Source: a virus | Virus record (IMG/VR): IMGVR_UViG_3300007760_001418 | Location: 23,821 to 87,820 of that record | Direction: 5' to 3' (one strand) | Length of the DNA: 64,000 nt | Shown here: positions 1 through 64,000 of the stretch, piece after piece | Layout of the letters: every line of letters starts with the position of its first letter | How positions within the stretch are numbered: the first letter of the stretch is position 1 | The notes under the pieces: model-generated | What the model saw: the letters and a program-made list of their open reading frames with translations, nothing else | What the model was told of the DNA's origin: nothing | The model's database searches: none | Program-made: the position numbers and the translations under genes

Positions 1-291
1 TCCCCCCATTGACCGGAGCATATTACATTCTGCTTCACCTATAAGATCCTTATCTTTTGCCACACAATCTAAAAGCTTTAGATTGCCAGTCTGTTCTACT
101 AATACAAATGATTCAACCGGGATAACTCCAGGACCTGTTTTAGTAAATAATAAAGATGATCCGGCCGGGATATTACCGGTGATGATGCTGATGTTAAGTA
201 GTGCAATTAGTAGTGCGTTAAGTATTAATACGGCATACAACGATGAGGTTATCGTGTCGACTAGTTTGGCGTATTTAGACTTTTTCTCCAT
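1..291 (-). CDS. Partial single-pass membrane protein, cut by the left edge
   Basis: The minus strand is open for 97 codons from an ATG at 291-289 to the window edge. The N-terminus is basic (MEKKSKYAKL), followed by one hydrophobic helix at about residues 17-40 (YAVLILNALLIALLNISIIT). After it comes a mainly hydrophilic stretch with two cysteines (near residues 76 and 90). This fits an inner-membrane anchor with a soluble domain, in the periplasm or cytoplasm. I do not recognise the family, and most of the protein may lie outside the window. No good Shine-Dalgarno site is visible before the ATG. A 71-codon plus-strand frame overlaps it but looks like its shadow. The gene is divergent from the phosphomannomutase gene. 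Confidence 0.6.
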   Translation of the reverse strand, partial: MEKKSKYAKLVDTITSSLYAVLILNALLIALLNISIITGNIPAGSSLLFTKTGPGVIPVESFVLVEQTGNLKLLDCVAKDKDLIGEAECNMLRSMGG

Positions 292-439
292 GCACTAGCT
301 CATTTTTCTTAGACCATTTGATTAAACTGTCTATTACTAATTATAGGCTCGCGGGTCGCCCGCAATAAAGATATTAGAAATGTACATGTTAAGCCAACAC
401 AAGTATTATTCATTTGGAGTTTAGCTATTAAGGATATTC
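292..439. promoter_or_regulatory. Divergent intergenic region with a candidate promoter and a GC hairpin
   Basis: This 148-bp gap separates two divergent genes. For the plus strand, TTGATT at 318-323 lies 18 bp before TATAGG at 342-347, a weak sigma70-like pair. CTATTACTAATTATAG at 331-346 also resembles the TTTACTARTA element seen upstream of other operons here. A perfect hairpin, GCGGG-TCG-CCCGC, sits at 351-363 just after the candidate promoter. It has no T-run, so it is more likely a leader structure or operator than a terminator. AAGGA at about 430-434 is the ribosome site of the next gene. Confidence 0.35.
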
Positions 440-1264
440 ATGACCTCTGAAGCAAAAAAGATCGTTCTTTTTGATATGGATGGGACATTGACCCCTCCTA
501 GAAAACCAATGGAGGAAAAAATCATTCCAGTTTTGGCGTCATTGACAAAACATGCGCGCATAGGAATTGTAACAGGTAGTGGGTTTGACTATATTAATGA
601 ACAATGCTCAGAACTATGGAATTCACCACTAATCGATCCTACTATGTTGACCCTTTTGCCATGTAACGGTACACAACGGTATGAGTGGAATGCTAAAGAT
701 AAAAGCTGGGATCACATGTTCACTATCAGTATGAAAGAAGAGCTCGGCCTTTTGTCTTATAAGAAACTAACCAGGTCAATCTTAGAGCTTCAATCAAAGA
801 TCGCAAACACAAATCTAGACCTTCCATTGTCAGGTACATTTCTACAATACCGAGGCAGCTTATTGAATTGGTGTATGATGGGTCGCGACTTTACAGATGA
901 CGAAAGAAATATATTCATTGCCATGGATGAGGGTAGCAGACTTAGAAAAGATCTACTACAACGGCTGCGGCGGTCACTGGGCCGCAAAAAGGTACGAGAG
1001 ATAACTGCAGTCTTAGGTGGCCAATGCTCGATTGATATTTACCCGACCGGGTGGGACAAAACTTATGCACTTAAGCATTTTAGTGATTATCAAAAAATCT
1101 GGTTTTTGGGTGATAGGTGTCAAGCCGGCGGAAATGATCAGTTAATTTATGAAACGCTAAGGCCACTTGGCACATCCTTTGAAGTAGGAGGACCTGATGA
1201 TACTATTCAGGTCATTCAAGAATTTGTTATTCCATCTATTACTGGAGATAAAAATGGACATTGA
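440..1264 (+). CDS. Phosphomannomutase, eukaryotic-type HAD family
   Basis: This enzyme interconverts mannose 6-phosphate and mannose 1-phosphate, the precursor of GDP-mannose. The N-terminal LFDMDGTLTPPRKP (residues 10-23) carries the HAD motif with D12 as nucleophile and D14 as acid/base. VTGSGFDYINEQ, the PCNGTQ segment, GRDFTDDER, GGQCSIDIYPTGWDK (about 197-211) and FLGDRCQAGGND (about 222-233) follow the order seen in human PMM2-type enzymes. The length of 274 residues is close to the family norm of about 250. AAGGA precedes the ATG. The last 11 bases overlap the next small gene. With GDP-mannose 4,6-dehydratase (42565) and GDP-fucose synthase (40590) it points to a phage-supplied GDP-sugar route, although no mannose-1-phosphate guanylyltransferase was seen in the window. 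The bacterial ManB-type enzyme is unrelated, so this is an unusual choice for a phage. Confidence 0.9.
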   Translation: MTSEAKKIVLFDMDGTLTPPRKPMEEKIIPVLASLTKHARIGIVTGSGFDYINEQCSELWNSPLIDPTMLTLLPCNGTQRYEWNAKDKSWDHMFTISMKEELGLLSYKKLTRSILELQSKIANTNLDLPLSGTFLQYRGSLLNWCMMGRDFTDDERNIFIAMDEGSRLRKDLLQRLRRSLGRKKVREITAVLGGQCSIDIYPTGWDKTYALKHFSDYQKIWFLGDRCQAGGNDQLIYETLRPLGTSFEVGGPDDTIQVIQEFVIPSITGDKNGH

Positions 1265-1478
1265 GCAAGAGCGTAGGTTATTGAGATCTGTTGGTGGAGG
1301 TTATGCTAGTAGAAGAAATACCGGTAACCTATTACCAGAAGAAACAACCATTGCCGGACAATTGGTTGCGCAACAACTTCTTAAGACAACAACATGTAGA
1401 GGCAGTGAATGGCTCGAACTAACTAACGATGGCCAAGCAAGACTATATTTCTTAAATGGTCTTGAACTTGGGGTGTAG
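1254..1478 (+). CDS. Small hypothetical protein overlapping the tRNA
   Basis: This is a 74-residue frame beginning MDIEQERRLLRSVGG. I chose ATG 1254 because GGAG at 1244-1247 lies six bases before it; longer starts would run deep into the phosphomannomutase gene. The sequence is charged, has no signal peptide or membrane segment, and I do not recognise it. It overlaps the upstream gene by 11 bp, and its last ten bases form the 5' acceptor strand of tRNA-Asn. The tight overlaps on both sides and a plausible composition support a real gene, but the function is unknown. Confidence 0.55.
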   Translation: MDIEQERRLLRSVGGGYASRRNTGNLLPEETTIAGQLVAQQLLKTTTCRGSEWLELTNDGQARLYFLNGLELGV

Positions 1479-1541
1479 CATAATTGGCAGTGCACTCGGC
1501 TGTTAACCGAGCGGTTGGTGGTTCGAGTCCACCCGCCCCAG
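1469..1541 (+). tRNA. tRNA-Asn (anticodon GTT)
   Basis: A full cloverleaf folds by eye. The acceptor TGGGGTG (1469-1475) pairs with CGCCCCA (1534-1540) with one G-U. The D stem is GCAT/GTGC. The anticodon stem CTCGG/CCGAG closes the loop CTGTTAA (anticodon GTT). The T arm is GGTGG-TTCGAGT-CCACC. The discriminator is G, as in bacterial tRNA-Asn. CCA is not encoded, so the host CCA-adding enzyme is needed. The first ten bases overlap the end of the preceding small gene. Confidence 0.95.
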
Positions 1542-1558
1542 GGGCTTATAAAGGAAAA

Positions 1559-2137
1559 ATGATGAATCAATTTGATGGAGAGTTTGAAATCATGGACACA
1601 GTTCCAGATCAAGAAATAAAATATAGTACAATTGTTATCGATCCACCGTGGATGGAACGAGGCGGGGGTAAGATCAAACGAGGTGCCGATAAGCATTATG
1701 AGTTGTTAGATACCCCGGGGATTGTGCGCACAGTCATTCAATCCCCTATTTGGGATAATGTGGATGAACATGCACATATGTACCTATGGGTCACTAACAG
1801 TTTTCTGCCCCATGGGCTCGAGGTAATGAAAGCTCTAGGTTTCCGTTATATCACTAACGTTGCGTGGGTCAAAAACCAGATTGGATTGGGTCAATATTTC
1901 CGAGGCAAACATGAGTTATGCCTATTTGGTACCCGCGGCAGAGGGGTGTTGCCCCGTACAGATGACCGGTCTATCCCATCAATAATTGAAGCGAAGAAGA
2001 CTGGACACAGTCGAAAGCCGGATGCATTTTATAGAATGGTAGAAAAGCGAAGCCACGGCCCCTACGTTGATATGTTTTCACGTCAACGAAGAGATGGTTG
2101 GGCTGTTTGGGGAAATGATGTCGAGGATGAAGAGTAG
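1559..2137 (+). CDS. MT-A70 family adenine-N6 methyltransferase
   Basis: This enzyme transfers a methyl group from S-adenosylmethionine to N6 of adenine. The catalytic motif DPPW is at residues 28-31 after a hydrophobic strand (STIVIDPPW). The order continues with MYLWVTN, VAWVKNQIGLGQYFRGKHELCLFG, and a C-terminal SRKPDAFYRMVEKRSHGP that matches the SAM-binding end of the MT-A70/Dam-like phage and bacterial group. The likely start is one of two adjacent ATGs (1559, 1562) with AAGGA at 1551-1555; a longer frame opening inside the tRNA is unlikely. At 192 residues it is a compact single-domain enzyme. No cognate nuclease is nearby, so it probably protects or marks phage DNA rather than forming a restriction system. 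RNA as substrate cannot be excluded. Confidence 0.85.
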   Translation: MMNQFDGEFEIMDTVPDQEIKYSTIVIDPPWMERGGGKIKRGADKHYELLDTPGIVRTVIQSPIWDNVDEHAHMYLWVTNSFLPHGLEVMKALGFRYITNVAWVKNQIGLGQYFRGKHELCLFGTRGRGVLPRTDDRSIPSIIEAKKTGHSRKPDAFYRMVEKRSHGPYVDMFSRQRRDGWAVWGNDVEDEE

Positions 2138-2570
2138 AATAGGATTTACATGTGGCGCTTTTGATCTGTTACATGCAGGACATGCTCTTATGCTCGAAGA
2201 GGCCAAGTCTAGATGCAATTATCTAATTGTGGGGGTACAATCGGATCCAAGCATTGATCGGCCGGCGAAAAATAAACCTATTCAAACTTATGAAGAGCGG
2301 ATCATAATGGTCAAAGCAATAAAGTTTGTTGATGAAGTTGTATCATATGACACAGAAGATGATCTTATTAAGTTATTGCAAGACTTAAATCCCGATGTTC
2401 GAATTCTTGGTGCTGATTGGGAGGGTAAGAACTTTACCGGACATAATCTTCCAATTGAGTGTTACTTCAATTCGAGGAACCATAACTGGTCAACATCTGA
2501 TCTTCGAAAAAGAGTTTATGATGTCGAAAAATATTTTGGTACTGGATACGTTCCTAGCTCGATAACTTGA
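2118..2570 (+). CDS. Cytidylyltransferase-fold enzyme (glycerol-3-phosphate cytidylyltransferase-like)
   Basis: The protein begins almost directly with the nucleotidyltransferase signature GFTCGAFDLLHAGH, with HxGH at residues 19-22. It later has EERIIMVKAIKFVDEVV and a C-terminal NWSTSDLRKRV, the equivalent of the RTxGISTT/RTSSI motif that binds the triphosphate. The length of about 150 residues fits TagD-type enzymes, which make CDP-glycerol from CTP and glycerol 3-phosphate. The substrate cannot be fixed from sequence; an ethanolamine- or heptose-phosphate enzyme is also possible. The gene overlaps the methyltransferase by 20 bp. In-frame ATGs at 2115, 2118 and 2127 all lie close to GGGGA at 2109-2113. 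A related enzyme lies at 4255. Confidence 0.75.
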   Translation: MSRMKSRIGFTCGAFDLLHAGHALMLEEAKSRCNYLIVGVQSDPSIDRPAKNKPIQTYEERIIMVKAIKFVDEVVSYDTEDDLIKLLQDLNPDVRILGADWEGKNFTGHNLPIECYFNSRNHNWSTSDLRKRVYDVEKYFGTGYVPSSIT

Positions 2571-2595
2571 AAAACACCATACCCTGGTGTATAAT
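2567..2595 (+). promoter_or_regulatory. Sigma70-type promoter before the helicase gene
   Basis: TTGAAA at 2567-2572 and a perfect TATAAT at 2590-2595 are separated by exactly 17 bp. The -35 box contains the stop codon TGA of the upstream gene. Transcription would start around 2602, just ahead of the helicase ATG at 2614. This is a near-consensus housekeeping promoter and so a candidate early promoter read by host RNA polymerase. Confidence 0.8.
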
Positions 2596-2613
2596 ATATC
2601 AAGGATGTGTGAT

Positions 2614-4248
2614 ATGCAATTTGACGTGAAGTCCATCTTTCCATACGGGGAGATTAGAGATGCCCAAAGTGAAGCTATTGATTTTGCTTTGGATGCATTT
2701 ATAAATCAACAAAAGAAATTTGTTATCATCGAGGCCGGTACCGGTGTAGGGAAAAGTGCAATTGGTGTAACTTTATCAAGGTACATGGATGCATTGCCCA
2801 CGCAGACGCCGGCTGGTGAGGAAGAACCATATAAACCAGGTGGTTATTTCTTAACAACTCAAAAGATCCTCCAGGAGCAATATGTCAAGGACTTTGCTAA
2901 ACCAGCTGGAAAGATGTGCTCTATTAAATCATCGTCTAACTACACATGTTCCTTTAGTGGAAAGACTAATTGTGGTGAAGGACAAAGACTTCTAAAGGTT
3001 ACTGAAAAGGGGACTCCTCAATGGAGGCACTGTGTTTTCAATTGTACATACAAAAATGCCAAAGATGATTTCCTAGCATCACCCGAAAGTATTACTAATT
3101 TCTCATATTTCTTGGCTGAGACAACATATGCTGGAAAGCTTAAGCCAAGAAACATGCTGGTGGTCGACGAGGCCCATAATGTAGAAACAGAACTCAGTAA
3201 GTTTATTGAGGTTGCAGTTACCGAACGGTTTGCAAAGTCAATGAAACTACAGATGCCTCATATTTCAACTCAACTACAGGCCATTGACTGGATTCGAAAT
3301 GTATACGCACCTAAGATACGTGCGCACGTGAAACACGTCGAGAAAATGCTTGACAAATACACAGGCCTTAGAGAAAAACTCCAGGAATTTGCCAAGCTGG
3401 CAAAGCAGTATGATCTTTTAGATAAGCATGCATGCAAGATCCAGCGATTCTTAGACGTATATGACAGTGATAATTGGGTCTTTAACATGACCCCGGCCGA
3501 TGGTAGATCTGGGCGGCGACTTGAATTCAAGCCTATTGACGTTGCACCATTTGCAGATGATATGGTTTTTAAGCAAGGAAAACATGTTGTCATGATGTCA
3601 GCCACCATTTTAGATAGAGACGCATTTTGTACTTTACTTGGGATCCCACGAGAACAAGTTGCATTTATCTCCATTCCGTCTCCCTTCCCAATAGAGCATC
3701 GACCAATTATGACTTTCCCTATTGGTAAGATGAGCGCAAAAGCAATTGATGATACTTTGCCCAAGCTAGCAGAAGCTGTTAAGACAATTATGGAACAACA
3801 TAAAGATGAAAAGGGGATCATCCATTGTCACACATATAAGATTGCCAATTATCTTAAGAGGCATGTAAGAAGTAAGAGATTGTTAATTCATAATAGCGAA
3901 AATAGAGAAGCTATGTTGAATAGGCATATTAAGTCGACAACTCCAACAATATTACTTTCTCCGTCCATGACAGAAGGTATTGATCTTTATGATGAGCTTG
4001 GCAGGTTTCAGGTAATTTGTAAAGTTCCATATCCTTATCTTGGTGACAAGCTTGTGAAGAAGCGAATGCATAAATGGAGATGGTGGTACCCATTACAGAC
4101 AGCAAAATCAATTGTGCAAGCAGTAGGGCGGAGCGTGAGAAGCATGGATGATCATGCAGTAACATACATTTTGGATAGTGATTGGGATTTCTTTTATAAT
4201 AAGAATAAGATATTCTTTCCAAAAGGATTTTCAGATTGCTTAAAGTAG
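2614..4248 (+). CDS. XPD/DinG-like superfamily 2 DNA helicase with Fe-S cysteines
   Basis: This is an ATP-driven helicase. Motif I is EAGTGVGKSAIG (from residue 40). The DEAH box is VVDEAHNVE (near residue 185). Motif III-like MMSATILDRD, motif V SMTEGIDLYDE and motif VI QAVGRSVRS follow in order. Between motifs I and II there are clustered cysteines (in MCSIKSS, YTCSF, TNCGEG, RHCVFNCTY), the position of the 4Fe-4S domain in XPD and DinG, which separates DNA strands 5' to 3'. At 544 residues it is shorter than DinG. I start it at ATG 2614 because AAGGA lies eight bases upstream; the frame is open further up to a GTG at 2587, but the promoter overlaps that part. It probably acts in phage replication or repair. 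Confidence 0.85.
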   Translation: MQFDVKSIFPYGEIRDAQSEAIDFALDAFINQQKKFVIIEAGTGVGKSAIGVTLSRYMDALPTQTPAGEEEPYKPGGYFLTTQKILQEQYVKDFAKPAGKMCSIKSSSNYTCSFSGKTNCGEGQRLLKVTEKGTPQWRHCVFNCTYKNAKDDFLASPESITNFSYFLAETTYAGKLKPRNMLVVDEAHNVETELSKFIEVAVTERFAKSMKLQMPHISTQLQAIDWIRNVYAPKIRAHVKHVEKMLDKYTGLREKLQEFAKLAKQYDLLDKHACKIQRFLDVYDSDNWVFNMTPADGRSGRRLEFKPIDVAPFADDMVFKQGKHVVMMSATILDRDAFCTLLGIPREQVAFISIPSPFPIEHRPIMTFPIGKMSAKAIDDTLPKLAEAVKTIMEQHKDEKGIIHCHTYKIANYLKRHVRSKRLLIHNSENREAMLNRHIKSTTPTILLSPSMTEGIDLYDELGRFQVICKVPYPYLGDKLVKKRMHKWRWWYPLQTAKSIVQAVGRSVRSMDDHAVTYILDSDWDFFYNKNKIFFPKGFSDCLK

Positions 4249-4254
4249 GTAACA

Positions 4255-4782
4255 ATGCCAGGTAAAGTTATAAGTGATGTCTGGAAGCTCATGGATGACC
4301 TACAAGGGACGCATGGCAGAGACATATATGTAACCTCCGGTGGTTTTGACCCAATGCATGTAGGACACCTCAGGTGTATACAGGGAACCGTAGGGCTAGC
4401 CAATAATCCGGATGAATATCCCTCGAAGCATACGGGGATTGTTGTGGTCATTGTCAATGGAGATGGATTTTTAGAACGAAAAAAGGGTTATGCCTTCATG
4501 CCTCATGAGGAGCGCATGGAAATAATTGCTGGAATTGAGGGTGTTGATTACGTTGTGGGATGGGATGATGGAGGTCAGACGGTTACTGGTGCCATCGACA
4601 TCATTCGCCCCAACTATTTCACCAAGGGAGGAGACAGGGTCAACGCAGACACAGTTCCAGAATTTAGACTTTGTGCCGATATCGGTTGTAAGGTCATATT
4701 TAATGTTGGAGGCGGGAAAGTCCAGTCTAGCAGTGAGCTAGTCGATTTTGCTTCTCGACATACTACGGATTATGGTACTTAA
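4255..4782 (+). CDS. Second cytidylyltransferase-fold enzyme (HldE/RfaE C-terminal-like)
   Basis: The fold signature TSGGFDPMHVGHLR is at residues 28-40, with HVGH at 35-38. It is followed by VVVIVNGDGFLERKKGYAFM, HEERMEIIAGIEGVDYVVG, NYFTKGGDR and GGGKVQSSSELV. The last two match the KGGD and QSSS/STS motifs of ADP-heptose synthase and related adenylyl/cytidylyltransferases. It couples a nucleotide to a sugar or polyol phosphate; the exact substrate is not visible. At 175 residues it is single-domain. It starts 6 bp after the helicase stop, so the two are co-transcribed, and it overlaps the HAD gene by 11 bp. It is clearly distinct from the enzyme at 2118. Confidence 0.75.
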   Translation: MPGKVISDVWKLMDDLQGTHGRDIYVTSGGFDPMHVGHLRCIQGTVGLANNPDEYPSKHTGIVVVIVNGDGFLERKKGYAFMPHEERMEIIAGIEGVDYVVGWDDGGQTVTGAIDIIRPNYFTKGGDRVNADTVPEFRLCADIGCKVIFNVGGGKVQSSSELVDFASRHTTDYGT

Positions 4783-5338
4783 ATTACATGTATTTGATTT
4801 TGATGATACTCTAGTTTCTTCTAACGCAATGGTCAGAGTAATACACGATGACGGCACAATAGAAGAACTGCCCAGCCACGAGTTTGCAACGTACGTCCCT
4901 CTTCCAGGTGATGACTTTGATTTTAATGACTTTGAGATATACCCGCCGGATGGCAAAATTCTATCCAATATGTTCAATAAAATGCTAGCTGCAATTCAAC
5001 AATATGGGCAAGAGCATGTGGTAGTCTTATCTGCTCGAGGCAATGATGCTGTGATGCGCGATTTCCTTCAAGATAATGGACTAACGTATGATATTGAGAT
5101 AGTCGGGGTAGGATCATCTGACCCCCAGGCTAAAGGGCGGTTTGTTAGAAACAAAGTAGCAAATGGTGGATACACTGAGGTTCATGTTTTTGATGATTCC
5201 AAAGCTAACGTGCAGGCCATTGGTGCAGCAGTGAAGAAAATGGATGGTGTCGAGTATTTTGGTACATTGGTCGAAACAAAGCAAGGATCAATGCTAAGAA
5301 AAACAATCCGTGGAATCATTAAGGAAATATTTTGTTGA
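4772..5338 (+). CDS. HAD-family phosphatase/hydrolase
   Basis: The N-terminal LHVFDFDDTLVSS supplies HAD motif I, with D9 as nucleophile and D11 as acid/base. VVVLSARGND is motif II, KGRFVRNKV carries the motif III lysine, and VHVFDDSKANV is motif IV. There is only a small cap between motifs I and II. The layout is that of small phage HAD proteins often linked to nucleotide or RNA-end repair. The substrate is unknown. I chose ATG 4772 (188 residues) because it puts motif I at the usual distance from the start; a TTG further up is less likely. The last residues (LRKTIRGIIKEIF) form an amphipathic helix that resembles the N-termini of the next two proteins. Confidence 0.75.
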   Translation: MVLKLHVFDFDDTLVSSNAMVRVIHDDGTIEELPSHEFATYVPLPGDDFDFNDFEIYPPDGKILSNMFNKMLAAIQQYGQEHVVVLSARGNDAVMRDFLQDNGLTYDIEIVGVGSSDPQAKGRFVRNKVANGGYTEVHVFDDSKANVQAIGAAVKKMDGVEYFGTLVETKQGSMLRKTIRGIIKEIFC

Positions 5339-5343
5339 TCCTG

Positions 5344-5359
5344 GATATTTACTAATATC
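5344..5359 (+). promoter_or_regulatory. Short hairpin/conserved element before the alarmone hydrolase gene
   Basis: GATATTTACTAATATC is an inverted repeat (GATATT/AATATC) directly followed by the ribosome site AAGGAG at 5361-5366. The same ATATTTA-TA core occurs before prkA (8974), yeaH (6420) and, more loosely, before 12717 and 17317. It could be a phage promoter box or a translational operator. Confidence 0.4.
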
Positions 5360-5371
5360 AAGGAGAATCTG

Positions 5372-5956
5372 ATGTCACCAGAGCTTCACATACTTAGAGA
5401 ATATATCCAAGAAGTTTGTGGTGGTGACGATGCAGATAAGATCTTAGACACAGCCGAGACGGCCCACCGGGGACAAACAAGGCGATCCGGTGAACCATAC
5501 ATAGATCATCCTGTTGCAGTAGCAAATATCATAAAGCAATATTATCCTGGGGAAAGATTGCTATGTACAGCCGCCCTATTACATGATGCGCTGGAAGATG
5601 CTATTGATAATGGCAACTATAAAGATGAAGAGGAATTAGTGGGCGCCATCCAGGGATCTTACACAAATTCCAGTGAGGGGCAAGAAGTGCTTAGCATTGT
5701 TTATGCCTTGACACATGGTGAAAGTACACCTTACCTAGAATATGTTTTAGCTTTAGCCAGTAATCCTGGAGCACTTAAGGTTAAGCTAGCAGATATGCTT
5801 CACAACCTCAGCTCAAACCCCTCACCCAAACAAATTACAAAATATGGTGGGGCAATCATGGCATTACAAGATGCATTTGGATCCCCCCCTGAGGGAATTA
5901 GCCATGATCATTGGGCTGCATTAAAAGAACTAATCAATGAAGATCAAGTTACTTAG
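5372..5956 (+). CDS. SpoT/MESH1-like alarmone hydrolase (HD domain)
   Basis: The 194-residue protein is a single HD domain of the RelA/SpoT hydrolase type. Such proteins remove the 3' pyrophosphate of (p)ppGpp, and MESH1 enzymes can also act on NADPH. Visible family residues are AHRGQTRRSGEPYIDHP (metal ligand H46), LLHDALED (H71, D72, E75, D76) and VKLADMLHNL (D141, N145). No synthetase, TGS or ACT domain follows, so this is a small alarmone hydrolase. In a phage it would lower the host starvation signal. A strong AAGGAG precedes the ATG. The N-terminus (HILREYIQEV) resembles that of the next protein. The gene overlaps the NUDIX gene by 20 bp, which suggests paired expression of two nucleotide-cleaning enzymes. 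Confidence 0.85.
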   Translation: MSPELHILREYIQEVCGGDDADKILDTAETAHRGQTRRSGEPYIDHPVAVANIIKQYYPGERLLCTAALLHDALEDAIDNGNYKDEEELVGAIQGSYTNSSEGQEVLSIVYALTHGESTPYLEYVLALASNPGALKVKLADMLHNLSSNPSPKQITKYGGAIMALQDAFGSPPEGISHDHWAALKELINEDQVT

Positions 5957-6389
5957 GGAAATAATTCAAATGATTTTGACCGATCAAGGAAACAAGGTGG
6001 TACCTGGCGCAGGGATAATCATTGTGCGTAAATTTGATAACGGGTGGAAAGTTCTTGGCTTAAAAAAAGATGGAGTATATGATATCCCTAAAGGTGGGAT
6101 CGATCCTGGGGAATCAACACTACATACAGCACTTCGAGAAACAAAAGAAGAAGCCGGAATTCAAAACCCTAAGTTTACCTGGGGACTCAAGACAAATGTC
6201 AACTCTGAACTAACGACGTATCTTGCAGAGACGAATGAGGATCCTTTTATTTCTCCCAATCCAGAAACAGGAATATTAGAACATGATTCCGCACACTGGT
6301 TGGAGTGGAATGAGCTATACAATAATACATTAGACTTTGTCCAGCCGGCAGTTAGCTGGGCAAAAGGAATTGTAGAAAGAACAAAATAG
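5937..6389 (+). CDS. NUDIX hydrolase
   Basis: The Nudix box GX5EX7REUXEEXGU is complete at residues 53-75 (G53, E59, R67-E68, E71-E72, G74). It sits after VPGAGIIIVRKFDNGWKVLGL, the usual first strands. The enzyme cleaves a nucleoside diphosphate linked to another group; dinucleoside polyphosphates, NADH, ADP-ribose and RNA caps are all possible. At 150 residues it is a minimal domain. Two starts are possible: ATG 5937, within the upstream gene, gives the extra helix KIKLLREIIQMIL; ATG 5970 has AGGGA about ten bases upstream. I keep 5937 because the extra helix resembles the start of the preceding protein. It ends an operon of nucleotide and alarmone enzymes. Confidence 0.85.
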   Translation: MKIKLLREIIQMILTDQGNKVVPGAGIIIVRKFDNGWKVLGLKKDGVYDIPKGGIDPGESTLHTALRETKEEAGIQNPKFTWGLKTNVNSELTTYLAETNEDPFISPNPETGILEHDSAHWLEWNELYNNTLDFVQPAVSWAKGIVERTK

Positions 6390-6404
6390 TTCACGTTCGA
6401 CCAA

Positions 6405-6432
6405 TTGCTGGGTACTTTTATATTTAGATAAT
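6405..6432 (+). promoter_or_regulatory. Candidate promoter before the yeaH-spoVR-prkA operon
   Basis: TTGCTG at 6405-6410 and GATAAT at 6427-6432 are 16 bp apart, a reasonable sigma70-type pair. The region also holds ATATTTAGATAAT (6420-6432), which shares its core with the elements at 5344 and 8974. The gap from 6390 to 6477 contains no gene. Confidence 0.45.
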
Positions 6433-6477
6433 GATACTGGATTTACAGTACTCTGCTTAATGAGAATAGTTATAAAC

Positions 6478-7662
6478 ATGTCTGTTTTCAAAGAACATAG
6501 AACGTCCGCCGACCGATCAGCTTCTGATCGGGGTCGACATAAGCATAAAATTGAGGAAGCGATTCGTGAGGGGATATATCACGTCATTGCTGATGAGTCT
6601 ATAATTGGGAAAGACGGAACAAAAAAGGTTAGGATACCTGTTCGGGGAATTAAAGAATACCAATTTGTATACGGTGATAATGAGCAGAGTAAAAAAGTAG
6701 GAAGCGCAACTGGCAAAAATATTAAGCGTGGTCAGCAGGTTGGTCCATCCCCCCAGAAAAAAGATAAAGGTGAGGGTAACCAGCCAGGAAACGAAAAGGG
6801 TGTTGAATACTATGAGGTAGAGATTACCCTAGAAGAACTAGCATATTATCTATTTGAAAGCCTGGAATTGCCAGAGCTTGAAAAAAAGCAAATGAAAAAA
6901 ATCATGTCTGAAAAAATGAAGAGGCATGGTTATCGTGAGTTTGGAATCCGGCCGCGGCTGGACAAAAAGAAAACACTTAAAAAGAAGCTACGTAGAAAGG
7001 CAGCTGCCAAAAGAGCCGGAACGTTTGCAGACGGTGAAGATGATCGGTTCCCTTTTCATACTGATGATCTAAAATATAAGCATATAAAAAATACAATCCA
7101 GGAAACTAGCAATGCCGTTGTATTTTTTGTAATGGACATATCTGGTTCAATGACAACACAGAAGAAATTTCTTGCAAGAAGCTTCTACTTTCTACTGTAC
7201 CAATTCTTAAATTACCGATATGAAAATGTTGATCTGGTATTTGTAGCCCATGACACACAGGCATATGAGGTTACAGAAGAACAATTTTTCAAGCGTGGCG
7301 CTGGCGGGGGCACCTTGGCCTCTTCTTCAATTGAAATGGTTTTGGATATTATTAATGAAAGATACCCAACAGACGTTTGGAACATATATACATTTCACTG
7401 TTCTGATGGGGACAACTGGCCAGAAGATATGGACAACCTTATGTTCTGCTCAGGTAAACTAAAAGAGCTAACCCAGTTATATTGTTATTGTGAGATTGAA
7501 CCAAATGAAGAGCGCATGCGGTGGCTGATGGATGAAGGTTCAAAAATATCAAATGCATACGTCGGATTGAATGATGATAAGTTTAAGATTGTTAAAATTC
7601 AGGAGCCAGGTGATATTTGGCCGGCTTTCCAAGATCTGTTTGGGGGGAAACTGGGGTTATAA
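6478..7662 (+). CDS. yeaH: YeaH/YhbH family protein (DUF444, VWA-like)
   Basis: The protein matches the DUF444 family found next to PrkA in bacteria (YeaH in Escherichia coli, YhbH in Bacillus). The N-terminal part has RHKHKIEEAIREGIYHVIAD, ESIIGKDG and RIPVRGIKEYQF, as in YhbH. A linker rich in Gly/Lys follows, then a basic region (DKKKTLKKKLRRKAAAKRAG). The C-terminal half is a von Willebrand A-like domain with the metal site DISGS (D220) and YTFHCSDGDNWPED. In bacteria this protein works with PrkA and SpoVR in starvation and stress; its chemistry is not settled. I start at ATG 6478 (394 residues), which matches the family N-terminus; an in-frame ATG at 6460 is possible. It overlaps spoVR by one base (TAATG). 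Confidence 0.88.
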   Translation: MSVFKEHRTSADRSASDRGRHKHKIEEAIREGIYHVIADESIIGKDGTKKVRIPVRGIKEYQFVYGDNEQSKKVGSATGKNIKRGQQVGPSPQKKDKGEGNQPGNEKGVEYYEVEITLEELAYYLFESLELPELEKKQMKKIMSEKMKRHGYREFGIRPRLDKKKTLKKKLRRKAAAKRAGTFADGEDDRFPFHTDDLKYKHIKNTIQETSNAVVFFVMDISGSMTTQKKFLARSFYFLLYQFLNYRYENVDLVFVAHDTQAYEVTEEQFFKRGAGGGTLASSSIEMVLDIINERYPTDVWNIYTFHCSDGDNWPEDMDNLMFCSGKLKELTQLYCYCEIEPNEERMRWLMDEGSKISNAYVGLNDDKFKIVKIQEPGDIWPAFQDLFGGKLGL

Positions 7663-8966
7663 TGTCTGATTGGAACTTTGATTTATTAGAAGAGTGGGAC
7701 AAGAAAATACATGACCTTGCATTGAGCTTTGGCCTAGACTGGTATCCTATTATCTACGAGGTTTGCGACTACTATCAGATGATAGGTCATATGTCATATC
7801 ATGGGTTGCCCAGTCATTATTGCCATTGGTCATTTGGAAAGTCATTTGAAAGAACACACCAGCTTTATCAGGCAGGGATGGAAGGGTTACCTTATGAGCT
7901 AATCATTAACTCTGATCCGTCTATCGCATATCTGATGAAAGAAAATCCGGCATATATGCAAATTCTTATTATGTGCCACTGTGTTGGGCACTCTGATTTC
8001 TTTAAGAATAATAAGACATTTGAACATACTCGTCCAGAGACGACATGTACCAGGTTTCGAAATGCTAGAAAAAGAATTCAAGGATATATTGAAGATCCAA
8101 GTATAGGTGTCGACAAGGTTGAAAGAATCTTAGATGCATCACATGCAATAAAGTACCAGATCGACCGAAACTTGAAAAAACGACCATCCCATAAAGATCT
8201 AAAAGAAGAATATACTCGCCGGGTTAAAGAGGATGATCGGTATGAAAATTTTGATATTGAAAAAATCCCTTTAGAGCCAGACTATAATATACTTGGATTT
8301 ATTATTGAGCACTCTAAAAGCCTCAAGGACTGGGAGAGGGACATTGTTGAAATCGTGCATAATGAATCTTTGTATTTTCTGCCACAGATTAAATCAAAGA
8401 TTATGAATGAGGGATGGGCATCATTCTGGCACTATAGATTAATGCACGAGTTGGACCTTCCACAAGAATACCATATACCATTCATTAAAAGTCATAACCA
8501 GGTCATCAGGCCTCATATAGGGTCTCTAAACCCATACCATGTGGGGTTCTATATGTTCCAGAAGATTGAAGAGAGGTTTGGGCTTGATCAATGTTTCCTT
8601 GCGAGGGAAATAGGTCATGACGAGTCGTTTCTACGGGAATACTTAACAGAAGAGGATTGCAGAGAGCTTAATTTGTTTTCATATTCAAAGAAGAAAAGAG
8701 AAATTTCTACAATTGATGAAATATCCGATGGCGAGGGGTGGAAAAAAATCAAGAATGACCTTATCAAAAATGTAGGTGCTGGTACAATTCCCAAGATATA
8801 TGTAGAATCTATAGAGGATGGAAACGTGTTAATACTGCAACATGAACATGATGGAAGAGATCTTGAACTAAATTATGCTGATGAGGTTGTAAAACACGTT
8901 GGCACTTTGTGGGGAGACGTCGTAAAACTTCTTACTGTAGTAGAGGAAGAACCGTGGGAAATTTGA
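7662..8966 (+). CDS. spoVR: SpoVR family protein (YcgB-like)
   Basis: This 434-residue protein matches SpoVR/YcgB throughout. WNFDLLEEWDKKIHDLALSFGLDWYP is the family start. YHHWSFGKSF-like SHYCHWSFGKSFERTHQLY, LPYELIINSDPSIAYLMKEN and CHCVGHSDFFKNN are the hallmark blocks, with conserved His residues that could bind metal. The C-terminal part has NEGWASFWHYRLMHEL and HIGSLNPYHVGFYMF. SpoVR is needed for spore cortex in Bacillus; YcgB is a stress protein of unknown biochemical role in enterobacteria. The ATG overlaps the yeaH stop, with GGGG just upstream, so the two are translationally coupled. A full-length SpoVR in a phage, in this company, is unusual. Confidence 0.9.
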   Translation: MSDWNFDLLEEWDKKIHDLALSFGLDWYPIIYEVCDYYQMIGHMSYHGLPSHYCHWSFGKSFERTHQLYQAGMEGLPYELIINSDPSIAYLMKENPAYMQILIMCHCVGHSDFFKNNKTFEHTRPETTCTRFRNARKRIQGYIEDPSIGVDKVERILDASHAIKYQIDRNLKKRPSHKDLKEEYTRRVKEDDRYENFDIEKIPLEPDYNILGFIIEHSKSLKDWERDIVEIVHNESLYFLPQIKSKIMNEGWASFWHYRLMHELDLPQEYHIPFIKSHNQVIRPHIGSLNPYHVGFYMFQKIEERFGLDQCFLAREIGHDESFLREYLTEEDCRELNLFSYSKKKREISTIDEISDGEGWKKIKNDLIKNVGAGTIPKIYVESIEDGNVLILQHEHDGRDLELNYADEVVKHVGTLWGDVVKLLTVVEEEPWEI

Positions 8967-8973
8967 TGACAAC

Positions 8974-8990
8974 GATATTTATTAGTACCC
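8974..8990 (+). promoter_or_regulatory. Conserved AT-rich element before prkA
   Basis: GATATTTATTAGTACCC at 8974-8990 shares GATATTTA-TA with 5344-5359, and TTTAYTAGTACCC with 12666-12679. It is preceded by TGACAAC, which also precedes a related ATTATTTCTTATC at 25357 before the giant adhesin gene. It lies 18 bases before the prkA start and could be a phage-specific promoter box. Confidence 0.4.
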
Positions 8991-9008
8991 AATGTAGGGA
9001 GATTTGCA

Positions 9009-10937
9009 ATGACAAGTAAGAAAAAATTCTTAGACTTGATCCAAAAGCAGCGTACAAAGCCAAAACCAGAAAAGTTTCAAGGTACTTTTCTAGAATATCT
9101 TGATATTGTTAGTAAGGATCCAGATGTTACTAAGTTAGCACATAAGAGATTATATGATACAATTCTTGATAGTGGCACAGGCCAAATGTCAGATAGCGAA
9201 AGAAATCATAAGTTGTTTGATGGTGAGAAGATCACAGTATATGATTATTTTGATGATGAGTTCTTTGGTGTAGAAAGAATAATTGCAAAGATCATGAGGT
9301 TTTTGAAATCTGCATCCCTTAGGGGCGAAGAGAGTCGACAGATCCTATTACTAATGGGCCCTGTTGGCGCAGGAAAATCCGCACTTACAGAACATATTAA
9401 AAAGGCCCTGGAGGGTAAAACATATTACTGTCTTGATGGTGACCCTCAGGGGGGTGAACCTCTCCACCTTATTCCTCGTTCATTAAGAAAAGAATTCGAA
9501 AAAATTCTAGGTACAAAAATTGAGGGTGACCTTAGTCCTGTGGCTAGACATAGATTGCTTGAAGAGTATGAGGGAACATATGAAAATTTTCCTGTCATTG
9601 AGAAAACGTTTTCGCAGCGGGCCCGTCGAGGAGTAGCATCTGTTCCACCAATGGATGCCAATAGCCAGGACGTCTCAGTACTAATCGGGTCTGAAGATAT
9701 TTCTAAATTAGATCTTTATCCGGAAGATGACCCTAGGGTATTATCATTGAATGGTGCATTTAACGTTGGTAACCGCGGTATCGTGGAACTAATTGAGGTT
9801 TTCAAAAATGAAATTGAATTCCTTCACACAGTTATTACAGCAACACAGGAAAAGCGGATTCCGTCCCCTGGTAAAAATGCAATGATTTACTTTGATGGTG
9901 TTATTATTGCCCACTGTAATGAGGCTGAGTGGAATAGGTTTCGAGCAGAACATACTAACGAGGCAATCCTTGATCGTGTCGTGAAGATCAATGTTCCTTA
10001 CGTCCTTGAGCTCAATAAAGAAATGATGATCTATGAAAAGATACTATCTCGGTCAGACTTTGACGCACATATCGCGCCGCATACGATAAAGATAGCATCA
10101 ATGTTTTCAGTCATGTCCCGTCTTAAGGCATCACAAAAATGTGATCTTCTTACAAAGATGAAAATCTATAATGGTGAAGATGTAATTGAAAAGGGCCGAG
10201 TTAAGAAAATTGATATCCAAGACCTTCGTGAGGAATCAAATAAAGAAGGTATGGAAGGAATATCCACCAGATTTATTATGAAGTCAATTGATAATGCATT
10301 ATCTGATGCTGGTGAAAAGAATATGATAACGCCTGTCTCAGTTATGAAAACTCTAACGAAACAAACAAAAGAACAGATTATTAAAGAAGATGAACGGGAA
10401 CAGTATCTGGAAATTATGCAAGGTGTCCGGGAAGAATACCTTAAGATTCTTGAGACAGAAATTGCAAAAGCTTTTGTTACTGCTTATGAAGAGCAAGCAC
10501 AGGCATTATTTGATACATACCTCGACAATGCAGAAGCATTTACAACTAGACAAAAACTAAAAGATCGAATCACCTCTGAAGAACGTGAGCCTGATGAAGA
10601 GTTTATGAGATCTATTGAAGAACAAATTGGCATCATCGGTTCTAGTAGGGATGGATTCCGAAGTGACGTTACTGCTTATATGTTTGCTAAGATGCGGCGG
10701 AAAGAAACTGTCGACTTTAGAAGTTATGAGCCGCTCAAGGAAGCTATTGAGAGTTACTTGATCTCTAGTGTCAAGGACATGGCCAGAATCGTAACAAAAT
10801 CACAGGTTCGAGATGATGATCAGCAGGAAAAATATTCTGATATGGTTCAGGTCATGATCGATGAGTATGGATATACAGCTACCTCTGCAGAAGAAGTACT
10901 TCGGTATGCATCCAATAATCTATGGCGTGATGGATAA
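9009..10937 (+). CDS. prkA: PrkA/YeaG family AAA+ serine protein kinase
   Basis: The 642-residue protein is a full-length PrkA (bacterial forms are about 630-640). The AAA+ core has Walker A GPVGAGKS (residues 117-124). GDPQGGEPLHLIP, QRARRGVASVPPMDANSQD, LNGAFNVGNRGIVELIEVFK and GVIIAHCNEAEWNRF follow in the family order. The C-terminal region (FRSDVTAYMFAKMRRK, SYEPLKEAIESYL, KYSDMVQVMIDEYGYT) is the PrkA-specific end, sometimes likened to protein kinase A. PrkA/YeaG is made under nitrogen starvation and sporulation and has been reported as a kinase and as an AAA+ protease. Here it follows yeaH and spoVR, whereas in bacteria the kinase gene usually comes first. AGGGAG precedes the ATG. Confidence 0.92.
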   Translation: MTSKKKFLDLIQKQRTKPKPEKFQGTFLEYLDIVSKDPDVTKLAHKRLYDTILDSGTGQMSDSERNHKLFDGEKITVYDYFDDEFFGVERIIAKIMRFLKSASLRGEESRQILLLMGPVGAGKSALTEHIKKALEGKTYYCLDGDPQGGEPLHLIPRSLRKEFEKILGTKIEGDLSPVARHRLLEEYEGTYENFPVIEKTFSQRARRGVASVPPMDANSQDVSVLIGSEDISKLDLYPEDDPRVLSLNGAFNVGNRGIVELIEVFKNEIEFLHTVITATQEKRIPSPGKNAMIYFDGVIIAHCNEAEWNRFRAEHTNEAILDRVVKINVPYVLELNKEMMIYEKILSRSDFDAHIAPHTIKIASMFSVMSRLKASQKCDLLTKMKIYNGEDVIEKGRVKKIDIQDLREESNKEGMEGISTRFIMKSIDNALSDAGEKNMITPVSVMKTLTKQTKEQIIKEDEREQYLEIMQGVREEYLKILETEIAKAFVTAYEEQAQALFDTYLDNAEAFTTRQKLKDRITSEEREPDEEFMRSIEEQIGIIGSSRDGFRSDVTAYMFAKMRRKETVDFRSYEPLKEAIESYLISSVKDMARIVTKSQVRDDDQQEKYSDMVQVMIDEYGYTATSAEEVLRYASNNLWRDG

Positions 10938-10999
10938 TTCATAAACTATACTTTTCTTTGTACAGCGTTATTATAGTTGTATAAAGGATGAGGTATATT

Positions 11000-11293
11000 A
11001 TGAAAACCCCAGGAACAAGTGATTGGTTAATCATTGGCTCAATTGTCATGTGGTGTGTAGGTGTGGTGTGGTATATACCCACCGTCTATGCATGCTGTGG
11101 ACTAATTGGTAAGACAATGGAAAAAGCATTAGAGATGCAGCGACATAAGGATACTGTCGAAGCAATGGAAAAGTTTGCAGAAAAATTTACTAGTCGGCCG
11201 AGTGGAGGTGCAGATATGAGTGATGCACTAAAGAGCGTGCAGAATCTAGTTAATTTGTTCGACACCGGCAAAGATCCTAGAACACCAAACTAA
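11000..11293 (+). CDS. Small membrane-anchored hypothetical protein
   Basis: This 97-residue protein has one N-terminal hydrophobic helix (LIIGSIVMWCVGVVWYIPTV, about residues 9-28) followed by a charged, probably helical tail (TMEKALEMQRHKDTVEAMEKF). I do not recognise the family. ATG 11000 was chosen because GAGG lies six bases before it, and the string GAGGTATATTATG is repeated exactly at the start of the gene at 12717. It sits between prkA and the chaperonin-like gene, four bases before the latter, so it may be a membrane partner of one of them. That is inference from position only. Confidence 0.65.
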   Translation: MKTPGTSDWLIIGSIVMWCVGVVWYIPTVYACCGLIGKTMEKALEMQRHKDTVEAMEKFAEKFTSRPSGGADMSDALKSVQNLVNLFDTGKDPRTPN

Positions 11294-11296
11294 TCT

Positions 11297-12655
11297 ATGC
11301 TAGCCAGTAATGCAAAACCTGCATACATAACGCTAATAGAAAATTCTGATGCTGGCGTTTCTGTCAATGCATTTCTAAAAAAGCTAGATGCATGCGTCGA
11401 TAATATGCTATCTAGAAAGCTAGGCATGGGCTCAGCCGGTGGGTATCATCATGCATGTGAAGCCGACCTGGCCACGATTATATCAGAAATTGATATTGAC
11501 AACCAGATTGAACTAACTGTAAGAAATATTTTATTGAATGCAGTTATCAATGCAGAGAAACTGGCAGCTGGTTCTGGAATTATTGCTGTCATAGCATTTT
11601 TGGAACTTCGCAAAAGGCCAGAAAGCCAGACAGATCCAAATGCTCTGGTTGGACATACTCATGTTACCGATTTGAAAACTACAAAAGATATTCTAAAAAG
11701 AATATTTGGGGTTGACAATAAGCTATATCATATGATCCTTAAGGCATGTGATATAGCTGGTCATAATGGTAGTATATACATTAATAATATTCCCAAAGAT
11801 ACATCATATATTGAGCTAACATCCGGTTACCGATTTTCTTGTCACATGGATAAAAGCTTCGAGGCAGCTGCCAAAATAACTAAGTGGAATAGATCACATG
11901 TTCGAGCATTTATAATTGATGGTATTATAGAGACGGTGGGGGAAATAAATCATATCTTAGAATATATGTCTGAGTCCAAGGAAGCCGGAATTATATTTGC
12001 AAGAGGGTATTCAGAAGAAGTTATAGCCACATTAGCAGTTAATGCTAAAAGAAAGACCCTTGATATAGTACCAGTAATTGTCCCCTTTGATCTACAGGGG
12101 ATGAATATGTTAAAAGATATTGCAGTTGTGTGTGGATCCGATGTAGTTTCATCTCTTAAAGGTGAGCTAATTTCTTCTATAGAAATTGATACAATCCCTG
12201 TTATAGATTTTGTATTAGCTGATATGGCTCATATTATTATTGAGCACCCGCCAACCCAACGCTCGGCCAGGGTACACTTAAAAAATCTTAAAACACGTAT
12301 AGAAAAAGAGAATAGTGAAGATAAGATTAAGCTGTTAAATGATAGGGTCAAAGCGTTGGCTTCAAATTGTGTAGAAGTATCTTTTGGAACAGAATATTCT
12401 AAGAATATACAGCTGGCCGTCAGTCGCTTTGAGGCGGGAATTCGAATGACGGCAGAAATAGCTAGGTCTGGTATCATTGAACTACAGGGCAAAAAGCTAG
12501 ATCAACAACATGTTGCATCACATGTATTTCAAAAACTAATTGACTCGAATTATTCCTACGTTTCCGCCATGGCTATGCTTCATGGGATCCAGGCTGGATG
12601 TAATGCAAAACAGTTTATTGATACAATAGGCGCATTCATTCTACAGGATCACTAG
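11297..12655 (+). CDS. Divergent GroEL-like chaperonin, probably ATPase-impaired
   Basis: The clearest GroEL similarity is the apical domain and its exit. [44 protein letters not shown] and [14 protein letters not shown] (about 226-284) follow the GroEL order [67 protein letters not shown] and [20 protein letters not shown] (335-364) match GroEL's helix before the equatorial return. Upstream, [19 protein letters not shown] (86-104) occupies the place of the GDGTTTATVLA nucleotide loop, but the catalytic Asp87 of GroEL is a Ser here. Asp52 may be kept as D57 and Asp398 may be Glu379; both alignments are tentative. At 452 residues it lacks about 90 residues, mostly at the C-terminus, and the GGM tail. 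It may cap or modify host GroEL, or fold a phage protein without normal ATP cycling. No good ribosome site is visible. Confidence 0.7.
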   Translation: [452 protein letters not shown]

Positions 12656-12707
12656 AACGTTTTTTGTTTACTAGTACCCCTTCCATGATATGGTTTGATA
12701 ACCGTGG
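12635..12707 (+). promoter_or_regulatory. Intergenic control region after the chaperonin gene
   Basis: TTCTA (12637-12641) and TAGAA (12652-12656) could form a weak stem followed by a six-T run (12660-12665), a poor intrinsic terminator. Directly after it, GTTTACTAGTACCCC (12666-12680) matches the element before prkA, and GGAGG at about 12705 serves the next gene. The region probably both ends the preceding transcript in part and starts the next. Confidence 0.35.
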
Positions 12708-12716
12708 AGGTATATT

Positions 12717-12920
12717 ATGGATACAAAAACTGAAGCAGCTGTAATGCAATGTTTCTTCGCAATCAAAGATATGGTAACGTCTTCAGTCGGAGAGACACTA
12801 GTCGGATCAAATAATTTAAGTGATGAAGATGTGAGATACATACTTCAGACATTATCACAATCTTTAGATACTGCTATTGATAGAACATCTGGTACAGTTC
12901 ATAGTCTTCTTAACAAATAG
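12717..12920 (+). CDS. Small hypothetical protein
   Basis: This 67-residue acidic, helical protein (MDTKTEAAVMQCFFAIKDMV at the start) has no membrane segment or known motif that I recognise. GGAGG followed by TATATT precedes the ATG, a strong ribosome site also seen in a similar form before 11000. It is the first of four short genes leading to the tmRNA. No function can be given. Confidence 0.7.
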   Translation: MDTKTEAAVMQCFFAIKDMVTSSVGETLVGSNNLSDEDVRYILQTLSQSLDTAIDRTSGTVHSLLNK

Positions 12921-12928
12921 AGGGTCAA

Positions 12929-13399
12929 ATGATAGGCACAAAACATATTGTTGAGTGTCACTGTGTATTGCCACAATACCGGTCACGCAAGGAACCGGTA
13001 TATCATAAGTTTATGGTATTTTCAATTATTGATGATAGCGACACAGTAATACCGAAATATGCACAATGTAATAATTGTGGTGTTGTACATAAGATATATG
13101 ATATTTGCAAGTCAGAAATTCTTGCAGGAAAAGATGAAATTCGTACTCTTTGTACGATTGATGATATATCGTTAACAATACCAGAGGATATTAGGGGTGT
13201 CCTAGAATCATATCAGGTAGACTTACCAATATGGGAACAGGTGCAATTTATTTTAAGAAATAAGAAATGGGGAGAACAGATTTTGCTAAGTAAAGAAGAT
13301 CTTAATGATGAAATACAGGGAAAGATGTTAGTCATTGATGGTCTTGAACAGGGGCAGATTCGGATTGAACCATTTATTCAAAAAGCATGGATAGGTTAG
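12929..13399 (+). CDS. Hypothetical protein with a probable zinc site
   Basis: The 156-residue protein has two cysteine pairs, ECHC (residues 9-12) and QCNNCG (about 47-52), the second next to VVHKIYD. This is a zinc-ribbon-like spacing. The remainder is mixed alpha/beta, with a final acidic segment. I do not recognise a named family, and a structural or nucleic-acid-binding role is only a guess. It begins 8 bp after the preceding gene, with a weak GAGGG site upstream. Confidence 0.7.
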   Translation: MIGTKHIVECHCVLPQYRSRKEPVYHKFMVFSIIDDSDTVIPKYAQCNNCGVVHKIYDICKSEILAGKDEIRTLCTIDDISLTIPEDIRGVLESYQVDLPIWEQVQFILRNKKWGEQILLSKEDLNDEIQGKMLVIDGLEQGQIRIEPFIQKAWIG

Positions 13400-13400
13400 T

Positions 13401-13670
13401 ATGGATAAAGCAACAAAGTATGGAAAACTAGAGAAGGAGACGGCTGTTGAAGACCGAATAAAGGCCAGGGATATCGTACAAGAGGTCCTTAATTTTGGTG
13501 TGTCACAGCAACAAATCCTTTATATTGCATACTTATTAGCACTTGAACTAGAGGATAGAGATGCTATGTTAACAATTTCAAGTTCTATCAAGCAATTGTT
13601 GGAACGTGTTGGCGACGACGAAGAAGAAGAGACTAAGGATACTACCCCTTCGGGGATTTTAACAACATGA
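13401..13670 (+). CDS. Small acidic hypothetical protein
   Basis: This 89-residue protein has a charged N-terminal third, a central hydrophobic helix (QQILYIAYLLALELED) that looks like part of a helical bundle rather than a membrane segment, and a highly acidic tail (GDDEEEETKD). I do not recognise it. It starts one base after the previous stop and ends nine bases before the Hc1-like gene, so it is translated from the same message. The acidic tail could contact the basic protein encoded next, which is inference from charge and position. Confidence 0.65.
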   Translation: MDKATKYGKLEKETAVEDRIKARDIVQEVLNFGVSQQQILYIAYLLALELEDRDAMLTISSSIKQLLERVGDDEEEETKDTTPSGILTT

Positions 13671-13679
13671 GAGGTAAAA

Positions 13680-13874
13680 ATGAGTAACTCAGTATTAGAT
13701 AAGTGGAATGAAATCAAGGTACTTGTAGAAAGTATAGAGCTTGATGTTCATAAAAACGCCGGTGGCAATGCGTCTGCTGGTGTTCGAGCTCGGCGAGGCC
13801 TTCGTCTTTTAAAGACAGAAGTTGCCGGGCTAATTAAACAAACGATTCAGGTAGAAAAAGCAAAGAAGGGTTGA
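13680..13874 (+). CDS. Histone H1/Hc1-like small DNA-binding protein
   Basis: The 64-residue protein fits the short pattern of Hc1-type proteins (Chlamydia and many Bacteroidetes): an N-terminal amphipathic helix (LDKWNEIKVLVESIELDVHK), then a GN-A-G-RAR stretch (AGGNASAGVRARRG), then a second helix with Leu/Lys spacing ending in VEKAKKG. Such proteins bind and compact DNA. A phage copy could organise its genome or alter the host nucleoid. GAGGTAAAA lies just before the ATG. The tmRNA follows within 30 bp. The match is by eye on a short protein, so it is moderate. Confidence 0.55.
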   Translation: MSNSVLDKWNEIKVLVESIELDVHKNAGGNASAGVRARRGLRLLKTEVAGLIKQTIQVEKAKKG

Positions 13875-13901
13875 TATTATATTCTAAGTGTGTAATTCCA
13901 T

Positions 13902-14266
13902 GGGGGCGAAACGGTCTCGACGGGGTGGCAAAGGGTGAAAGTGCAAGTAACCAACGGTAACACATGGTTTGATAGTGTTGCAAACTATAATTGCTAACGA
14001 TAACGTTGCATACGAATACGCACTAGCTGCGTAAACGCGGGGTTGCTGATAGACCTTGTTACCCAACATCAGATAAGCGGCTTGGCTCCGCCGAAATAAA
14101 CTAGGTCAAAAATGGTTACCCTATTTGTAATAGGTGGGTTCTGATGCTTAATAGGAATGGTGGTTTTTTGAGATACTTTGTCAGTTTAGAGAAACTGTCT
14201 AAACTTGTGAACGACTTAAATTTGGACCTATTTCGGACGCGGGTTCGACTCCCGCCGCCTCCACCA
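13902..14266 (+). ncRNA. ssrA: tmRNA (one-piece)
   Basis: The 5' end GGGGGCGAAACGGTCTCGAC is the classic tmRNA start. The 3' end has the T arm GCGGG-TTCGACT-CCCGC and the acceptor strand CGCCTCC, then A and an encoded CCA. GGGGGCG (13902-13908) pairs with CGCCTCC (14256-14262) with one G-U. The length of 365 nt is normal for a one-piece tmRNA. The RNA, charged with alanine, enters stalled ribosomes and adds a degradation tag. It lies between two phage genes on the same strand. CCA is encoded here, unlike in the tRNA-Asn of this window. Alphaproteobacteria and some cyanobacteria use two-piece forms, so this gene was not taken from those. Confidence 0.97.
13993..14034 (+). other. tmRNA tag-peptide reading frame
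   Basis: The frame GCT AAC GAT to TAA encodes ANDNVAYEYALAA, which with the tmRNA-borne alanine gives a 14-residue tag. The ANDN start and the YALAA end match bacterial ssrA tags; ALAA is the ClpXP/ClpAP recognition end. The middle VAYEY is longer than in Escherichia coli (ANDENYALAA). The preceding bases ATAATT sit where the resume signal is expected. Confidence 0.85.
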
Positions 14267-14438
14267 TTGGTTGGGTAATATGGGTAGCAGCATAAAGGGA
14301 ATGCTTCCTAAAATAAAAAGGGCAGCATCTTCCCACCATGAACCAAGAAAAGGAAATACAGGGCAAAAAAATATAGTTGAACCTACATATATAGAGGAAT
14401 CCGTTAATCCGGATCATGAAACGATAGAGGAAAAAATT

Positions 14439-15533
14439 ATGAGTACTATTGATAATAAAGATAATGAGCCTGCAGATGATACATACATCAACCCTGCAGA
14501 AGATAGTTGGGACTTTATCGGAGGAATGGACGATGATGTTGCAGCCGATGAGCGTCTTTTACCGGACAACAAAGCACCATCTGCATTAAATTGTGGGTTC
14601 ATAGGTGTTGGTGGAGGCGGAGGAAAGTTAGCTAAAGCTTTTCTTGATCTTGGGTTCACTAAAACTGTTGTTGTTAATACCACGGAGAAAGATCTTCCTG
14701 GTGGGATTGATAAGGAACATGTCGTTATTATCCCCGGAGCAGATGGCGTTGGTAAGGATGTAAGTCTTGGAAAAAAGCTGCTTAAAGAAAACAGTACGCT
14801 TGTCGAAGATGCATGCCGATCCAGGCTGGGATCTGTTGAGTGGCTATTTGTACTAGCCGGCGGAGGTGGTGGTACCGGATCTGCATGTGCTGCACTAAAT
14901 GATTCTCTATCCAGATACCTTAAGTCTGTAGAGTCAAAGGGCAGGGTTGTGTATATCATTACAAAACCTACAGCACAGGAATTACTTAATCCTACAATTG
15001 CAACAAATTATGCAGAAATATCAAAAGACTTAAAGGATACACCTCATATTGTAATTGATAATGAACGCCAATTACAATTGTTACGAGGCAAGGTTGGTAT
15101 GTTGAACATGTTCCCAGCTGCAAACTCAACATTTGCAAAACTCTTCCACCAGGTACTACGCCTCGCAAGTGAAAGTTCTTCTATCTCAGCATTTGATTCG
15201 AATGATTTAGAGAGATGTTTGAGTACAGCTGGAAGGATATTCCTTGGCAGTACTGTTATAAGGGACACAGGAGGACGAGATTTAGGCGCACAGGTCCTTC
15301 AAGGTTGTGTTAAGGGGTCACCATGTGCTGGACCAAAAGGGTCTCCAGAGACCGGTGTGTTACTATTGTTGGTAACGTCTCTCATGGCATCGGATCCGGA
15401 TATCAGTAAGCGTCTAGAGTCAGCAACGGCATATGTCGGAGGGCGTGCAAATACGCTTTTTTCGGGTGTGTACGTTAAAGATTCAATTCCTGGACTCATT
15501 GCACTTACCATGTTCGGTGGTATGAAAGACTAA
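14439..15533 (+). CDS. FtsZ/tubulin-like GTPase
   Basis: The protein has the tubulin/FtsZ GTP-binding layout. GFIGVGGGGGKLAKAF (from about residue 56) is the first loop, VVVNTTEKDL the second strand, and AGGGGGTGSACAALN (about 139-153) the tubulin signature GGGTGSG in slightly altered form. NPTIATNYAEI follows where FtsZ and TubZ have the NxD/N base-contact region. It probably forms filaments in the infected cell, as PhuZ and TubZ do, to place or move phage DNA. I chose ATG 14439 (364 residues) because AGAGGA lies seven bases upstream; the frame is open back to 14280 just after the tmRNA, which would add about 53 basic residues. The acidic N-terminal tail before the core is unusual. It converges with a minus-strand gene and overlaps it by four bases. 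Confidence 0.85.
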   Translation: MSTIDNKDNEPADDTYINPAEDSWDFIGGMDDDVAADERLLPDNKAPSALNCGFIGVGGGGGKLAKAFLDLGFTKTVVVNTTEKDLPGGIDKEHVVIIPGADGVGKDVSLGKKLLKENSTLVEDACRSRLGSVEWLFVLAGGGGGTGSACAALNDSLSRYLKSVESKGRVVYIITKPTAQELLNPTIATNYAEISKDLKDTPHIVIDNERQLQLLRGKVGMLNMFPAANSTFAKLFHQVLRLASESSSISAFDSNDLERCLSTAGRIFLGSTVIRDTGGRDLGAQVLQGCVKGSPCAGPKGSPETGVLLLLVTSLMASDPDISKRLESATAYVGGRANTLFSGVYVKDSIPGLIALTMFGGMKD

Positions 15534-15808
15534 TCTTTTACTTCTGTTAATTCTTGTTTATTCAATAGTTTCTTAAAGATAAGTTTCTCTATCTGGCATA
15601 TCCTCATACGTGTTACGCCGAAGAGATCCCCTATTTCCTGAAGGGTATGTTCCCCCTCACTTGCTGCAATCATAATACAGTTTTTACAGTCTGGAGCATC
15701 ATGCCAGTACTTGCATGATCTTTTTTCGCACTGTACTTCATATTTTTTATGTTCCGCATGACAGGTCGTGTCCTGTATTATACTGTCTTTTTCCTTGTTT
15801 TTATTCAT
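15530..15808 (-). CDS. Sigma-region-4-like HTH protein with a cysteine cluster
   Basis: The 92-residue protein ends in a helix-turn-helix resembling region 4 of sigma70: EHTLQEIGDLFGVTRMRICQIEK, close to the LEEIGxxFGVTRERIRQIE consensus that reads -35 boxes. Before it are C16, C27, C32, C41 and C44 (QCEKRSCKYW, PDCKNC), a likely metal site. It has no other sigma regions, so it may act as a regulator or co-factor rather than a full sigma factor. GAGGTGA precedes the ATG on the minus strand. It is one of only two minus-strand genes, and it is divergent from phoH across a region with a palindrome. Confidence 0.75.
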   Translation of the reverse strand: MNKNKEKDSIIQDTTCHAEHKKYEVQCEKRSCKYWHDAPDCKNCIMIAASEGEHTLQEIGDLFGVTRMRICQIEKLIFKKLLNKQELTEVKD

Positions 15809-15934
15809 ACTTTCACCTCATAACGTGCCCTCAATTTGAGCGTACTTCAAAGCTCAGACATATTTAACACAAGACAATAATAACGATAATGATTGAATTG
15901 GATATGTGCTCTGAACGTAACGGTCTAAAAATTG
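15809..15934. promoter_or_regulatory. Divergent control region with a perfect palindrome
   Basis: This 126-bp gap separates the minus-strand HTH gene from phoH. An 11-bp palindrome CTCAATTTGAG lies at 15830-15840, 22 bp from the HTH start, and could be an operator. For phoH, TTGAGC (15836-15841) and CATATT (15859-15864) are 17 bp apart, and GATAAT occurs further down near 15885. None is a consensus promoter. No gene is visible here. Confidence 0.4.
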
Positions 15935-17257
15935 ATGAGTAATCGAAAGATTTTAGTAGTTGATACATCCGTACTATTGTACGATATGACAGCCATTCAT
16001 TCTTTTCCTGGTAATGATGTGGTTCTTCCACTGACTGTACTTGATGAATTGGATAGGTTTAAAGATAAGCCCGGCTTACTCGGCGAGTCTGCAAGATACA
16101 TTAATAGGTTTCTAGATGATCTTCGAAAAGATGGAAGGTTAGACAAAGCTGTAGCTGTTCCTAACTCTGACCAGACAGTTCGTGTAGAAATTGAAGCAGA
16201 CTTAGATGCAAAGGTACCGTCCGGACTAAATGCAAGGTATGCTGATAACAAGATCCTTGCGACAGCCATGTTCCTGGCCCACCAGCATGCCGATAAGGAA
16301 GTTAAGGTAATTACTAAGGATATTAACCTCCGGGTTAAGTGCGATGCCTTAGGCCTGGTTGCAGAGGACTATTATAGGGATCATATTGATGTTGATAGTA
16401 GCAATATCTACACTGGGCAAACAGAGCTGATTTTACCAACAGACATCGTCGATCGATTTTTTGAAGAAAAATATTTGAATATTGGTACCCTTCAAGAAAA
16501 AGGTATTATCGATTGCCAACTTTATCCTAACGAGTTTATTGTTGGAAAGAGTCCAGAAAATGGTTCATTCTTAGGCATAGTTATAGATGATGAAATTCGG
16601 CCCTTGATTAAGTCTGAGATAAATCAACACATTGGGGTCGAGCCAAAAAATAAAGAACAAAAATTTGCATTGAACATGCTTAATAATAAAGACATCCCCC
16701 TCGTCTCTATTACTGGATTAGCTGGATCTGGAAAAACCTTTATTACGTTGATGGCAGCAATGGGAAATCTGGGAATGGAAAACTATAAAAGAATCATTTT
16801 CACCAGATCAATCCAGCCGGTGGGTCGCGACCTTGGGTACTTACCAGGAAGTATGGATGAAAAGATGTCTCCATGGCTAGCCCCAATAATGGATAACTTT
16901 AAGCATGCGTTTGGTGATATGTCATACTTTGATATTATGAAAGACAAGGGGCAGATTGACATCGCACCTCTATCATATATCAGGGGCCGGACATTCAATG
17001 ATGCATTTATCATTGTTGATGAAGCACAGAATACAACCATCCATGAGTTAAAAACAATTATTACCCGAGTAGGTAAGGGCTCAAAGGTTGTATTGCTTGG
17101 TGACACAGAACAGGTAGACACTCCTTATATAGATACTCGGTCAAATGGCCTCACAATTGCTGTAGAAAAATTCAAGGGCTCGGAACTATCTGGTCATATT
17201 ATATTAACTAAAGGCCAAAGATCTGATATCGCAACTCTGGCATCAAAGATTCTGTAG
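15935..17257 (+). CDS. phoH: PIN-PhoH ATPase (YlaK/PhoH2 type)
   Basis: The N-terminal third is a PIN-domain ribonuclease fold: ILVVDTSVLLYD, LPLTVLDELDRFK, LNARYADNKILATA and VKVITKDINLRVK carry the acidic residues that bind metal. The C-terminal part is PhoH: GLAGSGKTFITLMAAMG (Walker A, near residue 260), RSIQPVGRDLGYLPGSMDEK, FIIVDEAQNTT (Walker B) and VVLLGDTEQVD. PhoH2 proteins unwind and cut RNA. PhoH genes are common in marine phages and were first linked to phosphate starvation. ATG 15935 was chosen over the adjacent TTG 15932. At 440 residues it is full length. Confidence 0.92.
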   Translation: MSNRKILVVDTSVLLYDMTAIHSFPGNDVVLPLTVLDELDRFKDKPGLLGESARYINRFLDDLRKDGRLDKAVAVPNSDQTVRVEIEADLDAKVPSGLNARYADNKILATAMFLAHQHADKEVKVITKDINLRVKCDALGLVAEDYYRDHIDVDSSNIYTGQTELILPTDIVDRFFEEKYLNIGTLQEKGIIDCQLYPNEFIVGKSPENGSFLGIVIDDEIRPLIKSEINQHIGVEPKNKEQKFALNMLNNKDIPLVSITGLAGSGKTFITLMAAMGNLGMENYKRIIFTRSIQPVGRDLGYLPGSMDEKMSPWLAPIMDNFKHAFGDMSYFDIMKDKGQIDIAPLSYIRGRTFNDAFIIVDEAQNTTIHELKTIITRVGKGSKVVLLGDTEQVDTPYIDTRSNGLTIAVEKFKGSELSGHIILTKGQRSDIATLASKIL

Positions 17258-17280
17258 TCTTATCGTTGACTTTATCTTTG

Positions 17281-17310
17281 CTCCTCAATACTTACTAAGG
17301 TATTGGGAGA
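17281..17310 (+). promoter_or_regulatory. Conserved 14-mer and hairpin before the fibre operon
   Basis: CTCCTCAATACTTA (17281-17294) is identical to 52134-52147 ahead of the baseplate cluster. Here CAATAC (17286-17291) pairs with GTATTG (17300-17305), and CTCC can pair with GGAG, so the stem could cover the ribosome site GGGAG at 17305-17309. This suggests either a shared late promoter or a translational switch. Confidence 0.5.
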
Positions 17311-17316
17311 AATGCT

Positions 17317-17718
17317 GTGGGCTCAACTAGCTTCAAAAAGAGAGACCTAAACAGGTGGAAAAAAACTTATCCGTTTGTTAAGCGTACACCGAGGTGGGCG
17401 TATTTTAGTGATATGGGCTTCCAGATGGAAGTTGGGGTTGTCAATTTTACATTTGATGATGACCCACCAAATAAGACATTTGTGTTCGCATGTCCATACC
17501 CTGAGCCACCTGCTTTTCCGCCGGTTGTTACTGCTGTAGCTGTTAATGCAACATATGATGAAACAACTGGCCTGTGGACACAGACGGCTCCTCAACCTAA
17601 TGTTAACGTTTCAGTCTTTAATACCTGTCATACTCAGACCGAACTACATCTTTCGAATACATTCCACGGCAGTGTAATGTTACATGTAATTTGGATTGAA
17701 TCACACTGCGGAAGCTAG
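17317..17718 (+). CDS. Virion-associated hypothetical protein
   Basis: The 133-residue protein starts at GTG 17317, seven bases after GGGAG. The N-terminus is basic (FKKRDLNRWKKTYPFVKRTPR); the rest is beta-rich with many Val, Thr and Asn residues (VVTAVAVNATYDETTG, VNVSVFNTC, SVMLHVIWIES), which suggests a small beta-sandwich. It opens the fibre operon and has no recognised family. A neck, collar or fibre-connector part is likely from context, but not shown by sequence. Confidence 0.65.
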   Translation: MGSTSFKKRDLNRWKKTYPFVKRTPRWAYFSDMGFQMEVGVVNFTFDDDPPNKTFVFACPYPEPPAFPPVVTAVAVNATYDETTGLWTQTAPQPNVNVSVFNTCHTQTELHLSNTFHGSVMLHVIWIESHCGS

Positions 17719-17727
17719 GAGACTATA

Positions 17728-18180
17728 GTGCCTTGTGTAGTAAAAACCGGACCAAATAATCTTGGAACAGATATTCCATTATGGACTATTGAAGCCAGAT
17801 CTTTGCCGGCTAGTAACAAACTATATTTGAAGCACGACTTTACTATAGCATTTCCCAGTGTTCCATTTATCACAGCATCTGGACGAGGCGGGTTAGGTCT
17901 TGTCGACATCAGTATAATTAAAGTTACAAAATTTTATGTAGAGATAGCTATTAGTGGACCATCACCAGGATTGACAGTAGAAATGCATGCCATGGCATTA
18001 GACCCATCATTTAATTGTCCTTGTCCTACTTGGATAACCGGAATCCCAAGCCCTTGTGATGGAGGGCCAGAACTTGACCCTTGTTGTGAAGAAGGAATTG
18101 TTGGTAGCACAGGAGGAACGGCATGGGGTTGGGATACAAATAATTTCCCAGATGGTGCAACGGGGATGTTATGTGCATAA
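17728..18180 (+). CDS. Virion-associated hypothetical protein, beta-rich
   Basis: This is a 150-residue protein from GTG 17728, with AGGAGAC upstream. It is rich in beta-type sequence (KHDFTIAFPSVPFITASGRG, VTKFYVEIAISGPSP) and ends in a Cys/Gly/Pro-rich tail with a CCEEG and two nearby cysteine pairs. No family is recognised. It lies between the 17317 gene and the first long fibre gene and shares their style of Gly/Asn-rich, disulfide-compatible sequence, so a structural role in the tail fibre is likely. Confidence 0.6.
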   Translation: MPCVVKTGPNNLGTDIPLWTIEARSLPASNKLYLKHDFTIAFPSVPFITASGRGGLGLVDISIIKVTKFYVEIAISGPSPGLTVEMHAMALDPSFNCPCPTWITGIPSPCDGGPELDPCCEEGIVGSTGGTAWGWDTNNFPDGATGMLCA

Positions 18181-18198
18181 TGCAGGAGTTAAAGAATA

Positions 18199-21100
18199 AT
18201 GGGTAGCCCAAAAGATTTTCTAGCAAAACAGATTAGAACTACTCAAGTCATGGCCTCTGGCTCATTTGGCAATGAGTACCCAGATCTTCTAATTTATAGA
18301 ACCTGGCCTCATTATGATGGTGCACTTCCTCCACATATTGAAGCTGGTATTACAGGTACCGCTGGAGAACTAAGTATCGGTAAAGATGTTTGGTTTTATG
18401 TTGATGCAGCATCAGGGCCTAATCATCCTATTGGGCAAACCGGTGACAGCGGAACAGTAAGAGAAAATAATTCAGTTGTTCTATTTGCTGGTGATGTGGT
18501 GGTGTCTGGTACCCTGTGGGCTGAAAGACAAGTTCTAGAGGTTACCACCATCGCTTCTGATAAGTTTGAGGGCGACATGATCCTGTCTGGCAATTTATTT
18601 GCCAAGGATCAGTATTCAGGTTCAGGTGCAACTTTTATAGCACCTGGAGCAAATCAGTGGGTTGACTTTCAAAGTCTAGGTGGAACAAGCTTATTTGTCA
18701 TTGACTCTGTTAATGAACGAGTAGGTATCCATACCCCTGACCCATTGTTTGACCTTCACATCGTAGATGATAGAGAGGGGAATGCAAGGTTTGCAATCAC
18801 CCAATATGCTGATGATAGTCCAGGAGACGGGCCTGACATAATGCTTCAAAGATCTAGGGGTGATCTTTCTGCTGGTGCATCTGGTGTCGTCGATGGTGAT
18901 AGGTTGGGCTCAATATACTTCCAAGGTGCAGCTGGGCCCGCAGGGATATTGGGGAATGATCAGATTGCGGCAGCAGTCTCGGCTGTGGTTCAAGGTAACC
19001 CAACAATAGATGATGGTGGTGTACCAGCTGCTATAGGTTGGCGAACTGGTGATGGAACGGAAACAACACTTAAATGGCGCCTGGCAAGTTCTGCCGATGG
19101 CCGGATTGGCATCGGCGGCCATAATGCAACGAAAGATGGTGATGCACAACTCCATATTATATGGTCATCAGCCACCGGTGCGGGTGTTACCAGTGCCTTT
19201 GACCCGGGCGCGACCAGCATGTTGGTCGGTGATGGGCCGCTAAAGATAGAAGGCCTTGAGCTTGACACCACAGCTACCAAGAACCTTGTTATAAGCGATG
19301 ATGGTGTGGTCAAATATGGTTATGCAACTATTGGCCCTCCATGTGAGACAACATTATGTGATGGCGATCCTGATAACACTTATGCTGATGGGCTATTCAT
19401 GGACTGGACGGAGCTAACCCCTCTTGGTTGTGCCATCGATCGAATGAATGAAGTATTAGGGTCTATGGCACCCCAGCCTGCACCATTATGTAATTCACTT
19501 GATGAAGTTACAACAACAGTCGGTAATCTAGTTAGTTCTGATTTTAGGCCGGCTACGTTATCTGAGTTAACTCATCCGGAATGGTTAGGGGGTGGGCAAA
19601 CTGCACATGGTACTGTAAATGCTATTTCTGAATTTGTAGGACCAGTAGGAATGTTTCCTGGACCCATTATACAGAATGGCTATTATTCTGCTAATGCCGC
19701 GTCAGCTACGTATCCAGATCCAGAAGATCCTCGAGGTGCTACGTCACCTACTGAGCATGAAAGAGATCATCGGTTGGGTGTATTTTATGGACATGCGACA
19801 AACCTGGATGAACGGCCAACATTTAAGTGCATAATGAATTGGAATGATGATCAAGATCCTGCTAGCGGGGCTGCTATCGGTGCCAATTATCCAACAGGCG
19901 CTTTCGGGAGGGGTGACCAGGGTACCTTATCACTATGGGTTAATGGCACGATACAAGCGGAGTTGGTACTAGACGGTGCAACGGAGGGCGCAACGTCATC
20001 ATTAGGGGCAAATGGTGACCTTATATCTGTTGGCACTTTAGAGCCGGCACATTTTGATAATGGCGAAGAGCTTTGTACATATTTTCATAGAGAATCAGGT
20101 GAGGTACATATAGGTGGTACGTCAATGAGGCTCGGGTGGAACTGGGCCAGAATACAACATCATGGAACCGATATGGTCGATGAAGGAAATGGTATTTTCA
20201 CAAACTTCATTACATGGATCCTAGATGATCATGCTAATGAACCACAAATTAATCCCCAATCTACCCCGGCCGTAACAGAGAGTTCATACACATGGTTGTC
20301 TGGGGTGAAATACATAAAGACTGGAAATGTTGCGTATTCATACACTATCGATGGTGCATATGAAAACTTTTACTGGCCTACCAATGCTTTGGCAGGAAGT
20401 TATGCGGTTCAGTGGCATGATGAATCGCCAAATGGTGCAGCATTAACTCTACCGACACCAAAAGATTTGCCTGCAGCCGGCAGTTACACTGATACTGTTC
20501 TAAGTACCGCTATTCAAGATAATGCTGGTACCGCAAACTTATTGGTACCAACATGTAATCTTGTTAATGGCCGTTGGGGAGATGAAATAGACTTGAGAAT
20601 TACAGTTCAACACCCATTTGATAATGCAGATATCGGGCCCGATGCTGCTTGGGCCACAACTGCTAGTTGGAATAAGTGTTTCAAAGAAGAAATTGACAGT
20701 GGGTGGAATGATACATTCCTCATATATGATAGTGAATGGGATCATGGTACAGGGTATGCTGCCGAACCTACATGCGAAAGCACTACTGTAGAACTATTCC
20801 GGACTGAATATTGGAGACTCCAGGATAATGATAGTAATGGCTCTGGGACACATATGAATGATTATGATACCCAGAACGACGTAACTTCAGCTGTGGGTAC
20901 TGGTATTCCTGCCAATGCATGGAATTCTCAGATAGCTTTAAGTCCGGTTACCACCGGTCATAAAGGACTTCTTTGTTGCAAAGGTAGGCTTTCATCTCCG
21001 TCAAATACAGATCACGTAGCTGTGACCGATGGAAGGTTTGGCGATGTTAACCACCCAGCTGGAAATATAGATTATGATGGGGAAAATCACACTAATCATG

Positions 21101-21573
21101 TAAGATGGTTTTATCGAGCATTTCAAAATCCCCCTAGTGGCGGGTTTGAAGCTAGTTTCTTAATAAATATAGAGACCAATGATGGTGATTCTACAGATAT
21201 AGTTCCTCGTAATGATGAAGGTAGCAACTACCCTGCTGTCAATGCTGTAACAACAGGTGCCGATGTAGATAAAATGCTGGTCGAAATAAAACTACCTGAT
21301 GGTGGGAATGATACAACAGGGTGGATGGACTGTGCTACACAATTTCAACCCGGGCAATTTAATGATGGTGATGGATGCTTAGGGCCGGCGTATACCTCTC
21401 CTGCTAGTTGTACAGATTCACATCGTATATGTAATACTTCACCCGGTGAGATTAGAATTTTTCTTGACACTAGAAAAGTAGCTCCAGGGGAATGGATAGT
21501 CGTTCGGTTGTGTACCAGCGAAGGTTGGGTAGGGTCTATCAATAAATTAGAAGTTGACTGGGGTGGGTACTAA
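18199..21573 (+). CDS. Large tail-fibre protein
   Basis: This 1124-residue, Gly/Asn/Asp-rich protein reads as a trimeric fibre. NERVGIHTPDPLFDLHIVDD (about residues 173-192) matches the RVGIGTxxPxxxLHI element found before fibre shaft modules. GRIGIGGHN and KNLVISDDGVVKYG are further shaft-like repeats. The C-terminal half holds several beta-rich blocks with paired cysteines (TCNLVNGRWGDEIDL, NKCFKEEIDSG, CTDSHRICN) and probably forms receptor-binding domains. There is no signal peptide, as expected for a phage virion part. It is followed 21 bp later by a second fibre gene of similar style. No chaperone-type S74 end is visible. Confidence 0.75.
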   Translation: MGSPKDFLAKQIRTTQVMASGSFGNEYPDLLIYRTWPHYDGALPPHIEAGITGTAGELSIGKDVWFYVDAASGPNHPIGQTGDSGTVRENNSVVLFAGDVVVSGTLWAERQVLEVTTIASDKFEGDMILSGNLFAKDQYSGSGATFIAPGANQWVDFQSLGGTSLFVIDSVNERVGIHTPDPLFDLHIVDDREGNARFAITQYADDSPGDGPDIMLQRSRGDLSAGASGVVDGDRLGSIYFQGAAGPAGILGNDQIAAAVSAVVQGNPTIDDGGVPAAIGWRTGDGTETTLKWRLASSADGRIGIGGHNATKDGDAQLHIIWSSATGAGVTSAFDPGATSMLVGDGPLKIEGLELDTTATKNLVISDDGVVKYGYATIGPPCETTLCDGDPDNTYADGLFMDWTELTPLGCAIDRMNEVLGSMAPQPAPLCNSLDEVTTTVGNLVSSDFRPATLSELTHPEWLGGGQTAHGTVNAISEFVGPVGMFPGPIIQNGYYSANAASATYPDPEDPRGATSPTEHERDHRLGVFYGHATNLDERPTFKCIMNWNDDQDPASGAAIGANYPTGAFGRGDQGTLSLWVNGTIQAELVLDGATEGATSSLGANGDLISVGTLEPAHFDNGEELCTYFHRESGEVHIGGTSMRLGWNWARIQHHGTDMVDEGNGIFTNFITWILDDHANEPQINPQSTPAVTESSYTWLSGVKYIKTGNVAYSYTIDGAYENFYWPTNALAGSYAVQWHDESPNGAALTLPTPKDLPAAGSYTDTVLSTAIQDNAGTANLLVPTCNLVNGRWGDEIDLRITVQHPFDNADIGPDAAWATTASWNKCFKEEIDSGWNDTFLIYDSEWDHGTGYAAEPTCESTTVELFRTEYWRLQDNDSNGSGTHMNDYDTQNDVTSAVGTGIPANAWNSQIALSPVTTGHKGLLCCKGRLSSPSNTDHVAVTDGRFGDVNHPAGNIDYDGENHTNHVRWFYRAFQNPPSGGFEASFLINIETNDGDSTDIVPRNDEGSNYPAVNAVTTGADVDKMLVEIKLPDGGNDTTGWMDCATQFQPGQFNDGDGCLGPAYTSPASCTDSHRICNTSPGEIRIFLDTRKVAPGEWIVVRLCTSEGWVGSINKLEVDWGGY

Positions 21574-21594
21574 TATGCATGTGGAGACTAAATA

Positions 21595-24500
21595 ATGGCT
21601 AATATGCTAAATGAAACAAGGCTTCAAATTGTATTGAAAAAGCTTGTAGGACGAGCTACAACTGTAGCTAAGTCTGATGAGGGTTACCTTAATGAAAAGT
21701 ACCCTACAAACATTACAACATCCGCAACAACTAGTTTTGCAGAGGCACTTCCAAACGTTCCACTTCGGCCCGGGCCGACGAATGGTACCGCTGGTATTCA
21801 AGGAACCCCTGGTACTATTACTAATAGTGCTGGTGCAGAATGTAATGATGGCGGTCCCGGAATTATGTATACAGATGGAGTTGTAGAATGTGTACAGCTT
21901 GATTTTATCCCAATTGATACCAGTGTATACCCAGGCCCGGATGGCTCTAATTTACAGTATCATGCATATAAAGCCAGGTTACCAAGTGATTACGATACCG
22001 ATAGTAATAATCCAAGAGCTGGTACAACAGGGTGGAATGGTGAAGACTATCTTTATGAAACACAGGGCCGGGTTCAGTGTATACCACCTATATTTGGATA
22101 TGATGATCCGACCGGCGGAGTTTATGCACCTGGCGACGGCACAGACAAAAGAATATACCAAATAAACGTTGAGCATGCGAGCGGGCCTATAGAAAATGCC
22201 GACCTTCGTAACTGGTATTTTGATTATTATAATGGTATCTTTTTTCAAGAACGATCTTATGAAGATGACGCCGGTAATGTATTACCTGAGCCTACAACCG
22301 GTGAGGTGTTACTTTACATCGGCGACTTTGTAGATGAAGCACTCCAGGTTGCCATGGAAATGCCGGCAGCTGACTCAGACTGGTGGGAAGCCGGCACGTC
22401 AGGACCATTCGATACTCATCTAATTACAACATCATCAGTAGCTATCGGCACAGGTCACACAGGCATTACTGCATACGATACTGGTAAGGATACATTCTTC
22501 TTTGTCGGTGGCACAGCTGGTAGTCGAGCAGAATGGCTAGCTGGTACGGGCGGTGCTCCTGGTGTTGCCCACTTCGGCGGGGACCTGGCACTCAGTGGAA
22601 ACCTTGCAGCAGGAAGTACTGCCACAGTCTCACCTAATGTATTGGTTGCACCCTTCGCGGAAGATGAGCCACAGTTTGCACACATAATGACTGGGTCATA
22701 CATCGATATCGGAAACTTTATCGAGGGTGGTGTTAGTGGTGGGTATGCATGCCCTGCTGATCCCACATTCGGTGGAGTAATAGCCTCGACGGAACTCTGC
22801 TATTATATTTTTGATAATGTTGAAGTTCCAGATGAAATTAATGGTGGGTATAGATCATTACAGACTGGAGACGGAATCGGTGCATGGTTAATTGATTCAA
22901 CCGGCGCGCAGCTATATTGCGGATATCACGACGGAACAAGCACACCTTTTGGAAGCCTGCCGACAGAGACAATTGTCGTTCACGGCTATGATTCCAATAC
23001 TCCGGGGACTAATGAATATTTTGTGTCTGGAGAAGTTCCTCAGTTTACGATTTATGACAACGTCGGTGGGAAGTGTTGGCCGGCTGAAGTTTGTGGAGCT
23101 CCTTGTGGTTTAACAGCTGCCGGTGGGTTCGCCGCCAATACGAGTAATTCACATACTACCTTACGCGGCACCGGTGTGGGCTATGATGAAGCGGGCTTTG
23201 TAGCCATCCGGCAAATCTGTCAACTAGAAAACCAACTCAGGTTCTCAGATAATAGTGTTGGTATTTTTACTGGTGGAGAAGAACCAGGCCTGTTGAACGG
23301 TGCCTTTGTCAGAGTCATTGAAGCTAGGGATGGTTCTGCAGGTGATATAGAGCTGTTAGCTGGAAAAAATAAGATCAATACGCCCCCTGACCACCTCGGA
23401 GGTACTAGCACAAATAGGGCTGGTAATATCAACATGCTTTCTGGTGATGGAGTCTGGGAGGGTGGTGATATCAATATCATTGCCGGCGGTTCAGGCGGGA
23501 CATGGACACTAGAGGGATCAGAAACTCCGGCTAGAGAGGGTGGCCCTTTCGGTGGCGATATCAGTATATTTGCAGGAGTAGGTGCATATGCTGGTAATAT
23601 TGCCATTGCTGGTGGGAAGTGTAATGGTTACTCATCAAGCAATCCAAATTATTTTGGTGGAGAAGTTACACAAAAGAGATCTGGTGATGTATACATCGAT
23701 GGTGGGAATACTGAAAGTGGTGAAAGCAAATTCCGAGCCAGTGTATTAATCAATACAGTCAAGGATCCGGGGGAAGGACCTAACTTTGGCCCGAACGGCG
23801 AGGGATGGTGCAATAGTAGGTTTGCAGAGTGGACAACAAATCAAATAGATGTTGCTGGAAATGATGTAACATTCGTCTGTAACCAAAAAGCAACTAGGCT
23901 GGCAGCGATGATGGCACCGAGTACCTCTCTTAATAAAATCTTAACAGCATGTGATTATCAAAATAATGTAGCACCTGGGGGTAGTTGGTCAGATGAAGCA
24001 TTAGAGGGCCCATTTCGAATAAGGTACTCATATGCCGGGGCTGGTTCACAATACCCAACACCAACCGGATGGTCTTTACCTCCTGCCAACGATTTATGTT
24101 GGCTTATTGAATGGGGAATGATTACAGTTACTACAACGGTACCAGCCGGAGAGCAATGGGAACTAAGAATAACGAAATTTGATCAAGGGTATGGTGGTGT
24201 TACTGGAGACACAACAATCAAAGGGTTGGCAGATGCACTCTTTGATATAGCACAACTAAATAACCCAGGCCTACCGAATCCCAAATGGAGAATATCTGTC
24301 TATGGGTCGCCGACGACCCAGTATGTACCGCCCCCTCTAGTAATTCCAATTTCTTTAACTTTCGATCCCAGCATAGGGAGTAACAACACAGCAGGTACAT
24401 CATTAGATTCTGGGGAGAATGGGTTTAGAGTAAGTAGTTTTCCAGATCCTGCTGATGAACTATATACGGATTCTAGGCGAGGCCTGGGTGTAGGACAACC

Positions 24501-25347
24501 TAACCCAGCCGCTACAATCCATATAACTGAAAATGGTAAATGGAAAGACCACCGGCCACAGTGCCCTACTGAATTCAGTTCCCCTATTGCAGTTGATGGT
24601 CTACAGGAACTGGACTATGGTGCACTAATGGTCACCCTCCCAGATATTTGGGGAGAATTCGGGCTTAATCAGGAAATGACTGATCTCGTTTATAAGCTTG
24701 ATCTAGCTACTAGTATTGCAATTATTGGGCTGGCTGGACAATTACAGGCTAGGCTTGGTAACGACGACGGCGATGATGTACCACCTAAAAAGTCACCGAT
24801 ACCAGTATATACAGACATAGTAAAAATTGATGGTACCCTGGTTAATTCTGGATTTATTACTAATGCAAGATATGAATTGGATACACAATTTAGGCCTGAA
24901 GAGCCACCAGTATGGCCGCCGCTTTGTCCTGATGGCAGCCAGCCACCATGTGATGAACCACATATAGAGTTTGACCCTTCCATACCAGGAATATTTGGGC
25001 AAGAAGAATTTGATAATACAGTTATGGTTGATACAACTGACATTCTTATTAAGGCCCAAGCCGATGCAAATGGCAAGGTGCTAGAATTGATACTGCCTTC
25101 TGGTATTAATTCCGTAGATGCTACAGGGGCACTGGTAAAAGAAATGTCTTATCCTGGTCTGGGAAGAGTAATACAGATAAAGGATTTCGGTGGTGAGGCT
25201 GGAACCAAGGATGGATTTGATATAAAGATTATCCCACAAGACGGTGAGTTAATCGATGGCCTTGTAGAAACAGTGCTAAACCAACCCTACTCAAGCATAA
25301 CGCTAATAGGAAATGGCCGAGATGGTTGGTCAGTGGGGGGCAGATAA
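21595..25347 (+). CDS. Large tail-fibre/adhesin protein
   Basis: This 1250-residue protein has an N-terminal attachment-like helix (NETRLQIVLKKLVGRATTVA), a Gly-rich repeat block in the middle (GDIELLAGKN, GNINMLSGDG, GDINIIAGGSGG, GDISIFAGVG, GNIAIAGG, GDVYIDGG) that should form a regular beta structure of short turns, and a shaft motif GLGVGQPNPAATIHITENG near residue 965. Around residues 396-505 it contains a module (YRSLQTGDGIGAW, SGEVPQFTIYD, CWPAEVCGAPC) that recurs twice in the gene at 60885. The C-terminal end is again beta-rich. It probably binds the host surface. Confidence 0.75.
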   Translation: MANMLNETRLQIVLKKLVGRATTVAKSDEGYLNEKYPTNITTSATTSFAEALPNVPLRPGPTNGTAGIQGTPGTITNSAGAECNDGGPGIMYTDGVVECVQLDFIPIDTSVYPGPDGSNLQYHAYKARLPSDYDTDSNNPRAGTTGWNGEDYLYETQGRVQCIPPIFGYDDPTGGVYAPGDGTDKRIYQINVEHASGPIENADLRNWYFDYYNGIFFQERSYEDDAGNVLPEPTTGEVLLYIGDFVDEALQVAMEMPAADSDWWEAGTSGPFDTHLITTSSVAIGTGHTGITAYDTGKDTFFFVGGTAGSRAEWLAGTGGAPGVAHFGGDLALSGNLAAGSTATVSPNVLVAPFAEDEPQFAHIMTGSYIDIGNFIEGGVSGGYACPADPTFGGVIASTELCYYIFDNVEVPDEINGGYRSLQTGDGIGAWLIDSTGAQLYCGYHDGTSTPFGSLPTETIVVHGYDSNTPGTNEYFVSGEVPQFTIYDNVGGKCWPAEVCGAPCGLTAAGGFAANTSNSHTTLRGTGVGYDEAGFVAIRQICQLENQLRFSDNSVGIFTGGEEPGLLNGAFVRVIEARDGSAGDIELLAGKNKINTPPDHLGGTSTNRAGNINMLSGDGVWEGGDINIIAGGSGGTWTLEGSETPAREGGPFGGDISIFAGVGAYAGNIAIAGGKCNGYSSSNPNYFGGEVTQKRSGDVYIDGGNTESGESKFRASVLINTVKDPGEGPNFGPNGEGWCNSRFAEWTTNQIDVAGNDVTFVCNQKATRLAAMMAPSTSLNKILTACDYQNNVAPGGSWSDEALEGPFRIRYSYAGAGSQYPTPTGWSLPPANDLCWLIEWGMITVTTTVPAGEQWELRITKFDQGYGGVTGDTTIKGLADALFDIAQLNNPGLPNPKWRISVYGSPTTQYVPPPLVIPISLTFDPSIGSNNTAGTSLDSGENGFRVSSFPDPADELYTDSRRGLGVGQPNPAATIHITENGKWKDHRPQCPTEFSSPIAVDGLQELDYGALMVTLPDIWGEFGLNQEMTDLVYKLDLATSIAIIGLAGQLQARLGNDDGDDVPPKKSPIPVYTDIVKIDGTLVNSGFITNARYELDTQFRPEEPPVWPPLCPDGSQPPCDEPHIEFDPSIPGIFGQEEFDNTVMVDTTDILIKAQADANGKVLELILPSGINSVDATGALVKEMSYPGLGRVIQIKDFGGEAGTKDGFDIKIIPQDGELIDGLVETVLNQPYSSITLIGNGRDGWSVGGR
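22780..23109 (+). repeat. Adhesin module shared with the gene at 60885
   Basis: This stretch encodes about 110 residues with the order C-Y-Y-I-F, PDEINGGYRS, GDGIGAW, GEVPQFTIYD and CWPAEVCGAPC. The gene at 60885 has the same order at 63350-63705 and, cut by the edge, from 63747. It resembles GDxIGAF...PxFxIYD modules that I recall from secreted proteins of marine Bacteroidetes; that resemblance is from memory. Confidence 0.55.
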
Positions 25348-25380
25348 TGACAACAATTATTTCTTATCGGAGATTAACTA

Positions 25381-28300
25381 ATGGCGTCTTATAGATGGTA
25401 TGACGGGCAACGTATATACGATACGTTAGATGACTTGAAAGAAATAAAGACCCAGGAGGCTCCTCCATTTAAGGGTACTATTGCTATTGTTACAAGTCCT
25501 GGATATAATTGTCCCGTTTCGAGTAACTGGGAATTATTTGATCGTGGATTTCAAAGCAAAAGAATAGAGGAAGCCCAGGGTGGTGGAGCCAGCGTTGAAG
25601 CTAATCTATGTGATCAAATTAAAGCATGGGATTATGAAAAAATCCTACAAGAAATTTTTAGACAAGAGGAAACTAGCTCTCTAGGGTTTGGGGGATATGA
25701 GGAATCAGATCCGGGCGCCGGCGGAAAAACCAGGTCCATGGCCATGGAAAATTGGGCTGCCCAACCATCTGAGAAACAAATAAGGGCTGTATATTCAAAG
25801 CACTTGGAATATATGGATGGCGACAGAACATGGTCACCTACACTATTCGATATAAAATATATTATTGCACCTATGATGATGCGGTCACTTGGCAAGGAAG
25901 ATGAAGATCTAGATTTAAGCGATCTCTATAAAAAGCTAATTGAGAGCCTGCTAAAGTCGACATACTCAGAGGTAGGTGAAAGATATGATTGCCTAAATGC
26001 CGCTCTAGACAGTGGCAGGTTCACAGCAATGCAAAGCTTTAGGGATGGTTTTATTACGAAGTCCGTTGAAGTTCAGGCCGGGGGATGGGTTGATTATGCC
26101 ATGTACACCCAAGGTGCACAACAAACTTCAGAGAATGGATATTATGGTAATGCTGAGTCACAAGCTTTCCAGGCTGAAGCAACATATGGCCAGGTGGCCT
26201 CACAAACTTCCGAGGATGATTGGAAAAACCAGGCCCAGCAAGCACAACAGGATTCTGCACCTCAAACTAAAATTGAAGAGCAACAGCTAGGTCCAATCAT
26301 AAGTTGCCTATCGGCTGGTGGTGAAGTTTTACTGCCTTGGGTTATGGATACGGAGGGGAAGGGTCAACCTATCGGATGGGTTGTTAATCCAGAAATTCCT
26401 GGTGCTATGGGAATTGATAGACCATTGGGGGAAGGCACTGTCCACCCCATGGGTCGGGAAACCACCTACATTTTTACTAGCCGTATTAATGTTGATCCGA
26501 TGTTATTTCCAATCCCGGATGAGCTTAACCGATACCTAAAGACAGAAGAAAAGGTACAAGGACCGGTTGCAATAAGCTATGCATATATCCAAGGGCAATG
26601 GGCACTGTATTCTGACCGTGATCCTAAAAGTAAGGGATTAGTACTAGATAAGCCAGAAGAAAACCAACAAGATGATCTAACATTAGAGTATTCTGTTGAT
26701 GGCAATGACTGGATCGAAGTTATTAATCATCCCGCTGATGATAATGAGCAGCCCGCGGTTCGCATGCGGAGAGGTGAAAATCCCTGGCGTGTACATGGGG
26801 TGGTCATTGACTCAGACGAAGAATTCTATATAAGGTTTGTACAAAAAAGCTTTAATAGAGGAAGCCACCGGGTATCTGATGAGTGGTCAATTGATGATGT
26901 TATTGTATGCGGCCTCGGCGGTGATGGTGAGTCCGCGGAAGTAAAGCAGGGTGAACCAAGATCAGGTGAAGGAACAAAGGAAGATTGTCTAGAGTATTGT
27001 GGACCAGGTACCGGTATTGGTGTCTATGTTTGGATTCCAACCATGCGACTCGAGGATGCCTGGATAGAGTTGCAGGGTGGCTCATGTCATGATGTATCAT
27101 TTAGTGAAGAACAAGAAGATGCAATCGGAATTGGTAGATTTGTCGTTCGACCGAATGATAGACAGGGTGGCACTACAAATAATCCTGAGAGTAATGGCGG
27201 GCCGGGAGACACCGGCCGGTGGGTAAGTGTAATCCCATCAGCATTATGGAAAAGACTATTAGGTCCAGAGCGACTCGAAACACATGTAATGTCACACCAA
27301 GATTGTCTTGCTGTATGTGATGGACCCCCTATTTCCAATAGTGCGGGTGGTGAGTATTATGGTGAGAAAGCGTTTGATACATTTGATGGATTTGATACAC
27401 TTTTACTTAAGCCTACCCCTCTCCGTCATGATGGATATGGGATATATGGTGGTGTCTGGTTACCAAAATTAGGAAATGAGGGCGATGAAGTAGAGATTCA
27501 TGTGACCGCAGCAATAAATGCTTGGGGGGCAGGGGTTTATGAATTTGAAACCGACACAACACCGGCTGTTGTTATTATGGTTCTTGACAGTTATGATTCC
27601 AACGGTGATGGGATCCCAGACGGTGATGGGTGGAATGGAACCGTATTACGGTTAAAGAATGTTGAGACAAATGAATTAGTAGATGGTGAGATTACTCTGC
27701 TGGATGGTGCCACCGGCGAAATTATGTTTACGTCTTTACAACCGGAGACTAAGTATCGGCTTTGGTGCCAAGAAGAAGGGAACTGGTCCTATGAAATAGG
27801 GATGGAAATTAAGGATCAAGATTCTGGAAGTGTATTACTCAATATTCCATTTGGTAGTATTACTGAAGCTGATCTGGCACCCGGTCATGATGTTAATAAT
27901 TCTGGTGGTAATGGTGGTGGCAATGACGGGCCACCTGAAATAACTGGGGAAGGACTCACTTTAAGAGTTTATTGTGGCACTGGTATTGAAGCCTATAGTA
28001 ACACAGAGGTAATGATCCAGAACTCAGAATTACTGGGTGAAGTTGAAGCCGATATGACAGGGATTGTAATCCCTGCAGGGCAGACTAAAGAACTGGGATT
28101 GAATCTTAAACTTAAAGCAATTCCTTGGGATTACCCAGAAGGCATGCCACCTGAAGCTATTGAGCAGTGTGACAGTCTTTGGAAGCAAATAGAAGATGCA
28201 AAGGCACAATGTCAGGCGACCGAGGCTTTATTAGCGGAGTTATACGTTACATATCATGAAAACGACTGTAATGGTGAGGGTGACCCAGAACTTTGTGCAC

Positions 28301-31300
28301 AAATACAAGGACAGATTACAGAAGCCCAAGCTGAGCTAGAGGGTCTAAATGAGCATATATCACAATTAACATATGGGTATAGCAATAGTTGCCAACAGGA
28401 TGGTGGATGGACAGCAAGAGAATCAACAATTACAGGTTCAAGAGCACTAAGGGGTATAATACCGGTTAGCCCTTACCCTACGAGGCTAGGGCCGGCAAAT
28501 GATAAGTGGCATTGTTTTAGAAATAGCCAGCACTTAAGTAATTGGTTTTCTTCAGCACATGTGACGAATCCAGGCGGGGATGGTTGGGCTTGTGATAAGT
28601 CAATCTTTGTGACATGGCAATGGGGCACCAGCGGGGACAATATGGGCTGGCAACCCAATCCAGATGCAGGGTATAATATTGCCTTGACCCAATTTAACAT
28701 GAATGTCCAGGTACCGGTATGTAGTGAACAATTACTGGATAGTGGTAAAGAATGCAATCCAATGGGTTGTACAGATCAAGATGCATGTAACTATAATGAG
28801 AATGCAACAATAGATGATGGCAGTTGCATGTTTGAAGATTGTTTCGGGGAATGCGGTGGAGATGCTGTTGACTTAGGTTGCGGTTGCGGAGAGCCTGCTC
28901 CCACGTATGTCTGCGATAATTCATCTGAGCTAGTTTGTGAAGAATGTGATTGTCCACCGCCCACAGCTTTTAATCATTCTGCCGGTATGAATGAAGATGA
29001 ATCATACACGGCTACAATTACAGGTAGCGGGCATAATGCAGGCTGGACGGTCAGCAGTTACCCTACAAGTGGAAGCGTTACACTCGATTCGGATACTGGC
29101 GAGTTCACCTACGTACCTAACGAGGAGTTCTCTGGAAATGATAGCTTCGTCGCTAAGATTACAGACAGTTGTGGAAGAACTGCATATGCAGATGTTAACA
29201 TTATTGTTACCCCAGTAAATGATCCGCCTATTGCAATTATCGGACATGACATGGAAGATGGTGATGGTGGTGGTGGCAGCAATAATATCACTATAACAAA
29301 TATAGAGGCAGTGAACTTAGAACTGAATGCGTCGGCCTCATATGATGTCGATAATTCTCCAGGAGATCTAACATATCGTTGGACGTCAGCAATAGCACCT
29401 GGTAGTTCATGTACTAGTGATGATACTTGCCAAGAAGGGTATTATTGTGATATGGGGACATGTCAACCCATAGTACTTTCGGAAGGAATTACATTTAAGC
29501 CATGGAGCTCCGTCGACGCGTCCCAAATTGGACCGGGATCCTATACATACTTCTTAGTTGCTTCTGACCCCCAGACAGATTCTGCAGCAGATAGCATTAC
29601 AATTATCGTACTACCAAATTTGGGTTGTACAGAGACGTCGGCATGCAACTATAATGAGAATGCCAATGTTGATGACGGCACCTGCGAGTTCGCTGGTGAA
29701 TGCTATGATTGCTTTGGGAATTGCATATGCGAAGAAGATTGCTTTGGAGAATGTGGCGGGGCCGCTGTAGAAGATGATTGCGGCGAGTGCAACGGAGATA
29801 ATAGCACATGTTCCGGCTGTACAGACGATACAGCATGTAATTATGACCCTAGTGCAACCATTGATGATGGCAGTTGCCAATATGCAGATTGGGAATGCTG
29901 GGACGGAAGCTTCGTTTGTGAAGAAACATTATGTCCACCCGCGGTATTTTGTTTAGGCGCAGAGTGGGATGCAGAACAAGGGCAAGAAGGTGCACTTGGC
30001 CTAACATTCAAATGGCCAGAAGAGCCTGAAATCGTCGGATTCCAGATCGGACTTGACGCCGGCGCCGGCTTTAACTTAAGAAATGTATTTGGTGGAGCAG
30101 CAGGAGAAGCTGGTTTCAATATATCTCACTCTGGTGGCGGAACTATAGTTGCATTTTCAAATGCAGGGTCATCAATCCGTGGAAGTGATTGTAACGGCAC
30201 ACCTCTAATCTATCTTGATTTTATAGGGGAACTAGGGCCAAACTTTGTTAATAATGTATATGTACAATTCCTTGTAAGTGACCCACTGTTTATTGTCAAT
30301 TACCAGGATAATACAAACGGTGGTGTTGTACAACTCGACCTTGGGTGTTGTGAGAATGATCGGGCAACGAATGACCCACGAAAATCTGGTTGTGATAATG
30401 TTAAAGGATCTGGAACAACATACGATGACTGCGGCATATGCCGAGACCTTAAAGATCCGGATTGGAATTCCACGTGCCTCGACTGTAATGACGTCCCGGG
30501 TGGTACCGCAGAAATAGATGATTGCGGCGACTGTTGGGAAAATGGGCGCGAGAATGCTAATTGGAATAGTAAAGATGAAGGCTGTGGTTGTGGCAACGGT
30601 GCGAAGATAGCTAGCGGTAAGAATAAAGGTTGTTGTCCGGATGAAGCTGTCAACAATGTTGGTTGTGGTTGCGATGAGTCCGGTAATGCAATCAGTAAGA
30701 AGCAAAACGGTTGTTGCCCAGGTGTGGCCAAGGGAGATTGTGATTGTGATGAATCTGGCCAGAGGGTCGACGTCGATGCAGACAATTGTTGCCCAGATGG
30801 AAAAGGACCGGATGGTGAAGAAAAAGACTGCGCCGATGAATGTGGTGGCCCAAAGAAATCAGATGAATGTAATGACTGCGAAGATCCCGCTAGCAATGAT
30901 TGGGTATCGGTATCCACAAACTTTAGCTTAGGTGCACCATGTGATTGTGATCCGGTAGTAAATTGGGATGAATGTGAAAACTGCCCAAGCGATGACAACT
31001 ATCAAGCACCAAAGGCTTATCCTGCAATTAACCCAACTGATGGGCCTTGTTGCCCGGGTGATCCAGGATATGGAAATCTTAAGCCTCAAAAACAAGAAAA
31101 CATTGGTAAACCATGTAACTGTGCCGGCGACGTATGGGACTGCAGGGGCATATGTGGCGGTGGTGCTATCGATGAAGGGTGTGGATGTGGCAATGGTCCG
31201 GTAAATGCTGAAACAGGATGTTGTGACAAGGGTCCAAGGAAGAATAAAGGGCCGAATGGCGAAGCCCCCGATTGTGCAGGTAAATGTGGCGGCTCAGCTA

Positions 31301-31869
31301 CTGAAGATGATTGCAGTAATTGTAGTGACATCAGTGAAGGTGACGATGGTTGGAATGATTGTTGGGACTGTGAAGGTACAGCACATGGCACCGCTACTGA
31401 CGAAGGTTGTGGTTGCGGCAACGGGCCGGTAAATGCTGAAACAGGCTGTTGCGATAAAGGACCGAATAAGGGCAAAGGCCCGAACGGTGAGAAGGCAGAC
31501 TGTACAGGCAAATGTGGCGGCACCACAGAGCCGGATTGCAATGATGATTGTGGTGGATCAGCCTTTATCGACGATTGTGACGAATGTGTTGGCGGGAAAA
31601 CGGGCAAATTAGCAAATTGGAAACATGGTGACTGTGGTACATGTGACGGTGCCAACGTCGATCAAGATGGCTGCTGCCCGAATGGCAAGACACCGGAAGG
31701 CGACCCATGTCCAGATCCAGACCTAGTCACTAGTGACCCATGTGATAACGTCGTTTGTATGCATCCAAAATATTGTGTTGACGGTCAATGTGTACAAGAT
31801 GGCGGTGATGATGGCCATGGCCTCCCCGGGGATACCGATGGGTGGAGTGGCGTTGAAAGCTTGCCCTAG
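25381..31869 (+). CDS. Giant cysteine-rich multidomain adhesin
   Basis: This 2162-residue protein is the largest in the window. From the N-terminus: a helical/Gln-rich region (QAQQAQQD), a beta domain with LTLEYSVDGNDWIEV...EWSIDDVIVCG (about 431-512) like the reelin/MAM type, a Cys-Gly block, a possible coiled coil (SLWKQIEDAKAQCQATEALL, about 930-985), three GCTDxxACNYNxxAxxDDGxC modules (from about 1130, 1416 and 1480), and a cadherin-like domain (about 1201-1285) ending PVNDPPIAIIG. A Cys-knot C-SDDTCQEGYYCDMGTC follows. The last 500 residues hold dozens of cysteines in GCGCGNG, GCCPxG and CGGS/T repeats and an EGF-like NVVCMHPKYCVDGQC. Such folds need disulfides, which form outside the cytoplasm, so it probably matures after lysis or on release. 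It is likely the main receptor-binding fibre. Confidence 0.75.
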   Translation: MASYRWYDGQRIYDTLDDLKEIKTQEAPPFKGTIAIVTSPGYNCPVSSNWELFDRGFQSKRIEEAQGGGASVEANLCDQIKAWDYEKILQEIFRQEETSSLGFGGYEESDPGAGGKTRSMAMENWAAQPSEKQIRAVYSKHLEYMDGDRTWSPTLFDIKYIIAPMMMRSLGKEDEDLDLSDLYKKLIESLLKSTYSEVGERYDCLNAALDSGRFTAMQSFRDGFITKSVEVQAGGWVDYAMYTQGAQQTSENGYYGNAESQAFQAEATYGQVASQTSEDDWKNQAQQAQQDSAPQTKIEEQQLGPIISCLSAGGEVLLPWVMDTEGKGQPIGWVVNPEIPGAMGIDRPLGEGTVHPMGRETTYIFTSRINVDPMLFPIPDELNRYLKTEEKVQGPVAISYAYIQGQWALYSDRDPKSKGLVLDKPEENQQDDLTLEYSVDGNDWIEVINHPADDNEQPAVRMRRGENPWRVHGVVIDSDEEFYIRFVQKSFNRGSHRVSDEWSIDDVIVCGLGGDGESAEVKQGEPRSGEGTKEDCLEYCGPGTGIGVYVWIPTMRLEDAWIELQGGSCHDVSFSEEQEDAIGIGRFVVRPNDRQGGTTNNPESNGGPGDTGRWVSVIPSALWKRLLGPERLETHVMSHQDCLAVCDGPPISNSAGGEYYGEKAFDTFDGFDTLLLKPTPLRHDGYGIYGGVWLPKLGNEGDEVEIHVTAAINAWGAGVYEFETDTTPAVVIMVLDSYDSNGDGIPDGDGWNGTVLRLKNVETNELVDGEITLLDGATGEIMFTSLQPETKYRLWCQEEGNWSYEIGMEIKDQDSGSVLLNIPFGSITEADLAPGHDVNNSGGNGGGNDGPPEITGEGLTLRVYCGTGIEAYSNTEVMIQNSELLGEVEADMTGIVIPAGQTKELGLNLKLKAIPWDYPEGMPPEAIEQCDSLWKQIEDAKAQCQATEALLAELYVTYHENDCNGEGDPELCAQIQGQITEAQAELEGLNEHISQLTYGYSNSCQQDGGWTARESTITGSRALRGIIPVSPYPTRLGPANDKWHCFRNSQHLSNWFSSAHVTNPGGDGWACDKSIFVTWQWGTSGDNMGWQPNPDAGYNIALTQFNMNVQVPVCSEQLLDSGKECNPMGCTDQDACNYNENATIDDGSCMFEDCFGECGGDAVDLGCGCGEPAPTYVCDNSSELVCEECDCPPPTAFNHSAGMNEDESYTATITGSGHNAGWTVSSYPTSGSVTLDSDTGEFTYVPNEEFSGNDSFVAKITDSCGRTAYADVNIIVTPVNDPPIAIIGHDMEDGDGGGGSNNITITNIEAVNLELNASASYDVDNSPGDLTYRWTSAIAPGSSCTSDDTCQEGYYCDMGTCQPIVLSEGITFKPWSSVDASQIGPGSYTYFLVASDPQTDSAADSITIIVLPNLGCTETSACNYNENANVDDGTCEFAGECYDCFGNCICEEDCFGECGGAAVEDDCGECNGDNSTCSGCTDDTACNYDPSATIDDGSCQYADWECWDGSFVCEETLCPPAVFCLGAEWDAEQGQEGALGLTFKWPEEPEIVGFQIGLDAGAGFNLRNVFGGAAGEAGFNISHSGGGTIVAFSNAGSSIRGSDCNGTPLIYLDFIGELGPNFVNNVYVQFLVSDPLFIVNYQDNTNGGVVQLDLGCCENDRATNDPRKSGCDNVKGSGTTYDDCGICRDLKDPDWNSTCLDCNDVPGGTAEIDDCGDCWENGRENANWNSKDEGCGCGNGAKIASGKNKGCCPDEAVNNVGCGCDESGNAISKKQNGCCPGVAKGDCDCDESGQRVDVDADNCCPDGKGPDGEEKDCADECGGPKKSDECNDCEDPASNDWVSVSTNFSLGAPCDCDPVVNWDECENCPSDDNYQAPKAYPAINPTDGPCCPGDPGYGNLKPQKQENIGKPCNCAGDVWDCRGICGGGAIDEGCGCGNGPVNAETGCCDKGPRKNKGPNGEAPDCAGKCGGSATEDDCSNCSDISEGDDGWNDCWDCEGTAHGTATDEGCGCGNGPVNAETGCCDKGPNKGKGPNGEKADCTGKCGGTTEPDCNDDCGGSAFIDDCDECVGGKTGKLANWKHGDCGTCDGANVDQDGCCPNGKTPEGDPCPDPDLVTSDPCDNVVCMHPKYCVDGQCVQDGGDDGHGLPGDTDGWSGVESLP
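28768..29877 (+). repeat. Three CTDxxACNYN Ca/Cys modules
   Basis: Copies lie at 28768-28827, 29626-29685 and 29818-29877. Each encodes 20 residues of the form CTDxxACNYxxxAxxDDGxC with identical spacing. The first and third both end IDDGSC, while the second reads VDDGTC. Codon choices differ between copies, so they are old duplications. The motif is common in surface proteins of marine bacteria, where the Asp-rich loop is thought to bind calcium. Confidence 0.75.
31171..31520 (+). repeat. Duplicated 76-residue cysteine-rich unit
   Basis: The segments 31171-31292 and 31399-31520 encode nearly the same protein, DEGCGCGNGPVNAETGCCDK followed by GP...KGPNGE...DC-GKCGG. The spacing of 228 bp gives a 76-residue period. 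The DNA differs mostly at third codon positions, so the protein is under selection. Confidence 0.75.
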
Positions 31870-32088
31870 ACTTCGGCTAATTAGTATACTGGTTCAACAC
31901 TGTATTAGAAATAAAGAAAAATAAGAATAAAGAATAACTGATTACTGATTAGCTGTATTCTGTATCTGATATATAGATCTACTATGGCTCATGAGAATGT
32001 ATAATCAACTATACAAACTTTTTTTCCTGGGTACCTTATCATAGAATGAATAAGTTGTGCCAAAGGGTACTACCCAGGAGAAATAATT
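31870..32088 (+). promoter_or_regulatory. Intergenic region with a hairpin over the ribosome site
   Basis: This 219-bp gap holds no gene I can support. TATAAT occurs at 32000-32005 without a clear -35 box. CCTGGGTA (32026-32033) pairs perfectly with TACCCAGG (32071-32078); an inner stem CCTT/AAGG (32034-32037 with 32063-32066) extends it. The right arm covers AGGAG (32076-32080), the ribosome site of the glycosyltransferase gene, so the hairpin could switch its translation. A seven-T run precedes the left arm. Confidence 0.45.
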
Positions 32089-34017
32089 GTGCTGAAGAGT
32101 CCATTCGACCCACCCGTATCTAATAATATCAGCATCCCAGATGATGCCGAAGTAGTTTTTGTTTCAGATTTCTTTGTTGAGGATCTAGTCGGAGGTGCTG
32201 AACTAACCTCAGAAGCTTTGATTGAAGCTAGTCCTTTTAAGGTTTTCAAATTACATAGTAAAGATGTATCCCTTCAGGTCCTGGAACAGGGCATTGGTCT
32301 CCATTGGGTATTCGGAAACTATTCTGGAGTTAATCCTGAGATGATCCCTTCTATTGTAGGCAACATGGAATATTCAGTGCTGGAGTACGATTACAAGTAT
32401 TGTAAATACCGGTCACCAGAGAAACACAAGAGCATTGAGATGAAAGAATGCGACTGCCATGAAGGTATCCAAGGCAAAATGATATCGGCCTTCATGTATG
32501 GTGCAAAGAGCCTCTGGTGGATGTCAGAAAGACAACAGCAAAACTATTTTGATAAGTTTCCTTTTCTTTCAGAACGTCCTAACGTAGTACTCAGCTCAGT
32601 CTTTAATGATGACTTTTTTGCTATGCTCAAAGTTATGAAGGAACAAAATCAAGACGTTGAGCGCAGCGGCTGGCTAGTCTTAGGTAGCACATCCTGGATA
32701 AAGGGAACAGACGCAGCAGTACGGTACTGTGAGGATAACAATCTAGATCATAAGGTATTATTGCAGCTGCCATATGCGGAGGTGCTTGATGAAATGTCAA
32801 GGGCAGAAGGATTTGTATATCTTCCTCAGGGCGGAGACACCTGTCCCCGTATGGTTATTGAAGCTAAACTGTTAGGTTGTAAGCTACATATCAATGATAA
32901 TGTTGAACATGCAAATGAGTTGTGGTTTGATACTGATGATACCTTTGACACCATGGCATATCTTTATGCTGCAAGGAAAAGATTCTGGGATGGTATCACT
33001 CATGCAATGGAGTTTGTCCCAACTCTAAGCGGCTATACAACAACATTAGATTGTAATAAGAACGGGTACCCATGGAAGGCTTCTATTAAATCTATGCTTG
33101 GATTCTGTAATGAGGTTGTTGTCGTCGACGGCGGCTCTACAGACGGTACATGGAAAGAATTGCAGGCATGGGCCCACGAAGAAGACAGACTAAACGTATA
33201 TCAAGTTGAAAGGGATTGGGGCCATCCGAGGTTTGCTGTTTTTGATGGTCAACAAAAAGCAGAGGCAAGATCCAGATGCACTGGTGAGTTCTGTTGGCAA
33301 CAGGATGCAGATGAAGTAGTCCATGAGAATGACTATGAAAAAATCCCTCGCCTTCTTAAGACGTTTCCAGTTGATGCAGATGTCGTCTCTTTACCTGTCG
33401 TTGAATACTGGGGCAGTGCTAAGAAAGCACGGGTTGATGTAAATCCATGGAAGTGGCGAATATCAAGAAATGCCCCGCATATTACCCATGGTATTCCAGC
33501 ACCATTTCGTATGACTGATGACGATGGTAACCTATATGCTTCTCCAGGTACAGACGGTTGTGATTACATCCATAATGAGACATACCAAGTGCTTCCTCAT
33601 GCTAGCTTTTATACATCAGACGTACATAATGTTAGGCTACATGCCGCGGCCGGCTCTCCTGGTGCACTAGAGCATTATACTGAGTGGTATAAGCGGGTTG
33701 TTGAAATGCTTCCTGGTGTATATCATTATTCCTGGTTTGATCTAGAGAGAAAGATTAAGACATATAGGGATTACTGGTCACAGCATTGGCAGAGTTTATA
33801 CAACATTGAACAAGAAGATACGGCTGAGAATAATATGTTCTTTGAACGTCCCTGGTCAGAGGTTACTGACAATGATATTACTGAACTAGCAACAAAATTA
33901 GAAGATAAAATGGGGGGCTGGGTATTTCATGTTCCGATTAATTTTGACAATCCGACTCCACACATTACATTAGAAACGTCACAACCGGCGGTTATGGTGG
34001 AAGATGACTCAGAATGA
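32089..34017 (+). CDS. Two-domain glycosyltransferase (GT4-like plus GT2)
   Basis: The N-terminal half looks like a GT-B enzyme: VVFVSDFFVEDLVGGAELTSEAL is the typical first loop, WLVLGSTSWIKGTDAA and FVYLPQGGDTCPRMVIEAKLLGC (about 248-270) match the donor-binding glycogen synthase-like region. The C-terminal half is GT2 (GT-A): VVVVDGGSTDGTWKEL, then WQQDADEVV as the DxD metal site. Such fusions add two sugars in turn. The start is GTG 32089 with AGGAG upstream. It opens the sugar island and overlaps the next GT2 gene by 14 bp. At 642 residues it is full length for both domains. The acceptor is unknown. Confidence 0.8.
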   Translation: MLKSPFDPPVSNNISIPDDAEVVFVSDFFVEDLVGGAELTSEALIEASPFKVFKLHSKDVSLQVLEQGIGLHWVFGNYSGVNPEMIPSIVGNMEYSVLEYDYKYCKYRSPEKHKSIEMKECDCHEGIQGKMISAFMYGAKSLWWMSERQQQNYFDKFPFLSERPNVVLSSVFNDDFFAMLKVMKEQNQDVERSGWLVLGSTSWIKGTDAAVRYCEDNNLDHKVLLQLPYAEVLDEMSRAEGFVYLPQGGDTCPRMVIEAKLLGCKLHINDNVEHANELWFDTDDTFDTMAYLYAARKRFWDGITHAMEFVPTLSGYTTTLDCNKNGYPWKASIKSMLGFCNEVVVVDGGSTDGTWKELQAWAHEEDRLNVYQVERDWGHPRFAVFDGQQKAEARSRCTGEFCWQQDADEVVHENDYEKIPRLLKTFPVDADVVSLPVVEYWGSAKKARVDVNPWKWRISRNAPHITHGIPAPFRMTDDDGNLYASPGTDGCDYIHNETYQVLPHASFYTSDVHNVRLHAAAGSPGALEHYTEWYKRVVEMLPGVYHYSWFDLERKIKTYRDYWSQHWQSLYNIEQEDTAENNMFFERPWSEVTDNDITELATKLEDKMGGWVFHVPINFDNPTPHITLETSQPAVMVEDDSE

Positions 34018-34753
34018 GAATGAAGTAAATCCTAATGATATAGTAATAGGTGTTGTAGTACCCTGTTACAATCATGGAGAGTATCTAAAAGAAAGTGTTG
34101 AGTCGATTTTTAATCAGACCCACCAGAATATTCGCGTTATTATTGTTAATGATGGCTCAACCGATAATACGGCAGAAGTTGCCCGAGAGCTTGTAGCCTC
34201 TGATGATAGGGCAGGTTATATAGAACTAGCCGAAAATCGTGGGAAGTGGTGTGCTATGAATCAGGCAATCGCGCGCATGGACTGTGTGTTTGTAACGACA
34301 CAGGATGCGGATGATGTTTCTACACCAGATCGCCTCGAGCGCCAACTACAATGCCTGCTGCAGACAAATACATCACATAATCTATGTGGATTTTATAATT
34401 GTGAAAATGAAGATGACATCAATGTCCATCGCCTCAAGCGTAAAGAGGGTGAACTTCCGATTATGCCACTTGATGAAGTGCTTAAGCATGTATTAACAGG
34501 GATGCATTCACCAGGCATTAATCATTATTACACAGGCGAATTCGAAACTGCCGGTGCCAGCGCAATGTTTCATAAAAATATATGGAACTTTGGTACCAGG
34601 TTCAACCCACCAGGTATTGGCCTAAGGGTACTGAATAGCGAAGACTCTGACTTCAATTTTCGTGTGACCTTTAACACAACAAGAACATCAGTCCTTCTAG
34701 AGAAGCTTTACTGCTATAGAAGAAATACTTCCACGAATAACGAGGAGATATAA
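34004..34753 (+). CDS. Family 2 glycosyltransferase
   Basis: This is a classic GT2 protein: VVPCYNHGEYLKESVESIFNQTHQNI, VIIVNDGSTDNT and ELAENRGKWCAMNQAI carry the nucleotide-sugar site, and VTTQDADDVSTPDRLERQL holds the DxD metal motif. No membrane segment follows, so it acts in the cytoplasm. It has 249 residues. Translation begins inside the upstream gene, which implies coupling. Donor and acceptor cannot be told from sequence. Confidence 0.88.
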   Translation: MTQNENEVNPNDIVIGVVVPCYNHGEYLKESVESIFNQTHQNIRVIIVNDGSTDNTAEVARELVASDDRAGYIELAENRGKWCAMNQAIARMDCVFVTTQDADDVSTPDRLERQLQCLLQTNTSHNLCGFYNCENEDDINVHRLKRKEGELPIMPLDEVLKHVLTGMHSPGINHYYTGEFETAGASAMFHKNIWNFGTRFNPPGIGLRVLNSEDSDFNFRVTFNTTRTSVLLEKLYCYRRNTSTNNEEI

Positions 34754-34754
34754 T

Positions 34755-35552
34755 ATGAGACTAAAGACAGGGGAGCCGAAGCTATTAGTAAAGTTTCCAA
34801 CTCGAGGCAGGCCTCAAAAGTTCTTTTACGTATTGACATTGTATTATCAGTACCTCAAGGGTAAGCACTTTGAGTTTGTAATATCATGTGACGAAGATGA
34901 TGAGACGATGAATAATGAAACCGTCCGCAATCATTTCAAGCAATTTCCTAATCTTACAGCTTATTATTCTAAGAATGCTAATAAGGTAGAAGCGATCAAC
35001 GCCAATATGGAAGGTAAGGATTTTGATATCCTACTACTGGCCAGTGATGATATGATTCCTGAAATTCCTGGATATGATGCTATTATTAAAAATACAATGA
35101 TGACAACATATCCGGATTATGATGGAGTATTGTGGTTTTTTGATGGATTTCGAAAAGATCTAAACACACTTTGTATCCTTGGTAAAAAGTACTATGATAG
35201 ATTCGGGTACATTTACAATCCCCAGTATAAGACATGGTTCTGTGATAATGAGTTTACCATAGTTGCAGATATGCTAAAGAAGCAGACCCCAGTGAATCAA
35301 GTGATTATACGTCACTGTCATCCAGATATTGTTGGTTATGGCCACGACGGTACATACCAAAGAAATAATGATGATGATGAAAAGCAGGCCGATCAGCAGA
35401 TACTATTAGCTAGAAAAGAAATCGATTTTGATGTACCACAATTGCTATTAGCAGACAGGGAACGTCAACAGGCCCAGCCCAAGCCGGTACCTCCGAAGAA
35501 TAAGTCTAAAAAGTCGACTCGAAAAAATAGAAAGAAGAGAAAGAAGAGATAG
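34755..35552 (+). CDS. GT-A-like glycosyltransferase with a very basic tail
   Basis: The N-terminal LLVKFPTRGRPQKFFYVLTLYY and FVISCDEDDETMN resemble the start of GT-A enzymes, with LLLASDDMIPEIPGYD as a likely metal site. The match to GT2 is weaker than for its neighbours. The last 20 residues are almost all Lys and Arg (KSKKSTRKNRKKRKKR), which could bind nucleic acid or membrane phosphate. GAGGAG precedes the ATG. It begins one base after the upstream stop. Confidence 0.65.
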   Translation: MRLKTGEPKLLVKFPTRGRPQKFFYVLTLYYQYLKGKHFEFVISCDEDDETMNNETVRNHFKQFPNLTAYYSKNANKVEAINANMEGKDFDILLLASDDMIPEIPGYDAIIKNTMMTTYPDYDGVLWFFDGFRKDLNTLCILGKKYYDRFGYIYNPQYKTWFCDNEFTIVADMLKKQTPVNQVIIRHCHPDIVGYGHDGTYQRNNDDDEKQADQQILLARKEIDFDVPQLLLADRERQQAQPKPVPPKNKSKKSTRKNRKKRKKR

Positions 35553-35558
35553 AAATAC

Positions 35559-36392
35559 ATGATTCTAAACGTCGACTATCCTATCGGTGCTAGCTGTAAG
35601 GTTCCAACAGAGGATACAATTTGTGGAAATTTAATTGAAGAAAACTCAATTCCCGAGGATTATACCCTTGTAAATTGTAATTGGACAAAATGTATTAATG
35701 GGTGGGGGCTACAAAGAACGCAGCAAAAACTAAATGATACGAAGGTACAACTAGTTGCCGCCGGTCGTGATGTCCAAAAGTCAATCTTTATATGCCAACA
35801 CATATCAGCTGATAAATTGGTATGGCCATCAGGATTAGTTTTTTCACCACATGCCACAAAAGGAAATCATCATATTGCTATTCCTCATATTGCATGTAGC
35901 TATCCAACATTTAGAAGTGAGAGAAAGCTCACGGCCAGCTTTATGGGAAGCTTTGAAACACATTGGACTCGGCCTTTATTGGAAAACCATAAATCTTCGA
36001 ATGTGACTATAATCAATAGTGGCGTATGGTACCATTATAATCCGGACGAATTTCGAAAGAGCACGTACGAAAACTTGCTGGCCATTAGTAAGTTTACATT
36101 TTGTCCACGTGGAACAGGTCCAAGCACAATAAGAATATGGGAAGCACTTGCAGCCGGCAGTATACCAGTAATATTCTCAGATTCTTTAGCTTTACCCAAT
36201 ATTGATTATGACTGGAATGATGTGGTAATTTTTATTCCTGAGCAAAATATAATGAACGCAATGAACATATTGAGCAGATATTCAGACAATGATATTGTTA
36301 CGATGTCTAATGCTGGGATGAAAGTATTTCAGGAATATTGTAGCCAAGAGAATATTCACAAGTTTATTATTAATGAGATTCAAGCATGTTAA
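35559..36392 (+). CDS. Exostosin-like glycosyltransferase (GT47)
   Basis: The C-terminal half shows the exostosin signature: YENLLAISKFTFCPRGTGPS, TIRIWEALAAGSIPVIFSD, then DWNDVVIFIPE. These match the GlcA/galactose-type GT47 domain, which is common in plants, animals and algae and scattered in bacteria. The N-terminal part (ASFMGSFETHWTRPLL) also fits. At 277 residues it is short. There is no membrane anchor. It ends seven bases inside the next gene. Confidence 0.75.
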   Translation: MILNVDYPIGASCKVPTEDTICGNLIEENSIPEDYTLVNCNWTKCINGWGLQRTQQKLNDTKVQLVAAGRDVQKSIFICQHISADKLVWPSGLVFSPHATKGNHHIAIPHIACSYPTFRSERKLTASFMGSFETHWTRPLLENHKSSNVTIINSGVWYHYNPDEFRKSTYENLLAISKFTFCPRGTGPSTIRIWEALAAGSIPVIFSDSLALPNIDYDWNDVVIFIPEQNIMNAMNILSRYSDNDIVTMSNAGMKVFQEYCSQENIHKFIINEIQAC

Positions 36393-37150
36393 TTGTCACA
36401 ATCTTTAATTACCCAGACAACGAAAATTATAATACTATGTGTAAGTGCTGGATACAACAGACCGCTCTTCATTGTGGTGGTTCAAGAATACTCATTTTAA
36501 CAGAACAAGATTCTTTACCACCAGATGTTAGTGAGTTTGCTAGTAGATATCCATCAGTAACAATAGAGAAGAAAGAACGTTCAGGCCACATTGACCTATC
36601 TACTGCAGGTCAAAAAGCCAATCATAACGTTTTATTTAAGCTTTACAATCTATGCAGTATAACAGAGCCATTTATCTTTGTCGACGCTGATGCATTTTTT
36701 CTGTCTAGTTACGAGAACTTACTAACGGCTTCATATGATAAGCCATTTATAGCTGTAAATCATCAAAAGATTCCGGATCATACTTCTCATTTACCATATG
36801 ATTTTTTCAACTCCGGAATGATGATAGTTTCAGATCCAGCCATTTTGGACTGGCATGCATTAGTAATGAGGCTAATGCAAGATTCAAGATTTGTATATCC
36901 TGGGACTGATCAATCTATGTTAAATTCGTACTTTAAGAATATGAACTATGACTATACACACCCGTTAGTCGGTCATGGATGGAATAGTTGTGCAAAATAT
37001 ACCGTCTATAATCCTGATCAAACTGCACGCTGTATTGGTCTTGGTGAGGAGTATGATGTACACCTCAATCATTTTTGGTGGGAGTTTAAGCCATGGAAGC
37101 TTGGCTGCCCAATATTCAATAAGGTAAAAAACAACAATGAAGAAAGATAA
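36386..37150 (+). CDS. GT-A (GT8-like) glycosyltransferase
   Basis: FIFVDADAFFLSSYENLL holds a clear DxD metal motif, NSGMMIVSDPAIL and PGTDQSMLNSYF follow in the order seen in GT8-type enzymes, where they bind the donor and acceptor. The N-terminal segment (MLIVTIFNYPDNENY) is a normal first strand. The family assignment is from motif order only. It has 254 residues and overlaps the GT47 gene by seven bases. Confidence 0.65.
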   Translation: MLIVTIFNYPDNENYNTMCKCWIQQTALHCGGSRILILTEQDSLPPDVSEFASRYPSVTIEKKERSGHIDLSTAGQKANHNVLFKLYNLCSITEPFIFVDADAFFLSSYENLLTASYDKPFIAVNHQKIPDHTSHLPYDFFNSGMMIVSDPAILDWHALVMRLMQDSRFVYPGTDQSMLNSYFKNMNYDYTHPLVGHGWNSCAKYTVYNPDQTARCIGLGEEYDVHLNHFWWEFKPWKLGCPIFNKVKNNNEER

Positions 37151-37205
37151 TGAAAAAAGTACCAAAATTCGTAGATCATTAAGGAAATAACTAAGGGAAC
37201 TAATA

Positions 37206-37967
37206 GTGAATGAGCTTATAAAAGATGAGATAACTGTTATTTTAACTGTCTGGAAGCGTCCACATCTTCAGAAACAACTAAATCATGTTTTAAGTCAAAC
37301 AAAAAAGCCGAGTCAAGTTTGGATATATCAAAATGAGTCGCACTTCAATATTGACATTCCTGAAGAGGCAAAGGAGAAACATAATATTTCAGTTATTCAA
37401 TCAAAGGATATAAATTTTAAGTTTCACGGGAGATTTGTTTTGCCTCTCTTATGTGATACAGAATATATCGCGATTTTTGATGATGATACAATACCTGGTC
37501 CACTGTGGTTAGAAAACTGCCTTGACACTTCGAAGAGAAATAACTGTATTGTCGGCGCCAACGGCAGAACCATACGAAGTATTACTAATACATCAAATTC
37601 TGCATGCATCGGCACCGGTGATGGTGCCCCTGTGGAGAAAGAGACGGAGGTAGATTTTGTTGGGCATTGTTGGTTTTTTAAGACTGAGTGGTGTAAAAAC
37701 TTATGGAAAGACCGGCCGGCGAGTTGGGATAATGGAGAAGATATTCACCTTGCTGCAGCTTGTCAAATCTATGAGGGAATAAAGTGCTTTGTACCGAGGA
37801 TGCCACGAGGCAATATACAGCTATGGGGAGACACCGAGGTCCATCTTGGGTCGGATAATGTTGCAACATGGAAGACTAGCAATCATAGTGATTTGAGAGA
37901 TAACGTTATAAAATATTGGATCGATAGAGGGTGGAATCCCTTGGCAGCAAGAGGAACCGATGATTAG
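37206..37967 (+). CDS. Family 2-like glycosyltransferase
   Basis: ITVILTVWKRPHLQKQLNHVLSQ is a GT2/GT64-type start, and EYIAIFDDDTIPGPLWLENCL carries the DDD metal site. WDNGEDIHLAAACQI is in the place of the catalytic-base region (the ED of ED-x-x-L). The start is GTG 37206, with AAGGGAAC upstream. The 55 bp before it holds no supported gene. It overlaps the next gene by eight bases. Confidence 0.75.
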   Translation: MNELIKDEITVILTVWKRPHLQKQLNHVLSQTKKPSQVWIYQNESHFNIDIPEEAKEKHNISVIQSKDINFKFHGRFVLPLLCDTEYIAIFDDDTIPGPLWLENCLDTSKRNNCIVGANGRTIRSITNTSNSACIGTGDGAPVEKETEVDFVGHCWFFKTEWCKNLWKDRPASWDNGEDIHLAAACQIYEGIKCFVPRMPRGNIQLWGDTEVHLGSDNVATWKTSNHSDLRDNVIKYWIDRGWNPLAARGTDD

Positions 37968-38643
37968 TAATACACGCATTCTCGGCCACAGGGGAGATTT
38001 AGAAAACTACAGCTCAAACACAAAAGAAAGTGTGCTATCGGCATTTGCTCTGAGCGATGGTGTTGAGATAGACATTAATATTTCAAAAGATAATATTTTC
38101 TTCTTTTATCATGAAGAAGACTGGCCTACTGGTGGCAAAATTCTAGCAAGGAATATGGATATTTCTGAAATTAGAGATATCTGCCCCAACGGCGAAACGG
38201 TACTCACCCTTCAAGAGGCCCTATCTTTAGCACATGAACACCAAAAAATATTGTGTATTCATATGGAACTCGGCGGCGGCGGCCGCCGGTGGACCAGCCC
38301 GCTCACTGGAGATGAGATTAAACAGCTGCTTAAAATAATTGACGAAAGCAGGATCTCTAAAGAACTAATCATGCTTCATACCACATCCCCTCGACTTGCA
38401 AGATCATATTATAATGAAGGATATACAGTCTTTTTACGGGGTTCTTGTATTGAGAGAAGGGGTATGTATCGATTTAATGAGTACAGAAATATAGTAAAAA
38501 ATAAAGTTGATCTTAGCAAAAGCATGGCCTACACATTAAATAGTCGGCATGAAATTGGTGCTACTATAAGCAAGGGATTTGGGTATATACTGACAGATAA
38601 CTTATCACTAACAAAACCTGGTCTATGGGGAACTAATAAATGA
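37960..38643 (+). CDS. GDPD-like phosphodiesterase
   Basis: ILGHRGDLENYSSNTKESVLSAFALSDGVEIDI follows the glycerophosphodiester phosphodiesterase pattern HRG...N(T)...AF...G...EiDi, and FFFYHEEDW supplies the next His. These residues bind calcium and act in catalysis. IHMELGGGG and YILTDN fit later strands of the TIM barrel. The enzyme would cleave glycerol-phosphate esters; within a glycan island it may trim or act on glycerol-phosphate decorations. At 227 residues it is a compact single domain. It overlaps the next gene by four bases. Confidence 0.8.
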   Translation: MISNTRILGHRGDLENYSSNTKESVLSAFALSDGVEIDINISKDNIFFFYHEEDWPTGGKILARNMDISEIRDICPNGETVLTLQEALSLAHEHQKILCIHMELGGGGRRWTSPLTGDEIKQLLKIIDESRISKELIMLHTTSPRLARSYYNEGYTVFLRGSCIERRGMYRFNEYRNIVKNKVDLSKSMAYTLNSRHEIGATISKGFGYILTDNLSLTKPGLWGTNK

Positions 38644-39602
38644 AAACCACAGATGATAGAACATATTACTCTAGGACTGGCAACAAAAAAAAGAAATTTG
38701 TTAGGGATTTTGTTTCGAAATATCCTGAAGCTAAAAAAATATTTGATGTTGGCTGTAACAATGGAGACATGTCTTATCCACTTCAGAAAGAATTGAATAA
38801 AGACGTCTATGGTATAGATTTATCCAAAGAACTCAAAACCCCACATGATTATCAGATGGATATAGTTGATATCATGAAGTGGGACTTACTATACCCGAAT
38901 GACATTACTCTTTTCTTTAGTCTTTATCACCACCTTTTAGCAAAACATGGTATCGACGAGGTTGATGATCTATTTTATAAACTTCTTCTTCATACAAAAC
39001 ATTTGTTATTTGATGTAGGAAATTTAAGTGAAAAGCTTAGGCAGTCTCAGTACTGGTACCCTATACAGAAAAAATACTTCAAAAATGAAAAAGATCTATT
39101 TGATCATTTTGGAATTGATTATAATGTATTGGGTAAGTGGGACACCGGGGGAGGCACAAGGACTGTAGTTTCTTTTTCATCCTCTAGTTTTGACGGCGCT
39201 ATAGAGGTAGTAGAAGAATACAGGAGACTAATTGGCAGTTCCAATTCGGCGAAGGGACTTTTAGAGAAGAACTCTAAAGATCCAGAAATTTATACCGGTG
39301 CCGAGTATAAGAAACTAAAGCTAGGTAACAAACTGTTTTTTTCTAAAAAACATAAAGATGAAGACCGCCAGAAAAGAGAACTGAAGAATATAGAGAAAAT
39401 TTATAATTCATCTGACAGTAGTCTCAAAAATAAGCTTATCCGATATTACGGCCACTCAACAACCTACGGATTCATTTATGAATGGATTGATGATTTTATT
39501 TATAGTGGAAAAACTAGCATTAAGGTACCTGGCCTGACCTTGACGGATGTCGACATTATTAAGGTTGGCAAAAATAAAAAATATATAGACTTTGAACGAT
39601 AA
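38640..39602 (+). CDS. SAM-dependent methyltransferase with an extra C-terminal domain
   Basis: FDVGCNNGDMSYPLQKEL is motif I of class I methyltransferases, VYGIDLSKEL is motif II, and DITLFFSLYHHLL the region around motif IV. It ends with HLLFDVGNLSEKL. About 150 further residues (from KGLLEKN) contain many Lys and Tyr residues and IYEWIDDFIYSGK, which faintly recalls a kinase-like lobe, but no motif is complete. It may methylate a sugar or lipid. The start overlaps the GDPD gene in ATGA. Confidence 0.7.
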   Translation: MKTTDDRTYYSRTGNKKKKFVRDFVSKYPEAKKIFDVGCNNGDMSYPLQKELNKDVYGIDLSKELKTPHDYQMDIVDIMKWDLLYPNDITLFFSLYHHLLAKHGIDEVDDLFYKLLLHTKHLLFDVGNLSEKLRQSQYWYPIQKKYFKNEKDLFDHFGIDYNVLGKWDTGGGTRTVVSFSSSSFDGAIEVVEEYRRLIGSSNSAKGLLEKNSKDPEIYTGAEYKKLKLGNKLFFSKKHKDEDRQKRELKNIEKIYNSSDSSLKNKLIRYYGHSTTYGFIYEWIDDFIYSGKTSIKVPGLTLTDVDIIKVGKNKKYIDFER

Positions 39603-39603
39603 A

Positions 39604-40593
39604 ATGCTACTTATTTGTTACGGCACTCGCCCAGAATACTTAAAAATAAAGCCACTTCTAAAAAAGATGGAAGGTCAATTGGAGTTTCGTACGCTGTTCA
39701 CAGGGCAACACACTGATCTAATAGAAGGCAATACAGCCCCAGACTATGTTGTCTCTATATGCTCTGGAAAAAATCGTCTAAATTCAATAATTGCTTCTAC
39801 CATAGACTGTATGGATTTTGAAAAAGAGGGAATAACATCCGTCCTTGTGCAAGGGGACACAACATCCGCAATGTCACTAGCCATTAGCGCATTTAATCAA
39901 CAAATACCGGTAATACATCTTGAAGCAGGTTTACGAACATATAATCTTCACCAACCATACCCAGAAGAGGCAAATCGTCAAATCATAGGGAGAATAGCAT
40001 CTTTAAGCTTATGCCCGACGACGCTATCAGCACAAAGGCTTAATGATGAAAAATCATATGGTGTTACTGAGGTTGTAGGCAATACTGTTTTGGACAACCT
40101 AACTGGTCTTAGCACTACCACTAAAAATAATGTCCTCGTAACCCTGCACCGCCGCGAAAATCATACTATGATAGCGGAGTGGTTTAGGGAAATAGAAAAA
40201 GTATCCTTACAACATGATTGTGAATTTATACTTCCCATACATCCAAACCCAAACGTTATTTGTCACAAGGGTATTTTAAGTAACGTAAAGGTTGTAGATC
40301 CAATGCCATATCAAGAGCTTTTACAACACCTGGCCGATTGTTCATTTGTTATAACAGATAGTGGGGGAATACAAGAAGAAGCAGCATTTTTGAGAAAACC
40401 ATGCATTGTATGCCGCAAAAAAACTGAGAGATCAGAGGGACTAAATAATTTTTCGATATTATGTGAAGAGCCAAAGCTATTATCAGAGAGAATAGCTCAA
40501 TCAAAAGGCCTGAAAATGAAAGGGGATTGCCCATATGGCGATGGCAAATCTTCTGGTAGGATTGTAAGAATTATTAAGGATTTTATGAAATGA
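39604..40593 (+). CDS. wecB: UDP-N-acetylglucosamine 2-epimerase
   Basis: The protein follows the WecB/MnaA family through its length: ICYGTRPEYLKIKPL, LFTGQHTDLI, VLVQGDTTSAMSLA, VIHLEAGLRT, PEEANRQIIGRIASL, VTLHRRENH, LPIHPNPNV, and ITDSGGIQEEAAFLRKP with the key histidines and acids. It converts UDP-GlcNAc to UDP-ManNAc. At 329 residues it is slightly shorter than the usual 370. ATG 39604 comes right after the upstream stop; a TTG at 39592 is the alternative. No strong ribosome site is visible, so it probably depends on coupling. A nucleotide-sugar dehydrogenase at 44460 could oxidise the product. Confidence 0.88.
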   Translation: MLLICYGTRPEYLKIKPLLKKMEGQLEFRTLFTGQHTDLIEGNTAPDYVVSICSGKNRLNSIIASTIDCMDFEKEGITSVLVQGDTTSAMSLAISAFNQQIPVIHLEAGLRTYNLHQPYPEEANRQIIGRIASLSLCPTTLSAQRLNDEKSYGVTEVVGNTVLDNLTGLSTTTKNNVLVTLHRRENHTMIAEWFREIEKVSLQHDCEFILPIHPNPNVICHKGILSNVKVVDPMPYQELLQHLADCSFVITDSGGIQEEAAFLRKPCIVCRKKTERSEGLNNFSILCEEPKLLSERIAQSKGLKMKGDCPYGDGKSSGRIVRIIKDFMK

Positions 40594-41525
40594 AGGTATT
40601 AGTAACAGGTGCATCAGGAATGGTTGGCCATTCTTTTCGGGAGAATATCAAGCTTCCATATAGCTATGAATTTGTATTTGTCGGTGGTGGAGATTGTGAC
40701 CTAACAAATCGAGCTGCAACATTTAAGCTATTCAAAGAGACCCAACCAGATTACGTTATCCACCTTGCCGCAAAGGTAGGTGGTGTGAAGGGTAATACAG
40801 ATTATGTCGCCGACTTCTACACCCAGAATATTCAGATGAATACAAATGTTTTGGATGCAGCGTATGTTTTCAAGGCCAAGAAAGTTGTTTCTCTTTTAAG
40901 TACATGCGTTTATCCGGATTCTGCGACATATCCACTAACGGAAGATCAGATCCATAAAGGCCCACCACACAGATCAAATTTTGGATATGCATATGCCAAG
41001 AGAATGCTGGATATCCAGTCTCAGGCATATCGCCAACAGCATGGTTGCAATTTCATAACCGCAGTGCCAAACAATTTATTCGGCGAGAATGACAGCTTCC
41101 ATCTGACAGACGGCCATGTTATCCCAGCGTTAATCCGAAAAGTGTATGAGGCAAAAATCAATAATGAGCCGACAGTAACATTTTGGGGCGATGGAAGCCC
41201 ACTCCGCGAATTCACACATTCAGATGATATTGCCAGGCTGTTGCTCTTTCTTTTGGAGAGATATAACAGCGCAGCACCCGTTAACATCGGAAACACCGGT
41301 GAGGTTAGCATTAAAGAGGTTGCTGAAAATATTATAGAGAATATAGGATATGAGGGTACAGTGGTATGGGATACCTCAATGCCAGCTGGCCAGCATAGAA
41401 AACCATCCTCAAATAATAAACTAATGGAAATGAGGTGGTATCCATATTCTGACTTTAAGACGTCACTAGCTAGTACGTGCAATTGGTTTATACAAAACTA
41501 TCCTAATGTTCGTGGAATCAGTTGA
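40590..41525 (+). CDS. fcl: GDP-L-fucose synthase
   Basis: This is a bifunctional 3,5-epimerase/4-reductase that turns GDP-4-keto-6-deoxymannose into GDP-L-fucose. VTGASGMVGHSF is the NADP-binding loop, HLAAKVGGVKGNTDYVADFY and LSTCVYPDSATYPLTED match GMER/WcaG, and YAYAKRMLDIQ has the catalytic Tyr-Lys. PNNLFGENDSFH and WGDGSPLREFTHSDDIA complete the family set. At 311 residues it is full length. It overlaps wecB in ATGA. Its partner, GDP-mannose 4,6-dehydratase, is two genes downstream. Confidence 0.93.
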   Translation: MKVLVTGASGMVGHSFRENIKLPYSYEFVFVGGGDCDLTNRAATFKLFKETQPDYVIHLAAKVGGVKGNTDYVADFYTQNIQMNTNVLDAAYVFKAKKVVSLLSTCVYPDSATYPLTEDQIHKGPPHRSNFGYAYAKRMLDIQSQAYRQQHGCNFITAVPNNLFGENDSFHLTDGHVIPALIRKVYEAKINNEPTVTFWGDGSPLREFTHSDDIARLLLFLLERYNSAAPVNIGNTGEVSIKEVAENIIENIGYEGTVVWDTSMPAGQHRKPSSNNKLMEMRWYPYSDFKTSLASTCNWFIQNYPNVRGIS

Positions 41526-41550
41526 ACAGTCGAGAATAGTTAGTTATAAT
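41522..41550 (+). promoter_or_regulatory. Sigma70-type promoter before the epimerase gene
   Basis: TTGAAC at 41522-41527 and TATAAT at 41545-41550 are 17 bp apart. As at 2567, the -35 box holds the TGA stop of the upstream gene. GAAGGAG follows 8 bp later as a ribosome site. Confidence 0.75.
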
Positions 41551-41572
41551 AATTGTGAAGGAGTTTCAAAAC

Positions 41573-42565
41573 ATGAAAACAGTATTGATTACAGGGGTCG
41601 CCGGTCTACTTGGCGCAAATTTTTCTAAGTACTTGCTAAGTGAGGGATACAATGTTGTAGGCATTGACAACCTATCCGGCGGATTCAAGAGTTCTATCGA
41701 TGAACGGGTTGATTTTTATGAAGTTGATCTCAATGATCATACTGATGTAGATCGTGTCTTTCGAAAGACGAACCCAGACTACGTCTATCACTTTGCCGCA
41801 TATGCCGCTGAGGGATTAAGCCCATATATCAGGCGCTACAACTATATGAACAATGTTGTTTGTTCTGCAAATGTAGTTAATGCATGTGTCAATTTTGGTG
41901 TGGAGAAGATTATCTTTACCTCATCGATGGCAGTGTATGGTGAAGGCAATCCACCCTTTACAGAGGACCAACCACAAACTCCTGAAGACCCTTACGGCAT
42001 CGCAAAGTATGCTGTTGAGATGGACCTTAAGCTAGCTAAGGAGCATTTCGGCCTAGACTATTCGATCGTCCGCCCACATAATGTTGTAGGAACGTTCCAG
42101 AATATCTGGGATCGGTACCGCAATGTTATTGGTATCTGGATTCGCCAGTCAATGAGGGGTGAGCCACTTACAATCTTTGGTGATGGAACACAGATTAGAG
42201 CATTCTCTGATATCAAGTTCTACATGGAACCCTTTGAAAGATTGATGCTTGAATATCCTGGTGAGACGTTCAACATTGGTGCCGATAAGGACTGGACCAT
42301 CAATGAAGCAGCCAACCTTGTTGCCAAGGTGGCCCGTGAGTTTGGTTATGAGCCAGGTATTACTCATCTCGAAAAGAGAAATGAAGTACACACAGCATAC
42401 TCAGACCACACCAAGGCTAAAGAACTTTTAGGGTTTCAGGATGATACGAATCTTGAAGATACTATCAGAGAAATGTTTGCTTGGGCGGAATCCCAACCGG
42501 CTCATGAAGTAGCATACTTTGATTATGAGATTGAAAAGAACCTGTACAGTTTCTGGAAGAAATAA
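41573..42565 (+). CDS. NAD-dependent nucleotide-sugar epimerase/dehydratase
   Basis: This extended short-chain dehydrogenase has [19 protein letters not shown] at its start, the NAD-binding GxxGxx[15 protein letters not shown] resembles UDP-glucose 4-epimerases. [17 protein letters not shown] and YGIAKYAVE hold the catalytic Ser/Tyr/Lys set, and [17 protein letters not shown] and [13 protein letters not shown] follow. It probably interconverts a UDP- or other NDP-sugar at C4, but the sugar cannot be told. ATG 41573 was chosen because GAAGGAG lies about nine bases upstream (330 residues). It overlaps gmd by one base. Confidence 0.85.
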
Positions 42566-43548
42566 TGAAGACTGCCCTGGTCACAGGAATAACTGGGCAG
42601 GATGGATCATATCTAGCAGAACTTCTTCTCAGTAAAGGCTATAAGGTTGTAGGCGTCAAGCGCCGCACATCTTTAATTACCACTGATCGAATTGATCATA
42701 TTTATGAGCATCCAAATTTTAAGATGGTCTATGGTAATATGCATGATGCAACATCTCTGTATCGCATTGTAGAAGAACATAAGCCAGATGAAGTATACAA
42801 TATAGCAGCACAGTCTCATGTGAGGGTTTCGTTTGAAGTTCCAGAAGAAACTACAGACTCAGTTGCCCTGGGTACTCTTCGTCTCTTAGAGGCATGTAGG
42901 CTATTAGCTCCTAATGCGAGATACTATCAGGCATCCTCTTCTGAGATGTATGGGGATAATCCTAATGTGCCACAAAATGAGGACACCAGGATGACACCAG
43001 CATCTCCTTATGCATGTGCAAAGCTGTTCGGACATAACCTTGTCCGCAACTACCGCATCGGGTACGGAATGCACGCATCATCTGGAATTCTATTCAACCA
43101 TGAGAGCCCCCGCCGTGGCGAAACGTTTGTAACAAGGAAAATAACCTTGGCAGCAGCCAGAATAAAGTTGGGCCTTCAAGATAAGCTTTACCTCGGCAAT
43201 CTCGACGCAAAGCGAGACTGGGGATTTGCTGGTGACTACGTAAATGCAATGTGGCTGATGCTCCAACAAGATAAACCAGGAGATTATGTTATTGCAACTG
43301 GGGAAACCCATACTGTTAAAGAATTTCTTCAGGTAGTCTTTGACCATGCCGGCTTGGATGTGGAAAAACATACAGGCTTTGATGAGAGGTTCATGCGCCC
43401 ACACGAGGTACCGGTTTTACTTGGTGATCCAACCCTAGCTAAAAAGACACTAGGGTGGGAGCCAACAGTTAAGTTCAGCGAGCTGGCAAAAATGATGTAT
43501 GAAGCAGATCTAATTGAGGTCCAAAAAGAGAAAAGATCTCTCGGCTGA
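42565..43548 (+). CDS. gmd: GDP-mannose 4,6-dehydratase
   Basis: The protein converts GDP-mannose to GDP-4-keto-6-deoxymannose, the first step to GDP-fucose. [100 protein letters not shown] and [17 protein letters not shown] are all hallmark blocks of Gmd. The catalytic Glu and Tyr-Lys are present. At 327 residues it is typical. Fcl (40590) uses its product. The mannose-1-phosphate guanylyltransferase step was not found in this window. Confidence 0.95.
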
Positions 43549-43562
43549 ACATTTCCTCTATC

Positions 43563-43593
43563 TTGTGTAAAATAGTTCATAGTATGGTATAAT
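43563..43593 (+). promoter_or_regulatory. Candidate promoter before the nuclease gene
   Basis: A perfect TATAAT at 43588-43593 has TTGTGT (43563-43568) 19 bp upstream, longer than ideal. The ten-mer AGTATGGTAT at 43581-43590 recurs at 45356-45365 in the next gene gap. The gap 43549-43609 contains no gene. Confidence 0.4.
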
Positions 43594-43609
43594 AAATCAT
43601 AGGTGATGA

Positions 43610-44458
43610 ATGACTGATTTTCCAACAGGTAAAGGCCACGTTTCTTATTCAGAAGTAAAAAACTGGAAAGAATGTGCCTTTAGACATAAGCTTCAACAGA
43701 TCGACAAAATCGATATGTTTTCCCCTTCACCGTTCCTTGATTATGGAACGATCGTTCACGAGGGTTGTGAACACTTTCTTAAGACCCGTGAGATCGATCT
43801 TGAACCAATCGAAAAAGCACTTCGGCTAGCTTGGAAGAAGAAGGGGTTCGATGAGCCTGACAGTCCCTGGCGCGCCAATCCTCCAGGGTGGTATAAGTAT
43901 GAGCCCATTGATACATGGGTTAAGTGGGCAAAGACGTGCCTAACAGATCTTCCAGCTTTCATGGAAGAAACGTTCCCAGGGTGGACATACATTACTGCTG
44001 AGGAACAGCTTTATGAACTTATTCCCAAGGACACTTTAAAGTTTAAGGGATTTATCGATGGTATCATTAAGACAAAAACAAAGTCAGGAAAAAGTAAAGC
44101 ATTCATCCTTGATTGGAAGACAGCTGGTGAACGTGGGTGGCATTACCAAAAACGAAAAGATTGGTTAATCCATGCACAGTTGGCCTTGTATAAAAACTTT
44201 TGGTCTAGAAAGCATAGTATAAGTCCTGAGGACATCAAGAACATACAATGTGGGTTTATCCTCCTAAAAAGAGGGGGGCCGCCAGGGGATTCATGTGAGC
44301 TCTTAAAAGTATCTGTGGGCCCTAGTACGGCAATGCGCGCAGACAAGATGGTCACAGATATGATAAAATCAGTAAGGAAGGGACTCTTTCTTAAAAATAG
44401 AAACTCATGCAAGTATTGTGACTATAAAGACACTGTACATTGCCCAAGTGGAGGATAA
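43610..44458 (+). CDS. PD-(D/E)XK nuclease with Fe-S cysteines (Cas4/RecB-like)
   Basis: HVSYSEVKNWKECAFRHKL at the N-terminus, DYGTIVHEGCEHFL, then KGFIDGIIKTKT and FILDWKTAG give the acid and D-x-K residues of the RecB nuclease fold. One Cys near the start (KECAF) and three at the end (CKYCDYKDTVHC) form the arrangement that holds an Fe-S cluster in AddB- and Cas4-type exonucleases. It probably trims DNA ends in phage recombination or replication, although its place within a sugar island is odd. It has 282 residues. AGGTGATGA lies before the ATG. No CRISPR array or other cas gene is present. Confidence 0.8.
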   Translation: MTDFPTGKGHVSYSEVKNWKECAFRHKLQQIDKIDMFSPSPFLDYGTIVHEGCEHFLKTREIDLEPIEKALRLAWKKKGFDEPDSPWRANPPGWYKYEPIDTWVKWAKTCLTDLPAFMEETFPGWTYITAEEQLYELIPKDTLKFKGFIDGIIKTKTKSGKSKAFILDWKTAGERGWHYQKRKDWLIHAQLALYKNFWSRKHSISPEDIKNIQCGFILLKRGGPPGDSCELLKVSVGPSTAMRADKMVTDMIKSVRKGLFLKNRNSCKYCDYKDTVHCPSGG

Positions 44459-44459
44459 C

Positions 44460-45317
44460 ATGAATAATTTTGGAATTGTGGGACAAGGATTTGTTGGCGG
44501 CGCTCTTAGGGAGGGAATGCAACATGCATTTTCTATCGAGACATATGACATAGACCCAAATAAGGGTTCGACAGTTGGTAGCATTAACGAACTGGTCAAT
44601 AAGGTTGATAAGATTATCTTTGTTTGTTTACCAACACCAATGGACTCAGAGGGTAGGTGTAGCACAAAAATTGTTGAGGATGCAATCACAGAAATTAATG
44701 ATGTTGCTACCCATCTTCGAAAGAAGATAATTGTTGTTATTAAGTCGACCATCGAGCCAGGTACAACAGAAAGACTAAATAAGCGATATTCAGGTGTAAC
44801 TGTAGCATTTCAACCAGAGTTTCTCACAGAGGCTAATGCAGTAGATGATTTTAAGAATCAGTCACGCATTATTATTGGTGCTCCACGTCCCGCATCTGGA
44901 ACTATTAAGACACTATTTCGAAAAGCATTTCCCAAGACACCGATTGTTAAAACTAGCTCTACCATTGCAGAGACAGTAAAATATTTTACAAACTGCTTTT
45001 TGGCCACAAAGGTCAGCTTTGCAAATGAAATGAAACAAGTTTGTGATGGTATTGGGATTGATTATGATAAGGTAGTAGAATATGCGTTATATGATGATAG
45101 AATTGGCAACTCACACCTTTCAGTGCCAGGCCCTGATGGAAACCTTGGTTTTGGCGGCCATTGTTTTCCTAAGGATCTAAATGCAATTAGATACCTTGCA
45201 CGCTTGGTCGGTGTGGAACCAACTATATTGAGTGCCGTTTGGGATAAAAACTTAGAAGTTCGAACTGAGAATGATAGAGACTGGCTGAAGATGAAGGGCC
45301 GAGCAATCATCGACTGA
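44460..45317 (+). CDS. Short nucleotide-sugar dehydrogenase (UGD/WecC-like)
   Basis: NNFGIVGQGFVGGALREGM is the NAD-binding start of the family, FVCLPTPMDSEGRCST and VVIKSTIEPGTTERL the next blocks, and PEFLTEANAVDDF the mid-domain signature. GFGGHCFPKDLNAI holds the catalytic Cys at residue 235. It would oxidise C6 of a UDP-sugar to the acid. At 285 residues it ends soon after the active site, so the C-terminal sugar-binding domain present in 390-440-residue enzymes is missing. The partner could be UDP-glucose or UDP-ManNAc from wecB; sequence does not decide. GGAGG lies six bases before ATG 44460. Confidence 0.8.
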   Translation: MNNFGIVGQGFVGGALREGMQHAFSIETYDIDPNKGSTVGSINELVNKVDKIIFVCLPTPMDSEGRCSTKIVEDAITEINDVATHLRKKIIVVIKSTIEPGTTERLNKRYSGVTVAFQPEFLTEANAVDDFKNQSRIIIGAPRPASGTIKTLFRKAFPKTPIVKTSSTIAETVKYFTNCFLATKVSFANEMKQVCDGIGIDYDKVVEYALYDDRIGNSHLSVPGPDGNLGFGGHCFPKDLNAIRYLARLVGVEPTILSAVWDKNLEVRTENDRDWLKMKGRAIID

Positions 45318-45343
45318 TCGAGCAGATTAGAATTAACTCTTTC

Positions 45344-45393
45344 GGGCAAATGTGTAGTATGGTATTAGTACTGTGCACACTTTGCCCTTTTTT
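45344..45393 (+). terminator. Rho-independent terminator after the dehydrogenase gene
   Basis: GGGCAAA (45344-45350) pairs perfectly with TTTGCCC (45381-45387), the stem grows by TGTG/CACA with one bulged C, and six T residues follow at 45388-45393. The loop contains AGTATGGTAT, shared with the promoter region at 43581. It is the best intrinsic terminator in the window. Confidence 0.75.
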
Positions 45394-45407
45394 GTGAGCT
45401 GCAATTT

Positions 45408-46658
45408 ATGACGAAGAAAAAGAAAAAGATTTTAATGTTGTCGGACCATGCCTTAAGCCCGTCTGGTGTCGGAAACCAGAGCAGGTTTCTAATTGAGGGT
45501 TTGATACAAAAAGGTGAATGGTCAGTTCGCCAATTTGGTGCTGCAATGAAGCACTTAGATTATGGCGTGAAACATGTCAATGATGACTTTATTATTAAGC
45601 CAATCGACGGTTTTGGAAACCCAGAATTAATTAGGTTAACACTAGCCAGCGAAAAACCAGATGTGTTGATTATATTCACAGATCCAAGATTTTTTATCTG
45701 GTTATGGGAGATGGAAGACGAAATTCACCAGGTATGCCCAATAGCATATTGGCATGTTTGGGATAACCGCCCTACACCCAGATTCAATAAGGTATTATAT
45801 GAATCAACGGATGCTATTAATTGTCATTCGCATTTGACCTACGAGATGGTGAGTGAACTAGTTCCCGACAGGACGAAGTTTATCCCACACTCCCTTCCCC
45901 CAGATATGTTTTTTCCATTACCAAAAGACTCTATTAAGAAGTGGAGAGCACAAGTGTTAGGCGAAGATAGAGTAGATCATTTTGTTGCATTTTGGGTAAA
46001 TAGAAATGCAAAACGTAAAAGGGGAAGTGATCTATTAGTATCATGGAAATTATTTGTTGATGAACTAGAGCAAAAGCATGGTCACCGCAATGCAACGTTG
46101 CTACTACATACTGACCCATCTGATAAAGAGGGCCCGAATTTATTTGAAGTAGCAGATAAGCTTGATATTAAAGATGAGATTGTATTTTCGACAGATAGGA
46201 TTGAGTTTCAACAAATGAATATCTTGCATAATATTGCTGATGTACATGTCAATATTGCATATGCAGAAGGCTTTGGCTTGGCAACATTGGAAGCAATGCA
46301 AAGTGGAACACCCATTATCGCTCTAAAAACTGGTGGCCTAACGAGACAGGTTGTTGATCATAGAGATGAGTCAGAGAACGGCATAGCACTTCCGGTAGAG
46401 TTTAGATCTCTTGTAGGCTCTCAACAGGTTCCATTTATATATGAGGACTATGTCTCTAGTGAGACCGTTGCAGCAGCATTTACAGAAATGTATGAAATGG
46501 GACATGAAAAACGGAGTGAGTTAGGCAAGAAGGCCAGAGATTACGTTCTTTCAGAGTTTGCACACCAAGATACAATTGATGCTTGGCATGATTCTCTAAA
46601 TGACTTAATTGATAACTGGAAAGACAGATACCAGCGATGGGAGTGTAACACACTATGA
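45408..46658 (+). CDS. GT-B glycosyltransferase (GT4-like)
   Basis: The start ILMLSDHALSPSGVGNQSRFLIEGL is a typical GT4 acceptor-domain loop. PTPRFNKVLYESTDAINCHS and FVAFWVNRNAKRKRGSDLL lead into the donor domain, where ADVHVNIAYAEGFGLATLEAMQSGTPIIAL holds the conserved EGFGL..E donor-binding residues. It has 416 residues and no membrane segment. It follows the terminator and only a weak ribosome site, so it probably has its own promoter in the gap. It overlaps the next GT gene by four bases. Confidence 0.85.
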   Translation: MTKKKKKILMLSDHALSPSGVGNQSRFLIEGLIQKGEWSVRQFGAAMKHLDYGVKHVNDDFIIKPIDGFGNPELIRLTLASEKPDVLIIFTDPRFFIWLWEMEDEIHQVCPIAYWHVWDNRPTPRFNKVLYESTDAINCHSHLTYEMVSELVPDRTKFIPHSLPPDMFFPLPKDSIKKWRAQVLGEDRVDHFVAFWVNRNAKRKRGSDLLVSWKLFVDELEQKHGHRNATLLLHTDPSDKEGPNLFEVADKLDIKDEIVFSTDRIEFQQMNILHNIADVHVNIAYAEGFGLATLEAMQSGTPIIALKTGGLTRQVVDHRDESENGIALPVEFRSLVGSQQVPFIYEDYVSSETVAAAFTEMYEMGHEKRSELGKKARDYVLSEFAHQDTIDAWHDSLNDLIDNWKDRYQRWECNTL

Positions 46659-47827
46659 AAAAAAATGTAGTAATAAGGGCACCGTTGTTGACATATTCTG
46701 GTTACGGAACCCATGCCCGCCAAGTCTTCAGGTGGTTATTGTCTCGAGATGATATTGAGTTATACACACATATTGTCCCCTGGGGCATAACTAGCTGGAT
46801 GATTAACCCTGAACTAGAGGATGGCTTGATAGGTGAGATAATGGATCGAGCCAGGCCGTTACCTGCAGGAAAGCAGTTTGACGTATCATTCCAGGTCCAG
46901 CTCCCTAATGAATGGGATCCAGGTTTAGCAAGGAAAAATGTTGGAATTTCTGCATTTGTAGAAACAGATAAATGTAATCCTCAATGGGTAGCATGCTGCA
47001 ATCGAATGGATGCGATAGTAGTACCCTCTGAACATGTAAAAAGTTGTATAACGTCAGTTGGTAGTTTAACTTCCCCGATCCGCGTCATCCCTGAATCTTT
47101 TTATGATTGTATTAGCAATAAAAAACTTCCAGCTCTTGACCTAGATTTTGATACCGACTTTAACTTCTTAGTCTTCGGGCAGATAACAGGGAACAATCCG
47201 TATAACGACCGAAAGAATCTTTATCACACAATCAAATGGTTATGTGAAACGTTTAAAGATAATGATGATGTGGGCATTGTTCTAAAGACAAATTCTGGAA
47301 AAAATACAAAGATAGATCGGGTTGTTACAACAAAGATCATGAAGAAGCTGGTTGAGGAGGTCCGAGTCGGCCCCAATCCGAAGATACATTTCTTACATGG
47401 TAGTATGACACAAGAAGAGGTAGCAGCACTTTATAGGCACCCGAAAATAAAGGCGATGGTATCACTAACACGAGGAGAAGGCTTTGGCCTTCCTATCTTA
47501 GAGGCCGCCACATCAGCTTTACCAGTTATTGCAACTAATTGGTCAGGGCATCTTGATTTTATGAATCAAGGAAAGTTTTTAAGTGTAAAGTATGAACTTA
47601 AAGAAATTCACTCGTCAAGAATTGATAACACAATATTCATGCCAAATACAAAGTGGGCAGAACCAATTGAAGAAGATGCAAAACAAAGGTTTGAAAAATT
47701 CTATAAAATGTCATCTACACCTAAAAAGTGGGCAAAAGATCTTAGCAAACAACTATTAAAAACTCATTCTCAAGAAACTATATCAAGTCTATATGAAGAG
47801 TTTTTGGGGGGACTAATTAATTGTTAG
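46655..47827 (+). CDS. GT-B glycosyltransferase (GT4-like)
   Basis: APLLTYSGYGTHARQVFRWLL resembles the first loop of GT4 proteins. FLVFGQITGNNPYNDRKNL starts the donor domain, and AMVSLTRGEGFGLPILEAATSALPVIATNW contains the EGFGLP..E motif. Six cysteines are present in a mid-segment (NPQWVACCNRMD and others). At 390 residues it is full length. It overlaps its paralogue by four bases and the next gene by seven. The pair probably adds successive sugars. Confidence 0.83.
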   Translation: MKKNVVIRAPLLTYSGYGTHARQVFRWLLSRDDIELYTHIVPWGITSWMINPELEDGLIGEIMDRARPLPAGKQFDVSFQVQLPNEWDPGLARKNVGISAFVETDKCNPQWVACCNRMDAIVVPSEHVKSCITSVGSLTSPIRVIPESFYDCISNKKLPALDLDFDTDFNFLVFGQITGNNPYNDRKNLYHTIKWLCETFKDNDDVGIVLKTNSGKNTKIDRVVTTKIMKKLVEEVRVGPNPKIHFLHGSMTQEEVAALYRHPKIKAMVSLTRGEGFGLPILEAATSALPVIATNWSGHLDFMNQGKFLSVKYELKEIHSSRIDNTIFMPNTKWAEPIEEDAKQRFEKFYKMSSTPKKWAKDLSKQLLKTHSQETISSLYEEFLGGLINC

Positions 47828-48135
47828 TAAGCAATACAGCATTATTAATGATATTAGGTGCAGTATTAGTGTTGGTCGGTGTACCAACCTATTTTGCGCT
47901 TAAATTCGCCTTAGCTATTTTACGTACTCAAGAGGCATTAGAAGATTCTTTAGACACACTTGATGAAACATATACAAACATATCTACAATTTTGGATAGG
48001 CCATTATTCTATGATAGCCCAGAGATTCGAGGTGTTTTAGATGATGTACGTAATGCCCGTTCTTCTATTTTAGCTGTTGCTAGTGCACTAACAAAGATTG
48101 ATAGCCCCGAAGAGCTCAAGGATGAAGATACTTAA
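47821..48135 (+). CDS. Small membrane-anchored hypothetical protein
   Basis: The 104-residue protein starts at TTG 47821 with a GGGGGGA stretch about seven bases upstream. One N-terminal helix (LLMILGAVLVLVGVPTYFAL, about residues 8-27) should anchor it in the membrane. The remainder is charged and helical (EALEDSLDTLDETYTNIST) and may form a coiled coil. I do not recognise the family. It lies between the sugar island and the late sigma gene. Confidence 0.65.
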   Translation: MLVSNTALLMILGAVLVLVGVPTYFALKFALAILRTQEALEDSLDTLDETYTNISTILDRPLFYDSPEIRGVLDDVRNARSSILAVASALTKIDSPEELKDEDT

Positions 48136-48152
48136 ACTGAGGAGAAGTGAAG

Positions 48153-48890
48153 GTGGCCGTAAAGAGAACAAGAAAAAGAAAGATACGTAGAGGCACGGGA
48201 AATCCGGCCAACATGTATTTCACAATGGACACTCAAAAGGCCATATGTGACTATCAAGACTCAACTGATCAAAAAGAAAAAGACAAACTGTATGTTGAAG
48301 AAATTCTTCCGGCATTTGACAAGCTTTGCCAGAATATCATATTCATATATGGGTTTGCAAAACCACATCAGCCCTATGAGCACCTAAAGAGTGACTGTGT
48401 TTCTTTTCTTTTCGAAACAATTCATAAGTGGAATAGAGAAAAAGGCACAAAAGCCTTTTCTTATTTTAATGTTGTTGCAAAGAACTGGTTGATTATAAAT
48501 TCCAGACGAACTCAAAAATCCACCCGCCGTCATGTTAGCATTGATGATCCAGAGTCAATGTCAGTTAGAGATAGAAGTATTCTAGCCCAGAGCCATGTAC
48601 TTCTCCCTCCTGATGAGATCATGATTAAAGAAACGTTCCGTGATGATATAATGAAAGTATTATTTGAGATTCAGACCAGGGTCACCGGCGAGAATGAGAA
48701 GAAGTGCATAGCTGCAGTGGTAAAGGTATTCGAAACAGTCGATCAACTTGATTTTCTAAATAAGCGAGCCATCTTTGTATATGTTAGGGATATATCCGGT
48801 TTATCGCCGAAACAACTATCAGTAGCAATGTCTATTATCCGTAAGCACTATCGGGCCCTGGTCAAGACGGAAGAGTTCGATATATTTTAG
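48153..48890 (+). CDS. Late-transcription sigma factor (T4 gp55-like)
   Basis: LPAFDKLCQNIIFIYGFAKP, YEHLKSDCVSFLFETIHKWNREKG and AFSYFNVVAKNWLI match the core-binding and -10-reading region of gp55-type sigma factors, which direct late transcription in T4-like phages. A basic N-terminus (KRTRKRKIRRG) and a C-terminal helical part (SGLSPKQLSVAMSIIRKHY) resembling region 4 in shape follow. GTG 48153 was chosen because GGAG lies eight bases upstream; a GTG at 48147 is too close to it. At 245 residues it is slightly longer than gp55 of T4. It sits at the head of the baseplate cluster. Confidence 0.82.
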   Translation: MAVKRTRKRKIRRGTGNPANMYFTMDTQKAICDYQDSTDQKEKDKLYVEEILPAFDKLCQNIIFIYGFAKPHQPYEHLKSDCVSFLFETIHKWNREKGTKAFSYFNVVAKNWLIINSRRTQKSTRRHVSIDDPESMSVRDRSILAQSHVLLPPDEIMIKETFRDDIMKVLFEIQTRVTGENEKKCIAAVVKVFETVDQLDFLNKRAIFVYVRDISGLSPKQLSVAMSIIRKHYRALVKTEEFDIF

Positions 48891-48899
48891 GAGCATATT

Positions 48900-49274
48900 A
48901 TGAGTGAAACAGTCAATAAACAAATTGACCGTCTTAAAAAGATGGAAAAGAAGGTAGAGCAATTTGGGGACCTTCTAGATTCAATCGAGTCCACAGAGGA
49001 TAAAAAGAAGATGCTGTGGAAAGAGATTTATGAAAACGCTGTTACTGACCGGGAAAATGCCGGCTTGCTCTTTACAGATGCATATAATAATATGGCAGGC
49101 GGATCAACTGAGCATGCAACGCTTGGCCCTATTTTGGCAAAGTATCTGGAAAGAATGAATAAGTCCAATGAGCAGATATTACGACTAGCCGAACTAGTAG
49201 CTAAGGCAGAAGAACGCGCAGCGCAACTAGACCCTGATGATATATTTGCACAAATAGGTTCAGGCAAGGAGTAA
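48900..49274 (+). CDS. Coiled-coil hypothetical protein next to the sigma factor
   Basis: This is a 124-residue, highly charged helical protein (NKQIDRLKKMEKKVEQFGDL at the start, then EQILRLAELVAKAEERAAQL). I do not recognise the family. It lies nine bases after the sigma gene and three before a baseplate gene. In T4 a small co-activator (gp33) works with gp55, but I see no specific match, so that role is only a possibility. A tail-assembly chaperone role is equally open. Confidence 0.6.
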   Translation: MSETVNKQIDRLKKMEKKVEQFGDLLDSIESTEDKKKMLWKEIYENAVTDRENAGLLFTDAYNNMAGGSTEHATLGPILAKYLERMNKSNEQILRLAELVAKAEERAAQLDPDDIFAQIGSGKE

Positions 49275-49276
49275 CT

Positions 49277-50962
49277 ATGGCCGGCGGTGGAAGGGATGTA
49301 ATTGATAGCTTTGGGTCCGGGCCATCCAGATCTGAAGTAATTGAGTCCGCTGCGGGTGAAGCACCCTCTAGTGCCTTTAAGCGTGCCGTTGTTGCTGAGA
49401 TATTTTACGACCTTGCAGTAATGGATGAGGAGACAATCGGGGAGTGGGATCCCAAGGTTGAAAACCCTGAGCAACTAAAGAAGATGCCCAGGAATAGTAT
49501 TGTTGCTCGTGTCATTAGTAATAATGCCGATAAAAAAGACAAGCCCAAGGTTTGCTATCCATTCTTTCCACCCTATTTGTGTTTTCCAGTAAAGTGCGGA
49601 GAGCAAGTCTGGGTCATGAGTGAATCAGATGACCCTGCATCTCCAATATTTTGGATCTGTAGAATTCCGGAAGCTGATTTTATTGATGACCTAAACTATA
49701 CCCATGGTGATAGAAGATTTGATGCAGCCCCTGTTGCTCCGGATGCTAGGGCGACCCTTGAAAGTACATTACAGCCTGATGTTGATTTAGCTGAAAGTGA
49801 TGCTCTTCCTGGATTCCCAAACGGTGGTGGTACGGATGACTCCTATACACTACATGCCAAAGAAGAAGGAGCCGAGGCTGCTGACGCTTATGAGGAGCTT
49901 TTAGAGGGTAGCATTGCTAATGATGCTGTAACATTTGAGCCTGTCCCACGGTTCACCAAACGCCCGGGGGATCTCGTATTCCAAGGGTCCAATAATACAC
50001 TCATTTGTCTTGGGGAGGATAGAGGGTATAATGCAGAGCTGGTTGCAGATTCAGCAGCAGCTGAGTGGAGCAATGCATCATCAACAGCGGATGGCCCAGC
50101 TGACCCTAATGAACGTGCATTTGCTGGGACAATTGATATTGTTACAGGTCGAGGACGTGCTCCTGCTGCTGCTCCTGGTGATGATCCAGAGTTAACTGGA
50201 TGCCGAACGATCCTTAATGCTCGTGACTATGAAGAGGTTGATAAAAACCCTGTTGCTGCAGAGACTGCAGCTGGGGCAGAGAATAGACTAGATCGTCCAG
50301 GTGAGGGCGACCCAGATTTCATGAAAGACTCTTCTCGGATATACATTTCTATGAAAACAGATGGTGATGCAAACTTTGGTATCAGCAATGAGACCGGGGC
50401 GATGGTTGCCCCATTTGGTGCACATACAATTGATGATATGGCAGAGGTACCATATATCATAGCCAAGTCGGACGAGATACGTATCATCGCTAGAAAGAAT
50501 GAAGCAGATGACCCAACCGGATACCCTGAGGTTAATGGGAGCATCCGCATTATAAAAGAGGGTGCAGTCGATGATGACATGGCCGCAGTACTCTTATTGC
50601 CTGATGGAACAATTCAGGTAAGTGGAAACCTAATATACTTGGGCCGTCATGCAGATGATGGTGGTGAGGCTGCTGTGGATGGTGCTTCAGGAACAGAGTC
50701 AGCTCCAGGAGAAGGAGATTCTCAGCCCTGGGTAAAGTACCAACAACTAGATGATCTTCTCACTGCGATAATGGAAGACATAAAGACATTCGCGAAAGAT
50801 CTACAGGCAAACTTCAATGCCAATACAACTCCTGGTTATGGTGCACCTAACCCGTCCTTGATAACAGCAGCTTCCGCAGAATGCCAGAGCCTTCAAGATA
50901 ATATGGACTCAAGGATTGCGGAGATAAATACAATCAAGTCGGCAAGGATTTTCGGGGAGTAG
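49277..50962 (+). CDS. Baseplate hub/spike protein (T4 gp5-like OB domain)
   Basis: KKMPRNSIVARVISNN, then KVCYPFFPPYLCFPVKCGEQVWVMSE (about residues 93-118) form the OB-fold that opens gp5-type hub proteins. The middle is rich in Ala, Asp and Gly (APAAAPGDDPE) and probably flexible. SGNLIYLGR is part of a shaft-like beta region, and the end is a coiled coil (LLTAIMEDIKTFAKDLQANF). The lysozyme domain of T4 gp5 is missing. At 561 residues the length is close to gp5 of T4 (575). It begins the tail and baseplate cluster. Confidence 0.75.
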   Translation: MAGGGRDVIDSFGSGPSRSEVIESAAGEAPSSAFKRAVVAEIFYDLAVMDEETIGEWDPKVENPEQLKKMPRNSIVARVISNNADKKDKPKVCYPFFPPYLCFPVKCGEQVWVMSESDDPASPIFWICRIPEADFIDDLNYTHGDRRFDAAPVAPDARATLESTLQPDVDLAESDALPGFPNGGGTDDSYTLHAKEEGAEAADAYEELLEGSIANDAVTFEPVPRFTKRPGDLVFQGSNNTLICLGEDRGYNAELVADSAAAEWSNASSTADGPADPNERAFAGTIDIVTGRGRAPAAAPGDDPELTGCRTILNARDYEEVDKNPVAAETAAGAENRLDRPGEGDPDFMKDSSRIYISMKTDGDANFGISNETGAMVAPFGAHTIDDMAEVPYIIAKSDEIRIIARKNEADDPTGYPEVNGSIRIIKEGAVDDDMAAVLLLPDGTIQVSGNLIYLGRHADDGGEAAVDGASGTESAPGEGDSQPWVKYQQLDDLLTAIMEDIKTFAKDLQANFNANTTPGYGAPNPSLITAASAECQSLQDNMDSRIAEINTIKSARIFGE

Positions 50963-50964
50963 TT

Positions 50965-51474
50965 ATGGCAGGGTATGCTGAGTATGGAAATAGTGACAAT
51001 TATGCTGAGGGTCTTGATGATTCTTTAGAGGATTTTTATGCAGATGTTGCTAAGGCATATCAGGATTGTAAAAAATCAGGGGCAGCAGGTGAAGGTGATG
51101 ATTCTTATGATCCTTATGAGACGATTAAAACGCTATCACAAGATCTTGCAAATGCTATTCATAAATTTATGCTATCAGCTAAAATAGATACAGACGTAAC
51201 ATACCCAGGCCCAACGTTTGAGGCAATCCCACCAGCAGATCAGGTAATGGATGCAACAATCGAGGCCGGCCCAGATGGGGTATTAAATACAGACATGTCA
51301 GGGTTCGACCCGGCTGATCCAACAACACTTCCGGATGTAGAGGGTGATGATGAACCGGCCAAGACGTATGGGACAACTAAGACCATGAATGCTATTGGCG
51401 GCCAGCTAGCTGCTGGTACCGATCCTGGCCCAATTGATGAACAGACTGGCACTGGTAAGGGACATCTAGAATGA
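50965..51474 (+). CDS. Baseplate-cluster hypothetical protein (paralogue of 51471)
   Basis: This 169-residue acidic protein contains a helical segment DLANAIHKFMLSAKIDTDV followed by a proline- and acid-rich tail (PDVEGDDEPAKTYG). The helical segment resembles two segments of the next protein, DIMNAIHNYTITALVVVKADI and KLCDAVHAYVTSAIVKTT. I do not recognise a named family. It follows the hub gene by two bases and overlaps the next by four, so it is co-translated and probably part of the baseplate. Confidence 0.65.
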   Translation: MAGYAEYGNSDNYAEGLDDSLEDFYADVAKAYQDCKKSGAAGEGDDSYDPYETIKTLSQDLANAIHKFMLSAKIDTDVTYPGPTFEAIPPADQVMDATIEAGPDGVLNTDMSGFDPADPTTLPDVEGDDEPAKTYGTTKTMNAIGGQLAAGTDPGPIDEQTGTGKGHLE

Positions 51475-52112
51475 CATTAGCAGCATCAAAAGACCCAATT
51501 CTGATGGCTGGAATAGAGGCAGCAAAAATTAAGGCTATGGAGACCAGCGCTCCTGAGCCGGCCGGCCCAGAGGCAGCCGATCAGGAAGCCATGGCAGCTG
51601 ATATTCTCGACGTAATGGCCACTGATATAATGAATGCAATCCACAATTATACAATTACTGCACTCGTTGTGGTAAAGGCAGATATTGATACATCATCGTC
51701 TATTATCGGTGATATAATACCATTACTAAGCGGTGGCGACCTAACCGAAGATGGAGAATCAGACTCATATGACTCTACAGGGGGTGGTGCCTTAGGACTA
51801 ACAGGCTTAGAGGATGCAAAAGATGCATTATATGAAGGAATACTCGATGCATATACGTCTGTAATGGAGGCAGGTGTTGCAGATCTAGAGCCATCAGAGT
51901 CAACGGTTGATGATGAGCATATCCATGATATTCTTGCGACAAAGTTATGTGATGCTGTGCATGCATATGTAACATCTGCAATTGTAAAAACCACAGATGA
52001 GATGAAAGGCGGCCGCACACTAGCCGGGGGAACAGAGAATGTTTTTGGCACACCCATTATGGGAGTAACATTGCCCACACGGGATGGAATAGGCGAAGGC
52101 GAAGTTAGTTAA
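51471..52112 (+). CDS. Baseplate-cluster hypothetical protein with an internal duplication
   Basis: This 213-residue acidic protein carries two related helical segments, MNAIHNYTITALVVVKADI and CDAVHAYVTSAIVKTTDEM, each close to a segment of the protein at 50965. The first 40 residues are Ala/Glu-rich (ETSAPEPAGPEAADQEAMAA). The end is a Gly/Thr-rich tail (MGVTLPTRDGIGEG). No family recognised. The shared segment in three copies suggests that it is a structural helix pair; a baseplate location follows from the neighbours. Confidence 0.65.
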   Translation: MTLAASKDPILMAGIEAAKIKAMETSAPEPAGPEAADQEAMAADILDVMATDIMNAIHNYTITALVVVKADIDTSSSIIGDIIPLLSGGDLTEDGESDSYDSTGGGALGLTGLEDAKDALYEGILDAYTSVMEAGVADLEPSESTVDDEHIHDILATKLCDAVHAYVTSAIVKTTDEMKGGRTLAGGTENVFGTPIMGVTLPTRDGIGEGEVS

Positions 52113-52133
52113 TTGATATGCTACAAAACCTCT

Positions 52134-52174
52134 CTCCTCAATACTTAACACTGTAGGATTGGATCCATAGGAGG
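52134..52174 (+). promoter_or_regulatory. Conserved 14-mer before the baseplate wedge operon
   Basis: CTCCTCAATACTTA (52134-52147) is identical to 17281-17294. CTCCT (52134-52138) can pair with AGGAG of the ribosome site at about 52169-52173, as in the fibre operon leader. The gap 52113-52180 has no gene. Confidence 0.5.
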
Positions 52175-52180
52175 ACAATT

Positions 52181-52675
52181 GTGGCTGTAGACTCTGGAAA
52201 CCGTAAACAATACGACTTCAAAAGTGTCGGCGATTCATTCGAAGATTGGGAGCTAGACAACCCCATTGTTGTTAATGAGATTCCAATTGGTTTCAAAACC
52301 CCTATGGAAATGGGCCAAAATCATGAGGGACCATTCAAGATGCATATGGTTCTGGCAGATCAGGTCCGAGACAATTTCAGAAATATGTTAATGACAAATT
52401 ACGGTGAGCGCTTAGGCATGTATTATTTCGGTGCAAACCTATCGAATCTGGCTCATGAGCTAGGAAGCGAAAAACAGGATATGGAAGCAGTCCGTAGAAT
52501 AAAGAGGTCAGCATCAAAATACATGCCATACATTGAGCTTAAAACTTTTGAAGCATTTGTAGAAAGATTTGATAATCAACACGTTGCAAAAGTCGGGATC
52601 AGGGTTATGTATGATATACCCAAGCTCAAAGTTAAAAATAAGGCAGTAGACGTAATACTATTTACGGCAGGATAA
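52181..52675 (+). CDS. Baseplate wedge protein gp25-like
   Basis: The 164-residue protein fits the gp25/GPW family, which forms the inner baseplate where the tail tube and sheath start. PIVVNEIPIGFKTPMEMGQ, LADQVRDNFRNMLMTNYGER, LGMYYFGANLSNLAHEL and LKTFEAFVERFDNQHVAKV match the family order. The Arg/Glu-containing EPR-type core is replaced by NYGERLGMYYFG, as in many phage versions. The start is GTG 52181 after AGGAGG. The gp6-like gene follows 2 bp later, as in T4-like clusters. Confidence 0.85.
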   Translation: MAVDSGNRKQYDFKSVGDSFEDWELDNPIVVNEIPIGFKTPMEMGQNHEGPFKMHMVLADQVRDNFRNMLMTNYGERLGMYYFGANLSNLAHELGSEKQDMEAVRRIKRSASKYMPYIELKTFEAFVERFDNQHVAKVGIRVMYDIPKLKVKNKAVDVILFTAG

Positions 52676-52677
52676 TC

Positions 52678-54525
52678 ATGGCAATAGATGTTAAGAAAAA
52701 ACTACGCAAAGAAAGGGTAAGATCATATCTTGCCCGAGATTTCGATGGATTCAGGTCCGACCTATTAAGATATGCAAAAACGTATTTTCCTGACAAGATT
52801 TCAGATTTCTCTGAAGCATCTGTTGGAGGTTTATTTTTAGACATGGCTGCAATGGTTGGTGATACAATGTCATTCTATCTTGACCACCAATTTAATGAGC
52901 TGCGATGGGATACTGCCGTTGAGCAAAAGAATGTCCGCCGACATATTGAGAATGCAGGGATCCAGATTACTGGTGCCTCGCCAGCCGCCGCTGATGTAGA
53001 CTTTTATATAGAAGTACCAGCAGAGCTAATAGGGGAAGCATATGTCCCTAAGACTTCATCACTACCTACAATACTTGAGGGTACTACTGTAACTGGTGGC
53101 GGGATAACATTCAACCTGACAGAAGATGTAGATTTTTCTGAAAAAGATTTAAGCGGCGAGTTACGAGCAAATGTAACAACAGGTACAACAGACCCAACAA
53201 CAGGTGTACCAATTACCTATATTGTGGTAAAGACGGGGGAATGTGTATCTGGTGATGAGATACAAGAATCTTGGGATATTCCCAGTGTACATGTTCCATT
53301 TCGAAAAATTACATTAGGAAATCCTGGTGTTACTGAGATATTATCTGTTAAGGATCGTGAAGGAAATGTCTACTATGAAATGGAGTCATTAGCCCAAGAT
53401 ACAGCATATAAGTGGGTTACAAACCTTGATGAAGATCAGGAAGTAGTTGAAGAGAACCTTGAAGTTGTTCCTGCCCCTTATCGATTTATTAAGCGGGTCG
53501 ATACGAGAACGAAATTAACAACGATTCAGTTTGGTGGGGGAGATGCCGAAGGCACGGATGATGATATTATTCCAGATCCAAGTGAACTATCACTTCCTCT
53601 TTACGGAAAAAAATCTCTAGCAAGATTTTCTTTAGATCCAAATTCTCTTTTGGAAACCCACACGTTGGGTGTTGCACCCCGTGGTACCAGGCTATATGTT
53701 CGGTATCGATATGGAGGTGGCCTTAAGCATAATGTCGGTGCCAACACAATTGATACAATAGCAATGTTAAAAATAGAGTGGCAAAATGGGACTCCCACGC
53801 ATGAAGAAGCAGCACTAGTTAGATCAACATTATCAATAATAAACCCAAGTTCCGCCTCAGGGGGTGAGGTCGCTCCATCAATTGAAGATTTAAGAAAACA
53901 AATCCCTGCTGCTAGACAAATGCAATCCAGGATTGTTACAAAACAAGATCTACTATCTAGAATATACACACTTCCCTCGAAGTTTGGTAGGGTATATAGG
54001 GCCGGTATTCGATCAAACCCTAATAATCATTTAGCAACTCAGTTATTCTTAATAAGTCGAGACAAAGATAAAAAGCTCGACTTTGCACCTGATGCACTCA
54101 AGAAGAATCTCAGGATATATTTGAATGAATACAGGTTGATATCTGATGCAATAGATGTTTTAGATGCACAAGTAATCAATTACACGGTGACATTTGAGAT
54201 TGTCACCAACCCCAAAGCAAATAAAACTGTCGTAGTGCAGAACGTAATTTCTCGCTTAAAGAACCTATTAAAGACAGACAATTTTCAAATTGATCAACCC
54301 CTGCTTTTGGTTGACATGATTAACTCTATTATCAATACTGGTGATGTTATCTCGCTAGTTGACTTAAAAGTAAGCGACGCTCGTGGTACCGTGGAAGATA
54401 GAGTTTATAGCGATATTAGCTTTAACGTCGACGCAAATACGTTTAAGGGAATGATAGTGGGCCCACCGGGATCCATTTTTGAACTAAAATACCCGAATAA
54501 TGATATTATCGGAAGCGCATCTTAG
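52678..54525 (+). CDS. Baseplate wedge protein gp6/J-like
   Basis: The N-terminal FRSDLLRYAKTYFPDKISDFSEASVGGLFLDMAAMVGDTMSFYLDHQFNE is the classic start of gp6-type wedge proteins, and VRRHIENAGIQITGASPAAADV follows as expected. The middle is beta-rich (YVRYRYGGGLKHNVG). C-terminal segments QMQSRIVTKQDLLSRIYTLP and LRIYLNEYRLISDAIDVLDA also fit gp6/J proteins. gp6 forms the ring of wedges around the hub. It has 615 residues, close to T4 gp6 (660). Confidence 0.85.
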   Translation: MAIDVKKKLRKERVRSYLARDFDGFRSDLLRYAKTYFPDKISDFSEASVGGLFLDMAAMVGDTMSFYLDHQFNELRWDTAVEQKNVRRHIENAGIQITGASPAAADVDFYIEVPAELIGEAYVPKTSSLPTILEGTTVTGGGITFNLTEDVDFSEKDLSGELRANVTTGTTDPTTGVPITYIVVKTGECVSGDEIQESWDIPSVHVPFRKITLGNPGVTEILSVKDREGNVYYEMESLAQDTAYKWVTNLDEDQEVVEENLEVVPAPYRFIKRVDTRTKLTTIQFGGGDAEGTDDDIIPDPSELSLPLYGKKSLARFSLDPNSLLETHTLGVAPRGTRLYVRYRYGGGLKHNVGANTIDTIAMLKIEWQNGTPTHEEAALVRSTLSIINPSSASGGEVAPSIEDLRKQIPAARQMQSRIVTKQDLLSRIYTLPSKFGRVYRAGIRSNPNNHLATQLFLISRDKDKKLDFAPDALKKNLRIYLNEYRLISDAIDVLDAQVINYTVTFEIVTNPKANKTVVVQNVISRLKNLLKTDNFQIDQPLLLVDMINSIINTGDVISLVDLKVSDARGTVEDRVYSDISFNVDANTFKGMIVGPPGSIFELKYPNNDIIGSAS

Positions 54526-54534
54526 GAGAATAGA

Positions 54535-56118
54535 ATGTATCTTATTTTGACAGCTAGCAAAGATGCTTATATCACAGACAAAATAATCGATAATAAGTAC
54601 CGAACAAAGGATGCAAATACAGGATATGCAGCCACATTGGATGTGTTCAAGTTATGGAATGAATCCTCAGATATTGAGGACGGTTCAGCAGTACAAATTA
54701 ATGGCGAGACCGGACCAATAGAGTTATCCAGGGCATTAATAAAGTTTGATTATGATACGATACAGGATTTCATTGATGATGCAAAATTAGATATAGATGC
54801 TGTGAATAACCCAACATTCGAATGTAAGCTTCAAATGGTAGATATTTCAGTCGGCCAGGGTGCCCCGATGAATTTCAATCTCATCTTATTTCCACTAGCA
54901 CAAGCATTTGACGAGGGATTTGGGAAAGATGTGGGATCATTTGGTGACGTTACAGTAACTAACTGGGTCACAGCTTCATACGCGGGTGGGACAACATATT
55001 CCTGGTTTTCTGAGGGTGCTAGAGCAATGGGTGCCTTAGGCGATTCGAACATAGACATAATAGAGTTCGGTGAACTTAATGATGGCGCCGGTCCTACTGC
55101 AGCAACTTATTCTACACAATTATTCTCCGTCGGTACCGAGAACCTTGAGATGGATATTACTCGAATTGTATCCGCGTCACTATCCGGGCAGCTTGATAAT
55201 CATGGGTTTCTACTCGCATATTCAGGTTCAGAAGAGACGGATGGCAAGACAAGGTTTGTTAAGCGCTTTGGTTCACGTCACGTAGGAGACCCGTATATAC
55301 GTCCCCAGATTGTAGTTTCATGGGATGATAGCATTATTGATAACCACAAGAACTTCTTTTTTGACTTGACAGGTTCATTATTTTTGCAAAACTATCATTA
55401 CGGTGCACCTGCAGATTTAGTTTGGGGCCCATCATTGACAGGTGTAACAGGTCCATCATGCATGGAACTATCAATAGTGTCCGACCAATTTAAGAAAACG
55501 ATAGATGTTTCTCAATATAAAATAGGAGACAACTGGGTAACAGGACTATACACTGGCTCCTTTGCAATATCATCAATGGCAACTGATGACGTTAATGATG
55601 AAGATACTATCGCTGATTTTGTGCTTGCTAGTGGCTCAATAACATTTGAGGAGCACTGGGGTACCACAGCAGGGGGTACATTCGGGTTTCATACGGGAAG
55701 TTTAGAGATTAAAAGCATCTCTCGTAGTGTTTTCAATGCAACCCAACGAAGAATAGACCTAGTATCAACGAACATTAAGAAAGCATACAGGGTTGTTGAT
55801 CGGCCAAAGTTTAGGGTATTTGCCCATGATTTAGATGAAGAAAGAACATCCGTTAAAATACCAGTTAAGTTAGACAGTAAAGTATTAGATTCAGTATATT
55901 ATAGAGTAAAAGATGCTATAACTGGAAAGATTGTAGTACCATTTAAGACAGACAATAACGGAACGAGACTATCTGCAGACTCTGATGGAATGTTCTTTGA
56001 ACTATATATGAATAACTTGCCACCAGGGCGGACATACACGATTGATTATCTGGTTACCGACTTAGGAACAGAGTTTATAGTAGAAGATAATGGCATTCAA
56101 TTCAGGGTCGATAGGTAA
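54535..56118 (+). CDS. Virion protein, probably baseplate-associated
   Basis: This is a 527-residue beta-rich protein. The N-terminal MYLILTASKDAYITDKIIDN and RTKDANTGYAATLDVFKLW with LSRALIKFDYDTI resemble the jelly-roll type found in DNRLRE-containing surface proteins, which is only a general likeness. C-terminal RTYTIDYLVTDLG, IVEDNGIQFRVDR suggest an Ig-like fold. I do not assign a T4 homologue. It lies between gp6-like and a giant LamG protein, and overlaps the latter by one base. AGGAG precedes the ATG. Confidence 0.65.
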   Translation: MYLILTASKDAYITDKIIDNKYRTKDANTGYAATLDVFKLWNESSDIEDGSAVQINGETGPIELSRALIKFDYDTIQDFIDDAKLDIDAVNNPTFECKLQMVDISVGQGAPMNFNLILFPLAQAFDEGFGKDVGSFGDVTVTNWVTASYAGGTTYSWFSEGARAMGALGDSNIDIIEFGELNDGAGPTAATYSTQLFSVGTENLEMDITRIVSASLSGQLDNHGFLLAYSGSEETDGKTRFVKRFGSRHVGDPYIRPQIVVSWDDSIIDNHKNFFFDLTGSLFLQNYHYGAPADLVWGPSLTGVTGPSCMELSIVSDQFKKTIDVSQYKIGDNWVTGLYTGSFAISSMATDDVNDEDTIADFVLASGSITFEEHWGTTAGGTFGFHTGSLEIKSISRSVFNATQRRIDLVSTNIKKAYRVVDRPKFRVFAHDLDEERTSVKIPVKLDSKVLDSVYYRVKDAITGKIVVPFKTDNNGTRLSADSDGMFFELYMNNLPPGRTYTIDYLVTDLGTEFIVEDNGIQFRVDR

Positions 56119-59100
56119 TGGCGAACAATAACGCAAATGCAAAATCCAGGCTATTTAAGCCATCAGTTGTAAGAAAACTGCTGGGTGATTCTGCTGTTAT
56201 AAGAAACCGCACAGCCGCTGAGTTGTCTGGGTCAAATATCTTAGGCGAAAATTCATTTAGGTATGCTAGCCCAGGTGAGGCTCTTAAGTCAACACAACAA
56301 CTACCTGTAGACTGGTCAAATTTTGCCAGCCATACATTTTTTAACTCTGCAGAAGCTAAAACAAACACCGCATTTGATGCCATCATCAATGGATATCCAT
56401 TTGATGGTACCAAGGAAGAGGTAGAGGTATTTTTTGATAATCTAACGGGTTTTGAAAAGTATGTCTATGATGAATTTCCAAAGTACATGGGATTTTTGCA
56501 TTTTTCTGGTAGTGCTATAGGTGAGGATGCATCAAATGGATATCCTCCTCATGACGGTACCAGCATTGATGTCGCAGACCACGAGGGCGCCCTGTTTCCA
56601 ACCCTTTCTAAAAAAGCGTCAGGCAAGTCAATTTTAGATCCGGGCACTAGCTCAATTTCATTTGAGATGCAGCTGCTGATTCCATCTCAATCTATTGATT
56701 GCGGTCCACAAATTTTGCTACAAAAGCTAAGTGAAGATGGCGATGGGATAACAGTTTCTGTCAATCCTGGTGCTAGCAGTGCAAAAACGTATGATCTCAG
56801 TGTATTGATATCCTCAGCATCCGCTGCAGTTAATACAACCACAGCCATTCCAAAAGATAAGTTTAACCATGTATGTGCGATGTTTGATAGAACATTTAGC
56901 AGCCACAAAGCAAAGCTATTTGTTGATGGGGTTCAAGCAGCATCGTCAGATACATTCAATATGAAGTCGATTGTATTCAAGCCTGCACATTTACTAATAG
57001 GCACCGGATCAAGGCATGAAACGATAGATATGATAATAGATCCTGTGCAAACATTATCAGGCACAATTGATGAGTTTAGAGTATGGCATGGGCCCGTTAA
57101 CGAAACCCAATTAAAGAAAAATAAGGATAGGGCTTTATTTACACCAGAAGAAAATAATCTAAAGCTCTATTTTAAGTTTAATGAGCCAGACGGAGATTAT
57201 GAATCAAATGATGTAGTACTAGATTCATCAGGAAATTCTCTTCATGCAAAAGTTTCAAACTTTGATCCTATTTTAAGAGATGTACCTAGAATACTGGTTC
57301 GCCCTGGAGATGACATACCTCTCCCCGTAACACTTGAATATGAGAATACATCACCAGTTTTATTTCCATCTCATCAAGGAGTAATTGACTTAAACTCCTC
57401 ACTCCTTGCCGAGGCATTAAGTTACGACGTCAATAATCCCAATATGATAACCAAGCTGGTTCCAAAGCACTATTTACTCGAGGCTCAATTTCATGAGGGG
57501 TTTGAGGTTGAGGATGGTAACATAAGGGACCCATATGACTATTACGGTTCTGATGCTGTTCCTGGAGCCGGACTTATGGGCCAACCCCAAATAATGGCTG
57601 GCCTATTATTTACATGGGCTAGATATTTTGATGAGATGAAAATGTTCATTGATCAAGCATCTAACTTGCTACATGTAGACTATGACTCAAGTGATGTGGT
57701 TGCAGATCAATTCTTGCCATTCCTTGCAAATCATCATGGGTTCGAATTGCCAAACCCATTTAGCAATGCTAGCATTGAGCAACTCTTAGAAGGCACAAAC
57801 CTAAATGCAGATATGGCAATAAGTGATGGGACACTTCAACAAGTACAAAATGGTATTTGGAGATTAATTCTTACAAACCTGGGTGAGATTGTTAGGTCAA
57901 AAGGTACACTGCATGGTGTCAAGGCCTTGATTCGTTCTATGGGTATCAACCCGGATGCATACTTTAGATTTCGTGAGTATGGAGGGTCTAGAACAAGAGA
58001 CCTTACAGATAACCACCGTGTAAAAACCGAAGTATCAACCATGCTAGACTTTTCGTCAAGACTAGATGGATACAGTCCATTTATCATATCTCCATTTTTA
58101 TCAGGTTCTCGTATTGAGGTTGGATATCCTGAACCAGCCGGCACATTTGTAGCTACTCCGACCCCGCCAAATGCAGGGCCGTACGGATATCATGGTGTAT
58201 CTGACGAGCCCAGCGACGGCCTATTCACATCTGGGTCATGGACCTACGAAGGCCTATATAAGTTTGAAAATGTTTCTTATGATAAGATTGGGGACGATAT
58301 TGATCTATCAAATAGGATGTTTGTACAAAGTCTAGCCAGGCTCCAGGCGACTGGCTCAGAACCTTCTGAACCAGCATTTTATGATGGTACCGCTGTCATA
58401 GCAAACCTCGTTGCAGACTATGGTCCTATCGGGGGGAAAGAGTCAACCCTTACGTTATTCACTCGACCCGGGTATGATGAGGATGATGAGTATCTAAAAG
58501 TACAGCTAAAAGATGTTCCCATCTATGATGGAAATGTTTGGCATGTATCTTTTGGCAGGGTAAGGAATGACGAATTTGATTCTGTAGTATCTTCATCCTA
58601 CTTTCTATCAGCCGGCCGACAGTTTAGGGGTGACATTATAGAGTGGTATTCTACATCATCGCTATTTGAAGAAACAATGGATCCATCACATGATATGGTA
58701 TGGTCACAGGTTGATGTTCAGGCTGGCTCTGGGCTAACAGGACTAAATACATCAGGTTCATTTATAGCTGTTGGTAAACAAGCATTATCTGGCCTAGCTT
58801 CTGACCTTGCATTAAACTCAGAATTAAAAGTTCCAGAGTCTCATGCCAGAACAACGGACTTCTCTGGCCGCATTGCACAAATTAGGTTCTGGTCTAAAGC
58901 ATTAGAGGAAGATGAACGAAAAGAACACTTACGAAACTTCGGCTCTATGGGTGTCAAGGACCCTCTTACAAATTTTAACTTTGTAACAACTGCAACAGGT
59001 TCATTTGAGAGAATCAGATTAGATGTATCTACAGATCAGGTAGAAACAAGCACAGATGATGTTGGAAATATCACAATGTTTGATTTTTCCCAAGCTGAGA

Positions 59101-59831
59101 TTCCAAGTGGGTCAAATGTTATGGGAGCGCCCTGGGGTGGCATGGATCTAGAGGGGACGCCAGATGAGACGTACACATTCAACTCTGGTTCATTTTTCCA
59201 TATGTCAGGATCTGGGTTTGAGCCAGAATCTACACCTATAAAACCAGAGCGTTTTGACTTTGGTATGATCGACCCCAAGTTTGATGAGCACTCGGTTGAT
59301 AATAAGATTAGGGTAAGAAGTTTTCAACATTATAATAATATCGAAGAGCTCGGCGGAGAAGTCGGCCCCGTCTATGAAATCTTGCCAAGTGAAAAACCAC
59401 AGGATGACACTCGGTTTAGTATTGATATGTCATCCGTCCAAGCATTAAATGAAGATATTGTAAAGATATTCGCAACTCTCGAAGCGCTGGATAATGCCTT
59501 GGGTGCTCCTGAGCTTGTATTTGCTACAGAATACCCAGACCTTCAACGCCTACGTGAGGTTTATTTCAATAGATTAACAGATAGAATACAAACAAAGGCG
59601 TTTTTTGACTTCTTTAAGTGGTTTGATAATTCAATTGGTATGATAATAGAGGAAATAATCCCAAGAAAAACAAAATTTATGGGTTTGAACTTTGTTATAG
59701 AGTCGCACATGTTGGAACGGGCAAAATTAGGGTACAGTTATGAAGATGTTTATTTGGGCGAAAACAATCGTCATGGACTAAAAGGAACAATTCTTTTGCA
59801 ACAGTTTATTGCACAGCTGAGGAGAATGTAA
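56118..59831 (+). CDS. Giant virion protein with a LamG/concanavalin-like domain
   Basis: This is a 1237-residue protein. Residues about 150-360 hold a LamG/concanavalin-like jelly roll: GTSSISFEMQLLIPSQSID, FNHVCAMFDRTFSSHKAKLFVDGVQ, LSGTIDEFRVWHGPVNETQL and NLKLYFKFNEPDGDYES. The later part has a long helical segment (FDEMKMFIDQASNLLHVDYD) like the large wedge or tail-tip proteins of marine T4-like phages. A second jelly-roll-like region lies near residues 835-935 (SDLALNSELKVPE, GRIAQIRFWSKALEEDERKE). It probably links baseplate to fibres and may bind sugars. Confidence 0.72.
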   Translation: MANNNANAKSRLFKPSVVRKLLGDSAVIRNRTAAELSGSNILGENSFRYASPGEALKSTQQLPVDWSNFASHTFFNSAEAKTNTAFDAIINGYPFDGTKEEVEVFFDNLTGFEKYVYDEFPKYMGFLHFSGSAIGEDASNGYPPHDGTSIDVADHEGALFPTLSKKASGKSILDPGTSSISFEMQLLIPSQSIDCGPQILLQKLSEDGDGITVSVNPGASSAKTYDLSVLISSASAAVNTTTAIPKDKFNHVCAMFDRTFSSHKAKLFVDGVQAASSDTFNMKSIVFKPAHLLIGTGSRHETIDMIIDPVQTLSGTIDEFRVWHGPVNETQLKKNKDRALFTPEENNLKLYFKFNEPDGDYESNDVVLDSSGNSLHAKVSNFDPILRDVPRILVRPGDDIPLPVTLEYENTSPVLFPSHQGVIDLNSSLLAEALSYDVNNPNMITKLVPKHYLLEAQFHEGFEVEDGNIRDPYDYYGSDAVPGAGLMGQPQIMAGLLFTWARYFDEMKMFIDQASNLLHVDYDSSDVVADQFLPFLANHHGFELPNPFSNASIEQLLEGTNLNADMAISDGTLQQVQNGIWRLILTNLGEIVRSKGTLHGVKALIRSMGINPDAYFRFREYGGSRTRDLTDNHRVKTEVSTMLDFSSRLDGYSPFIISPFLSGSRIEVGYPEPAGTFVATPTPPNAGPYGYHGVSDEPSDGLFTSGSWTYEGLYKFENVSYDKIGDDIDLSNRMFVQSLARLQATGSEPSEPAFYDGTAVIANLVADYGPIGGKESTLTLFTRPGYDEDDEYLKVQLKDVPIYDGNVWHVSFGRVRNDEFDSVVSSSYFLSAGRQFRGDIIEWYSTSSLFEETMDPSHDMVWSQVDVQAGSGLTGLNTSGSFIAVGKQALSGLASDLALNSELKVPESHARTTDFSGRIAQIRFWSKALEEDERKEHLRNFGSMGVKDPLTNFNFVTTATGSFERIRLDVSTDQVETSTDDVGNITMFDFSQAEIPSGSNVMGAPWGGMDLEGTPDETYTFNSGSFFHMSGSGFEPESTPIKPERFDFGMIDPKFDEHSVDNKIRVRSFQHYNNIEELGGEVGPVYEILPSEKPQDDTRFSIDMSSVQALNEDIVKIFATLEALDNALGAPELVFATEYPDLQRLREVYFNRLTDRIQTKAFFDFFKWFDNSIGMIIEEIIPRKTKFMGLNFVIESHMLERAKLGYSYEDVYLGENNRHGLKGTILLQQFIAQLRRM

Positions 59832-59832
59832 C

Positions 59833-60885
59833 ATGGCATCTACAATGACGCCGCTGACTGGTTCTGATGACTCAACACTGTTTGATGCATTCCGCCAGGG
59901 TGTTAGTGTTACTACTCTTGAGCAACAAGCAACAGGGCTATTGCCTCGCATGTCTGCTGGGTCGAACTATAAGCGAATTGTAGGGACCCCAGAGACAGGA
60001 TTTCGTGACATAGAGTCTAACGCACTATTTAACGACTCAATGGTAACGCCGACTGCAAAAGCCTTGGCTGGTGTAGCAGTATCTTCCGTACCCATTACAG
60101 ATGCTGGTGAAAGAATCATCATGGTGCCGAATCATGAGGCAGAACGTAGGGATTTTGGACAGCCGAAGGTTTTTAAGGACGAAGAGCCGTTTGAGGATTT
60201 TCAAAAATTTAATCCAGTAATATATCTTCAAGATGATAATAGTACGTTAATGTACCCGCTAGTTTTAGCAAACGCATCCATGAAAGACCCGGACCAGTTT
60301 GACGGAGTCATTGAGCCATTCACTTTGAGATCGCGCGCGTCAAGGCTAAGCCCAGAGTTACCATTTTTTGCCCATGACATCAGAGCCAGCATAATGTCTG
60401 ATGCCAGTGAGTGTTCCAGACTAAAAGCAATACCAATAGTCCAATTTATTGATAATGAGCAATCTTCATTTGATTATTATGAAGACGGTATCGAGAACTT
60501 TGGTGCTCACCTGATGCTATTAGACGATGAAGATAAATTAGTCGAGAGAATTGGCCCAGTTTATCCTGGCTACCTTACCCAGGCAGAGTCAGTAATAAAT
60601 CCCTTTGTAGAGTCTTCAGATACAGAAGAATTTCGAGCCGGCCTACATATTAATGAACCCCTTTCACCTGGATTAGACCCATTAGATCCGGGCGGAATGA
60701 AGTTAGCGCTAGAGATGATGTCAAAATATGAGTATACTAGACTAGATGGCACGACAGGATTTGTCTCCAGCCACTCTAACGAAGATCTTTTATCACGCCA
60801 CCACAAATCGTCAGGTGCTGGGTTCACATTCAACAACAATGAGCTGGGCACTGATTCGCTGGCGTTCGGGGGGTTACTTAAGTAA
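59833..60885 (+). CDS. Virion protein of the baseplate cluster
   Basis: The 350-residue protein has an N-terminal Thr/Ser-rich stretch (MASTMTPLTGSDDSTLFDAF), a beta-type middle (AKALAGVAVSSVPITDAGE), and an acidic C-terminal half (LDDEDKLVERIGPVYPGYL). I do not recognise a family. It starts one base after the upstream stop and overlaps the last gene by one base, so it is translated with both. A baseplate or fibre-connector role follows from the neighbours only. Confidence 0.65.
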   Translation: MASTMTPLTGSDDSTLFDAFRQGVSVTTLEQQATGLLPRMSAGSNYKRIVGTPETGFRDIESNALFNDSMVTPTAKALAGVAVSSVPITDAGERIIMVPNHEAERRDFGQPKVFKDEEPFEDFQKFNPVIYLQDDNSTLMYPLVLANASMKDPDQFDGVIEPFTLRSRASRLSPELPFFAHDIRASIMSDASECSRLKAIPIVQFIDNEQSSFDYYEDGIENFGAHLMLLDDEDKLVERIGPVYPGYLTQAESVINPFVESSDTEEFRAGLHINEPLSPGLDPLDPGGMKLALEMMSKYEYTRLDGTTGFVSSHSNEDLLSRHHKSSGAGFTFNNNELGTDSLAFGGLLK

Positions 60886-63800
60886 TGCCAGTCGTTAAAA
60901 AGACATCTAGGGTATTTATAGTTGGTGGCACCGCTGCACCTGGCAGCTTCGGATACGGTGACCCTTATAATACAAGCCAAGGCCTTAAAGGTTACTGGCG
61001 TCTTAATGAGAATATCCCTGTTGTCCCTGGGGTTTCGATAGCAAAAGATAGTTCTGGTAACAACAGACATGGCACCTATAACAACAGCCTTGTTACCCCT
61101 ACCTCTGGAACACCATCATTTATACCATGGTCCCCTCCATTTTTAAGTGAGACATCACATGCAGCGAAGTTTACCCAATATACTGCATATGAGGGTGATT
61201 ATGTTGAATTAGGCACTGCAGGAGCATTAGGGATAACCAACAGCAGCTATTCTATATCATGTTGGGCGAAGTTATCTGATAATACGGCTAGTAATCCAGA
61301 AGTCATCATTTCTATAATTGATGATGATTATACACCAAACCGATCTTGGGTATACGTCAATGATAATGAAATTCGTGTATTGGTGACGAACTTTACACCC
61401 TGGAGTAGTGTGGCTGTAAGAAGTGCAGCTGATACCTATAACGATGGCAAGTTTCATCATATAGTTGCTACATGTGAATATACCCCACCTGCCATCTTTG
61501 ATCCCGGCGTCGATGAGGGATCCCAGGTATGGAAATTGTACGTCGACGGTATACTAGTTGACACAAGCCCACCACTCTCAGACCTATGGTCGATTAAGTC
61601 AACTGATGTGATCACTGTAGGCCTTGATCTTGATGCTGGAGGAACTCCACTTACTGATTTCTATAATGATGCAATAACAGAGCTAGCAATATGGGACAGG
61701 GTATTAACCCAAGAAAATATATCAGATGTTTATGCAGGGGGCATTTCTTCTAAATACCGTCAACTAATGTCAGGCTTCCTAAACAACCCACCACGTACCA
61801 TTATCAGGGCCAGGGATGCGGCGACAGGTTCATATCCTAGTATCCAAAGGACTAATCCAGGTGGTCGCTCCGGGGCCCACACGATTAACTTTAATGACAC
61901 CAATACGGTTATATTTAGGGACTCATATGATACCGCTGAGATAGAATTCTTACCCGGCCGTATTAGAGATGAAGCAACGATAACATTAAATGCGACAGAT
62001 GGCTCAGGGCAGACTCAAACCGGGACGTTTGAGTTTCAAAGAGGTACGAAACTTACTTCAGGAAATATTGAAGTAAACATCGGAAGAAAGCGTGCCCCTG
62101 AAAAAGTAGCTGCAGTATTTACAAAGGCTGTTAATGACAGCAGCCTATGCATTTCTGCAAAATATAACAAGGGTAAAGTAACATTACGGCAACAGGTACC
62201 AGGTTCATTTAGTCATCCCATTACAATAGATCTTCGGCATCGGCCACCCAGGCAAACTGGTGCATTAATCACAGTTTCAAATTCTGATGCCCCCTCGACC
62301 GGCCCAAGAAGGTATATCAACGGGTCATTTTCAGGTGGTAGCGATTATGTTGCCAGGTATCCGAATCTTCTACATGGTCAATATGCCGGTCATAATGATG
62401 CTGGCAATGAGGGCCATGGCCCAGATGATCCATTAGCTCGTTGGACGATGCAGAATATTGCAACGCCGAACCTACCTTCTGATCTAGTCGCTCCTGCTGT
62501 AACGCAGAGGGGTGTTGCTGACGTAGGGATAACATTTACACCAGGTGAAGATCTTGGCTTCTTTAGAGATGACCGAGTCAATATAGATAACGATAACGAG
62601 TTCTATGACGAAGGATCATCACCATCTGAGATAGAGGGCTTTGGAAGCCCACTGCGTAGTAAGACACAGATTGTAATTGATATGCCTGTGGTTGCCCCTA
62701 CAACGATTGGCTATGATAAATCCATACTTCCAGGACCCACAGGTGACCCTGGGTATCTCTTTCATAACATGGCATATTACAATAGTGATACACGCGTATG
62801 GGAAAAAGTGGGCCCAGGCCTAAACGTAGGTGGGACAGGCCATGGTACTCCGAGGGAATATCATCAAGCATTTTTTGATGATGCATGTATAGGATTCAGC
62901 CGCGGCATTGAAATGCTTGAATCTGGATCGATAATGTCTTGTCGCCCCATCAATAACTTTGGTTTTCCCATGCATCCCAAGTTTGAGGCCAAAGACGGCC
63001 AAACGATAGCATTATCTGATTACATCACGCATCCATTCGTTTTAGAAAAGTTTACATTAGAGCTTGATATAGCTGCTGTAGAAGGAAGCGAGTGGAGAAA
63101 TCGCGCCTGTATGTATAGTAATAATGATACAGGCATTGGCAGAGAAAACGATCAGGGCAATTATAATAATAAGGCCATGATCCAAAGCTTCTTTTTAATG
63201 AACCAACGTCCTTATCATGGTGAGCTAAATTGGTCAACAACAGTTTATGATGCCGGTTCCAGCACTTGGGAGGATGGAGAAACGTTATACCTTCCCAGTG
63301 TTGCAAAATGGGTAGATTCGGATGACGATAGCTTTTTATGTGACCCAGAATTCAACTATGAACAGTCAATGTACCAGGCATTTTATTATTTTCCAGCAAT
63401 CGAAATACCAGATGGTAATGGAGGATTCCGCAGTCCAGTAGCTGGTGATACTGTTGGTTGTTACAATCTGCTTAATGATGGTACAAGGGTATACACATCA
63501 TATTTTCCTAACTCATCCCTAGGTAACGCTTGGGATTTCGGAAATATGATGAACAATCCTATTCCTGCGATGGGTTATGATTCTCAATTTCTTCCTGAAA
63601 CTAATAATTTTTTCTCGCCCGGTGATATTCCTCATTTTACTATTTATGATTCTCAACTAAACACCTGTTGGGACACAGATGTTTGTAGGGCGCCACCCGA
63701 TGGGAGCTATTCTTGTGATGGCCCAGCATTTAATAGTCCGGATCAGTCTTCACAACAATGTTTTTATCTATTTCCTGACGGTATAGAGATACCAGATATT

Positions 63801-64000
63801 CAAAATCCAGGACAATATAGATCACCAGTCCTTGGTGATGCTATCGCTAGCTATAAGCAACTCACCACAACAACCCGGGTGTACACCTCAGTATATGACA
63901 CATTTAACCTTGGAAATGACATGATCGTCACCATGGGTGATGATGGTGGTAATGGTCATGATGACTGGTTTACTCAAGGTGAAATTCCAAGATTTGCAAT
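60885..64000 (+). CDS. Partial giant adhesin with LamG domain, cut by the right edge
   Basis: The frame is open from ATG 60885 to the window end (1038 codons). The N-terminus (VVKKTSRVFIVGGTAAPGSF) is followed by a LamG domain: GLKGYWRLNENIPV, DSSGNNRHGTYNN, KFTQYTAYEGDYVELG, YSISCWAKLSDN, FHHIVATCEY, WKLYVDGILVDTS and ITELAIWDRVLTQENI (about residues 27-285). Later regions are beta-rich. From 63350 it has two copies of the module also found in the fibre gene at 21595 (EIPDGNGGFRSPVAGDTVG and GDIPHFTIYD with CWDTDVCRAPP; then IEIPDIQNPGQYRSPVLGD and GEIPRFA). The function is likely host binding. The true end lies outside. Confidence 0.72.
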   Translation, partial: MPVVKKTSRVFIVGGTAAPGSFGYGDPYNTSQGLKGYWRLNENIPVVPGVSIAKDSSGNNRHGTYNNSLVTPTSGTPSFIPWSPPFLSETSHAAKFTQYTAYEGDYVELGTAGALGITNSSYSISCWAKLSDNTASNPEVIISIIDDDYTPNRSWVYVNDNEIRVLVTNFTPWSSVAVRSAADTYNDGKFHHIVATCEYTPPAIFDPGVDEGSQVWKLYVDGILVDTSPPLSDLWSIKSTDVITVGLDLDAGGTPLTDFYNDAITELAIWDRVLTQENISDVYAGGISSKYRQLMSGFLNNPPRTIIRARDAATGSYPSIQRTNPGGRSGAHTINFNDTNTVIFRDSYDTAEIEFLPGRIRDEATITLNATDGSGQTQTGTFEFQRGTKLTSGNIEVNIGRKRAPEKVAAVFTKAVNDSSLCISAKYNKGKVTLRQQVPGSFSHPITIDLRHRPPRQTGALITVSNSDAPSTGPRRYINGSFSGGSDYVARYPNLLHGQYAGHNDAGNEGHGPDDPLARWTMQNIATPNLPSDLVAPAVTQRGVADVGITFTPGEDLGFFRDDRVNIDNDNEFYDEGSSPSEIEGFGSPLRSKTQIVIDMPVVAPTTIGYDKSILPGPTGDPGYLFHNMAYYNSDTRVWEKVGPGLNVGGTGHGTPREYHQAFFDDACIGFSRGIEMLESGSIMSCRPINNFGFPMHPKFEAKDGQTIALSDYITHPFVLEKFTLELDIAAVEGSEWRNRACMYSNNDTGIGRENDQGNYNNKAMIQSFFLMNQRPYHGELNWSTTVYDAGSSTWEDGETLYLPSVAKWVDSDDDSFLCDPEFNYEQSMYQAFYYFPAIEIPDGNGGFRSPVAGDTVGCYNLLNDGTRVYTSYFPNSSLGNAWDFGNMMNNPIPAMGYDSQFLPETNNFFSPGDIPHFTIYDSQLNTCWDTDVCRAPPDGSYSCDGPAFNSPDQSSQQCFYLFPDGIEIPDIQNPGQYRSPVLGDAIASYKQLTTTTRVYTSVYDTFNLGNDMIVTMGDDGGNGHDDWFTQGEIPRFA
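63350..64000 (+). repeat. Two tandem copies of the adhesin module
   Basis: The first copy spans about 63350-63705 (NYEQSMYQAFYYFPAIEIPD to CRAPPDG) and the second begins about 63747 (QQCFYLFPDGIEIPD) and is cut by the edge. They share YRSPVxGD, the RVYTS strand and GEIPxFxIYD. A third copy is in the gene at 21595. Confidence 0.65.

Follow-up and report, generated by a model that had tools for sequence, protein, structure and literature searches.

A tmRNA releases stalled ribosomes and labels their incomplete proteins for degradation. Phage tmRNAs have been reported for 402 of 18,146 genomes, given as 2.3% (PMC9004378), and older lists of them name mycobacteriophages Bxz1 and Wildcat and Bacillus phage G (PMC4131195). 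A decoy-type role has been suggested for the RNA of mycobacteriophage DS6A, which is TLD-only (PMC4131195, PMC11915505). The window analysed here, a stretch of 64,000 nucleotides, covers positions 23821-87820 of a virus record that is 87,820 bases long and contains one tmRNA; the record represents part (87.8 kb) of the genome of an uncultured tailed phage.

The tmRNA gene and its phage neighbourhood

The gene was called by ARAGORN, and Rfam model RF00023 matched at the same coordinates (Table 1) with 110.4 bits (gathering score 47 bits), E 2.9e-42 and model positions 1-374, which means full length, so the match is far beyond chance. All 7 acceptor-stem pairs of the window tmRNA form, among them the alanine-charging pair G3-U70; the T-stem has 5 of 5 pairs with T-loop TTCGACT, and the 3' end is an encoded CCA. 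Pseudoknots PK1, PK2 and PK3 can each be formed, and PK4 is represented by candidate stems only. The gene thus has what defines the standard form of RF00023: a tRNA-like domain with G3-U70 and a T arm, a tag frame with a resume codon and a protease-signal end, and PK1-PK3 with covariation. A permuted two-piece tmRNA (RF04321) was ruled out, because the window gene is one-piece and in standard order and the acceptor piece does not come first. The earlier note had described a complete one-piece tmRNA with encoded CCA and intact tag within phage genes, and this was borne out by ARAGORN, the RF00023 score and the pairing; it would have given the idea up over a failed covariance-model search or broken pseudoknots, but the model matched over its full length and PK1-PK3 were formable and covarying.

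Table 1 Features of the tmRNA gene and its direct neighbours (window positions)
Feature	Position	Strand	Evidence or remark
Histone H1-like (Hc1) protein, 64 aa, just 5' of tmRNA	13680..13874	+	Pfam PF07432 E 2e-7
tmRNA gene (ssrA), one-piece, 365 nt, CCA encoded	13902..14266	+	ARAGORN; RF00023 110.4 bits
Acceptor stem 5' arm GGGGGCG, partner CGCCTCC 14256-14262, third pair G-U	13902..13908	+	
Pseudoknot PK1: AACCA/TGGTT and GTAACAC/GTGTTGC	13949..13981	+	pairing, covariation in relatives
Tag frame ANDNVAYEYALAA with stop TAA; resume codon GCT	13993..14034 (gene positions 92-133)	+	ARAGORN; purifying selection
Pseudoknot PK2: GGGGT/ACCTT and CTGAT/ATCAG	14039..14072	+	pairing, covariation in relatives
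Pseudoknot PK3: GCGG/CCGC and TTGGC/GTCAA	14077..14109	+	pairing, covariation in relatives
T arm, acceptor 3' arm and CCA of tRNA-like domain	14236..14266	+	RF00023; pairing; relatives
FtsZ/tubulin-like protein, gene directly downstream of tmRNA	14271..15533	+	alternative true start 14280 or 14439 possible

The tmRNA is phage-encoded, as indicated by phage genes on both sides, the virus record and a neighbourhood shared in 28 loci. Phage genes of the record include helicase phrog_2488, PhoH and baseplate wedge subunits. The product of the downstream gene matched Pfam Tubulin with E 1e-6, which is below the family cut-off, and PDB FtsZ chains with E down to 1e-9; it is extended at the N terminus by about 100 residues, and a search of the phage collection found no cultured-phage relatives of it. 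It is followed by PIN-PhoH and, farther on, by baseplate wedge proteins. The 5' side also carries genes for DUF444 (6460), SpoVR (7617), PrkA (9009) and a GroEL-like protein. DUF444, SpoVR and PrkA are grouped here in one phage (6460-10937), and in bacteria they are a stress or sporulation-linked set; PrkA relatives among phage records, Thermus phages included, had about 33% identity at best. Between structural genes, an extended series of genes for products of about 100-640 aa occupies 32089-48135; two of them that were tested matched glycosyltransferases. Promoter and terminator scans around the tmRNA gave counts at chance level and nothing convincing, and similar tmRNA DNA was found in none of 50,697 phage records.

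Retention and selection in the phage lineage

A tubulin search of IMG/VR gave 57 related loci. In 28 of them, the tmRNA and the tubulin match share a strand and the tmRNA ends no more than 350 nt before the match; it lies about 1.5 kb upstream in one further locus, and 1-2 kb downstream on the opposite strand in five. The tubulin tree has two sides, each fully supported, with the tmRNA beside or just beyond tubulin on one and elsewhere in the genome on the other. Among tubulin-bearing contigs of at least 75 kb, a set that includes near-copies of one another, the tmRNA was present in 19 of 20, and the largest tubulin-bearing contigs (267-284 kb) are of jumbo-phage size. The sole exception among the 20 was the 201-kb relative G006 (L010), in which no tmRNA was found, so the gene is either dispensable or located outside that fragment. 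In these marine giant phages the tmRNA is therefore a standing feature of a whole uncultured lineage and not a sporadic one, and, as judged from sequence, it is vertically inherited with the neighbouring tubulin gene. The suggestion that phage tmRNAs are rare thus holds for phages overall, by the survey cited above (PMC9004378), but not for the long contigs of this lineage.

Without inserts, the relatives' tmRNAs are 250-434 nt long with a highly variable pseudoknot region. The longest (L042, 5459-5892) ends in CCACTC, which means that CCA is not encoded, and was missed by ARAGORN. Another (L013, 9000-9339, minus strand) has a non-canonical T loop, GGCAGTA, on an intact T stem; it also overlapped a permuted-tmRNA match, and we rejected it as a permutation intermediate because the alignment covers the shared 5' domain only.

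Nine named helices (acceptor, T-arm and PK1-PK3) had 95.0% of cells paired in 13 relatives; the figure was 82.8% for shuffles and 40-49% for slid controls, and on this measure the structure is favoured over its slid versions, as it was drawn from the window sequence. Double changes are better evidence for the same reason: 25 of 47 helix pairs changed on both sides in the 13 relatives, a level reached by 0 of 500 shuffles. In the acceptor stem, G3-U70 was invariant across these relatives and three other pairs covary. The tag frames comprised 25 distinct 13-codon versions encoding 15 peptides, with pairwise differences of 426/312/1404 at codon positions 1/2/3, pN/pS of 0.18, and Ala at tag positions 10, 12 and 13 in all 25. 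The tag frame is under purifying selection, which argues for tag translation and against a decoy. Together, the relatives' covariation and the selection on the tag support a function of the window tmRNA, as far as sequence comparison can indicate it.

Proposed role and the host

We hold it very probable that the window RNA is a functional phage-encoded one-piece tmRNA, which would carry out ribosome rescue with host partners and add its own tag. Expression, charging, SmpB use, tagging and benefit are what we infer for it. During infection, the tmRNA would be transcribed, its transcript matured by host enzymes, and alanine attached by the host alanyl-tRNA synthetase via G3-U70. Host EF-Tu, together with host SmpB, would then bring the RNA to ribosomes that have stalled on broken mRNAs. 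None of 33 phage contigs had SmpB in a search that was positive in 10 of 14 control genomes, so the phage tmRNA would have to use that of the host. The stalled product would gain (A)ANDNVAYEYALAA, the tag that the phage itself encodes, and the ALAA at the end of the tag would direct the product to host ClpXP. The most likely benefit would be extra ribosome-rescue capacity under phage control while host mRNA is being degraded.

The earlier note raised diversion of host proteolysis as well as ribosome reuse. The same tag could mainly serve to redirect proteolysis, with truncated host proteins passed to ClpXP for amino-acid recycling or clearing and not as a supplement to rescue. This was put forward for phage Melnitz (PMC9004378) and agrees with the ALAA end kept in the relatives' tags, but a tmRNA tags any stalled product and makes no choice of host proteins; the two outcomes are inseparable from sequence, and we regard this one as improbable. 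Still less credible is a decoy that does no real tagging and acts through its tRNA-like domain, by titrating SmpB or blocking the host tmRNA, for which the DS6A RNA is a precedent (PMC4131195, PMC11915505), since the tag frame is complete and selected and the pseudoknots covary. Integration into bacterial ssrA is known, and pieces of that gene occur in prophages (PMC9004378), but recent capture from a host, or a relic of an integration site, is the least plausible origin: the phage gene is complete and divergent, it follows the tubulin clade in its inheritance, it is in the same place in 28 loci, and its combination of tag and gene form was unseen in the bacterial matches examined.

Signals of the host conflict: the layout of the tag is alphaproteobacterial and the form of the gene is not. 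A GTDB scan for ANDNxxxx[YF]ALAA found at least 80 stretches; those listed were Alphaproteobacteria by title (a few by order or family name), with two titled only 'Proteobacteria', and all of the listed matches that ARAGORN could classify were permuted genes. When a sequence model of the phage 5' half was run against 299 Pseudomonadota genomes, one-piece genes scored best (about 41-43 bits), their tags including ANDDNYALAA and ANDDVELAYAA, and the best named alphaproteobacterium had 38.5 bits. A search of 398 Pseudomonadota genomes for the phage tubulin, run without positive control, gave no match. The idea that the tag may indicate the host group is thus met by an ambiguous outcome, favoured by the tag layout among the matches listed and opposed by the gene form.

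A nested protein gene in a sister group, and comparison with known tmRNAs

The sole tmRNA match in relative G018 is 529 nt long, as it is interrupted between PK2 and the 3' tRNA-like domain by a protein gene that has a ribosome-binding site of its own. When contigs were scanned by tag, 18 were recovered, of which 15 had the insert and the other three a mini-tmRNA of about 250 nt; a tag-independent scan with the small protein added five further contigs, which gave 20 with the nested gene, one of them with only the gene and the 3' piece, as the contig ends there. Records of the nested form are L198 1501-2029 (minus strand), L256-L263, L265, L312-L315, L320, L321, L328-L331 and L208-L225. The nested protein has about 63-69 aa and at least three sequence types with 57-75% DNA identity, compared with 78-100% for the tmRNA pieces in those contigs. 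Counted per site, most substitutions in its gene are synonymous. The protein had no PHROGs or Pfam family and no significant match in phage records. The same small protein gene is found downstream of an uninterrupted tmRNA, as a neighbour, in L297, L299, L309, L311 and L317.

The RNA halves can be paired across the insert. The acceptor arms are GGGGGTG/CACCTCC, and GGGGGCG/CGCCTCC in L262 (tag ANNDVALPLAA), a double change seen in this one contig only; the T stem alternates between GCGGG/CCCGC and TGCGG/CCGCA. CCA is not encoded in this group, and L314, L328 and L331 have an altered, non-canonical T loop on intact T stems. In two-piece tmRNAs, PK1 and PK2 are typically the only pseudoknots within the coding piece (PMC3985003), so the nested gene occupies the corresponding place of the break. 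Surveyed tmRNA forms are standard, permuted and intron (PMC11915505), with no nested or split form among them, and we found no report of a split or interrupted tmRNA gene form in the open-licence literature.

Halves that are intact, and in a few cases covarying, suggest a split, unpermuted tmRNA. The plain alternative is a dying tmRNA gene that tolerates an insert, against which stand the same intact and partly covarying flanks. We give an even chance to the reading that the lineage remodelled its tmRNA, so that the split gene of the sister group would give a functional tmRNA in two unpermuted pieces (or a protein-coding one), a form outside the three surveyed, whose small protein may act with trans-translation. 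If functional, the split form would be a second route to a two-piece tmRNA, one that needs no circular permutation, and would draw attention to a small protein connected with trans-translation. For the lineage as a whole, ribosome rescue would be a maintained function of widespread uncultured phages and not a chance acquisition, and the lineage offers natural sets of tags and architectures for testing.

Compared with one-piece tmRNAs of RF00023, the window gene shares the full model, G3-U70, PK1-PK3, the ALAA tag end, the T arm and CCA; it differs in being phage-borne with a 13-codon tag, and the pseudoknot region of its relatives varies widely. DS6A likewise has a tRNA-like domain on a phage, but the window lineage keeps the tag and pseudoknots. 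Marine phage Melnitz and SAR11 phages (PMC9004378) also represent aquatic-phage tmRNA, with a putative function in both cases, but theirs is two-piece and permuted, whereas the window gene is one-piece in standard order with at least three pseudoknots. Bxz1, Wildcat and phage G (PMC4131195) resemble it in having a complete tmRNA in a phage; here, the tmRNA belongs to an uncultured lineage without a cultured relative in the phage collection, is lineage-wide and is often tubulin-adjacent. A complete phage tmRNA as such is already established, and what is newer is the lineage-wide retention, the linkage to tubulin and the nested form.

Follow-up and report, generated by a model that had tools for sequence, protein, structure and literature searches.

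Gene structure and genomic context

The window analysed is a stretch of 64,000 nucleotides from the IMG/VR virus record IMGVR_UViG_3300007760_001418 (positions 23,821 to 87,820 of that record). Translation of positions 25381 to 31869 revealed an open reading frame that runs uninterrupted across all segments of the gene and encodes a protein of 2162 amino acids, here named P0001, with a GGAG ribosome-binding site 10 bases ahead of the ATG. The original prediction was therefore exact in both the coordinates and the length of this gene. The gene and its neighbours are arranged as follows.

18199 to 21573, + strand: fibre-like gene upstream of P0001 in the same slot; its first ~140-200 residues alone are conserved in relatives
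21595 to 25347, + strand: another large gene of the slot (1250 aa), for which the records examined likewise contained no relatives
25381 to 31869, + strand: full-length gene for P0001, the cysteine-rich protein of 2162 aa, from stop-free translation, ribosome-binding site and composition
32089 to 34017, + strand: conserved glycosyltransferase that closes the variable slot, present in each of the 11 relatives that show the entire slot

P0001 contains 121 cysteines (5.6%), compared to 27.6 expected at the rate of 1.28% calculated from the remaining 48 ORFs of the window. This excess, which had also been predicted, is clustered: cysteine accounts for 15.0% of residues 1121-1200, 16.2% of residues 1411-1515 and 13.1% of residues 1656-2130, and for 1.8% of residues 1-1120. 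The codon usage of P0001 is that of the phage (mean log frequency -1.045, with other ORFs at -0.95 to -1.19), thus indicating no frame artefact, and the gene is real.

The P0001 gene sits in a hypervariable slot that extends from a PhoH gene to the conserved glycosyltransferase in a marine T4-like phage clade. Among the 11 relatives whose slot is completely covered, nine carry large, cysteine-poor, fibre-like proteins in it and two carry none. The slot proteins of relatives contain 0.18% cysteine (30 of 17028 residues in 14 ORFs) and share with the product of the 18199 gene a DFxAxQIR-type N-terminus, whereas P0001, although encoded in the same slot, does not have that start. No match to P0001 was found in 50 related records (the largest of the 80 retained kinase-related records) or among 146 ORFs around the slots of 12 relatives, and exact peptide patterns, which are of low sensitivity, retrieved no relative of the whole protein from IMG/VR. 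In INPHARED, the sole match covered 58 residues of the Big_9 region, in Phage C48C1, while the N-terminal half of P0001 and the neighbouring 1250-aa protein had none.

The fusion of a bacterial contig into a phage contig during assembly would account for the bacterium-like half of the gene, but this explanation is extremely improbable and already contradicted: neither codon usage nor GC3 breaks from that of the phage, the single open frame spans all segments, and both flanks are occupied by conserved phage genes that follow the expected order.

Modules of the C-terminal half

The following features were located downstream of residue 1120.

28768 to 28827, + strand: CTDxxACNYN module 1 (residues 1130-1149), from the motif and comparison with other loci
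28957 to 29202, + strand: Big_9 bacterial Ig/cadherin-like domain (residues 1193-1274), Pfam 35.5 bits with a cut-off of 23.6; weaker support elsewhere
29626 to 29685, + strand: CTDxxACNYN module 2 (residues 1416-1435), from the motif and comparison with other loci
29818 to 29934, + strand: CTDxxACNYN module 3 with the CWDGSFVCEETLC unit (residues 1480-1518), from the motif and comparison
29935 to 30318, + strand: cohesin-fold domain (residues 1519-1646), from an iterated profile, structure model and fold searches
30346 to 31770, + strand: repeat region with 62 cysteines (residues 1656-2130) and GCGCGNG, GCCPxG and DCxGxCxG repeats, from motif, repeat and composition analysis
31165 to 31521, + strand: two 129-nt repeat copies (31165-31293 and 31393-31521), 76% identical

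To judge from the sequence, residues 1125-2130 consist of modules that belong to secreted proteins of the FCB group, notably Neomarinimicrobiota-like ones. Such modules are common to at least 454 viral and at least 566 genome stretches, of which the best 80 of each were followed up; the titles returned by a literature search included no relevant paper on the motif. The predicted CTDxxACNYN modules were confirmed as three copies starting at residues 1130, 1416 and 1480, the cadherin-like domain proved to be a bacterial Big_9 domain, and the dense repeats were found as described, with GCGCGNG occurring three times (residues 1734, 1933 and 2009).

The joined unit of module 3 and CWDGSFVCEETLC is also present in bacterium TMED198 and in one Neomarinimicrobiota genome. 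Secreted proteins of Neomarinimicrobiota and the FCB group (e.g., the 3070-aa ORF of bacterium TMED198, L164/L328) share with P0001 the CTDxxACNYN module, its combination with a CxDGxxxC unit, cohesin-like domains and the DCxGxCxG repeats, but mostly have a signal peptide at the start and do not have the phage-specific 1120 residues. A viral protein of 2352 aa with 6.2% cysteine (L154) resembles P0001 in its CTDxxACNYN modules and DCxGxCxG repeats, with 56% identity over 41 aa; unlike P0001, it begins with a subtilisin-type protease-like region (by eye), and no cohesin domain was found in it.

Within the repeat region of P0001, the two 129-nt copies kept 7 of 8 cysteines in a 55-codon in-frame comparison. 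Cysteine retention was 31/51 between P0001 and locus L232 (other residues 33%), and 5/5 and 16/29 between P0001 and L154, all of these values being biased by an aligner that favours matching cysteines.

The N-terminal half

Two features were recorded in the first half of the protein.

25381 to 28740, + strand: residues 1-1120 of P0001, 1.8% cysteine, with no relative detected by the searches made
27586 to 27639, + strand: DSYDSNGDGIPDGDGWNG stretch (residues 736-753), resembling a D...DGWNG motif by a loose regular expression

The same loose expression for D...DGWNG matched eight of the 90 bacterial module ORFs and one of the 83 viral ones, and the apparent likeness of DSYDSNGDGIPDGDGWNG to the bacterial motif is a lead only. 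The animal-like modules of the original prediction did not hold: for the supposed reelin/MAM-like domain, Reelin_subrepeat-B scored 11.9 bits on P0001, under the Pfam cut-off of 27, and no MAM family was matched at E<=1; the EGF-like pieces likewise corresponded to no Pfam EGF family at E<=1. Of the original interpretation, the likeness to other marine microbes was supported, through modules shared with their secreted and surface proteins. A PDB sequence search with residues 400-515 gave no match below E 0.5, and the single-sequence structure model of residues 308-527 had a pLDDT of 33.5.

The cohesin-fold domain

Residues 1519-1646 are predicted to adopt the cohesin jelly-roll fold. The core of the structure model reached a pLDDT of about 80-94; Foldseek placed cohesins at ranks 1-6 (best 2.2e-4), and the top VIA comparison, with a cohesin of C. 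perfringens, gave a Z of 9.6 and an rmsd of 3.2 over 117 residues. The fold alone is not exclusive to cohesins, since YcnI, a non-cohesin, gave a VIA Z of 9.1, within 1 of the top. The profile results also support homology to recognised cohesins: an iterated cohesin-like profile built without P0001 scored it at 35.6 bits, and another member of the same profile family (L164:2940-3407) overlaps a match to Pfam Cohesin (PF00963) of 28.9 bits, with a cut-off of 24.1. PF00963 itself had no match on P0001 at E<=1, and the domain is therefore termed cohesin-like rather than a member of that family. It was absent from the list of domains in the original prediction, which also did not mention the affinity of the C-terminal half to the FCB group, notably Neomarinimicrobiota.

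The 64 domains of the profile lie in 17 loci, some of which overlap on the same contigs (e.g., L164/L328 and L219/L254). Among the loci scanned with it, sequence relatives of the domain were confined to Neomarinimicrobiota and their close kin, and occurred in none of the 80 best viral module loci of at least 454. One further pattern, which would miss P0001 itself, detected no viral cohesins, and a bacterial cohesin-like copy found none in INPHARED.

A probable adhesin

The best reading of these results is that P0001 is probably an adhesin carried on the virion, serving a marine T4-like phage as accessory fibre or spike. This is supported by its position in the slot, its size and modularity, its lineage specificity, the cohesin fold, the lack of a signal peptide, and the occurrence of the modules in a structural family. 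The latter is represented by L088, which hits phrog_14478 ("virion structural protein") at 3e-120; the proteins it matches in Cellulophaga phages phi38:1 and phi40:1 carry structural annotations. Like P0001, L088 is a giant phage protein with CTDxxACNYN modules and no signal peptide, but it has 1.6% cysteine and belongs to a different protein family. Four results count against the adhesin: PHROGs structural families were matched by only 2 of 8 module-bearing viral ORFs, one of them weakly; the N-terminus of P0001 has no anchor in common with the fibres of the clade; its phage-like codon usage gives no sign of a recent transfer; and the tmRNA tag of the phage fits neither Neomarinimicrobiota nor Bacteroidia.

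In such an adhesin, residues 1-1120 would anchor the protein to the particle, and residues 1125-2130 would point away from it as a string of small modules taken over from FCB-group secreted proteins, most like those of Neomarinimicrobiota, and may attach to the surface of the host or to host polymers. A crude test, which assigned a signal peptide to 51 of the 60 bacterial module ORFs and to 7 of the 77 viral ones, detected none in P0001 (hydrophobicity 0.89, threshold 1.9). Because the protein would be made in the cytoplasm without this signal, disulfides, if any, would have to wait for lysis and release into oxygenated water; alternatively, the cysteines would bind metal.

The missing signal peptide also bears on the idea that P0001 is cargo, a bacterial secreted protein that the phage acquired and supplies to the infected cell, outside the virion. 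The C-terminal half indeed shares its architecture with secreted proteins of Neomarinimicrobiota, but half of P0001 is unlike all bacterial proteins found, its gene is located in the fibre slot and its codon usage is phage-like, so that this role is very unlikely. Attachment to particles or polymers, whereby P0001 would bind marine polysaccharide, mucus or aggregates instead of a specific receptor and so raise encounter rates, is unlikely; the small repetitive modules, their recurrence in many other viral contigs and the Laminin_G_3 lectin-like domains in two further phage genes (56118-59831 and 60885-63998) are in its favour, but Pfam detected no carbohydrate-binding family on P0001.

P0001 shows that a protein with the secreted-protein architecture of an uncultured bacterial phylum can occupy the variable adhesin slot of a clade of marine phages. 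The protein combines bacterial cysteine-dense secreted modules with the absence of an export signal, and it yields two pieces for experiments: the cohesin-fold domain, for which there are many candidate dockerin partners, and a cysteine-dense repeat whose redox state in a virion is measurable.

Possible docking and host clues

The cohesin-fold domain might bind dockerins carried by proteins that a Neomarinimicrobiota-like host secretes or displays on its surface; the docking system of the host would then serve as receptor, or the phage would be coated with dockerin-tagged host proteins. Besides the fold and profile results, this is favoured by the 35-112 Dockerin_1 matches per genome in seven cohesin-lineage genomes, chosen for carrying the modules, compared to 0-3 in six Bacteroidota, and by the C-terminal position of the dockerins read closely. 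Docking is nevertheless unlikely, considering that Pfam Cohesin does not match P0001, that YcnI is tied with the top fold match, that bacterial cohesin-like domains may be mere spacers, and that across the phylum any dockerin was present in 59 of 100 genomes, mostly in small numbers. The more specific proposal, that a cohesin copied from scaffold-like proteins of Neomarinimicrobiota is exposed on the phage, which enters via the many dockerin-tagged exported proteins of its host, is quite doubtful.

A study that covers dockerin and cohesin proteins in ANME archaea describes these domains outside cellulosomes and states that their presence alone does not reveal function (PMC9012536). The titles and abstract openings retrieved in a literature search contained no cohesin-dockerin bond as a phage entry route. 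Docking, if true, would name the host phylum of an uncultured phage clade and could turn adhesin modules into a sequence-based host pointer for uncultured phages.

Among 245 Neomarinimicrobiota genomes, two contained near-full-length homologues of the baseplate gene and three more had partial matches; among 395 Bacteroidota genomes there were none, with partial matches in three. The two co-binned baseplate contigs were rejected as host evidence: their matches to the phage beyond the baseplate gene are weak, and they are therefore distant phages and no proof of host. A phage tmRNA need not copy that of its host, and the AND start was seen in 0 of 29 tags (30 loci) in Neomarinimicrobiota and 0 of 15 in Bacteroidia, while the tmRNA tags of the phage clade begin with AND or ANN at all 18 loci.

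Sequence and coding character of the cysteine-rich gene

25381-31869, + strand: gene of P0001, the 2162-residue cysteine-rich protein

The original prediction had placed this gene exactly: it is a single frame of 2162 codons, with GGAG sitting 10 bases 5' of the ATG. The cysteine excess noted at that time was also borne out, with 121 cysteines compared to 27.6 predicted from the other 48 ORFs of the window. These residues are clustered at 1121-1200, 1411-1515 and 1656-2130, each with 13-16% Cys, and residues 1-1120 contain 1.8%. Comparison of the two repeat copies revealed that 31 of 54 nucleotide differences fall at third codon positions, with 19 synonymous versus 15 non-synonymous codons, and that seven of eight cysteines were retained; the frame is coding. 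Codon usage and GC3 match phage values, and this phage-like usage suggests that the gene has been resident in the phage for a long time.

Modules and their distribution

Big_9 (residues 1193-1274) was the sole domain of P0001 accepted by Pfam. The reelin domain proposed earlier scored 11.9 bits against a cut-off of 27, the proposed MAM and EGF domains gave no match at E<=1, and on the evidence here the protein is not animal-like. The short Cys module CTDxxACNYN, present in three copies, matched no named family in the profile libraries searched and is very widespread, with at least 454 viral stretches and at least 566 genome stretches carrying it. By title, nearly all of the 77 best-matching genome loci belong to Bacteroidota and Neomarinimicrobiota, with two clear exceptions (Buchananbacteria and Bacteriovoracaceae). 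The part comprising residues 1101-2162 had matches in all 14 FCB genomes searched, 11-93 per genome, and residues 1656-2130 aligned both with repeats of an FCB-group bacterium (433 columns at 30%, retaining 31 of 51 Cys) and with those of the virus L154 (56% over 41). The L154 protein itself (L154:3159-10217; 2352 residues, 6.2% Cys) has a start recognised by eye as subtilisin-type protease-like, followed by CTDxxACNYN and DCxGxCxG modules.

Among module ORFs whose 5' end is closed, 51 of 60 bacterial ORFs were positive in a crude signal-peptide test versus 7 of 77 viral ones, and P0001 was negative. Thus, the earlier concern about cysteine oxidation stands, as P0001 is without a signal peptide, and the disulfides remain putative; the cysteines may be oxidised late or may bind metal. 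Another viral module protein (L088) falls in phrog_14478, "virion structural protein", and its relatives in Cellulophaga phages are annotated as structural.

Genomic context

The window spans bases 23821-87820 of a virus record from IMG/VR that is 87820 bases long. The phage encodes a gp6-like baseplate wedge and carries tmRNA and tRNA-Asn genes. Relatives were collected via PrkA (141 stretches, of which 80 were kept; identity 65-100%). In the 11 relatives with the whole stretch visible, the interval from PhoH to the conserved glycosyltransferase is a variable slot. Nine of them encode one or two large proteins there, and a DFxAxQIR-like start marks the first of these. The fibre-like gene at 18199 of the window shares this start, and its conservation is limited to the first 140-200 residues. 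Since the slots of L006 and L073, the other two relatives, have no fibre gene, the slot adhesin genes are dispensable or situated elsewhere. Neither P0001 nor the 1250-residue product of the second large slot gene had a match in the slot-visible relatives, and P0001 matched none of 50 related records; in the relatives' slot proteins, encoded by 14 ORFs in nine records, 30 of 17028 residues are Cys (0.18%). The slot is the classical location of variable host-recognition proteins, and this position therefore argues for reading P0001 as a putative adhesin.

Cohesin-like domain and possible docking

Of the loci compared, just two gave matches to residues 1515-1660: L164, from bacterium TMED198, and L229, from Neomarinimicrobiota. 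Iterated profiles recovered 64 cohesin-like domains in 17 partly overlapping loci, including five of the 77 best genome module loci (L164, L212, L219, L220 and L229, whose titles name TMED198 or Neomarinimicrobiota) and none of the 80 best viral ones. The final profile, built without any P0001 sequence, scored P0001 at 35.6 bits, and a TMED198 member of the profile family coincides with a domain that Pfam Cohesin recognises at 28.9 bits, against a cut-off of 24.1. The predicted fold (pLDDT about 80-94, from a 16-row alignment) placed solved cohesins at the head of both structure-search lists (Foldseek, best E 2.2e-4; VIA, best Z 9.6, rmsd 3.2 over 117 residues); YcnI was tied with them (Z 9.1), and TM-scores were low, at 0.3-0.4 when the 43 disordered N-terminal residues are counted. 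P0001 shares the joined unit of module plus CxDGxxxCxxxxC with TMED198 and one Neomarinimicrobiota genome (G055), and the unit was absent from all other frames searched; in P0001 and G055 a cohesin-like domain directly follows it.

Cohesins are known to bind dockerins, as described in PMC9012536. Dockerin matches numbered 35-112 in each of seven cohesin-lineage genomes versus 0-3 in six Bacteroidota genomes, and in the cohesin-lineage ORFs read (L341-L344) the dockerin pair is C-terminal. Across the phylum, dockerins turned up in 59 of 100 genomes, usually in small numbers, so the expansion is limited to a subset. Cohesin-dockerin docking by P0001 is thus far a possible reading of its sequence, and a specific, bold and testable prediction.

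No paper containing both "dockerin" and "Marinimicrobia" was found. The seven cohesin-lineage genomes (G051-G057), which are small Neomarinimicrobiota/FCB genomes (1.1-3.1 Mb; the 35-112 matches are to Dockerin_1, and six of seven also have cohesin matches), possibly encode a non-cellulosomal docking system.

Candidate host and proposed role

The affinity of the P0001 modules points to Neomarinimicrobiota as a candidate host group; the phage tmRNA tag does not. Synechococcus phage structural proteins matched the modules weakly (E 0.05-0.6), indicating that these are present also in phages of other hosts. Co-binned phage contigs were discounted as host evidence, being too distant from the phage. 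P0001 most likely acts as a virion adhesin, which would combine a phage-specific proximal half with an FCB-type distal half whose modules may bind the host. It is a real, unusual and lineage-specific candidate adhesin, and fits the known class of modular phage adhesins as a variant.

Other features of the phage

440-1264: phage-borne eukaryotic-type phosphomannomutase (PF03332, 124.8 bits)
6460-10937: complete phage-borne DUF444-SpoVR-PrkA trio
13902-14266: tmRNA, tag ANDNVAYEYALAA
14271-15533: FtsZ/tubulin-family GTPase homologue, adjoining the tmRNA

The trio occurs in all 13 phage records compared, including the identical L002, and the tmRNA tags of relatives vary, being of AND/ANN type. 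The GTPase homologue matched FtsZ structures (best E 1.2e-9) and scored slightly below the cut-off for Pfam Tubulin (29.4 bits, cut-off 33), with 63-70% identity in five relatives besides L002. Beyond the window, the same phage record encodes a collagen-repeat protein (L082:3639-4583; PF01391) with a Cys-rich end.
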